Shown piece after piece: positions 1 to 33,561 of a stretch of 33,561 nt of DNA. A program made the translations under genes and the position numbers. Below the pieces are notes generated by a model that saw only the letters and a program-made list of their open reading frames with translations, did no database searches and had not been told where the DNA came from. The DNA comes from Cyanobacteria bacterium FACHB-DQ100 (GTDB lineage Bacteria > Cyanobacteriota > Cyanobacteriia > Leptolyngbyales > Leptolyngbyaceae): positions 1 through 33,561 of the forward strand of contig JACJNW010000005.1 of NCBI GenBank assembly GCA_014695195.1. Reading direction: 5' to 3'. Within the stretch, counting starts at the first letter, position 1; every line of letters starts with the position of its first letter.

Positions 1-109
1 TCGCGCTGCAGATCAAGGGGCAATGCCAGCGCCGATCAACCATACAAAAAAGTGCCAAGCTTGCAGCCTGCAAAGAATCTGCTTGCCGTTTGAGGTCAGA
101 TCTCTGATG

Positions 110-292
110 CAAGCAAAGCTCTGAATCCCGGCAACGGGACTGAAACTAGACCGGGCGCCAGCACGAACCAGAGCGCAGGGTCGCAAAGCTCTGAATCCCG
201 GCAACGGGACTGAAACAAAGGTAAAGCCGTTTTGCCCGTAGACACAGCATTTCAAGTCGCAAAGCTCTGAATCTCGGCAACGGGACTGAAAC
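110..292 (+). CRISPR. Short CRISPR remnant: three 37-nt repeats, two spacers, type I-D-like
   Basis: Three near-identical 37-nt units lie at 110-146, 180-216 and 256-292, separated by spacers of 33 nt (147-179) and 39 nt (217-255). Each contains the hairpin TCCCG-GCAA-CGGGA and ends in ACTGAAAC, the 8-nt crRNA handle known from cyanobacterial type I-D repeats, so the array most likely reads on the + strand. The first copy differs in its first three bases (CAA instead of GTC). The third has C to T in the stem, which still allows a G-U pair. A further 36 nt (293-328), the length of a spacer, precede the inverted repeat of an insertion sequence at 329, so the array may have been cut there. No cas gene is visible. 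Bases 1-109 show no further repeat and no gene I can support. Confidence 0.85.
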
Positions 293-328
293 ACTAAGGA
301 AACTGGCTTACTTGAAGTCAACATAGGG

Positions 329-1053
329 GGCATTATCAACTTAACCGCATGCGTTCAACACTAAGCACTGTAATCCTTGAACATTCAAGCGCTGCTGAAT
401 GTTACGCAGTAACTCTCACACAAGCAATTTCTCGCCACTCCTCAAAGCGTTGGCATAGTTGTTCTCGGTATCGTTTTGCACTTAGTTCATGTTGCTTCGG
501 GTGGAAGTGGCCTCGAATCGGTTCAAAGGCTGAAAGGAATCGTTGCGCTTGCCCTAGAGATTTGAATCGCCTCATGCGTCGTTCTCGGACTCTTGTAGGT
601 TGATGCGAGTTCTCCGCTCGATTGTTCAGCCCCTTATGAGTTCGATGCTCCACGCTCGGCATCACTCGTTTCTTTGCCGCTTCGTAGCTCTTCAGTTTGT
701 CGGTGACCATCATCCGTGGCACGAAACCTTGTTTCTTCAGCAGTTTATGAAAAAAACGTGCTGCTGCATGGGTATCTCGATGTCGTTGCAGCAGCACACC
801 CAATACAGTGCTCTCCGCATCCACCGCTCGCCACAAATAATATTGCTTTCCCTTGATCGTCACCACGACCTCATCAAGATGCCATTTATCAGCGATGAAC
901 GGGCGTTTCCGTCGCAGCGGATTGGCGTATTGCTGCCCGAATTTACAGTAACTGATGATTTCGCCGGGAAATTGATGACGGGAGTACATGAGAAGATATG
1001 ATCCGAGTTGAACCAGTCCGATTATTCTACGTTCCGATTAACCTGACAATGCC
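329..1053 (-). mobile_element. IS6-family-type insertion sequence, internally deleted
   Basis: The left end has GGCATTATCAACTTAACC (329-346), which matches the ends of the intact copy at 26382-27210. The right end (about 1036-1053) is a weaker version, and part of it doubles as IS5-type coding sequence. The spacing from the transposase start to the right end (64 bp) equals that of the intact copy, but the element is about 105 bp shorter because of an in-frame deletion in the transposase. The 8 bp on each side (ACATAGGG and GAAAATAG) do not match, so no target-site duplication remains. It lies right after the CRISPR remnant. Confidence 0.8.
402..989 (-). pseudogene. IS6-family transposase with an in-frame 35-codon deletion
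   Basis: A 195-residue reading frame aligns with the 230-residue transposase at 26446-27138 over its whole length, except that residues 16-50 of the intact copy are missing, so the text jumps from EIISYC to KFGQQYAN. The missing part is the N-terminal helix-turn-helix region (SYRDIEKMM ... YESIREWCQ) that binds the element ends in IS6 transposases. The DDE catalytic core is still present: WHLDE, VTDKLKSY and NNRAENSH. The frame stays open, so a protein could be made, but it should lack end-specific DNA binding. Loss of activity is inferred from the family. Confidence 0.8.
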
Positions 1054-1209
1054 GAAAATAGCATTAATAACAATGCCGAAAATAGCATTAATAACTTTGC
1101 GCATACTGCGAAAACGCGGACGCCTACTGAGTTGAGATGCTGGAGTTAATGGTTCAAGGATTGTCCACTCATCATCAGACACATCAGTATTGTAAGATTT
1201 CCGATTCAT
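1042..1209 (-). pseudogene. N-terminal fragment of an IS5-type transposase
   Basis: The first 50 or so residues (YNTDVSDDEWTILEPLTP ... MRKVINAIFGIV) match the conserved start of IS5-group transposases, in which a D/E-x-EW motif and 'VxNAIFYIVRTGCxW' occur. After INAIFGIV the protein repeats INAIFGIV once more because of a 24-bp tandem duplication. It then runs into the end of the IS6-type element and stops. Only this amino-terminal piece survives. The IS6-type element most likely inserted into or recombined with this gene. Confidence 0.7.
1047..1094. repeat. 24-bp perfect tandem duplication at an IS junction
   Basis: Bases 1047-1070 and 1071-1094 are identical 24-mers (beginning CAATGCCGAAAATAG). 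They lie inside the IS5-type transposase fragment, exactly where the IS6-type element joins it, and they add eight residues to the reading frame without shifting it. Confidence 0.9.
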
Positions 1210-1258
1210 GTCTCCATTCTAACAAATGGGTATAATCTGCTACTTCTCAAACGTCCTC

Positions 1259-2974
1259 TTAGAACGAGGAGCTATATTGAATCGAGAAGTAGATGCCATT
1301 CTCTTGCAAGGTGCGCTTTTCATTCTCGATCGACACCAACGGAAATCCAAAATCAATCCGGGCTGAAAAATCCTCGCCTTGCTGCCATAGTAAGCCGAAT
1401 CCCGCCCCAACCAGCGTATTTTTCGCAGGATTTTCTCCACTCCGATTCCAGCCTGTACCCAAATCGATAAACGGTGTGAGTTGAACAATTCCCCCACTGG
1501 GTCTAAAAATCGGCAACCGCAACTCGGTTGAGAACAAAAATCCATTATTCGTGAGGAGGGCATCTTGTCGATAGCCGCGAACCGTTTCGACTCCCCCAAT
1601 GCCAATCTGCTCGAAAGGAACTAAGGTATGCCCGGCAAGCTGCAAATCTCCTCGAATTAACAACAATGACTCTCTCGCTAAAAGCCTTGTCCATTGCGCC
1701 TGTCCTCGCCAGGCAAAAAATTGACTATCGGGATCTTGATCATTGAGCGTGGCACCGAACAAACCTAAACCCAAGCTAAACTGCGATCGCGCAGCAAACA
1801 CTTGCCGATCGCTGCGCTGCACATACTCCTGAAAAAACCGCAATGCTGAAATTCGGGTTCGTCCTTGCGCGTCAGCCCCCGGAGACAACGGAAATGGACC
1901 AATATTATTAATGCCGAGTTCGGTTTGACTTTCTTGCCGCGAAAAGGTCAACCCCAAGGCGAATTCATCGGTCGAACGCTGAATGATCGGCTGTCTGAAC
2001 GTCAATTCGTAATAGCGCGATCTCGCTGTGATATCGAGAACATCAAACGGCTCTTCAATCACGCGACTGCGAGTACTGCCATAAGCAAGCCTCAATGTTC
2101 CATTGCGTGGATTGAGAGGAATGGTATAGCTCAAATCCACGCCATTGCTTCCATCCGTTTTAGTGTAAGTTGCACTGAGACTATCGCCGAAACCGAGCAA
2201 GTTCGCTTGTGAGACTCCAAACTGTCGTCGAAATGAGCCGACACTGGGTGATCGCGCATTATCGAGTGACGGAGTAACGGTGAGCGTTTTGGCTTCTGCG
2301 ATCGTCACTTGTAAAATGCTGGTTCCGGGGCGCGTTCCGGCTTGCAAATCGGCTGAAATCGAAGCAATTAGAGGATCAAGCTGCAATAGCCGCAAGCCTT
2401 CGAGCAAACGATTCACATTCAAGGGCTTCTGAGCAACAAGACCGATGCGGCTACGGACATAGGCAGGATTGAGGCGACGCGTTCCGAGCACATTGACACT
2501 CTCGATCGTACCTTCAATGATTTGAATCTTGACCGTGCCACCCGTCAGCACTTGCGGCGGCAAAATGGCAGCAGAGGTGACATAGCTGCGCTTGACATAG
2601 AAATCTGTAATTTCAGTTCTCAACTGCAACAACTCTGCAAATGAAACATTGCGATCCACATATTTGCGAGTAATTTCAGAAAAGTCTTGCGCCCGAAAGA
2701 CTGTGCTCCCGACAATTTCAATTTGTTTGAGTTGAATGGTATCGGGAACGTTACCAGGAGCTTCAGGTGTCGGTTGTAACGGAGCAATCGGAAGCAGTTG
2801 ATCCGGAGGAGGCAGCGGAGCTGGCGTAGCTTCCAACGGCGAGGGTTGTGAGGGAAGCGGGCGTGGTAGATCTTGAGGCGGAGGAATGGGAATGCGCTGA
2901 GCAAGTCCCGGAGAAGAAGTAGCAATCGTAACGCCAAGCGTCAGCAGAACTTGAAGTTGCGATCGAAACATCAT
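1259..2974 (-). CDS. ShlB/FhaC/HecB-family outer-membrane transporter (TpsB)
   Basis: This 571-residue protein is the outer-membrane partner of a two-partner (type Vb) secretion system; it should move a TpsA exoprotein such as the one at 4099-7227 across the outer membrane. A signal peptide is visible at residues 1-26 (ending GLAQ), followed by a proline-rich linker (28-75), two POTRA-like segments (about 81-156 and 157-230; QLKQIEIVGSTVF opens the first) and a beta-barrel from about 240 to the C-terminal phenylalanine. The family motif VRGY occurs near residue 465 (GGVETVRGYRQD). The length is usual for the family. A GAGGG ribosome site lies 6 bp before the ATG at 2974. It is read away from tpsA, with an IS remnant and another gene between them, and is bracketed by two inverted IS6-type ends. 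Confidence 0.93.
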   Translation of the reverse strand: MMFRSQLQVLLTLGVTIATSSPGLAQRIPIPPPQDLPRPLPSQPSPLEATPAPLPPPDQLLPIAPLQPTPEAPGNVPDTIQLKQIEIVGSTVFRAQDFSEITRKYVDRNVSFAELLQLRTEITDFYVKRSYVTSAAILPPQVLTGGTVKIQIIEGTIESVNVLGTRRLNPAYVRSRIGLVAQKPLNVNRLLEGLRLLQLDPLIASISADLQAGTRPGTSILQVTIAEAKTLTVTPSLDNARSPSVGSFRRQFGVSQANLLGFGDSLSATYTKTDGSNGVDLSYTIPLNPRNGTLRLAYGSTRSRVIEEPFDVLDITARSRYYELTFRQPIIQRSTDEFALGLTFSRQESQTELGINNIGPFPLSPGADAQGRTRISALRFFQEYVQRSDRQVFAARSQFSLGLGLFGATLNDQDPDSQFFAWRGQAQWTRLLARESLLLIRGDLQLAGHTLVPFEQIGIGGVETVRGYRQDALLTNNGFLFSTELRLPIFRPSGGIVQLTPFIDLGTGWNRSGENPAKNTLVGAGFGLLWQQGEDFSARIDFGFPLVSIENEKRTLQENGIYFSIQYSSSF

Positions 2975-3074
2975 TTCACCCTCATAGCAGAGCTATTTTT
3001 ATTTAACTCTTTGTTGCACCTTGACGATCCCCTAATATGAACAAGAAAAGCACTAGCGGACTAGCCTCAGGAGC

Positions 3075-3428
3075 GATGAAGCGACAAAGAAACAGGCGAT
3101 AAAGCGAGTATAACATCAACAACACAAGGGATTGAACAATCGAGTAGAGAACTTGCATTAACCCACACGAGTGCGAGAGCGGCGAATGCAACAATTTAAA
3201 TCCCCAGGGCAAGCGCAACGATTTCTCTCAGCCTTTGAACCAATCCGAGGACACTTTCACCCGAAGCAACATGACCTGAGTGTAAAACGCTACCTAGAAC
3301 AGCTACGCCAACGATTTGAGGAGTGGCGAGAAATTGCTTGAAAGTTGCTGGTAACATTGAGCAACGCTTGAATGTTCAAGGATATACTGTGCTTAATCTT
3401 GAAGGTACATGGTTAAGTTGATAATGCC
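3075..3428 (+). mobile_element. Degraded 3' part of an IS6-type element
   Basis: From about 3075 the + strand resembles the second half of the transposase gene at 26446-27138, with small indels and stops in its first 100 bp. The last 45 or so codons are clean (about IRGHFHPKQHDLSVKRYLEQ ... EEWREIA, stop at 3339-3341). After a 3' stretch also shared with the element at 329-1053, it ends in the inverted repeat GGTTAAGTTGATAATGCC (3411-3428). The 5' half of the element is missing. Bases 2975-3074, upstream of it, show no gene. Confidence 0.8.
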
Positions 3429-3518
3429 GCTGTGATGCTTCTAACGACTTCATTTATTCCCCCGCACCCATGCGAAAACATCAATTTAACACTCGTGGAT
3501 AACAATAGGGTCTGTATA

Positions 3519-3806
3519 TTAGCAATAAGCTGTGATATCTTCACCACAAACATCAGCTAGGTAGCAGAGGGCTTTGAACCGCAAGCCAACTAATTGTTCA
3601 TAAAACGGGTTCAGTTTGCACATTGGAGGTATGTGGAGGAGAACGCGATCGCAAAAACGAATATCTCGTTCAAAGGGGCAGTGCGAGGGAATGAGGCGAC
3701 AGAGAAGTTGTGCCATTTTGGGGTTATTGATCTCAATCGCATCCAGCTTGTTCGCAATTAATTGCAGAAGGCTAATTTTCGTTGGGTTGCAAATTAAGCT
3801 CAACAT
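3519..3806 (-). CDS. Mo-dependent nitrogenase C-terminal domain family protein
   Basis: A 95-residue protein whose second half (CRLIPSHCPFERDIRF ... HIPPMCKLNPFYEQLVGLRFKALCYLADVCGEDITAYC) matches the small cyanobacterial family annotated as 'Mo-dependent nitrogenase C-terminal' (PF06967). The name comes from a domain once noted next to nitrogenase proteins. Stand-alone copies occur in cyanobacteria, and their role is not established. There is no signal peptide or membrane segment. Five cysteines and the Leu-Asn-Pro-x-Tyr-Glu-Gln-Leu core are conserved features. It sits alone between an IS remnant and tpsA, and nothing nearby suggests nitrogen fixation. Confidence 0.78.
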   Translation of the reverse strand: MLSLICNPTKISLLQLIANKLDAIEINNPKMAQLLCRLIPSHCPFERDIRFCDRVLLHIPPMCKLNPFYEQLVGLRFKALCYLADVCGEDITAYC

Positions 3807-4098
3807 AACTAATCACCTGAATGAACATCTACCGAGTAGAGGCTTTTAGTAGTTGTTTGCCTCTATTGATTTATCAAATAATGCTTGTAGTTTTATACAG
3901 ATTAGAAGAATCGTTTGCCTATTTGCAGTGGAATTTCTGTTGTTATTGCTTCCTGTTACGCTCACTTTTCGTAATAAAAACGAGCTAATTTTGGCGATAA
4001 ACTAGTATCATATTTCCCTTTAAGACCCTCAGCGCAAAATGCAACACGAAGCGCTGGATGGATTGATACAGGTAAGACTTTGAAAAACTTTAAGTACG
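3807..4098. other. Intergenic region between divergent genes
   Basis: These 292 bp separate the minus-strand Mo-nitro_C gene and plus-strand tpsA. A 7-bp inverted repeat (TAGAGGC at 3837-3843, GCCTCTA at 3859-3865) is the only structure I noticed. The region is AT-rich and probably holds both promoters, but no convincing -35/-10 pair was found. Confidence 0.5.
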
Positions 4099-7000
4099 AT
4101 GATGCAATCCCTAGATAAGCGTTTCCTAAATTTAACGATCGCAGTACTCTTGTCACCCACACTCGCGATCGCTTCAGGCTTATTAATATCTCCGGTCCCA
4201 GCTCAAGTGATTCCTGATCGGAGCCTTTCTAACAATTCGAGCGTTGCCGTTGAGGGAAACGTCAGCACCATCACGGGCGGAACGTTAGCAGGAAAAAACT
4301 TGTTTCATAGCTTTAGTCAATTCTCAGTTCCCACGAATGGCACTGCTTATTTTAATAATACCTCAGACATTCAGAACATCCTGAGCCGCGTTACCGGTAG
4401 CTCTATTTCCAATATTGATGGACTCATTCGAGCCAATGGCACCGCCAGTTTATTCTTGATCAATCCCAATGGAATTATTTTTGGAAAGAATGCAAAGTTG
4501 CAAATTGGCGGTTCGTTACTAGCAACCACTGCTGATGCGATTCAGTTCGATGACCAAAATTCGTTTAGTGCTTCTGATCCGAATGCTGCTCCACTGTTAA
4601 CGGTGAATCCTTCAGCGTTGCTCTTCAACCGCATCGAGCGAGCAGGGATTCAAAATAACTCACACACTTCTTCGAGTGCTGACGAAGCTTTTGGGTTAAA
4701 GGTTCGTGAGGGTCGCAGTTTGCTGCTCGTGGGTGGCAACATTGACATGAGGGGGAGCAGATTAACTGCTCCGGGTGGACGGGTGGAGTTGGTAGGCGTG
4801 GCAGATAAAGGACGAGTGGATCTCAAACTCAGCGGTGAGGAATTGCGGTTGGAGGTTCCCAAGGGTCTGACCCGTGCTCCGGTTGCTCTGACCGATGGGG
4901 CTCGAATTTCCGTTGCTAAAGATAATGGTGGCAGTATTGCGATCGTGGCTCAGTCTTTGGAGATTGCCAATAAAAGTGATTTGGAGGCAGGAATTGCACC
5001 AAAATTAGGGACAGAAGAGAGTAAAGCCGGAGACGTTACGCTCGATGCGATCGATGCAATCACTGTGACGGGAGAATCTCAAATTAAGAATATTGTGGCC
5101 CCGAACAGCACAGGTCAAGGGGGCAAGATTAGCATTCATACTGGCTCACTTTCGATGCTAGAGGGATCGCAACTCAACGCCTCTACTTTTGGAACTGGCA
5201 ATGCGGGCGCAATCGTTATTCGCGCACGTGGTCAAGTTACCCTGAAAGGGAACCTAGACGGAGGGTCAGGTGATCGATTTAGTGGAGCTCAGAGCCGAGT
5301 CGGTGATAGTAAATTGGGTCCTAACGTTCATGGACGGGGAGGAAATATTGAGATTGAAGCGAAATCCCTCTTGATCGAAGATCGCGCACGGTTGAGTACT
5401 AGCACTTACGGGTATGGAAACGCTGGAAATGTCACCATCCGCGCGGCTGACAGCGTTACAGTACGAGGTCCAGGACCGACTCAGGCAGAGGGTAGGGCAA
5501 TCAGCAGCAACGTACATGATCCGGCTAGGCAATTAAAAATAGAGCCGGAAACATACCGGAGCGGCGGAATTGTTACGATTGAGACTGGCTCACTTTCAAT
5601 TACCAATAATGCTCTAATCTCAGTTGATACAAACGGCAAAGGCAACGCTGGAAGTGTCCAGATCAACGCTAAGGATGTAGTCTTATCAAGCAGCAACATT
5701 GTGAGCCGTTTAGGAGAAATAGAGATGCCCGATGCCAAGGGAAATGGGGGTAAGATCGACATTGAGACAGACTCACTCAGAATCGATAACAAGATAGAGC
5801 AGGGTAATGCTGGATTGAGCGTTAGCACCTATGGTCAGGGCAACGCTGGAAGTATCACCATTAATGCTCGAGACATTACTCTGACAAATTCAGGGAGCCG
5901 TATCAGTAGCAATGTTCATCCAGGGGCTAACGGAAACGGTGGAAAAATTAAGATTTCAACTGAATCATTCTCAATTCGCGATCGTGCTAACGTGTTTATC
6001 AAAACCGAAGGACGTGGAAACGCTGGAAGCCTCAAAATTGAGACAGGCTCGCTCAGAATCGATAACAAGATAGGGCAGGATAATGCTGGACTGAGTGTTA
6101 GCACCTATGGTCAGGGCAACGCTGGAAATATTACCATTAATGCTCGAGACATTATTCTGACAAATCCAGGAAGCCGGATCAGTAGCAATGTTCATCCAGG
6201 AGCTAGCGGAAACGGTGGAGAAATTAAGATTTCAACTGAATCGCTCTCAATTCGCGATCGTGCTAACGTGTTTATCAAAACCGAAGGACATGGAAACGCT
6301 GGAAGCCTAGAGATTCTGGCGCACTACGGTAACGTTTCGATCGAGAACGGTAGTCGATTGAGTGCAAGTACCCTTATACAAGGTAAGGAAGATACAAGCA
6401 ATATAACAGCGGGTAACATTAGTCTCCAAGCTCGGCGGCTCTTACTGGATAATCAAGCTGAAATTCTTGGAGAAACGACGAGTAGTCAGAACGGCGGTAA
6501 TATTACTCTCACTTTAGGCAATCTCTTGTTGCTGCGGCGCAGTAGTAATATTTCAACCTCAGCAGGTACAGAAGAGGGAACTGGAAATGGTGGTAATATT
6601 ACGATTCGTTCTCCCCTAATTGTTACTGTTCCCACTGAAAGAAGTAACATCACTACCGAAGCTTATACAGGAACGGGCGGCAAGATTAACATCACGACGC
6701 AAGGTTTGATAGGATTCCAGCAACAATCACGAAATCCACAATTAAGCCGTATTTCTGCTAGTTCCGACTTTGGGATTGATGGACAAGTGAACATTAATGT
6801 TCTGAGTGTGAATCCAAGCCAAGGATTAGTGAATTTACCAACCGTTTCCGTCGATGCTTCTCGGTTAATCACGCAACAGTGTTCACCAAGTCGGGCAAGC
6901 GGAGAGATCAGCCAGTTTGTCATCACCGGACGCGGTGGACTACCAACTGCACCCGGTGAACCTTTGAGAAGTTCGTCGGTGCTGACACCTTGGGTCAATC

Positions 7001-7227
7001 TTCCCTCTGATGTGGCGATTAGCACAGAGCAAAATGCGGCAAGAAGCGGTGTCAATACTAAGCCAGATGCTGTTCGTCAAAGTTCAAACCGTGCAGCTTC
7101 TCCACCCGAAAAACTAGTCGAAGCCCAAGGATGGGTGAAAGATGCTCAGGGAAACGTCGCGTTGATTGCTCAGGTGCCGTCTGATTCTTCTGTTCAGCTC
7201 TCATCGGTTCCCTGCCATGGATTCTAA
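4099..7227 (+). CDS. Filamentous-hemagglutinin N-terminal domain exoprotein (TpsA)
   Basis: A secreted protein of 1042 residues, the probable cargo of the TpsB transporter. Residues 1-36 form a signal peptide (hydrophobic core, then SPVPAQ). About 37-165 form the FHA/TPS secretion domain with the hallmarks NPNGIIFGKNAKL and GGSLLATTADAIQF. The middle is a right-handed beta-helix made of degenerate GNAG-(S/N)-ITI-(N/R)A(R/K)D-type repeats, including a nearly exact 92-residue duplication (5764-6315). The C-terminal part (CSPSRASGEISQFVITGRGGLP, then AQGWVKDAQGNVALIAQ) matches the tail seen in cyanobacterial TpsA proteins. No Shine-Dalgarno sequence precedes the ATGATG start. The stop overlaps the next gene, so the two are probably cotranscribed. 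The cargo's target (adhesion, surface layer or other) cannot be read from sequence. Confidence 0.92.
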   Translation: MMQSLDKRFLNLTIAVLLSPTLAIASGLLISPVPAQVIPDRSLSNNSSVAVEGNVSTITGGTLAGKNLFHSFSQFSVPTNGTAYFNNTSDIQNILSRVTGSSISNIDGLIRANGTASLFLINPNGIIFGKNAKLQIGGSLLATTADAIQFDDQNSFSASDPNAAPLLTVNPSALLFNRIERAGIQNNSHTSSSADEAFGLKVREGRSLLLVGGNIDMRGSRLTAPGGRVELVGVADKGRVDLKLSGEELRLEVPKGLTRAPVALTDGARISVAKDNGGSIAIVAQSLEIANKSDLEAGIAPKLGTEESKAGDVTLDAIDAITVTGESQIKNIVAPNSTGQGGKISIHTGSLSMLEGSQLNASTFGTGNAGAIVIRARGQVTLKGNLDGGSGDRFSGAQSRVGDSKLGPNVHGRGGNIEIEAKSLLIEDRARLSTSTYGYGNAGNVTIRAADSVTVRGPGPTQAEGRAISSNVHDPARQLKIEPETYRSGGIVTIETGSLSITNNALISVDTNGKGNAGSVQINAKDVVLSSSNIVSRLGEIEMPDAKGNGGKIDIETDSLRIDNKIEQGNAGLSVSTYGQGNAGSITINARDITLTNSGSRISSNVHPGANGNGGKIKISTESFSIRDRANVFIKTEGRGNAGSLKIETGSLRIDNKIGQDNAGLSVSTYGQGNAGNITINARDIILTNPGSRISSNVHPGASGNGGEIKISTESLSIRDRANVFIKTEGHGNAGSLEILAHYGNVSIENGSRLSASTLIQGKEDTSNITAGNISLQARRLLLDNQAEILGETTSSQNGGNITLTLGNLLLLRRSSNISTSAGTEEGTGNGGNITIRSPLIVTVPTERSNITTEAYTGTGGKINITTQGLIGFQQQSRNPQLSRISASSDFGIDGQVNINVLSVNPSQGLVNLPTVSVDASRLITQQCSPSRASGEISQFVITGRGGLPTAPGEPLRSSSVLTPWVNLPSDVAISTEQNAARSGVNTKPDAVRQSSNRAASPPEKLVEAQGWVKDAQGNVALIAQVPSDSSVQLSSVPCHGF
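5764..6315 (+). repeat. 276-bp tandem duplication inside tpsA
   Basis: Bases 5764-6039 and 6040-6315 are two copies of a 276-bp (92-codon) unit. They encode LRIDNKI-(E/G)-Q ... LSVSTYGQGNAG ... SSNVHPGA ... RDRANVFIKTEG with only scattered differences. Most other repeats in the protein are far more diverged, so this duplication is recent. Confidence 0.88.
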
Positions 7228-9772
7228 ATCTCGGATTAATTGGCTTGTTCTCCTCACAGCTGGCTGGATAGCTGCCTTTGAGTGCGTTCCGTTTGCAATT
7301 CGCGATTCTGTCAGTATTGCGGCTTCTGTTTCTTCTCCAGCCCCAAACGCCCAAGCTCTAACCCCAGAAGAACAAGGAAAAGCACTGTATGAAAATGGGC
7401 GGTTTAGTGAAGCAGTCACCGTTTTACAACAAGCAGTTCAACAGGCGCGATCGCGAGGTGACACCCTCAGGCAAGCGATCGCGCTGAGTAATTTGTCACT
7501 AGCATCTCAACAGCTCGGATTGTGGACCGAAGCTAATCAAGCTATCACAGAAAGTCTGAAACTCCTGCGTTCTACCCATCAACAAACTTCAGTGCTTGCT
7601 CAAGCGCTTGATATTCAAGGCCGTTTGCAGCTCGCGACTGGGCAAGCCGAGTCAGCCTTGGGAACTTGGCAGCAAGCAACGGCGCTCTACTCAAAAACAA
7701 ACGATCAGGCGGGTATTGTTCGTAGCCACCTTAATCAAGCACAGGCACTTCAAGCCCTAGGATTTCACCGTCGTGCACTGACAGTTTTGGAGAACTTACG
7801 ATCGACCCTCCAAAACCAACCTGCATCTTTGGTCAAAGTTGTAGGCTTACGAAGTTTTGGCGATGCGCTGTTACTCGTTGGAGAAACCGATGCAGCAAAT
7901 GCTGTGTTGCAACAAAGTTTGGAACTCGCCAAACAGCTTCAAGCCAGTGAAGAAACAGCGGCGGCGTTGTTAAGTTTAGGCAACGTTGCCCAAACCAAGC
8001 GAGACGCTCAAGCTGCTTTAGCGTTTTATCAACAAGCAGCAACTCGATCCGCGTCGCCCCTCACCAAAGTACAAGCACAACTCAATCAACTCAGTTTGCT
8101 GACTCATCCCAATCAGCGCGACAACATTCAACCCTTAGTGCGTCAAATTCAACCGCAACTGGCAACCTTGCCGCCGAGTCGAACCGTGATCGAGATGCAA
8201 ATTACCTTTGCTCAACTGCTGTTGAAGCTTCCGAGCTTTGATCGCACCGCCATTGCTCAACAGTTAGCCAAAGCGGTACAACAAGCTCGCGCCCTCAATG
8301 ATCGACGATCGCAATCCTTCGCCCTGGGAACGCTTGCTCATGTCTACGAACAAAATCGTCAATGGTCGATCGCGCAGGATTTAACGCAGCAAGCGCTGGA
8401 ATTAGCCGAAGCGATGCGGGCATCAGATATCGCCTACCGCTGGGAATGGCAATTAGGACGATTATTGAAAGCGCAAGGCAATTCTACAGGCGCGATCGCA
8501 GCTTACACTGGAGCCGTCAATACGTTAAAATCGCTACGCAAAGATCTAGTCGCCGTAAATCCGGAGATCCAGTTTTCTTTCCGAGAAAGCGTGGAACCAA
8601 TTTATCGGCAGTTGGTCGATTTGTTACTTCAGAAAACTGCAGCACCAAGTCAGGTTAAATTAACTCAAGCTCGCGATGTGATTGAATCACTGCAAGTTGC
8701 AGAACTTGAAAATTTTTTCCGGGCAGCGTGTCTAGATACGGTCGTGCAAGTGGATCAAGTCATTGACCAAGCGGATGCATCGGCGGCAGTCGTTTATCCG
8801 ATTATTCTGAGCGATCGCCTAGAGATCATCCTCAAACTACCGCGACAAGAATTACGGCACTACACGGTGTTAGTTCCGCAAGTGCAAGTTGAACAAACCC
8901 TCGAACAACTGCAGCAAAAACTCACAAAACCCTACACCCTGCAAGAAGTACAAACTCTATCACAACAGGTTTACAATTGGCTAATTCGCCCCGCAGAAGC
9001 AACGCTAACAGCAACGAAACCGAAAACATTAGTGTTTGTATTAGATGGAGCCCTGCGGAATATCCCAATGTCGGTGCTTCATGATGGGCAACAGTATTTA
9101 ATTCAAAAATATGGCGTTGCTCTAACACCAGGACTACAACTACTCAATCCACGATCGCTCAAACAAATCCAATTACGAACCCTCACCGCAGGGCTGACCG
9201 AATCGCGTCACGGCTTTGCACCGCTCAGTTTTGTGAGAAACGAAGTTGAAGAAATTCAATCAGAAGTGCCCAGTAAAGTATTGCTCAATCAGACCTTTAC
9301 AGAAAAACAACTGCAAGAGCAGATTAATGCTGCTCCGTTTCCGGTTGTGCATTTAGCGACGCATGGACAGTTTAGCTCGGATGCAGAGAAGACCTTTATT
9401 CTTGCGTGGGATCAACCGATTAAGGTGAACGACTTCAGTCGGTTGTTGCGGGTCAAGGAACAAACGGGAACTGGCGCAATCGAGCTTCTGGTTCTCAGTG
9501 CTTGCGAAACGGCGACGGGAGATAACCGGGCGGCGTTAGGGCTGGCTGGAGTGGCGATTCGGGCGGGGGCAAGAAGTACGATCGCGTCGCTCTGGTCACT
9601 GGATGATGAATCAACTGCATTATTTATGGGCGAGTTTTATCGAAATCTCACACAAACGACCACGACGAAAGCGGCTGCACTGCGAGACGCCCAACTCAAG
9701 CTGCTGCAGCACCCTCAGTATCAGCATCCCCGCTACTGGGCACCGTATGTTTTAGTAGGAAATTGGCTATAA
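7217..9772 (+). CDS. TPR-CHAT protein (caspase-like HetF-associated protease domain)
   Basis: An 852-residue protein with a hydrophobic N-terminus (about residues 8-24, probably an export signal or anchor), a long helical region of tetratricopeptide-type repeats (about 55-470), and a C-terminal CHAT domain (about 560-850). The CHAT cysteine-protease dyad is visible: His716 in HLATHGQ and Cys763 in LSACETATG, followed by GLAGVAIRAGARSTIASLWSLDD, typical of the family. The ATG at 7217 is chosen over one at 7166 because it puts the hydrophobic segment near the N-terminus; it overlaps the tpsA stop by 11 bp, implying translational coupling. TPR-CHAT genes commonly sit next to FHA-type exoproteins in cyanobacteria, so it may process or regulate the secreted partner. 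The substrate is unknown. Confidence 0.9.
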   Translation: MDSKSRINWLVLLTAGWIAAFECVPFAIRDSVSIAASVSSPAPNAQALTPEEQGKALYENGRFSEAVTVLQQAVQQARSRGDTLRQAIALSNLSLASQQLGLWTEANQAITESLKLLRSTHQQTSVLAQALDIQGRLQLATGQAESALGTWQQATALYSKTNDQAGIVRSHLNQAQALQALGFHRRALTVLENLRSTLQNQPASLVKVVGLRSFGDALLLVGETDAANAVLQQSLELAKQLQASEETAAALLSLGNVAQTKRDAQAALAFYQQAATRSASPLTKVQAQLNQLSLLTHPNQRDNIQPLVRQIQPQLATLPPSRTVIEMQITFAQLLLKLPSFDRTAIAQQLAKAVQQARALNDRRSQSFALGTLAHVYEQNRQWSIAQDLTQQALELAEAMRASDIAYRWEWQLGRLLKAQGNSTGAIAAYTGAVNTLKSLRKDLVAVNPEIQFSFRESVEPIYRQLVDLLLQKTAAPSQVKLTQARDVIESLQVAELENFFRAACLDTVVQVDQVIDQADASAAVVYPIILSDRLEIILKLPRQELRHYTVLVPQVQVEQTLEQLQQKLTKPYTLQEVQTLSQQVYNWLIRPAEATLTATKPKTLVFVLDGALRNIPMSVLHDGQQYLIQKYGVALTPGLQLLNPRSLKQIQLRTLTAGLTESRHGFAPLSFVRNEVEEIQSEVPSKVLLNQTFTEKQLQEQINAAPFPVVHLATHGQFSSDAEKTFILAWDQPIKVNDFSRLLRVKEQTGTGAIELLVLSACETATGDNRAALGLAGVAIRAGARSTIASLWSLDDESTALFMGEFYRNLTQTTTTKAAALRDAQLKLLQHPQYQHPRYWAPYVLVGNWL

Positions 9773-9796
9773 CAGATAGGCTTTCTTGCAGCGTCG

Positions 9797-10786
9797 TCAT
9801 TTCAATAAATTAGCTGTAGACTTCAGTAGGGTTTCGCGTACAGAAGATGCTATTATTCCTGACTGTTTCATTGCTAGCAGTACGCCCCCCATAACAGGCG
9901 GCACCGATAATTGTATAAGCCGAGCATTAGGAGCGGCTTGGTGAATTGTTTCATCTACAATTTGCACGAGCAGCGAACTTGCCCTAAAAAGGCTCCCAAC
10001 CAGTACAGTATCAAATTTAAGTGTCTCTAAGCCAAGCTGGCGAATTACACCAATTGCCATGCTACCTAGTTCCTGCCCAGCCCATTGAATCAAACTTTTA
10101 GCAACCGGATCACCCTCATTCGCAACCTGAAAAATAATGGGAACCATCTCTGGACGAAGCTGATAAACACCTGTTGCCCATCCTTCGATCAAACGCTCAA
10201 TATCTGGCGCACCTGTTACTTGCATAAATGCTTGAGTTAATGCTGTCGGCAATCCGCGTTGAGACCATTCAAACGCAACCGCTTGCCTTGCCTTAATGAG
10301 AAGTTCAAGCGCACCTGCTGCTTCGCCCAGCATAAAACCTAAACCTGTAACACGCCCTTCTCGTCGGTTTTGATCCCAACCTCTACAATTGCAGGATGTT
10401 CCTGCCACAATTGCAACTCCCCATTCTGCTGATGTGCCTGCTAGAAGCCCAATTAAAGTATCGTTTGCAATTGCTACTGATGCTGATGGTATATCTAGTG
10501 ATTGCTGCACAGTGGTTAGGAGTGATTTTTGCTCAGAATTCCAATTATACCCAGCAATTCCACAACCAATGTGAGATAGTTGATGCTTTGAGATTCCTGC
10601 CGACACAAGTGCTTGATGTACGACCCCATGGAGAACTTTGGAGAAGCCTTGAGAGCCAACAATTCTGGGATTGCCAGAACCCTGATGACTAAAGCCAAGG
10701 GCACGACCTGAAGAATCTGCAATTAAGGCATGACTCTTTGTTCCACCAATATCGATGCCAAGAAAATATTGAGTCATTGGATTCAT
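9797..10786 (-). CDS. N-acetylglucosamine kinase-like protein (BadF/BcrA ATPase family)
   Basis: A 329-residue protein of the ASKHA sugar-kinase fold. Residues 9-18 read LGIDIGGTKS, the phosphate-1 loop. GCGIAGYN, the NDTLIGLLAG segment (second phosphate-binding region) and GTSCNCRG follow as in N-acetylglucosamine kinases and the related BcrAD/BadFG ATPases. It would phosphorylate an amino sugar in the cytoplasm, but the substrate cannot be proved; a 2-hydroxyglutaryl-CoA dehydratase-activase role is unlikely because the Cys ligands of that subfamily are not apparent. It is convergent with the CHAT gene (24 bp apart) and lies 29 bp after the glycosyltransferase, so the two are likely cotranscribed. 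A second in-frame ATG lies three codons in. Confidence 0.8.
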   Translation of the reverse strand: MNPMTQYFLGIDIGGTKSHALIADSSGRALGFSHQGSGNPRIVGSQGFSKVLHGVVHQALVSAGISKHQLSHIGCGIAGYNWNSEQKSLLTTVQQSLDIPSASVAIANDTLIGLLAGTSAEWGVAIVAGTSCNCRGWDQNRREGRVTGLGFMLGEAAGALELLIKARQAVAFEWSQRGLPTALTQAFMQVTGAPDIERLIEGWATGVYQLRPEMVPIIFQVANEGDPVAKSLIQWAGQELGSMAIGVIRQLGLETLKFDTVLVGSLFRASSLLVQIVDETIHQAAPNARLIQLSVPPVMGGVLLAMKQSGIIASSVRETLLKSTANLLK

Positions 10787-10815
10787 TCTCGATGTTTAAG
10801 ATAGTAGCGATGGAA

Positions 10816-11601
10816 TTAGCATGCGTTAGTAGTAATCGTGTTGTGTAGTTTTTTGCGTTGTAGCCTAAATTGACCAACAATCTGTACATCAAGCTCGTAT
10901 TGGTCGTCTAATCCTCGACGCTTTAAAGCTTGAGAACTTGCTTTAGCAGTCCACTGAATCAGTTCCAAACGTTGATTTGTTATGTTTGTGCTGTGCCGAC
11001 GATGATAATAAAGTGGCTGGGCAAGATGGTACACCTGTGTTACTTCTGAAACTTTCAAGCAGAGATCGTAGTCCTCGGCTTGCTCGAAAGATGTATCAAT
11101 GCCTCCAACTTGGTCATAGACGTAGCGTCGAAGCAACCGAAAATGGAAAGTCATAAAATCAATCAGTAATCGATTCTTGGAGTAAGGGATATTGCAGCCT
11201 AGTCCTAGCCCTTTGTCTTGCCCATCTGCATCAACTACATGATAGTCAGTGTAAACTAAGCCAATTGTTGATTGTTCATCGAGAATTGCTGCTGTCGCTT
11301 CAAGCGCGGTTGGTGCAAGTAAATCATCACTATCAACAGAGGCAATGTATTTACCAGTAGTCTCAGCAAATGCTTGCTTTAACGCAACTGCAACGCCCTG
11401 ATGAGCAGCCGCAATAACGCGAATCCGAGGATCAAGCGTTGTATAGTAGTGAGCTATCTCTAGAGAGCGATCGGTGGAACCATCATCCCAAATCAAAAGT
11501 TCAAAGTCGCACCTGGTCTGATTCAAAACGCTCTCGATCGCGGCACCTAGGTAGATTTCACGATTATAAACAGGGATGACGATAGAAATGGTGTACGACA
11601 T
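10816..11601 (-). CDS. Family 2 glycosyltransferase
   Basis: A 261-residue GT-A fold enzyme that should transfer a sugar from a nucleotide sugar. The family pattern is clear: IVIPVYNRE at 7-15, the DDGSTD loop at 39-44, the metal-binding DSD at 90-92 (SVDSDD), GGIDTSFEQAEDYDL with the catalytic-base pair Glu176-Asp177, and YYHRRHSTNIT near 198-207. There is no membrane segment. It is the first gene after the two bacteriocin precursors on the same strand but is separated from them by a strong terminator-like hairpin (11636-11677). It could glycosylate the peptides, as SunS/ThuS-type GT2 enzymes do, or simply act on surface polysaccharide; sequence alone does not decide. Confidence 0.88.
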   Translation of the reverse strand: MSYTISIVIPVYNREIYLGAAIESVLNQTRCDFELLIWDDGSTDRSLEIAHYYTTLDPRIRVIAAAHQGVAVALKQAFAETTGKYIASVDSDDLLAPTALEATAAILDEQSTIGLVYTDYHVVDADGQDKGLGLGCNIPYSKNRLLIDFMTFHFRLLRRYVYDQVGGIDTSFEQAEDYDLCLKVSEVTQVYHLAQPLYYHRRHSTNITNQRLELIQWTAKASSQALKRRGLDDQYELDVQIVGQFRLQRKKLHNTITTNAC

Positions 11602-11635
11602 TGTTCTTATCCTGATTAAAGTTTGATTGATGATT

Positions 11636-11677
11636 GAAAAAATAAGGGAAAGATAAAGATATAGCTCTTTCCCTTAT
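11636..11677 (-). terminator. Rho-independent terminator after the bacteriocin precursors
   Basis: On the minus strand a perfect 12-bp stem (arms 11666-11677 and 11642-11653, ATAAGGGAAAGA pairing with TCTTTCCCTTAT) with a 12-nt loop is followed directly by a run of five to six T residues (11641 downward). It lies between precursor 1 (stop at 11730) and the glycosyltransferase start (11601). It could end the precursor transcript or let only some polymerases through to the glycosyltransferase and kinase genes. Confidence 0.75.
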
Positions 11678-11729
11678 CGAACAGTGAATACTACACTACG
11701 TCATTAGCAGTTAAAGCTGCTTGAATATG

Positions 11730-11978
11730 TCATTGCGTTGGTACAGGACAGTCTCCATCCTGGATACAATCTCCAAGTGATGCTCCAATACCTCCCAGCA
11801 CGACTGCACCGACTGGTCCACCTTCAAAAAAGCCAACAACGGCTCCAATAATTCCACCAAGAATTGCGCCGAGATAACCTCCTCCCTGAATGTCTGCCAT
11901 TTCCTCAATGGAAAGTTCATATTCGATGAAGCCCTCTGAACTAGTAGAAGTAAGGTCATTAATCTTGATGTTTTTCAT
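11730..11978 (-). CDS. Double-glycine bacteriocin precursor peptide 1 (with two cysteines)
   Basis: An 82-residue peptide with a typical double-glycine leader: acidic residues 1-33 ending ELSIEEMADIQGG. Cleavage after Gly33 by the C39 peptidase of the nearby exporter would release a 49-residue peptide starting GYLGAILGG. The mature part is almost all small and hydrophobic with consecutive GxxxG motifs (GAILG, GAVVG, GASLG) and ends in a polar tail with two cysteines (DCIQDGDCP). A ribosome site AAGGAG lies 10 bp before the ATG. It follows precursor 2 by 64 bp and shares its leader pattern and GYxGA opening, so the two are paralogues. The antimicrobial role is inferred from this organisation; no immunity gene is recognised. 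Confidence 0.82.
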   Translation of the reverse strand: MKNIKINDLTSTSSEGFIEYELSIEEMADIQGGGYLGAILGGIIGAVVGFFEGGPVGAVVLGGIGASLGDCIQDGDCPVPTQ

Positions 11979-12042
11979 GGTTCAAGTACTCCTTAATTGA
12001 GTTTGTTTCATCCTTTCTTACGGATACGGATCACAAGGTTCG

Positions 12043-12288
12043 TCATACAGCTTTAGGCTCATCAGGTCCAAAAATGACTTCATAAACTGCATCGCCAACC
12101 AGATCACCTATCTCAGCTCCAGCCGCAGCTCCTTCGTATCCACCAACAAACCAGCCAATAAAAGCTCCAATGGCTGCACCGATATAGCCGCCTCCATTGA
12201 TAGCTGTTAATTCATCAACTGACAGCTCAGCGTCAAAAAGAGTTTCTGAATCAGCAGAAGAAAGATCAGAAATGTTGATGTTTTGCAT
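12043..12288 (-). CDS. Double-glycine bacteriocin precursor peptide 2 (GxxxG repeats)
   Basis: An 81-residue precursor when started at the ATG at 12288, which has a strong AGGAG site 7 bp upstream; a TTG two codons earlier is less likely. The leader ends ELSVDELTAINGG. Cleavage there leaves a 48-residue, cysteine-free peptide that is a near-continuous chain of GxxxG units (GAAIG, GAFIG, GWFVG, GAAAG, GAEIG, GDLVG) with an acidic C-terminus. Paired with precursor 1 this resembles class IIb two-peptide bacteriocins, whose helices pack through GxxxG motifs. The isomerase gene upstream lies 312 bp away, so the precursors probably have their own promoter. Confidence 0.82.
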   Translation of the reverse strand: MQNINISDLSSADSETLFDAELSVDELTAINGGGYIGAAIGAFIGWFVGGYEGAAAGAEIGDLVGDAVYEVIFGPDEPKAV

Positions 12289-12407
12289 TGTCAATCTCCT
12301 TTCAAATTAATGCGTTGATTTAGTGTTGAAGCTAAACTTTAATGATTTAACTTCTTAATTAAAGAGTAGCAAATCCTATTAGAAATTCAAGAAATTGAAG
12401 ATTATTA

Positions 12408-12432
12408 AAAAAGCATAATTGCAGGAATTATG
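12408..12432 (-). terminator. Possible terminator of the export operon
   Basis: On the minus strand, CATAATT and AATTATG (12426-12432 and 12414-12420) form a 7-bp stem with a 5-nt loop, followed by GCTTTTTT. The stem is AT-rich and weak. It lies in the 312-bp gap (12289-12600) between the isomerase gene and precursor 2. I see no gene in that gap; it presumably also holds the precursor promoter. Confidence 0.4.
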
Positions 12433-12600
12433 TTCATATTGAAAGCTCAAAGTTTGCTAGTAATACAGAACTTGTACAATGGATTTTACTACTCTTCAGG
12501 TTTGCATCCCAGTTACTAAATCTTTAGTTTCATGACTTGCGTAATAGCAAGAGTATTTCTAAACAGCCGCTAATTTTAGAAAAGGTTTTTTGAATTGCTC

Positions 12601-13332
12601 TCAGTTCATGACCTTGGAAAGATTTAAGGTTGCGTGTTTAAGCCAGTTGGAAAATAGTTCTATAAGAATTCTATTTCTTAGCTGAGCATCAAGTTCTGGC
12701 TGAATGATTTCTTCAACAAAAATCAAATGGGATTTTCCTAAAACAAGAATGGGTTTGAGAATTTGAGGTGGTTTTGAAGCAAAGACAGATGCCGCAATCG
12801 TTGAATTCAGATCAATACGACGTAAAAGTCCCTTATATCCTCCTGCTCGTCGAAGTTCCATATTTTGAATATATTGATGAGCAAGCTCATGAAAATTTAC
12901 TTCACCTTCTTGTGTTGCATAGAAGAGTTCTATTGCTAAATCTTCATCGTCTAGAACAATTTCATACATCACAACCTTGGCGTAATCGAGCTGATTTTTA
13001 GCAAAAAATGCTTCAACTTCGTTACCAAATAGATGCTCAGCTAACTTATCAGCAAGAACTTGAGTATGAACCAAGATTTCAAATTCATTTAACGATAAGC
13101 CTTGTTTTTTTAGCCATGTCAAAGTATCTTTTGAACGATGCAAATTGTTTTTCAAACGAATAGCATCCGCAGCCTGCTGAAGCTCTTCAGATTCAACTGT
13201 GATTCCGGCTTCTTCTGCGGCAGCCACGATCGCTTTGCGTTTTGCAATCTCTTCCAAAATCATTGGAATTTGACCTGAAAGCTTCACTTGATAAAGAACC
13301 TCTTCGGGAGAAACAGTCAACTCAGTAGACAT
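12601..13332 (-). CDS. SurA/parvulin-like peptidylprolyl isomerase, bacteriocin-locus type
   Basis: A 243-residue, mostly helical protein. The N-terminal half (about 20-100) resembles the helical SurA/PrsA chaperone arm. The second half (about 110-220; YAKVVMYEIVLDDEDLAIELFYATQEGEVNFHELAHQYI ... GGYKGLLRRIDL) matches the degenerate parvulin domain found in cyanobacterial bacteriocin loci. There it is annotated as a peptidylprolyl isomerase and sits next to HlyD and peptidase-ABC genes, as here. It lacks a signal peptide, so it would act in the cytoplasm, perhaps holding the precursor unfolded for export. HELAH occurs in this protein too, but in a parvulin helix context, so I do not read it as a zinc site. 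Spacing to the HlyD gene is 62 bp. Confidence 0.72.
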   Translation of the reverse strand: MSTELTVSPEEVLYQVKLSGQIPMILEEIAKRKAIVAAAEEAGITVESEELQQAADAIRLKNNLHRSKDTLTWLKKQGLSLNEFEILVHTQVLADKLAEHLFGNEVEAFFAKNQLDYAKVVMYEIVLDDEDLAIELFYATQEGEVNFHELAHQYIQNMELRRAGGYKGLLRRIDLNSTIAASVFASKPPQILKPILVLGKSHLIFVEEIIQPELDAQLRNRILIELFSNWLKHATLNLSKVMN

Positions 13333-13394
13333 AGCGCCTCCGGCTTTCGTAGAGCAAATCGAGTAAACATGTCGCGGTAGACAACCTAGCCCGT

Positions 13395-14825
13395 TTAAAG
13401 TTTGAAATCACCGTTTTGCAGCTTTCTAAATGGATCGAGAATAAAATCAATAATGCGGCGTTGCCGTGTAATCACTTCGGCTGTGGCAGATTGCCCTGGT
13501 GTTAAGACAATGTGCTGGTTTTGTGCCTGGATGTAGGTTTGGTCAAGCCTAATTTCTAACTCAAAGTTTTCAATTTCGCCCTGTGGGGTTCGTGTCTTTT
13601 TCGCATCGGGCGAAATCCAATGCAGATGGGCCGGTACAATACCGTAATCCTGGAATGGATAAGCATCAAACTTGAGCTTAACAGGCATTCCAATTTGCAG
13701 AAAGCCACTTTCTGAACTCGGCATCTGTGCCCGAAAGATCAGCATTGCACCCTTAGGAGCAAGCTGAGCAACGGCTTGTCCTGGTTGCAGCACCGCTCCA
13801 GGTTGTTGGATCGGAAGCTCAAAAATCGTTCCATTAACAGGCGCATGAATCGTTCGTTGTTGCAGTTGTAATTGTAGTGCCGCGATCGCTTGTCGAGTTT
13901 GAGAAATTTCGGCGCGTAGATCTGCCATTTGGGTTTGTAAATCCCTAGCCTGTTTCTGGCTCGCTAGTACTGCCAGTTTACCCGTCCGATCAACGCGCAA
14001 TTGAGCAGTCTCTTGTTTTGCTAGTTCTGATTGAGATTGTTCGATGTCTGCTCGCGCTTGTGCTAAGAGCCGTTGGCTCTCATCTGCCGTTCGTTGAGTT
14101 TCCACCACTTTGATTTCGGGCACAGCGCCAGCTTGCCATAGGTGACGATATCGCTGCACTTCATTCAGGTCTTTTGCCAAGCGAGACTGCCAAAGCTGAT
14201 AAGCGCGTTGATTCGCCGATATCTTACTTTTCACCTGAGCAATTTGCGCCTGTTGCTCAGAAACTTGTGCTTCACTTTGGAGTTGCTGAGTGCGGGTCGC
14301 GATCGCGAGTTGGTTAGCGGTTTGTTCAAGCTGAGTAAGGCGATTTAGTTGCCCCTCTAGTTTTGCCTGCGCCTGCTGCAAATCTGTCTTGGCTAATTCT
14401 GAGTCTAGTTCCATTAACGTTTGCCCAGCCTTGACAGTGCTGCCTTCTTTGACAGCGATCGCAACCACTTTTCCAGCAACTGGTGCGTCAATGCGGTAAA
14501 TTTTTCCCTGCGGCTCTAGTCGTCCTCGTGCGACGCCCGTTTCGTCTACTTGCGCTAACATCGCCCAGGGTAAGACAACTCCCGCGAACCCGACCAGCAA
14601 ATAGAGCAATCCACGGGTCCAAGCTCGCGGCAGTGTGTTGACTAGCTCTTGCGTAATAGAAGACCAATCGCCCATTGAAGACTGCACAGGAGATACGTCT
14701 TCAACCATTGGCAGATCGCTTCTGAGATTAGTTATAACTTGGTTTAGATCAGTCTCGCGCTTGTTTCGGGGGCGATGACCATTACGTTGGCCGAGTTGAT
14801 CTTCAGTACTAAATGGTGTTGGCAT
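13395..14825 (-). CDS. HlyD-family membrane fusion (adaptor) protein
   Basis: A 476-residue periplasmic adaptor that should link the inner-membrane ABC exporter to an outer-membrane channel. A cytoplasmic stretch (1-70) is followed by one membrane helix (72-91). Next come a biotinyl-lipoyl half-motif (GRLEPQGKIYRIDAPVAGKV ... VKAGQTLMELDS), a long alpha-helical hairpin rich in Gln and Ala (145-320), the second lipoyl half (TIHAPVNGTIFELPIQQPGAVLQPGQ) and a beta-barrel domain. Length and layout match type I secretion adaptors. It is 57 bp downstream of the exporter gene. No TolC-like gene is in the window; that partner is probably encoded elsewhere. Confidence 0.93.
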   Translation of the reverse strand: MPTPFSTEDQLGQRNGHRPRNKRETDLNQVITNLRSDLPMVEDVSPVQSSMGDWSSITQELVNTLPRAWTRGLLYLLVGFAGVVLPWAMLAQVDETGVARGRLEPQGKIYRIDAPVAGKVVAIAVKEGSTVKAGQTLMELDSELAKTDLQQAQAKLEGQLNRLTQLEQTANQLAIATRTQQLQSEAQVSEQQAQIAQVKSKISANQRAYQLWQSRLAKDLNEVQRYRHLWQAGAVPEIKVVETQRTADESQRLLAQARADIEQSQSELAKQETAQLRVDRTGKLAVLASQKQARDLQTQMADLRAEISQTRQAIAALQLQLQQRTIHAPVNGTIFELPIQQPGAVLQPGQAVAQLAPKGAMLIFRAQMPSSESGFLQIGMPVKLKFDAYPFQDYGIVPAHLHWISPDAKKTRTPQGEIENFELEIRLDQTYIQAQNQHIVLTPGQSATAEVITRQRRIIDFILDPFRKLQNGDFKL

Positions 14826-14882
14826 AGAACCGTGGTGATAAACGACAGTGAACGACAGGATTGCAATAGAAACGACATCTTG

Positions 14883-17657
14883 CTAGCCAACCGATGTTAA
14901 TTGCTGCTGATTGAGATAGAAGTATTGTCCTCGCCGTGCCATTAACTCGTCATGATTGCCGCTTTCGACAATAATGCCTCGATCAAGAACTAAAATCAGG
15001 TCTGCATTACGAATCGTAGACAGGCGGTGGGCAATCACGAGCGTTGTTCGGTCTTTCAAAATCGTGTTGAGGTTTGTTTGAATAATTCGCTCCGATTCAG
15101 CATCCAAATGACTAGTGGCTTCATCAAAAATCAAGAGGCGAGGATTGCCGAGCAAAGCACGCGCGATCGCAAGTCGTTGACGCTGTCCACCGGAAAGTAA
15201 TCCACCGCCCTCACCAATTTGCGTTTCATAGCCCATTGGCAGGGCTTCGATGAAGGAGTGGGCACCTGCTTGCTTCGCGGCTTCGATCACTTCTTCCAGT
15301 GATGCTTCAGGATGCCCAACGCTAATATTTTCCCGAATCGTGCCACCAAACAAAAAAGTATTTTGATCCACAACTCCGATCTGTTGTCTCAGCGATCGGA
15401 GTGCCAAATTATTAATGTCATAGCCGTCGATCAAAATTTTGCCTTGCGTTGCGGGATAAAGCCCTAAGAGCAGTTTCGCGATCGTGGTTTTACCTGAGCC
15501 ACTGCGTCCCACCAATGCCACCATCTGCCCTGGATGAACTGTAAAACTAACATTTTCTAAAACATTCACATTGCTCTCAGGGTGATAGCGAAACGTAACC
15601 TGGTCAAAGCAGATATGCCCATCTAGGCTGGGCAGAAATTGCCGCGTTTGTTGCTGATAGTCTTCTTCGGGTTCAGTGTCGATCACATCCTGAATCCGCT
15701 CAACCGCAATCAAGACTTCTTGGAACTGATTCCATAGAACACTCAATCGACGGAAGGGAGAAATGACGTTTCCGAGCAGCATATTGAAGGCGACAAGTTG
15801 CCCGATGGTCAATTCATTCTGAATCACCTGAGACGCACCAAACCAAAGCAACGCTGTTGTCAACGCTGTCTCGACAGTGCTGCTACAAATCTGAAGCGTA
15901 TTACTGATATTTTGACCGGAGAAATTCGTTTTGATTGATTTGCTAAATAGTTCCTCCCAATGCCAGCCTACTGTTTGTTCGATCGCCATACTCTTTACCG
16001 TATGAACACCAGTTAAAGCTTGAATTAAGTACTTTCCTTGGCTGGTGTTTGCATTAAAAATTTCGCGTGAGATTTGCTTGAGCAATGGTGTAGCGATCAG
16101 TGCAAGAAAAATAAAGGGCGGCACAATCGTCAGCGATAGTAACGCCATCTTCCAGCTATACCAAAACATTAAGCCAACATAAACGAAAACAGTCAGAAAA
16201 TCCAAAAATATCGAGAGTGAATCACCTGTGAGAAAACGTTGAATCTTGTGGTTTTCTTGTACACGGGAAACAATATCACCTACATAGCGAGATTCAAAAA
16301 ATCCCAACGGTAATCGAAATGTGTGTTTAATGAATCCAACAATCAATGCTGTATCAATTCGATTAGCAACATGACTCAACAGATACTGCCGCAATCCGCT
16401 CATTGCTACTCGGAAGAGCCCAAAGATGAGTAGCCCAATTCCAACCGCAGTCAGGGTCGTCGAACTACGCTGCACAACGACTCGATCAAGTAATAACTGA
16501 GTAAACATCGGGGTAACCAGGCCAAAAATTTGAATCACAATTGAGGCAATTAAGACTTCCAACAGCACGAGCCAATGCGGTTTTACGAGTTCGATAAATT
16601 GCCAGAGAGATTGGTTGGTTTCTGGAGTTTCCTTCAAAAAAGCTGTTGGCTGCAATAGCAAGGTATAGCCTGTCCAGCCTGCTTTAAACTGAGCAGGGGT
16701 GAGAGTTCGTTGACCGATTGCTGGGTCGCCAACCACCACATGCTTTCTTGTGATTTCGTAAACCACAATATAGTGTTTGCCTTCCCAATGCGCGATCGCA
16801 GGCAAGGATTGCTCCGCTAATTTGCTCAGTCCTGCTTTTACGGGTCGGGTAGAAAAGCCAATATTTTCTGCCGCTGCCGCTAAACTTTTTAGCGATGCGC
16901 CATTGCGATCGACATTTGAGATATCTCGCAATCGATTCACGCTAAACCGTTTTCCCCAGTAGCGACCAATCATCACTAAGCAAGCTGCTCCACAATCGGC
17001 TGCACTCTGTTGAGCAAAAAAAGGATAGCGCCGCGTTGCTCGCTGCCACCAATGTCCGAAACGCTGCATTGGACTGGGAAAGAAAGCCTTGCTGATTTTC
17101 GACTCCGTTTTACTAGCAGCAGTCGAAACAGAACACGGAATCAGTGATGAAGAATGGCGCAGAATTGGATGTTTACGGTTTCCCTCAGAATCGATTCGTT
17201 GCTCTGAAGACGCTTCACTTAACTTGGCAAGAATTAGCGAATCTCGCTGAACTGCTGCTTGGTATAACCGTGATCGCACTGTTGGATACCGATCAAGGAG
17301 GGATTGCAATGCCGCTATCGGCACAAAACAAAGTCCGACTTGCATAGAAGCCCTAGCAGTATAGGGCTGAAAAGAGGAGTCTGGGAAAAGCGTCAATTCA
17401 CCCAAAGATGCACCTGTCCCCAGGGAAACTAACAAGTTATTCGCGCGATCGAGAAGCCGCACTTTACCGTCTAATACAAGGTAAATTCCCGCCGGAGCAT
17501 CCAACGAATGCCAGAATTGTTTGCCTGGTTTCGGCTCCAAAATGTGAACGTGTTGCAGGAGAGTAGCCCATTCTGATTTAGAGAGTGGCTGCCCTAATAA
17601 TTGAGCAAGCTGCTCAAGGATTTGCGCCTGCCACGCAACGGAACTCTGTTTTACCAT
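14883..17657 (-). CDS. Peptidase-containing ABC exporter with N-terminal cNMP-binding-like domain
   Basis: A 924-residue bacteriocin exporter and leader peptidase. Residues 30-140 form a cyclic-nucleotide-binding-like jelly roll (GIYLVLDGKVRLLD, LGELTLF). Residues 210-335 are a C39 peptidase with catalytic Cys222 (SAADCGAACL), His295 (GKHYIVV) and Asp311 (GDP); Gln216/217 would form the oxyanion hole. About 350-640 is the six-helix membrane domain, and the rest is an ATPase: Walker A GRSGSGKTT (near 715), signature LSGGQRQR (near 820), Walker B LLIFDEATSHLD (near 840). All active residues are present. In the cNMP pocket, Glu87 is kept but Gln97 aligns where CRP has its phosphate-binding Arg, so nucleotide binding is doubtful. 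It should cut precursors 1 and 2 after GG. The HTH gene ends just 20 bp upstream. Confidence 0.95.
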   Translation of the reverse strand: MVKQSSVAWQAQILEQLAQLLGQPLSKSEWATLLQHVHILEPKPGKQFWHSLDAPAGIYLVLDGKVRLLDRANNLLVSLGTGASLGELTLFPDSSFQPYTARASMQVGLCFVPIAALQSLLDRYPTVRSRLYQAAVQRDSLILAKLSEASSEQRIDSEGNRKHPILRHSSSLIPCSVSTAASKTESKISKAFFPSPMQRFGHWWQRATRRYPFFAQQSAADCGAACLVMIGRYWGKRFSVNRLRDISNVDRNGASLKSLAAAAENIGFSTRPVKAGLSKLAEQSLPAIAHWEGKHYIVVYEITRKHVVVGDPAIGQRTLTPAQFKAGWTGYTLLLQPTAFLKETPETNQSLWQFIELVKPHWLVLLEVLIASIVIQIFGLVTPMFTQLLLDRVVVQRSSTTLTAVGIGLLIFGLFRVAMSGLRQYLLSHVANRIDTALIVGFIKHTFRLPLGFFESRYVGDIVSRVQENHKIQRFLTGDSLSIFLDFLTVFVYVGLMFWYSWKMALLSLTIVPPFIFLALIATPLLKQISREIFNANTSQGKYLIQALTGVHTVKSMAIEQTVGWHWEELFSKSIKTNFSGQNISNTLQICSSTVETALTTALLWFGASQVIQNELTIGQLVAFNMLLGNVISPFRRLSVLWNQFQEVLIAVERIQDVIDTEPEEDYQQQTRQFLPSLDGHICFDQVTFRYHPESNVNVLENVSFTVHPGQMVALVGRSGSGKTTIAKLLLGLYPATQGKILIDGYDINNLALRSLRQQIGVVDQNTFLFGGTIRENISVGHPEASLEEVIEAAKQAGAHSFIEALPMGYETQIGEGGGLLSGGQRQRLAIARALLGNPRLLIFDEATSHLDAESERIIQTNLNTILKDRTTLVIAHRLSTIRNADLILVLDRGIIVESGNHDELMARRGQYFYLNQQQLTSVG

Positions 17658-17677
17658 AGTTTTTACTGCAGACTTCT

Positions 17678-18274
17678 TTAGTAGGAATCAATTAGTACAC
17701 GGTGAAGAGAGGCGGTTGGATTTGAGCATTCTCCGGTGCTTAAATCTTGGATTCTAATACGTGCTTCGTTTGGAGTATTTGATGGAGATTGCGCTGATTC
17801 GGCTTTAGAAGGGCGAGTAGATAGCCCCATAGATCGGAGTAAGCGATTGATATGTTGTTCAGTGACTTCGATGCTCGTTTCTTTTGCTAGATGCTTTTTC
17901 AACCATTGGGCAGTCCATCGCTGGAAGGGATAGCCATACTCGCGTGGACTATGAGTTACTAGTTCTTTGAGCCGATTGAGGTAAAATTCATTCACCGTTT
18001 TGGGGCGACCGATTTGAGTTTCATTCCATAAATGTGCTTGACCAGCACGCGCGATCGCAATCCAATAGCGAGCGGTTTCATGGCAACAGCTTAAGCGATT
18101 GCAGATCTGAGTTTGTGAATAACCTTGATCTGCTAGTAGCATGATTTCAATCCGATGCTGGTATTCTGGACGCAATTCAGTTTGCAGTCTTTTAATCAGT
18201 AGCCTGCGCTGGAACGGTGTGAGAACGCTGCCTGAGTTGGTCAAATCACTGTCAAGAAAGTTAACTTTAGCCAT
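17678..18274 (-). CDS. Transposase-derived helix-turn-helix protein, possible locus regulator
   Basis: A 198-residue DNA-binding protein resembling the N-terminal half of IS630-type transposases. A helix-turn-helix spans about 42-76 (LLADQGYSQTQICNRL ... ETARYWIAIAR). A second, winged segment spans about 95-145 (REYGYPFQRWTAQWLKKHLAKE ... HINRLLRSMGLS). The DDE catalytic half is absent and replaced by a short serine-rich tail. No inverted repeats are seen at its ends, and it precedes the exporter gene by 20 bp on the same strand, so it looks like a domesticated DNA-binding protein cotranscribed with the export genes rather than a broken IS. Control of the bacteriocin locus is an inference from position. 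Confidence 0.65.
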   Translation of the reverse strand: MAKVNFLDSDLTNSGSVLTPFQRRLLIKRLQTELRPEYQHRIEIMLLADQGYSQTQICNRLSCCHETARYWIAIARAGQAHLWNETQIGRPKTVNEFYLNRLKELVTHSPREYGYPFQRWTAQWLKKHLAKETSIEVTEQHINRLLRSMGLSTRPSKAESAQSPSNTPNEARIRIQDLSTGECSNPTASLHRVLIDSY

Positions 18275-18422
18275 TTTTCCCTATCCGTTGAGATGTGTTC
18301 TAGGACAGTGTTATGTTGCTATTGATTTCTCAGATGTAGTTGCGAAGAATTATCCAAAACGTTAACTTCGTGAGAAATGTTAATTTTGCAAAGCAAGCTT
18401 TCAAAGGAAAAAGACACAATAC

Positions 18423-18484
18423 CACGGCAAATTCTCGAAGGGTACAATGAATGTACTCCCTTCCGAGAACCTGCCATATTCGTG
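18423..18484. terminator. Long imperfect hairpin downstream of the S8 protease gene
   Basis: Nested pairing blocks GGCA/TGCC, TTCTCG/CGAGAA and GGGTACA/TGTAC-t-CCC surround a 5-nt loop (about 18451-18455), with an outer CAC/GTG pair. It lies between the S8 stop (18516) and the HTH start (18274), so it probably ends the S8 transcript. There is no good T-run, so a processing or protective role is possible. The rest of this 241-bp gap shows no gene. Confidence 0.5.
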
Positions 18485-18515
18485 CTTAGAATTAGTGTAA
18501 CCAGGTCAAATCAGC

Positions 18516-20957
18516 TTACGTCGAGATAGCAAGTGTGTATTGAGTGCGACCATCACTTAGATTGAACGGAAAGACCTTCACAAGATATTCATCAGGAGCT
18601 AGACCTGTTAGGCTGATCGATTCATTTGCCACGCTTCCTAACTGAGAAACTGCAATAATCTCACTTGGATCAATAACGCCATTTTTATCAACATCTCGAA
18701 TCACTTGCAAATCAACATCCATTGTTATGTCTGAAAGCGTTAGATCAAGATTGCCGCTGTTGATATTGAGCCTAAACAAATCGGCTTCATCGTTGAAATT
18801 GAATATATTTCCTAGTTTTTTTCCTGCCAATGGAAGATCAAACTCAAGATCAAGTTTGAAATTACCAATGCTTTCTCTGAGTGTTGTGTTGCCGTTAAGT
18901 AGGCTGAGATCAAGAGATCGCGCATTGCTGACTGTGTTGCCAGAATCCGTAGGTAACATTCCTAATTGATCCTCAGACAAGGTTGAAACCTGTTTCACAA
19001 AGTTGGCATATAGAGATAGGAAAATGTCATTGTTGAGATTACCATCCGTTCTAATCTCGTAATAATGCTGGACAATCTCTGCCTGTTGCTCACGATTGAA
19101 GCTGAATAAACTTTGACCCGCATTCATTCGCTTTACAAGTTCCGTTGCACCACCATAGTCATAACCGGACTGATTTGGTTGTCCAATGCCAGGTGGATAG
19201 GTTCCAGGAATGCGATCGTCGTGCTGACCGACTAGTGCTTCTGGAATATAAACTGCACCATCGTGTTGATATTGCCAAACATGGGCTAATTCATGAATTA
19301 AAGTATCCGGGCTAATGCCACCCCAAGAGTTAATGGTATTGAGGCTAGTAAAGGGTGCATCGTTAGTAATAAAACTTCTAGCCTTCACCAAAAACGATGC
19401 TTCATCGATTCGCACTAAGTCATAGTTAATTGAATTGCCAAAAACACTTTTGGCTCGCTCAATTTCTTCACTGGTTAATGCGCGAGTGTTGAATTTTCTC
19501 CAATCATAGTATGTTTCAAGAAGCTCTGGAATAGCAGCAATTTCTGCGTAATCAATTAAAATGCGACCAGCAGTTTTTGCTGCCTTCTCAAAATCTCCTG
19601 TTCCGACTGCTTCCAGTAACTCTACGTAATCGCTGCCTAGTTTCTTCAATTTTTTAGGTGTTTTTGTCACCCAATCAACAGTTCGCTCGAAGGCACCTGT
19701 TAGTTTACTATCCGCTTGTTTGGCAATCCAAGTTGCACCTTTTTTCAATCCCTTTCCAATATCTTTAATGCCATCCCAAATGTCTCCAGGGCTGGGAAGA
19801 TCCACACCGAAAAGGGCTGGGCGTTCAACGCTATTGAAGTATCCACCTTCACTAATCGGAGTCGAGTAGGAATTAGCAATAAATTGGAGATCTGCGATCG
19901 CAGATGTTTTAATGGCTCGATCAACAGCAGTTGAGGGATTTAGCAATCCTGCTCCTGTTTCCGAGTCCCATCCTGGTGTATTCAAATCTGTTGCTGTGGA
20001 TTCAAGAATATCGATCACTTGATGGTATTGCAGAGACGGGTTTGCTTGCCAAATGTTTGCAATGGTTCCTGTGACTTCAGCCGCTGCAATCGAGGTTCCC
20101 TCAACCGCATCAAATCGATTATCAGCAATAGACAGTAATGAATTGTTGTTTGCGCTGCCATACGCAACTAAGCTAAGACCATCTCCATAGCTTGAATAGA
20201 AGGCTCGATTGTGACCAAGGGCTGCCCCCACAGTGATAATGTTGTCAAACTCTTGAGCGGCTTGCCCAAGGACAGACATTGTTCCCCCGGTGTTGCCGGA
20301 GGCTACCACCACCAGAACCCCGTTCTCGTGTGCGTATCGAAGAGCATCGTGTTCTTGGGGGGTTAAAGCATGGCGGGTGCTTTGAGTGCCATCAGGATTA
20401 GTTTGAGCTAGATCAAAGCTAAGATTAACTACTGCGTGTGAACTGTTAGTGGCTTTTGCTGTATCTACAAACTCATTCAATGATTTTGCCCATTGACCTG
20501 ATCCAACTGCACGACTGAGCCAAGTTCGTGAACGATCGCTAGAATTTGATCTGCTCTCTGCAACAGTCGTAATAACGTCAAAAACGCGTGTGCCGTGATC
20601 ACTTTCATTCGGTGAAACAAAGGGATTATTATCCCCATCAATAAAGTCTCGTCCGATCAAAAGACGCGAATTGTCGATTTTTGGATGGTTGGCGTTAAAT
20701 CCTGTATCGATAATGCCAATTAAATGACTCGAAGTGCCTGAATCAGAATGGTCAATTGGTTGAGCAGGACAACGAGATTTGGAGGACTCAGACCAAGATG
20801 AACTTGATCGCAGCATTGTTCTGTTTGCTGATATTGGCTCATGCACTTGCATTCCACTGTCGGAAAATTGCTGAATCTCAGTGCTTAAGCTTGTACCATT
20901 GTCAGACAATCTATTTAACGAATCAAAACCAGCTTTAGAGCCTGATGAGAATAGCAT
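18516..20957 (-). CDS. S8 (subtilisin-like) protease with HExxH, EF-hand-like and PPC-type regions
   Basis: An 813-residue multidomain protein. Residues 75-345 are a subtilisin-like domain with the full catalytic set: Asp84 (IIDTG), His121 (DHGTRV), Asn222 (ASGNTGG) and Ser289 (EGTSIAA). A helical linker (385-490) is followed by a region resembling DUF4157/eCIS-core domains (about 495-590), with HELAH at 555-559 (ISPDTLIHELAHVWQYQ), a zinc-metallopeptidase-type motif. The tail (about 690-813) holds DVDKNGVIDPSE, an EF-hand-type calcium loop, within a PPC-like beta domain (DADLFRLNI ... SGNLDLTLSD). No signal peptide is seen, so export by a non-Sec route or a cytoplasmic role is possible. AAGGA lies 8-9 bp before the ATG. 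It lies upstream of the bacteriocin operon on the same strand; a link is unproved. Confidence 0.88.
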   Translation of the reverse strand: MLFSSGSKAGFDSLNRLSDNGTSLSTEIQQFSDSGMQVHEPISANRTMLRSSSSWSESSKSRCPAQPIDHSDSGTSSHLIGIIDTGFNANHPKIDNSRLLIGRDFIDGDNNPFVSPNESDHGTRVFDVITTVAESRSNSSDRSRTWLSRAVGSGQWAKSLNEFVDTAKATNSSHAVVNLSFDLAQTNPDGTQSTRHALTPQEHDALRYAHENGVLVVVASGNTGGTMSVLGQAAQEFDNIITVGAALGHNRAFYSSYGDGLSLVAYGSANNNSLLSIADNRFDAVEGTSIAAAEVTGTIANIWQANPSLQYHQVIDILESTATDLNTPGWDSETGAGLLNPSTAVDRAIKTSAIADLQFIANSYSTPISEGGYFNSVERPALFGVDLPSPGDIWDGIKDIGKGLKKGATWIAKQADSKLTGAFERTVDWVTKTPKKLKKLGSDYVELLEAVGTGDFEKAAKTAGRILIDYAEIAAIPELLETYYDWRKFNTRALTSEEIERAKSVFGNSINYDLVRIDEASFLVKARSFITNDAPFTSLNTINSWGGISPDTLIHELAHVWQYQHDGAVYIPEALVGQHDDRIPGTYPPGIGQPNQSGYDYGGATELVKRMNAGQSLFSFNREQQAEIVQHYYEIRTDGNLNNDIFLSLYANFVKQVSTLSEDQLGMLPTDSGNTVSNARSLDLSLLNGNTTLRESIGNFKLDLEFDLPLAGKKLGNIFNFNDEADLFRLNINSGNLDLTLSDITMDVDLQVIRDVDKNGVIDPSEIIAVSQLGSVANESISLTGLAPDEYLVKVFPFNLSDGRTQYTLAIST

Positions 20958-20991
20958 CTTCTTGTTCCTTTGTCATGATAAAAAATAGGCA

Positions 20992-21020
20992 AGTTAAACC
21001 TCAAACTCATTTAGAGTCAA
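20992..21020 (-). promoter_or_regulatory. Possible promoter of the S8 protease gene
   Basis: On the minus strand TTGACT (21015-21020) is 17 bp from TTAACT (20992-20997), about 35 bp before the start codon. The -35 is good, but the -10 matches consensus at only three positions. Confidence 0.3.
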
Positions 21021-21092
21021 GGTAAAACCGCGCGCAACGCTTTTAGGCGATCGCACTAAGAAGCAAATGCCGAAGTTACTCGCTTCGATAAT

Positions 21093-21269
21093 TCACTGAA
21101 ATGCTATAAAAAGTCCGCTGATGCTACGATCGCTTATCTGAGCTGAAAGGATATATTCTGGAAGTGAGCAATCCTTCCGATACAGAATCATTCCAAGAGA
21201 GCAGATAACTAGAAGCACTGCTGCTGCAAATAATCTGCGCCCTTGTATTGATATATCGGGAGTAGCCAT
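21093..21269 (-). CDS. Possible small single-pass membrane protein
   Basis: An ATG-to-TGA frame of 58 codons in the 346-bp gap between the DUF928 and S8 genes. Residues 12-30 (RLFAAAVLLVICSLGMILY) would make one membrane helix preceded by arginines, followed by a polar tail. No ribosome site is visible and I recognise no family, so it may be chance. The hydrophobic core is the only support. Confidence 0.3.
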   Translation of the reverse strand: MATPDISIQGRRLFAAAVLLVICSLGMILYRKDCSLPEYILSAQISDRSISGLFIAFQ

Positions 21270-21303
21270 AAGAAGTTATACAAACAGAAAAAAGATAGGT
21301 ACA

Positions 21304-22059
21304 TTACTGTTTTGCAGTGCAGCAATCTACGATCGGAGCACCTGCGATCGCACCCAATCCAGCAGACTGCAATAAATCTGTCCAATCTTGGGCCAACGTT
21401 GAATCTTTGGGCTTTTGGCGACGCAATTGAGCTAATGTTGTCACCGCATCGTACCAAATGCCATTTGCTGCGTAGCGCTGAACTTGCTCACGCGAAAGAA
21501 CGGATTGACGCGAAGCATCGGGTCTGCGTTCGATCCAACCATCTACAAACATAGGATTACTCGGTGTGCAGTAGATCAGAAAATACCAGTGATAGAGTTT
21601 GCCTACTTCCAACGGCGAAACCGTGTTAGGTAAGGTTACGCTGACGATGCCTGGAGTAGTTCCTGATTGAGTCAGAGCCGTTTGATAGAGATACTTGCCC
21701 TGTTCATCCTGCAACACAAACTCCGTGGCTAAATTGCTTGTGAGCGGATACGGAACATAAAACCAAAAGGTCGGTCGATCGCTAACCGTCAATGCCCAAA
21801 CTGGAGTGACATCCAAGCGATCAGGCGTCTTAGGTAAAACGGGCACTAATGCCGTTAATTGAGACGAAGCCACAGGACATTTGCCTCGACTCGCCCCGCC
21901 CTGCGGATGACCGCTCGGTGCCCCTCGACGTGGCAAAGGAGGGGGAACAAAGCGGGCAGCAGGCGCGGAGTTCACCGGAAAAGCCGTGAACAATCCGCTA
22001 ATTAGAAGCGCGATCGTTGAGCAACTGAGTGCTTGTTTTTGAAAAAAATTGTGTCTCAT
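21304..22059 (-). CDS. DUF928 domain protein, secreted
   Basis: A 251-residue protein with a clear signal peptide (residues 1-31, ending VNSAPA), a proline/glycine-rich linker and the DUF928 core (LTALVPVLPKTPDRLDVTPVWALTVS ... PTFWFYVPY; GKLYHWYFLIYCTPSNPMFVDGWIERR). Its function is not known; members are cyanobacterial and commonly found beside CHASE2, DUF1822 and FHA-type genes. Its start lies 3 bp after the CHAT-CHASE2 stop, which shows a shared transcript. It ends in two adjacent cysteines (DCCTAKQ). It should act in the periplasm or at the cell surface, where it could meet the CHASE2 sensor domain. Confidence 0.9.
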   Translation of the reverse strand: MRHNFFQKQALSCSTIALLISGLFTAFPVNSAPAARFVPPPLPRRGAPSGHPQGGASRGKCPVASSQLTALVPVLPKTPDRLDVTPVWALTVSDRPTFWFYVPYPLTSNLATEFVLQDEQGKYLYQTALTQSGTTPGIVSVTLPNTVSPLEVGKLYHWYFLIYCTPSNPMFVDGWIERRPDASRQSVLSREQVQRYAANGIWYDAVTTLAQLRRQKPKDSTLAQDWTDLLQSAGLGAIAGAPIVDCCTAKQ

Positions 22060-22062
22060 AAC

Positions 22063-24438
22063 TCATGTCCTAGAAATTTTTGTGATGGTTTTTGTGATTC
22101 CGCCTGAGAGACCTAATGCAAGCAAAGCTGGAACGAGTGGCACCCATCCCCCCTGCAGGAATAGCAGGAAGCAAGCTGTTCCTAATAGCGCGATCGCTGC
22201 GAGGGCTGCCAAACTTAAATAATGCGGTTTTCTGAGCCACCACGCTAACCCCCCACCAACAATTGCCCAACACCAAATCCAGAGCGTGTCCTGCCAAAAC
22301 GACCACATCCACAGCAAAGGTCGTCGATCGAGAACTGCACTCAAAATTTGGCTCACCATTTGAGCTTGTAGCAGCACCCCAGGCGTTTTCTGGTGCAGCG
22401 AAGTACCGGTACTGTAGGGAGTTGACCAGAAATCCCCGAAACTCGGAGCCGTCACGCCAATTAAAACAATTCGATCTTTTAGAAAGGTGTGATCAAGCTG
22501 ATTGTTTAGTAATTGCGTTAACGTGACCTGCGGTACGCTGTCTTGTAATGACTTGTAATTCCGGTAGTTCAGAAGAATTTGGTGCCCCCAAGAGTCAATG
22601 GTTTGATAGCCTCCCCTATGATTTTCAAGGGGCTGAAACGTTACGGAACCCAGTTGTAATGCTCCTTCTGGTGTAAATTGTGGAGTAATTCCCTGAGTGA
22701 TGAGATACCGGAATGCAAGTTGAACACTAAACGAATACGAGGTAGAACACGCGGAACCAGGATACGGTTCCATTCCTAATAAATGACGACGCAGAATGCC
22801 ATCCGGATCGGTCAAAAAATCGCTAAAGCCCCATTGCTCAGGTGGTACTTCCGGGGGCGGTGCAACGCCTGGATCATTGCTCGTGGAATCGGTTGCTTTG
22901 CAAACGGTAATGAGACGCGAATTTTGCCGAAGCCGATCGCTGAGCGATTTATTTTTTGTTGCGCTGCTGCGATAGATGTCGAGACCGACCGCAATCGGCT
23001 GTTGTTGCTCTAACTTGTCTAAAAGTTTCAATAAGGTCTGATCAGAGAGCGATCCTTGTCTTGGTTCGGGCTGTGCTTGAATGTCTGCTTCGGTTAGTGT
23101 CACCACTAAAAGACGAGAATCTGGTACTTCCTGGGAGCGCGATCGCAGGAATTGATCGAAGGCTTGTAGCTCTAGAGGTTGCATCCAGCCCATATGTCGT
23201 CCGCCGATCGTTAAGCCTGCTGCTGCTATGCTGCTGAAGAAAATCGCCGCCAATCCCCGTCGAATTTTGCTGCGTTTATGAGACTGGGAGGCTAATGGTG
23301 CAATCACCGTATCTTGCTCTTGTTGAGCGATTCCTTCAGTGTCTCCTTTCTTGACACTAAGCGTACTGTTACACCAATCTTGCCAAGTTTGTGGAACTTC
23401 GGCTGGATTTTGAAAAATGACGGGCAACCAGGTTGCATAGGGAAACTCCGGTTCCAAGGTTTCTAGTTGTTCTCGTGCCTGCCGAACTGCACTGTAGAGC
23501 GGTTGACCTGCGGCAAAGGCACTTAAGAGGTGCTTTAAGAACTCCTGAGCCACTCGATCGGGAACTGGCTCCCGCATCACAATGATTTGGGGAATGTGCA
23601 AATCAGTAAGCTGGCGAGCTAAACCAATTCCATCGCAGGAGTTAAAAATTGCCAGCTTTAATCCATGACGAATCGCAACTTTAAGTGCGTATTTAAGTTC
23701 ACTCAACACCAGTCGATCGCTAGCATTAATCATCAATCGACCGACTTCAGATTCCGTGGAGCTATGTCCCGCAAAAAATAAAATATCCCAAGCCTGCCTC
23801 CACAACTGCTCTCCTAACTCCTGTCGTTGGGGTTCTACAAGCAGTTGAACGTGAGCTTGAGGAAGTTGTTCTAATAAGGCGCGATCGCGCTGCACATTAA
23901 TGCCCACGCTACTACCGAGAATTGCCAAAACGTTGACGGTTGGTTTTGCCGTTTCGGTGCGCTCCACACGCTCATAGGCTGCCGTACTTAGGGCGATCTC
24001 TGCAGTGGGATAGCGGTCTAACACGTCCCACAAATGCCATGGTAATCGGCTCAGCTGCGGACTGCTAGTTTGAATTAGAACACGAATCTTCTCTGCCGGG
24101 TCGAGCTTTTCAAACCAGCGATCGCGCAAGGGGCGGAACACAGCAGAATTTAACCACGCATTCAACTGTTCAATTAATCGATGAGCGGCATGACGGCAGT
24201 CTTCTACTCTGGAAACATGGGTCACTTCATCCTGCAAAAACTCAATTCGCCACCGCTGCCCTAATCGGCGATAGGCGAGCTGCCAATCGTGATACTGCTG
24301 CGGCAAACTTGGCGCAGGTGGCAAAGTTCCGGGTAGCTCGATCGCAGGTTGCTTCCCTTCGTCCCCAATTTGCAGGATCACTGGAAACCCACGGTCAAAA
24401 CTTCCTTCTCCAATCTTTAAGACAACTAACTTACTCAC
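22063..24438 (-). CDS. CHAT-CHASE2 membrane protein (protease-like and sensor domains)
   Basis: A 791-residue protein combining a cytoplasmic CHAT domain and an extracytoplasmic CHASE2 sensor. Residues 115-350 form the CHAT domain, with His225 (FFAGHSST) and Cys268 (IFNSCDGIGLA) as the caspase-like dyad. A membrane helix (about 395-413) leads to CHASE2 (about 420-700; LELQAFDQFLRSR, LVVTLTEADI, VALDIYRS-like LGLDIYRSSAT, RIVLIGVTAPS). Three membrane helices close the protein (about 705-785). CHASE2 usually feeds kinases, cyclases or related outputs; here the output would be proteolysis or CHAT-mediated binding. It sits 81 bp after DUF1822 and 3 bp before DUF928 in one operon headed by a sigma factor. 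The ligand and substrate are unknown. Confidence 0.92.
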   Translation of the reverse strand: MSKLVVLKIGEGSFDRGFPVILQIGDEGKQPAIELPGTLPPAPSLPQQYHDWQLAYRRLGQRWRIEFLQDEVTHVSRVEDCRHAAHRLIEQLNAWLNSAVFRPLRDRWFEKLDPAEKIRVLIQTSSPQLSRLPWHLWDVLDRYPTAEIALSTAAYERVERTETAKPTVNVLAILGSSVGINVQRDRALLEQLPQAHVQLLVEPQRQELGEQLWRQAWDILFFAGHSSTESEVGRLMINASDRLVLSELKYALKVAIRHGLKLAIFNSCDGIGLARQLTDLHIPQIIVMREPVPDRVAQEFLKHLLSAFAAGQPLYSAVRQAREQLETLEPEFPYATWLPVIFQNPAEVPQTWQDWCNSTLSVKKGDTEGIAQQEQDTVIAPLASQSHKRSKIRRGLAAIFFSSIAAAGLTIGGRHMGWMQPLELQAFDQFLRSRSQEVPDSRLLVVTLTEADIQAQPEPRQGSLSDQTLLKLLDKLEQQQPIAVGLDIYRSSATKNKSLSDRLRQNSRLITVCKATDSTSNDPGVAPPPEVPPEQWGFSDFLTDPDGILRRHLLGMEPYPGSACSTSYSFSVQLAFRYLITQGITPQFTPEGALQLGSVTFQPLENHRGGYQTIDSWGHQILLNYRNYKSLQDSVPQVTLTQLLNNQLDHTFLKDRIVLIGVTAPSFGDFWSTPYSTGTSLHQKTPGVLLQAQMVSQILSAVLDRRPLLWMWSFWQDTLWIWCWAIVGGGLAWWLRKPHYLSLAALAAIALLGTACFLLFLQGGWVPLVPALLALGLSGGITKTITKISRT

Positions 24439-24519
24439 AGTAGCTTAACGTTTAACGTGTTAGAGTTTGTGAAATAAATCCATTAGTGCCGTGTTACTCC
24501 TAGCATTGGTATCGTCGAG

Positions 24520-25482
24520 CTAGATTACAAAACTTTCCACATAGCTCGCATTACCCAAAGTAATGTTGACACTAAAACGTTCGCCAAAGCTCCCCATTAA
24601 CTGTTTTTGAATATAATCATCAGTGCTTCTTGCCTGAACGCTTTGCTGTATTTGTCCCTCTTCTAACAAAATCGTTAGTTCTAGACCTTCTGGTAAATAA
24701 ACCTGATCACCAATCGGGTGAACTTGTAGCACAACACGAACATGGGAAGCCTGGGACGAGACATCCTCTTCGGGAATCAGTGACACGAGAAGCGCGACGG
24801 TCTGCGGTTCCGGCGAGCCGTCTAGTTGAATCAGTTTGGCACCACGAGTTTGAGTACTAGGGTCAGATAAATCGGTGTCCGACTCTGCGCTTCTAAAGCT
24901 GTACGCTGGACTCAAAGCTTGAGCGAATAAAAGCATTTCTGCGGCTTGCCAGCCTGCCTCAAAGTATTCATCAAGCCATTGTCTTAGCGTCACGATCGCT
25001 TGATTCACGGGAGCGAGCGAATGGAGATAGCTTGGCAATTCGTCGAGCGATCGCAGCTGACGCAGCATTAACCTTCCCGTTTGTAGCGTGGGACTAAACC
25101 CTAGTAAAGTCGCTTCTGTGAGCGATTCATTCAACTGAACAGCAACGAACCCGATGCGATCGCTTTGAGCTTCGACTGGAACTGGGCAAGTTTGAGCATT
25201 GGGTAAAATGGGGCGGCATTCGAGCTTGCCTCGGTGCCGGATATTTAGATCTGCCACATCCAGAAGTATTTGCATGACGGGATTTGCGCTATGGCTCGCT
25301 TCCCAATCTGTTTCAATCCCAATACACTGCAAGTAATAATTCACAGCCTGTACTGCCAATGTATTCAAATAAACCTGCTTGGCTTTTTGCCCGTCCGTGT
25401 ACTGGCGGCGAAACTGCTCTGCTTGTTGATGCACCCTAGCAGCTAAGGGAACTGTAAATACCGATGAAATAAGGTCGCTCAT
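24520..25482 (-). CDS. DUF1822 family protein
   Basis: A 320-residue soluble protein, recognised as DUF1822 by its opening (IPLTxxAHxxAxQF-like VPLAARVHQQAEQFRRQ), the YLNTLAVxAVNYYLQCxGIETDWExS segment and the later GWQAAEMLL stretch. It has no signal peptide or membrane helix. The function is not established; members usually lie directly after a sigma-factor gene and before CHASE2/CHAT genes, as here (31 bp after the sigma gene). That fixed placement makes it a candidate partner of the sigma factor (an anti-sigma-like or adaptor role), which is inference only. Confidence 0.88.
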   Translation of the reverse strand: MSDLISSVFTVPLAARVHQQAEQFRRQYTDGQKAKQVYLNTLAVQAVNYYLQCIGIETDWEASHSANPVMQILLDVADLNIRHRGKLECRPILPNAQTCPVPVEAQSDRIGFVAVQLNESLTEATLLGFSPTLQTGRLMLRQLRSLDELPSYLHSLAPVNQAIVTLRQWLDEYFEAGWQAAEMLLFAQALSPAYSFRSAESDTDLSDPSTQTRGAKLIQLDGSPEPQTVALLVSLIPEEDVSSQASHVRVVLQVHPIGDQVYLPEGLELTILLEEGQIQQSVQARSTDDYIQKQLMGSFGERFSVNITLGNASYVESFVI

Positions 25483-25513
25483 AAAAATTGCTCACACTGG
25501 AATAAAAGTAGGG

Positions 25514-26179
25514 TCACGATCGAAGATACTCTTTAATTTTTGGTGCTAATTCTTTACAAGCGCGTTGATAGAAATTGCTCAAAGTTGGAATCTTGACGCC
25601 AAAGGATGCCGAAAGCTGTTCCCAGGATTCTCCCGCTAAGCGGCGAAGCGCAAGGATTTGAAAATTCACTTCAGAGCAGCTTTTCATCTGCTTGTGCTTA
25701 AAGCAATTTTCAGGATCTTCTTCTAAACACTGTTTAACAATGTCAGACATTGAAAGTGTCTCAGCGGAAACATTCGCCTTATCTAATTCATTGATATCTG
25801 CGACATAGGTAACTCGTGTGTTTGTACTGGAATAGTATTTAGTTCGTGCATCAATGAAACGCTTATTTAGTAAAAAGTTCACCCAAGTCATCACCTTACC
25901 TTTGGTCGAGTCGTAGCGATCAATAGAGCGACACATCTGTAGCCACAGTTCTTGTAAAGCTTCTTGGTAAAGATAAACATAGGTTTCTGCAGGTAATTGT
26001 CCACGAGGGCAGTAAAGTTTACCTGACTGTTGAATCAAGCGAATCAGCCGACCCAAAGCGGTTTGCCGCTCGTGGCTGTGGGGTGCATATCGTTGAGCTT
26101 CCATGACCAGCCGTTCTAGTTGTTCATCCAGTTCGTCCATTGGGGAGTTGAAATTGAGCGATCGGTCACTCACTATCAT
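25514..26179 (-). CDS. Sigma-70-family (ECF-like) RNA polymerase sigma factor
   Basis: A 221-residue protein that should direct RNA polymerase to a special set of promoters. Region 2-like sequence spans about 60-125 (YLYQEALQELWLQMCRSIDRYDSTKGKVMTWVNFLLNKRFID), and a region 4-like helix-turn-helix spans about 175-215 (ILALRRLAGESWEQLSASFGVKIPTLSNFYQRAC). Region 3 is short, so it belongs with ECF-type factors. It is the first gene of an operon with DUF1822, CHAT-CHASE2 and DUF928. Its own control by one of these products, and its targets (perhaps the TpsA/CHAT genes), are inferences. No distinctive promoter was found in the 200 bp upstream (26180-26381); it holds only a weak inverted repeat (AGCACT...AGTGCT near 26270). 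Confidence 0.85.
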   Translation of the reverse strand: MIVSDRSLNFNSPMDELDEQLERLVMEAQRYAPHSHERQTALGRLIRLIQQSGKLYCPRGQLPAETYVYLYQEALQELWLQMCRSIDRYDSTKGKVMTWVNFLLNKRFIDARTKYYSSTNTRVTYVADINELDKANVSAETLSMSDIVKQCLEEDPENCFKHKQMKSCSEVNFQILALRRLAGESWEQLSASFGVKIPTLSNFYQRACKELAPKIKEYLRS

Positions 26180-26381
26180 GATGGAATTCCAATAGTGAAG
26201 GTGTGCTCTGATACAAATCTATGGAGATCCCATTTGGCTTCTGTAGCAATTTGATTTAAACAGCAAGAAGCACTCCCATATTTCATGAAGTGCTATATAT
26301 CTCTCGGACAGGATGCACAGAAATTATCCAATCGCCTGCAATTTTCTTGAATATCCCTCTCTCAAGAAACACTTTCGACAG

Positions 26382-27210
26382 GGTATTATCAACTTAACCC
26401 GAATGTAGAATAATCGGACTGATTTAACTCGGATCACCTCTTCTCATGTACTCCCGTCATCGCTTTCCCGGCGAAATCATCAGTTCCTGTGTGTGGCTTT
26501 ACTACACTTTTCCTCTGAGTTACCGGGATATCGAGAAGATGATGTTGTACCGAGGCATCGAGGTGACGTACGAATCGATTCGGGAATGGTGCCAGAAATT
26601 CGGACAGCAATACGCGAATCAGGTGCGGCGCAAGCGTCCTTACATTACAGACAAATGGCATCTTGACGAAATGGTAGTCACAATCAAGAAGCAGCAATAC
26701 TACCTGTGGCGGGCAGTAGACAGTGAAGGGAACGTGCTGGATGTCTTATTACAACGCCATCGAGGCACCGAAGCAGCGAAGCGATTTTTCCGTAAGCTGC
26801 TGAAGAAACAAGGGTTTGTGCCACGGGTGATAGTCACCGACAAGCTCAAGAGTTACGAAGCGGCAAAGAAACAGGTGATGCCGAGCGTAGAACACCGACA
26901 ACACAAAGAGTTGAATAATCGGGCAGAAAATTCGCATCAACCGACAAGAATGCGAGAGCGACGAATGCGGCGATTTAAATCTGTGGGGCAAGCGCAACGA
27001 TTCCTTTCTGCCTTTGACCCGATTCGCTCCCACTTTCACCCGAAGCAACATGACCTGAGTGCAAAACGATATCGAGAACAGATGCGCCAACGCTTTGAGG
27101 ATTGGCGAGAAATCACTGGTGTGAAAGATGCTGCGTAAATTGGAGCGATGACCGCGATCGAGAAATTATTGTGCCTAATTTTGATTGTCATCGGTTAAGT
27201 TGACAATGCC
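26382..27210 (+). mobile_element. Intact IS6-family-type insertion sequence, 829 bp
   Basis: Inverted ends GGTATTATCAACTTAACC (26382-26399) and GGTTAAGTTGACAATGCC (27193-27210) frame a full transposase gene. The size fits the IS6 family. The flanking 8 bp (TTCGACAG and GTTGCTGG) differ, so there is no target duplication; IS6-type cointegrate recombination or later deletion could explain this. A further element end lies 99 bp to the right. Confidence 0.9.
26446..27138 (+). CDS. IS6-family transposase, full length
   Basis: A 230-residue DDE transposase that should cut and join the ends of its own element. The N-terminal helix-turn-helix is present (LSYRDIEKMMLYRGIEVTYESIREW, about 24-48). The catalytic residues are Asp74 (DKWHLDEM), Asp132 (VTDKLKSYEAAK) and Glu161 (NNRAENSH), aligned by comparison with the IS6 pattern NTDK ... 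NNxIE. An arginine-rich stretch (RMRERRMRRFKS) follows, as is usual. This copy is intact and so is the likely source of activity for the defective relatives in the window (329-1053 and 3075-3428). Confidence 0.93.
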   Translation: MYSRHRFPGEIISSCVWLYYTFPLSYRDIEKMMLYRGIEVTYESIREWCQKFGQQYANQVRRKRPYITDKWHLDEMVVTIKKQQYYLWRAVDSEGNVLDVLLQRHRGTEAAKRFFRKLLKKQGFVPRVIVTDKLKSYEAAKKQVMPSVEHRQHKELNNRAENSHQPTRMRERRMRRFKSVGQAQRFLSAFDPIRSHFHPKQHDLSAKRYREQMRQRFEDWREITGVKDAA

Positions 27211-27268
27211 GTTGCTGGGCTAAACTCTGCTGCGTAATCAGAGGGATCAAGACTGCTTAGGATTATCA

Positions 27269-27309
27269 TGCCTAATTTTTAATGTACTCCGTTAAGTTAA
27301 TAATGCCAC
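27269..27309 (+). repeat. Extra, diverged IS6-type right end
   Basis: ATGCCTAATTTTTAATGTACTCCGTTAA-type sequence ending GTTAAGTTAATAATGCC (27293-27309) repeats the last 40 bp of the IS at 26382-27210, with changes. It is probably the tail of an older copy next to which, or into which, the intact one landed. The rest of 27139-27383 shows no gene. Confidence 0.7.
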
Positions 27310-27383
27310 TCTTCAACATCCTTGAAGCGTTGACACGAATTCAACATGCGGTTAACCAAATTAAGCGCTAGAAATGCCCCAAG

Positions 27384-27770
27384 TCAATTGTTATAAAAAT
27401 TGATGTCTGGCGTTTGATCATCTGGATAAATTGGCGGGGACTGCACTGAAAGCAAGACAACATCCTCATCGGGTGTCCGAAAGCCATGACTTGCACCCAC
27501 AGAAATATAGATCGTATCTCCGGGTTTAACGGAATACTCTTTTTCGTCTAGCGTGATAATTGCGGTCCCTTCAAGAATGTAAAGAAAAGATTCAGAAGCT
27601 TCGTGAACGTGAGGTTCCAGCGCAGATCCTTTAGCAATCTTCACATGGTCGAATCCCACAGATAAAAGCTGTTCACGGGACAATAATCGAGTAATGGTTG
27701 CGCCAAACAACGCTTTGGACTCGAACTCTGTAATGTTCTTGATCGTAACTCTGTTGATTGTAGTAATCAT
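27384..27770 (-). CDS. Small cupin-domain protein
   Basis: A 128-residue single-domain cupin. The metal-binding motif 1 is complete (His54, His56 and Glu60 in EPHVHEASESFLYILEG) and motif 2 gives His95 (KPGDTIYISVGASHGF). Such proteins bind a divalent metal and act as small-molecule oxygenases, isomerases or sensors; the substrate here is unknown. The gene follows kbl by 45 bp on the same strand and may belong to the threonine operon, though cupins occur in many contexts. Confidence 0.85.
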   Translation of the reverse strand: MITTINRVTIKNITEFESKALFGATITRLLSREQLLSVGFDHVKIAKGSALEPHVHEASESFLYILEGTAIITLDEKEYSVKPGDTIYISVGASHGFRTPDEDVVLLSVQSPPIYPDDQTPDINFYNN

Positions 27771-27815
27771 TTTTTATCCTCCTAACGATTTCTATTAGGT
27801 TCCGACTGCTGTTGC

Positions 27816-29024
27816 TCATCGTGGTTTTATAACATCTGAAGTGTTTTGATACTGTTCTGCAATTTTGGTAAACGCATCAACACAACGATCAAGCTGCGAT
27901 CGCGTGTGAACTGCCGAAATCTGAACTCGAATTCGAGCTTGATTTTGGGGAACCACCGGGTAGCTAAATCCAATCACATAGATACCTTCATCGAGGAGCG
28001 CCCGTGCCATTGTCTTTGCCAGCTTCGCGTCGTAAAGCATAATCGGCACAATCGGATGGATACCGGGCTGGATTTCAAAGCCACGATCGTGCATTTGCTG
28101 CCGGAAATAGCGCGTGTTCTCGATTAAACGGCTGCGTAACTCATTCGACTGGCTCAGGAGATCCAATACCGTCAAACTCGTGTAGGCGATCACGGGTGCC
28201 AACGTATTGGAAAATAGGTAGGGGCGCGATCGTTGTCGCAGCAAGTCGATTATCACTCGATGCCCGCTAGTAAAGCCTCCTGATGCCCCACCGAGCGCTT
28301 TTCCAAGCGTACTAGTGATCAGGTCAACCCGGCCCATGACACCACAGTGTTCAATTGATCCGCGTCCCATTGCTCCCAAAATGCCCGTTGCGTGACTATC
28401 ATCTACCATAACAAGGGCATCGTATTGTTCCGCTAAATCGCAGATGAGATCGAGCTTGGCAATCTCCCCGTCCATGCTGAAAACGCCATCGGTTGCAATC
28501 AAGCGAATTTTGGCGGATTGGGTTTGTTGAAGGATCTGCTCTAACTCCTGGATATCGCTGTGAGCAAATCGATATCGTTGTGCCTTGCAAAGTCGAATCC
28601 CATCGATCACACTGGCATGATTCAACGCATCGCTAATCACCGCGCAATCCGCATCTAACAGTGTTTCAAATAGCCCCGTATTGGCATCAAAGCAAGCGTT
28701 ATACAAAATGGTATCCTCGGTGCCAAGAAACGCTGAGAGCCTTGCTTCAAGTTCTTTATGAATTGCTTGCGTTCCACAAATAAATCGCACCGATGACAAC
28801 CCAAACCCATACTTTGCCAAACCCTCTTGAGCGGCTGCAATCACATCAGGATGGGTGGCAAGTCCCAGGTAATTGTTGGTGCAGAAGTTCAAAACCGTTT
28901 GTCCTCCCTTAATTTCAATCTCGGCTCCCTGAGGACTGATGAGAATTCGTTCTTCTTTCGCAAGACCAGCTTGATCGATCTCATCTAGCATCGACTGAAA
29001 GATAGCGGCTGCTGTGTTCAACAT
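27816..29024 (-). CDS. kbl: Glycine C-acetyltransferase (2-amino-3-ketobutyrate CoA ligase)
   Basis: A 402-residue pyridoxal-phosphate enzyme that splits 2-amino-3-ketobutyrate with CoA into glycine and acetyl-CoA. The family features are the [14 protein letters not shown] opening (46-59), [29 protein letters not shown] (208-217) and the PLP lysine Lys242 in [14 protein letters not shown]. Related alpha-oxoamine synthases (BioF, ALAS) share this fold, but the neighbouring threonine dehydrogenase supports kbl. It follows tdh by 21 bp. It should give the second step of threonine catabolism, or glycine formation, in the cytoplasm. Confidence 0.92.
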
Positions 29025-29045
29025 GATGACATCCTCGTAAGAAGA

Positions 29046-30035
29046 TTAACGATTCCGGTTTTTCAATGGAACGTCCAACCGTCGCGAAAGTTGTTTGAGC
29101 ATATCTTCAACGATCGCGGGCAAATCATATTCTGGTCGCCATCCCCAATCGGCTCGTGCCTTAGAATCATCGACCTCAGACACCCAGGAATCCGCGATCG
29201 CTTGTCGAAAATCAGGCGCATAATCGCAGACAAAATCCGGCAGATACCGCTGAATTTCGCTGACAAGTTCTGCTGCCGAAAAACTCACGGCAGTAATGTT
29301 GTAGCTAGAGCGAATTTTGATGGCTGCTTCATCTGCTTGCATTAGCTCTAAAACGGCTCTCACTGCATCCGGCATATACATCATCGGCAATCGAGTTTCA
29401 GGACGAACAAAGCAGGTATAGTGCCGGTCTTTCAGCGCTGCGTAGAAGATTTCTACTGCAAAGTCGGTGGTGCCGCCACCGGGAGGAATGCTGTAACTGA
29501 TGATGCCAGGTAAGCGAAGACTACGCACATCAACACCATAGCGATGGGCGTAATAATGACACAACAATTCTCCGGTGACTTTGGTAATGCCATACATCGT
29601 GGAGGGGTCTTCGATCGTGATTTGAGGCGTATCTAGTTTGGGGGTATGCGGCCCAAACACAGCGATCGAGCTAGGAAAGAAAAGCTTGAGGTGATAAATT
29701 CTGGCGGTTTCTAGAACGTTGTACAACCCATTGACGTTAACATTCCAGCAGCGATCGGGCTGTTGTTCTCCTTTTGCTGACAACACCCCTGCTAAATGAT
29801 AAATCGTATTGATTTGATATTTTTCGATTAAATCCTGAAGCCGCTGTCGATCCATCACATCTAAGACTTCGTAGAAACGATAATCTCTCTGAGGAACTGC
29901 GTCACAGTGGTATGCCCGATGCAACGCTGCTCGACTGCTTTCAAGTACACTCGCTGCTCCGTAGTGCTGACACAACGCAGCAACAAGGTCACCCCCAAGT
30001 TGACCTTTTGCTCCAGTCACTAAAATCGTACCCAT
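29046..30035 (-). CDS. tdh: L-threonine 3-dehydrogenase, extended SDR type
   Basis: A 329-residue NAD-dependent dehydrogenase that oxidises L-threonine to 2-amino-3-ketobutyrate. The Rossmann motif GAKGQLG (8-14) is near the N-terminus. The catalytic triad fits Ser122/Ser123 (FPSSIAVFG), Tyr148 and Lys152 (MYGITKVTGE). PPGGGTTDFAVEIFYAAL is the feature that separates SDR-type threonine dehydrogenases from other epimerase-like proteins. This is the SDR family, not the zinc (MDR) family of E. coli Tdh. It is the first gene of the tdh-kbl pair, with a good promoter upstream at 30118-30145. Confidence 0.9.
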   Translation of the reverse strand: MGTILVTGAKGQLGGDLVAALCQHYGAASVLESSRAALHRAYHCDAVPQRDYRFYEVLDVMDRQRLQDLIEKYQINTIYHLAGVLSAKGEQQPDRCWNVNVNGLYNVLETARIYHLKLFFPSSIAVFGPHTPKLDTPQITIEDPSTMYGITKVTGELLCHYYAHRYGVDVRSLRLPGIISYSIPPGGGTTDFAVEIFYAALKDRHYTCFVRPETRLPMMYMPDAVRAVLELMQADEAAIKIRSSYNITAVSFSAAELVSEIQRYLPDFVCDYAPDFRQAIADSWVSEVDDSKARADWGWRPEYDLPAIVEDMLKQLSRRLDVPLKNRNR

Positions 30036-30117
30036 ATCCAGATATTCAGAATGAATTAGCAGTAATTGCGGCTTTATGTGTAGAGCTTGCCTAAAAGACT
30101 GTGGATTATTTAACTCG

Positions 30118-30145
30118 ATTGTATTAATCTTTCTTTGGATGGCAA
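30118..30145 (-). promoter_or_regulatory. Likely sigma-70-type promoter of tdh
   Basis: On the minus strand, TTGCCA (30140-30145) and TACAAT (30118-30123) are separated by 16 bp; each differs from consensus at one base. It lies about 83 bp before the tdh start. Confidence 0.45.
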
Positions 30146-30199
30146 TCCCTCATAAGTGGCAGATAAAATTGTGGTAGTGCTATTTAACCTGAGTTCGGG

Positions 30200-30429
30200 T
30201 TAAGCCGGGAGCAAGAGATTATGGTCGAGGGCAATCGACGGCTTCTTTGGCTGATAGCAATACGCAATTAGTTCGCCCAGGATATTGATAAAGCAATTGA
30301 CTGGAGAGCGATGAGGTGAATGCTCGATTTAAGAAATGTTCTTTAACTGGTCGATGATCGTTTCGATGATGGAGTGGCGGTGCAGCATCAAACGGTCATT
30401 CAGTGGCAGCAATCGCTGTTTCGTATTGC
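30200..30429 (-). pseudogene. C-terminal remnant of an IS982-family transposase
   Basis: The minus strand reads LLPLNDRLMLHRHSIIETIIDQLKN, then [33 protein letters not shown], with the proper stop at 30200-30202. This is the conserved end of IS982-family transposases (SIIETINDQLKNISQIEHSRHRS...), including the D of the DDE core's C-terminal part, but a TAA replaces the expected Gln codon. Only about 75 residues remain. The upstream side stops at an IS6-type end (30430-30447). AACCTGAGTTCGGGTT just outside (from 30187) could be its terminal repeat. Confidence 0.78.
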
Positions 30430-30447
30430 GGTTAAGTTGATAATGCC
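30430..30447 (+). repeat. Isolated IS6-type terminal repeat
   Basis: GGTTAAGTTGATAATGCC is identical to the IS end at 3411-3428, but no IS6-type transposase is attached. It joins the IS982 fragment on its left directly to the IS4 fragment on its right. Confidence 0.85.
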
Positions 30448-31188
30448 TATCTCTATCATCTTGACGCTGTGCGCCCTTACTTGCCGCCCAACGTTGAATA
30501 CCTCGCAGTCGATGGTTACTATGCCAAAGCCAGATTTGTTTCAGGAGCGGTGGATCTGAAGTTGCACGTCATCAGCAAGCTCAGGTGCGATGCGAACCTT
30601 CAGTTTCTCTACATGGGAGAGCAAAAGCGACGAGGGAGACCGCGCAAGTATGCAGGTAAAGTTGACTTGAGTGACCTCAGTCGCTTCACGTTTGTCGAAA
30701 CCGTATCCCCAAATGTGAATCTGTACACTGCTGTCGTCTTTCATGTGTCGCTCAAACGCTCGATTCGAGTCGTCTACCTGGTAGACCAGCGCTCGACTCG
30801 CGTTCGGACTTGTTTGCTCTTCAGCACAGATGCTGGGCAAGACCCGGTGCGAATTTACCACTACTACAAACTGCGATTCCAAATCGAATTTATCTTTCGA
30901 GACGCAAAGCAATTTACGGGACTAGAAGATTGTCAAGCTCGCGATGCTCAAAAACTCGCCTTCCATTTCAATGCCAGTTTCACGGCACTCAATCTCGCTA
31001 GACTCGACGCTTTGCAGCAGCATTCAGGACTAGCTCCATTTGTCTTCTCAATGGCAAGTGTCAAACGGCAAATGCTCAATCAGCACCTGCTCGAACGATT
31101 TATTTGCAACTTAGACTTAGACCCAAGCCAAATTAAATCGCATCCCAACTACTCAAGCCTTTGCAATTACGGCATTATCGCTGCCTGA
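30448..31188 (+). pseudogene. IS4-family transposase, N-terminally truncated
   Basis: The frame is open from the IS6-type end at 30447 to the TGA at 31188 (about 246 codons; a GTG at 30469 could start it). It lacks the N-terminal third of a typical IS4 transposase. Catalytic Asp lies in EYLAVDGYYAK. The IS4 signature Y-x2-R-x3-E-x6-K is perfect in YYKLRFQIEFIFRDAK, giving the catalytic Glu. FTGLEDCQARDAQKLAFHFNASF follows as in many cyanobacterial relatives. It is probably inactive because of the missing N-terminus and left end. Confidence 0.78.
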
Positions 31189-31214
31189 TTCTGCCCGGAC
31201 TATTGCTTGTAGAC

Positions 31215-31472
31215 ATGGTACTGGAACCCGTTTGCTGTCCGAACTGCAACAGCACTAACGTTGTGAAAAATGGCAAAAGTGACGAAGGAAAACAACGGTA
31301 TCGTTGCCGCAATACCGATTGTCCTCGCCGCTCTTTCATCCGAGACTACAGCTATCGCGGCTATTTGCCAGAAGTCAAGCAGCAAATCAGCGATATGGCA
31401 GTGAATGGCAGTGGGATTCGAGATACCGCAAGAGTGCTGAAAATTAGCCCCACAACCGTGATTGAGGAATAA
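31215..31472 (+). CDS. IS1-family InsA-like DNA-binding protein
   Basis: An 85-residue protein with a zinc-finger-like set of cysteines (CCPNCNSTNVVKNG ... YRCRNTDCPRRSF), followed by the InsA helix-turn-helix region (GIRDTARVLKISPTTVIEE). It should bind element ends and regulate transposition. It ends at TAA (31470-31472), the first bases of a T-A9 run. Removing the stop needs a shift of +1 relative to its frame to reach InsB; an additional T would make the sequence read EELKKKD in one frame. Confidence 0.82.
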   Translation: MVLEPVCCPNCNSTNVVKNGKSDEGKQRYRCRNTDCPRRSFIRDYSYRGYLPEVKQQISDMAVNGSGIRDTARVLKISPTTVIEE

Positions 31473-31959
31473 AAAAAAAGATCGCCATCTCGAACGAGTC
31501 AACACGGCTCTACTCCAACAGATGGAAAGTTTACCCACGAGTGCGATGGTGGTAAAAGTTGAAGAAGCGGAAATGGACGAGATGTGGAGTTTTGTGCAGT
31601 CTAAGAAACAACAACGGTGGTTGTGGCATGCCATTGATCATCGCACAGGTACAGTGTTAGCTTATGTCCTTGCTCCGCATGAAGATGCAGCACTCAAAGA
31701 ACTTCAGCAATTGCTTGCTCCATTTGCCATCAAGCGCTTCTACACCGATAGTTGGGGTGCATACTTGCGATTGCTAGAAGCTCAAAAGCACACTGTAGGT
31801 AAAGCAAATACACAACGGATTGAGCGCAAGCATTTGACGCTTCGCACACGGGTCAGGCGGTTAGCTCGAAAAACAATTTGCTTCTCCAAATCGATCTGGC
31901 TGCACGATGTCGTGATTGGATTGTTCATCAACCGCTATGAATTTGGTCGAGCAGTGTGA
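31473..31959 (+). CDS. IS1-family InsB-like transposase core
   Basis: About 162 residues carrying the DDE catalytic core: Asp in EMDEMWSFV, Asp in RFYTDSWGAYL, and Glu in TQRIERKHLTLRTR. RKTICFSKS and FINRYEFG follow as in IS1 transposases. In working IS1 elements this part is made only as a fusion to InsA by frameshifting. Here the two frames meet at GAATAAAAAAAAAG. The start given is the base after the InsA stop because no clear independent start is visible (a TTG at 31462 and an ATG at 31522 are the choices). Confidence 0.8.
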
Positions 31960-31983
31960 TAGCTCATCCACAGGTCTAGAACA

Positions 31984-32413
31984 TGACCCAGTTCCTTACA
32001 TATCGCTCGTAAAGATACGCCATGCCTGATTGCAATTGCTCGATATTCAGTAAAGCTTCATCGTTACTGCGTTTGACATATCCTTGTTCGCACTTCCATC
32101 GGGTTGTTTTCAGTAAAACCAGGTTGCTGATCCTTCACCTGAACTCACTTGATCAATCGTGAAAAGATCGCCTGGAAAGTAAGCCAAAAAGTAGGGCGTT
32201 TGCAGGCAATTCAATAGGAACTTGTTGAGTTTCCCCTTCGACTCGAATCGTTGTGGTTTTAGTCGGGGAAAGGGTAGCCTGACTACCCGGAGTAACAGGT
32301 ACAGCTTGCGAACTAGCAGGAGAACTAATGGCGCTGGAACCTCCTGTTACTCCGGGAGCACAAGCTGCCAAGCTTCCAAACAGCAGCGCTACCAGCAATA
32401 AACGATTTAGCAT
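31984..32413 (-). pseudogene. Broken lipoprotein gene, frameshifted and cut by the IS1 region
   Basis: The first 70 or so residues are intact: MLNRLLLVALLFGSLAACAPG is a lipoprotein signal with Cys18 in a LAAC lipobox. The Ser/Pro linker is followed by TTTIRVEGETQQVPI. The frame then runs into an unrelated end (32153). A different frame continues naturally as YFLAYFPGDLFTIDQVSSGEGSATWFY, stops at TGA, and resumes as KQPDGSANKD. A third frame gives YVKRSNDEALLNIEQLQSG. Several indels and a stop are needed to join them, so the gene is probably dead. Function unknown; I recall similar cyanobacterial lipoproteins but cannot name the family. Confidence 0.6.
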
Positions 32414-32592
32414 TATGATCTCCAGATAATTCTCTACTCTGTATTGGTGATAGCTTTAGCTTCACTATTACTTCTGGAATTTACACAAGTATTTCAAAAG
32501 AGCTTATTCAGCGTTTTCATTTTTATAAATCTACTATTACCGTTATTTTAAAACACGAGAAGATTTGTGGAATGGTGCTTTCTTCACTTGAA

Positions 32593-32629
32593 GTCATAGC
32601 TTGTCTTCTTCATCCTAAAAAGCTATGAC
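32593..32629 (+). promoter_or_regulatory. 10-bp perfect inverted repeat over a start codon
   Basis: GTCATAGCTT (32593-32602) and AAGCTATGAC (32620-32629) are perfect inverted repeats with 17 bp between. The right arm contains the ATG (32625-32627) of the next gene, which lacks a ribosome site. It could be an operator or an RNA hairpin hiding the start. The rest of the gap 32414-32624 shows no gene and presumably holds divergent promoters. Confidence 0.5.
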
Positions 32630-33233
32630 GTACCATTTACAATCGTTTCAAAAATGGATACTCGGATCAGTTGCATTGAGTCTATTGGCAGGAACAATAA
32701 TGGCTTGCCAAAACCAGCCACCGATCGTTGTCAGTTCTCCGACTTCGGTTTCCTCAACGCAAAATGTCTATCGCAATGATCGCTTAAGGTTCGAGTTTCG
32801 CTATCCTGAAAAGGATTTTGTGGTCGATCCGTTGACCAAAAGTCCACCGACAGAGGCAGATGCGATCGCGACGGTCGAAGTCTGGACGAAGGAACATTAC
32901 CAAAAGCTCAAAGCAGGGGCTTATGAAGGTGGAACAGAATATCCTGCTAATGTTCAAGTTGCCGTTTATCAGAATCCGAAAAAGCTAGACTTGCAGAACT
33001 GGGTACAACAGAATGATCGATTTGCCGCTCCACAGCAATTCAAGACGACCACGATCGTAGGTCAAACCGGAATCGCTTTTCAGTCGAGTGGACTATACGA
33101 GCATGAACATATTGCTTTTCAATCTGATGATGAGATTACTTTGATTACGTTATCCAAAACTGGCCACGGCAACAACGATGCAACTTACCGAACCGCCTTT
33201 GATCAAATCATTCGCACATTTCAGAGAATTTAG
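32625..33233 (+). CDS. Putative lipoprotein of unknown function
   Basis: A 202-residue protein. Residues 1-28 form a lipoprotein signal (hydrophobic WILGSVALSLLAGTIMAC, Cys28 in the lipobox), so it should be membrane-attached on the outside. The rest is a soluble beta-rich domain: RLRFEFRYPEKDFVVD, EVWTKEHYQKLKAG, VQVAVYQNPKKLDLQNWVQQND, TIVGQTGIAFQSSGLYEHEHIAFQ and TAFDQIIRTFQRI. This looks like the PsbP/'DUF' style of small periplasmic folds, but I cannot place it in a family. The gene is complete, unlike its divergent neighbour, and its start codon lies in an inverted repeat. Confidence 0.7.
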   Translation: MTYHLQSFQKWILGSVALSLLAGTIMACQNQPPIVVSSPTSVSSTQNVYRNDRLRFEFRYPEKDFVVDPLTKSPPTEADAIATVEVWTKEHYQKLKAGAYEGGTEYPANVQVAVYQNPKKLDLQNWVQQNDRFAAPQQFKTTTIVGQTGIAFQSSGLYEHEHIAFQSDDEITLITLSKTGHGNNDATYRTAFDQIIRTFQRI

Positions 33234-33354
33234 CATTTCTGGTAGGCACAATACCAGGCTTTGAAACAAAACCACTGTAATGTACAGATAGAGCATTAAG
33301 AACGACCAAGAGCAAAAACAGCAGACTTAAATAGATCGGAATTGGAGCAGAAAG

Positions 33355-33422
33355 ATGAGCCAGCCATACGATGATCGCTTTTCTTCACCCTGCAAGGATG
33401 ATTCGTATTACGCAGGTGAATT
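33355..33422 (+). pseudogene. N-terminal fragment of an unknown gene cut by an IS6 element
   Basis: An ATG with a GGAG site 8 bp upstream opens MSQPYDDRFSSPCKDDSYYAGEL, 23 residues, before reaching the inverted end of an IS6-type element at 33423, inside which the frame stops (TAG at 33442-33444). I recognise no family. The good ribosome site and codon pattern suggest a real start that was interrupted. Bases 33234-33354 show nothing else. Confidence 0.45.
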
Positions 33423-33561
33423 GGTTGTGTCGCAAAAATGGTAGGGTAGTGGAGCTTAATTTCCTCTAGCCTCGCTCTAAATGACTGCTGACTCCCTGTT
33501 CAAATCGCACCACTTTCTACCTGAAATGATCTTACTGAATGTGCGCTGGTATTGTCGTTAT
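33423..33561 (+). mobile_element. Second, distinct IS6-family element (left end, continues beyond window)
   Basis: GGTTGTGTCGCAAAAA (33423-33438) resembles the classical IS6/IS26-type end GGTTCTGTTGCAAA, unlike the GGCATTATCAACTTAACC end of the other IS6-type elements here. A transposase start follows at 33481. Confidence 0.75.
33481..33561 (+). CDS. IS6-family transposase, N-terminal part (runs off the window)
   Basis: The frame from the ATG at 33481 reads MTADSLFKSHHFLPEMILLN then VRWYCRY, and stays open to the last base. This is the characteristic opening of IS26-like IS6 transposases (HFxPEMILLNVRWYCRYxLSYRDLEEMM). Only 27 residues are in view, so completeness cannot be judged. It differs from the 230-residue transposase at 26446-27138. 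Confidence 0.8.
   Translation, partial: MTADSLFKSHHFLPEMILLNVRWYCRY

Follow-up and report, generated by a model that had tools for sequence, protein, structure and literature searches.

The window, by which we mean the whole 33,561-nucleotide stretch analysed here, carries four minus-strand genes at 21304-26179 that encode an ECF-like sigma factor, a DUF1822 protein, a CHAT-CHASE2 membrane protein and a DUF928 protein, separated by gaps of 31, 81 and 3 bp. That these four genes form a tight operon, as the original prediction held, is borne out by the ORF coordinates and the Pfam matches. The interval given for it, 22063-26179, stands for the sigma, DUF1822 and CHAT-CHASE2 genes; the DUF928 gene falls outside it. 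The features referred to below are:

25514-26179, minus strand: ECF-like sigma factor, 221 aa, ATG start (ORF and sigma-model matches)
24520-25482, minus strand: DUF1822 protein, 320 aa (Pfam DUF1822, 206.8 bits, over cut-off)
22063-24438, minus strand: CHAT-CHASE2 membrane protein, 791 aa, GTG start (Pfam CHASE2 230.8 and CHAT 59.0 bits, both over cut-off)
Residues ~1-111 of the 791 aa protein: N-terminal alpha+beta domain, EACC2-like by published description
Residues 94-327 of the same protein: CHAT domain (Pfam), with H225 and C268
Residues 408-729 of the same protein: CHASE2, with one transmembrane segment (395-413) and, starting at 743, a run of overlapping hydrophobic segments (hydropathy)
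21304-22059, minus strand: DUF928 protein, 251 aa (Pfam DUF928, 191.6 bits, over cut-off)
18516-20957, minus strand: subtilase (Peptidase_S8), 813 aa, the next gene downstream of DUF928
1259-2974, minus strand: ShlB
4099-7227, plus strand: TPS exoprotein, beside ShlB
7166-9772, plus strand: TPR-CHAT protein with an N-terminal hydrophobic segment, beside ShlB

The CHAT-CHASE2 protein combines a putative protease with a putative sensor. In its structure model, three strands followed by three helices make up residues 2-111 (block pLDDT 71-88, except residues 51-80), and the CHAT fold comes next. The CHAT model (mean pLDDT 65.5) matches SAVED-CHAT, a CRISPR caspase-regulator complex and separase, with TM-scores up to 0.42. 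The His225/Cys268 dyad, described earlier as apparently complete, is as stated: both residues are identical in 28 of 28 and then in 73 of 73 relatives, and the predicted catalytic dyad is intact. CHAT and CHASE2 are predicted to lie on opposite sides of the membrane, in keeping with the proposal of a protease inside and a sensor outside. The C-terminal module varies. It is CHASE2 in 42 of the 73 full-length relatives, while others bear nSTAND1-WD40, periplasmic-binding or pentapeptide modules (over the Pfam cut-off) or PsbP-like and HEAT-like ones (under it).

The sigma protein is sigma-like but divergent, judging from its profile matches, and is a weaker call than the other three genes. Pfam Sigma70_r2 matched at E 5.4e-5, its 23.3 bits falling just short of the cut-off of 24, and Pfam showed no region 4. 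Three NCBIfam sigma models match with E-values of 1e-7 to 2e-4, each below its cut-off; the sigma70-ECF model covers residues 71-212 (E 8.9e-5), at 22.2 against 42.9 bits. One PHROG sigma family matches at E 6e-7, and a profile of the sigma family reaches the solved SigK and RpoE/SigE structures at E 0.001-0.002. The true start may be the ATG at 26140 (208 aa), because the closest relatives align only from residue 13-16 of the window protein.

No transmembrane segment was found by hydropathy in either the sigma or the DUF1822 protein. DUF1822 was modelled poorly (mean pLDDT 53, with a beta-rich C-terminal part), and a fold search on this model gave no match below E 0.001. Searches of PHROG, PADLOC and one further collection returned no match to DUF1822, and Pfam gave no TPR match; by eye, some of the longer DUF1822 rows bear repeat-like inserts. 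The DUF928 protein has a single hydrophobic segment, at residues 11-29, which is signal-like by hydropathy.

We asked how far this arrangement is kept elsewhere; all counts come from related sequences. The survey comprised 133 stretches, namely L039 onward plus the window (L001-L038 not included), and left out L070 (a duplicate of L046), L080-L093 and two 20-base stretches. Regions were hand-picked from DUF1822 rows (40, and 18 usable ones in another batch) and from the window's genome (14); 60 further regions were the other sigma rows with E at or below 1.4e-44, G159:C141 being left out as a contig edge. Of 83 sigma-anchored loci, 63 have DUF1822 as the gene immediately after sigma, 70 have a same-strand DUF1822 anywhere in the stretch, and the remaining 13 have sigma without DUF1822 in the stretch. 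In the window's family the sigma-DUF1822 order is found in 25 of 29 loci, window included. An EACC2-CHAT gene occurs within two genes after the pair in 48 of the 63 loci, and in 5 the pair has no co-directional next gene. Across 386 sampled genomes of the phylum, at least 94 carry the CHAT family and at least 70 the sigma family, these being lower bounds because few candidates were scored per genome; the CHAT family is present in 68 of the 70 sigma-carrying genomes versus 26 of the 316 others. The conservation of gene order that the original prediction called for is therefore found. On sequence comparison the four-gene locus is one conserved module, beyond chance, and sigma's constant partner is DUF1822. 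Sigma matches at E 1e-20 or better are patchy at closer range, occurring in 18 of 42 genomes of the window's family and in 1 of 7 others of the genus.

DUF928 accompanies the CHASE2 subtype in 35 of 40 cases and other types in 0 of 27, counts that leave out two CHASE2-type and four "other" proteins at stretch edges and in which L128, counted as "other", is a truncated copy of the CHASE2-type L051. By co-occurrence, DUF928 is thus a partner of the CHASE2-type proteins. A second CHAT protein is often found near the relatives' loci, and related genomes have a TPR-CHAT-type gene separating sigma from DUF1822. Some relatives have trypsin-like or M48 peptidase genes at the locus. EACC2-CHAT is encoded further on in the same stretch in L146 and L157 and about 10 kb away in the L063 genome; only L161 and L152 have none in the stretch, and L152 reaches a contig end. 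The trypsin-like and M48 genes appear added more than exchanged for CHAT.

Similar systems have been described. The original prediction knew of no description of such a switch, a statement that no longer holds: Kaur et al. (eLife 2021, PMC8195603) describe the family, whose EACC2-caspase protein ends in variable C-terminal modules, among them CHASE2, and has genes for ECF sigma and DUF1822 as neighbours; they propose nearly the same switch, with protease-to-sigma signalling and autopeptidase activation. The window shares with that system the N-terminal alpha+beta domain and CHAT, the variable C-terminal module and the adjoining DUF1822 and sigma genes, the latter ECF-like but divergent here, and we placed it there by architecture, not accession. 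Two differences are that DUF928, present in the window operon, has 0 occurrences in their main text, and that they call DUF1822 a TPR protein. The parallel drawn earlier with Craspase (type III-E CRISPR) is upheld. There, Csx30 binds and inhibits CASP-sigma, and the TPR-CHAT protease Csx29 cuts Csx30 (PMC10028731). A CHAT protease is there tied to an ECF sigma factor through an inhibitor, a role that DUF1822 would play here. Craspase is RNA-guided via Cas7-11, whereas the window protease has a membrane sensor instead. Of the 27 window ORFs of 120 aa or more, 20 were scanned, and none of these showed a Cas family, Cas7-11 included; a CRISPR-like stretch of three repeats at 110-293 lies at the contig end, more than 20 kb from the operon. 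The NOSP7 cluster (PMC5587647) has CHASE2, DUF928 and WD40 genes for which sensing of an outside signal was inferred, and that paper cites an acid-stress response of a DUF928 protein; its text is without CHAT or DUF1822, both of which the window operon has. We rejected identity with HetF, a cyanobacterial CHAT-type protein (PMC8406250), the score for NCBIfam NF045509 being 20.5 bits where the cut-off is 1200. A phage origin was likewise rejected: PHROG gave a single sigma match, and scanning viral contigs once with the CHAT alignment turned up no relative.

In some relatives a promoter-like motif precedes sigma genes and secreted-protein genes. The pattern TTTTGTAA-N16/17-CGTAAAA has 39 sites in 22 of 70 sigma carriers, with 10 for the reversed pattern, and 28 sites versus 43 reversed in the 316 non-carriers. 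A stricter motif gave 2 sites in 1 genome, and 1 reversed, among 291 genomes of the class. Thirteen genomes were selected as sigma-family carriers, most with the motif already seen. A position weight matrix (PWM) reached 12 bits upstream of 27 of the 83 sigma genes (16 sites had gone into building it) and, when these upstream regions were read on the other strand, in 6 of 83. Of 983 other genes, 21 reached 12 bits; at a threshold of 14 bits, 11 of the 983 control genes did. In relatives, the genes downstream of the motif mostly encode secreted proteins: in L216 a subtilase gene begins 57 bp past a site. The window's operon is without the motif (best PWM score -4.2), and its genome has 0 sites (1 reversed), or 1 by a looser pattern (5 reversed). 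Target genes in the window are therefore suggested by relatives only. Across the whole window the PWM scored above 8 bits at four places, the best being 14.7 at 33440 on the minus strand; none has a co-directional listed gene starting within the next 300 bp. The downstream subtilase may belong to a target class of the sigma factor, and the TPS exoprotein and TPR-CHAT genes (4099-9772) may form an exported arm.

Taken together, these data lead us to favour, tentatively and at somewhat less than an even chance, a reading in which the locus is a CHASE2/DUF928 subtype of a widespread cyanobacterial protease-to-sigma system and CHAT frees sigma by acting on DUF1822. CHAT would face the cytoplasm and CHASE2 the periplasm, and DUF1822, the proposed holding (anti-sigma-like) protein, would bind and hold the sigma factor. 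A state of the envelope or outside, sensed by DUF928 and CHASE2, would activate CHAT, which would cut DUF1822. The best candidate site is after Arg197, in an undefined part of the model: a conserved Phe-Arg at residues 196-197 lies within the low-confidence stretch 155-212. In an alignment of 109 of 112 DUF1822 hits (short and identical ones left out), the site is Arg or Lys in 68 of 72 CHAT-linked rows. It is also Arg in 22 of 37 rows without a nearby CHAT gene (e.g. L167, L169, L171, L178 and L181), so the Phe-Arg may be structural, and Arg197 is a candidate only. Freed sigma would transcribe its targets, in relatives probably its own operon together with TPS exoprotein, subtilase and trypsin-like protease genes. 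A more detailed version, which we consider rather unlikely as a whole, has CHAT read the envelope via CHASE2/DUF928 and cut DUF1822 at the Phe-Arg, with sigma turning on a secreted and surface programme including proteases; sigma-DUF1822 would be the fixed core of a general design whose sensors can be exchanged and which, at some loci, has additional trypsin-like or M48 peptidases.

Partial distance correlations (n=46) bear on these readings. The value is highest for sigma-DUF1822 (0.46), which is the most constant and, by this measure, the best co-evolving pair; it is 0.36 for sigma-CHAT and lowest, at 0.19, for DUF1822-CHAT, which argues mildly against DUF1822 as the CHAT substrate. The higher sigma-CHAT value would fit self-cleavage of CHAT, for example in the linker before the transmembrane segment, with the freed cytosolic EACC2-CHAT fragment signalling to sigma. 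This account is nearest to what PMC8195603 proposes, including its autopeptidase activation, but we think it unlikely: the linker (~353-394) is variable among the 42 CHASE2-type proteins, with window residues 361-380 mostly opposite gaps, and L062, L064, L096 and L159 carry EACC2-CHAT at the C-terminus, without a long tail after it, so that a linker cut would yield a different product.

It is less probable still that CHAT-CHASE2 holds sigma, or sigma with DUF1822, at the membrane and that a CHASE2 signal releases it through a change of shape rather than proteolysis. DdvA, cognate anti-sigma factor to the ECF sigma DdvS (PMC4374960), is a membrane protein controlling an ECF sigma, and a region of it (PDB 8rot) resembles the CHAT model; the match is weak, the weakest of 17 with E below 0.001 (E 1.3e-4, TM-score 0.42), and the invariance of H225 and C268 is what catalysis would predict. 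We give the same low standing to co-transcription with no direct switch, in which sigma and DUF1822 are one unit and CHAT-CHASE2-DUF928 is cargo of that or another sigma. The 13 sigma genes apart from DUF1822, the intervening TPR-CHAT-type gene and a motif site in L224 ahead of a 150 aa gene plus EACC2-CHAT speak for it, and the presence of CHAT in nearly all sigma-carrying genomes and the operon order kept in 48 of 63 loci against it. Least likely, and in our view very improbable, is a conflict or cell-death effector whose triggered CHAT cuts many cell proteins while sigma merely boosts the system: PMC8195603 discusses EACC2-caspases among apoptosis- and immunity-like systems and the patchy presence of sigma would fit, but membership of a defence system was rejected, with none of the four operon genes matching PADLOC at E 0.01, the motif-bearing genes in relatives are largely for secreted proteins, and sigma-DUF1822 pairs with no co-directional next gene occur.

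A protease-to-sigma system of this kind was already proposed in print in 2021 (PMC8195603). Our literature search found no experimental test of DUF1822 or EACC2-CHAT proteins, nor the link of DUF928 to the CHASE2 subtype, the nearby second CHAT or the promoter-like motif in print. If release of sigma by CHAT acting on DUF1822 is true, caspase-type control of sigma factors would be common in cyanobacteria without a guide RNA, and two widespread families of unknown role would gain one.

The operon runs from 26179 to 21304 on the minus strand, and its four genes and their gaps of 31, 81 and 3 bp are as the original prediction had them. By family matches, the genes are:

from 26179, minus strand: ECF-like sigma factor, 221 aa
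second gene, 31 bp after the sigma gene, minus strand: DUF1822 protein, 320 aa
third gene, after a gap of 81 bp, minus strand: protein with CHAT (94-327) and CHASE2 (408-729) domains, 791 aa
fourth gene, after a gap of 3 bp, minus strand, ending at 21304: DUF928 protein, 251 aa

We call the sigma factor divergent because it falls below every curated cut-off (Pfam region 2: 23.3 bits, cut-off 24, E 5.4e-5; NCBIfam sigma70-ECF: 22.2 bits, cut-off 42.9, E 8.9e-5); the profile of its family reaches the SigK and RpoE/SigE structures. Hydropathy gives the CHAT-CHASE2 protein a single transmembrane segment at 395-413 and further ones past 743. A basic stretch ahead of the first segment, judged by eye, fits a predicted cytoplasmic CHAT domain. 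The N-terminus of the DUF928 protein is signal-like.

The gene order of this operon is conserved, and its presence is patchy. Among 386 genomes of the phylum, the sigma family was found in 70 (E <= 1e-10), the EACC2-CHAT region of the third gene in 94 (E <= 1e-40), and some DUF1822 match in 240, 227 of them above the cut-off. The CHAT family is present in 68/70 sigma carriers versus 26/316 other genomes. The gene-order survey that the original prediction had proposed showed DUF1822 as the next gene at 63 of 83 sigma-anchored loci; it lies one gene off at three, elsewhere on the same strand at four, and was absent from the surveyed stretch at 13. Twelve of these 13 belong to one genome family (f7), other members of which have a TPR-CHAT-type gene between sigma and DUF1822 (L044, L112, L136), as if the operon had broken up. 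The loci where DUF1822 is not in the stretch beside same-family sigma genes include L129-L135, L137 and L139-L141, and several of their genomes carry a DUF1822-CHAT-CHASE2-DUF928 set elsewhere (L045-L048, L050, L052, L110). In the window's own family, 18/42 genomes have a sigma match (best 44% identity), and DUF1822 lies within a short stretch at 25/29 sigma loci, the window counted; of the seven others in the genus, one has a sigma match.

What follows the sigma-DUF1822 pair varies. EACC2-CHAT lies no more than two genes after 48 of the 63 direct pairs. At the other 15, the gene after the pair encodes double trypsin-like domains (L063, L152, L157), an M48 peptidase (L161; third gene in L146) or an ABC ATPase (L186); it has weak matches only in L183 and no family match in L071, no co-directional next gene exists in L167, L169, L171, L178 and L181, and the family scan was made without the genes in L160 and L177. 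Because EACC2-CHAT is also present further along the stretch in L146 and L157, and about 10 kb off in the genome of L063, the trypsin-like and M48 peptidases have mostly been added to the system. Where the DUF1822 gene is longer, a different kind of sigma-like gene precedes it: of ten neighbours scanned, seven match region 2 or region 4 of sigma factors, including one slightly below the cut-off. Since the pair is kept while the following genes differ, sigma and DUF1822 constitute the constant core, with the sensor as the variable part. Contig C37 of the window's genome carries, at 171413-176983 (L094), another EACC2-CHAT-CHASE2 and DUF928 set. It comes together with a complete DUF1822, a sigma-like gene, a DUF1822 piece of 190 aa and a CHAT gene of 479 aa, and may be a duplication that has partly decayed.

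CHASE2 occurs in 42/73 distinct full-length EACC2-CHAT proteins. With stretch-edge cases set aside, DUF928 lies within the next two genes at 35/40 CHASE2-type loci (exceptions L057, L127, L138, L143, L187) versus 0/27 others. A second CHAT protein of ATHG/SAC type shares the stretch at 26/42 CHASE2-type versus 2/31 other loci, one of the latter being a cut-off CHASE2-type copy. Six of seven such proteins scanned have TPRs (the window's, L044, L053, L166, L098, L099); the seventh (L097) carries a TPS secretion domain instead. Three contigs of the window's genome also have clusters of CHASE2, DUF928 and second-CHAT-type genes without sigma or EACC2: on C44, the L097 gene with TPS secretion and CHAT domains in one chain (4375-8298 of the locus) adjoins DUF928 and CHASE2 genes, and on C10 and C4 (L098, L099) TPR-CHAT, DUF928 and CHASE2 genes stand together.

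The predicted CHAT dyad, His225/Cys268, is identical in 73/73 EACC2-CHAT proteins, as are G224, N266 and S267. An AlphaFold2 model from two sequences (mean pLDDT 65.5) has an alpha+beta N-terminus and then a CHAT fold. A fold search with it gave 17 matches below E 0.001, with query TM-scores all <= 0.42: five SAVED-CHAT chains, nine separases, one ciliary entry, the anti-sigma factor DdvA, and 7zoq, a CRISPR effector with caspase regulator that we take to be Craspase. Sequence search from the CHAT protein reaches SAVED-CHAT alone (E 0.015).

As to what the protease would cut, DUF1822 is the natural candidate because it is soluble and the constant neighbour of the sigma gene. DUF1822 is poorly modelled (mean pLDDT 53), with residues 155-212 falling below 50 and a beta-rich part starting at 212. 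A conserved Phe-Arg lies inside the weakly modelled 155-212, its site holding Arg/Lys in 68/72 CHAT-linked DUF1822 rows and Arg in 22/37 others. Separase-type CHAT relatives cleave after arginine. Partial distance correlations over 46 operons (subsample 5-95% in brackets) were 0.46 (0.40-0.52) for sigma-DUF1822, 0.36 (0.24-0.46) for sigma-CHAT and 0.19 (0.12-0.28) for DUF1822-CHAT; this ranking, with DUF1822-CHAT lowest, speaks mildly against DUF1822 as substrate. Putative cleavage of DUF1822 by CHAT is the likeliest single route.

The original prediction knew of no description of a sensor-switched CHAT protease acting on transcription, but the same outline has been proposed. Passages of Kaur et al. 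(eLife 2021; PMC8195603) describe EACC2-caspases with a constant N-terminus and varying C-termini (CHASE2, STAND and others), in neighbourhoods that include genes for an ECF sigma factor and DUF1822. The authors propose that a stimulus sets off the peptidase, after which the sigma factor alters transcription. One gene cluster combining CHASE2 and DUF928 is noted in a passage of PMC5587647. Our search of open-licence papers found none linking DUF928 to the EACC2-caspase/sigma system and none testing that system. The operon is real and conserved, a member of an already described system that is itself a proposal.

Upstream of part of the relatives' sigma genes lies a promoter-like motif, TTTTGTAA-N16/17-CGTAAAA (L061-L064, L153, L157, L159, L160, L167-L169, L171, L172, L174, L177, L178, some with small variations). 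Thirteen chosen carrier genomes hold 24 sites and none of the reversed pattern; 12 of the 24 stand before sigma-DUF1822 and are not independent support, since the motif was derived from these genes. All carriers together have 39 sites in 22/70 genomes (reversed pattern, 10), and non-carriers 28 in 25/316 (reversed pattern, 43). The motif is enriched among sigma carriers and occurs before genes for secreted proteins as well. A pattern search of the window's genome found no exact site. The other 12 sites comprise three without a gene or at a contig end (L214, L221, L222) and nine with a gene downstream. Two of the nine precede genes for RTX-plus-CAP proteins (L218, L219) and two precede genes for M50-like peptidases (L215, L217); the remaining five stand before genes for a TPS exoprotein (L213), a pilin-like protein (L220), a trypsin-like protease (L223), a subtilase (L216, at 57 bp) and a 150 aa protein whose gene is followed by EACC2-CHAT (L224).

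The operon's surroundings in the window are:

1259-9772: two-partner secretion cluster of ShlB transporter, TPS exoprotein and, after the latter, an overlapping TPR-CHAT gene with hydrophobic N-terminus, 11.5 kb away from the operon
12601-17657, adjoining the operon: SurA-like protein (below Pfam cut-off), HlyD-family protein, ABC exporter
18516-20957, downstream of the operon: subtilase
26446-27138, plus strand: IS6-type transposase, starting 267 bp upstream of sigma

The ABC exporter carries C39 peptidase and cyclic-nucleotide-binding domains. Another transposase gene of this IS6 type (DDE_Tnp_IS240) lies at 402-989, and the one at 26446-27138 may have altered the upstream region of sigma. 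At the contig end, 110-293, three 38-base direct repeats spaced by 70 and 76 bases resemble the end of a CRISPR array.

What is added here to the described system is the constant sigma-DUF1822 core, the link between CHASE2 and DUF928 that also involves a second CHAT protein, and, in relatives, a candidate promoter together with candidate target genes. For the window's sigma factor, a fair guess at the candidate targets is genes for secreted or surface proteins, some of them from classes also found flanking the operon.
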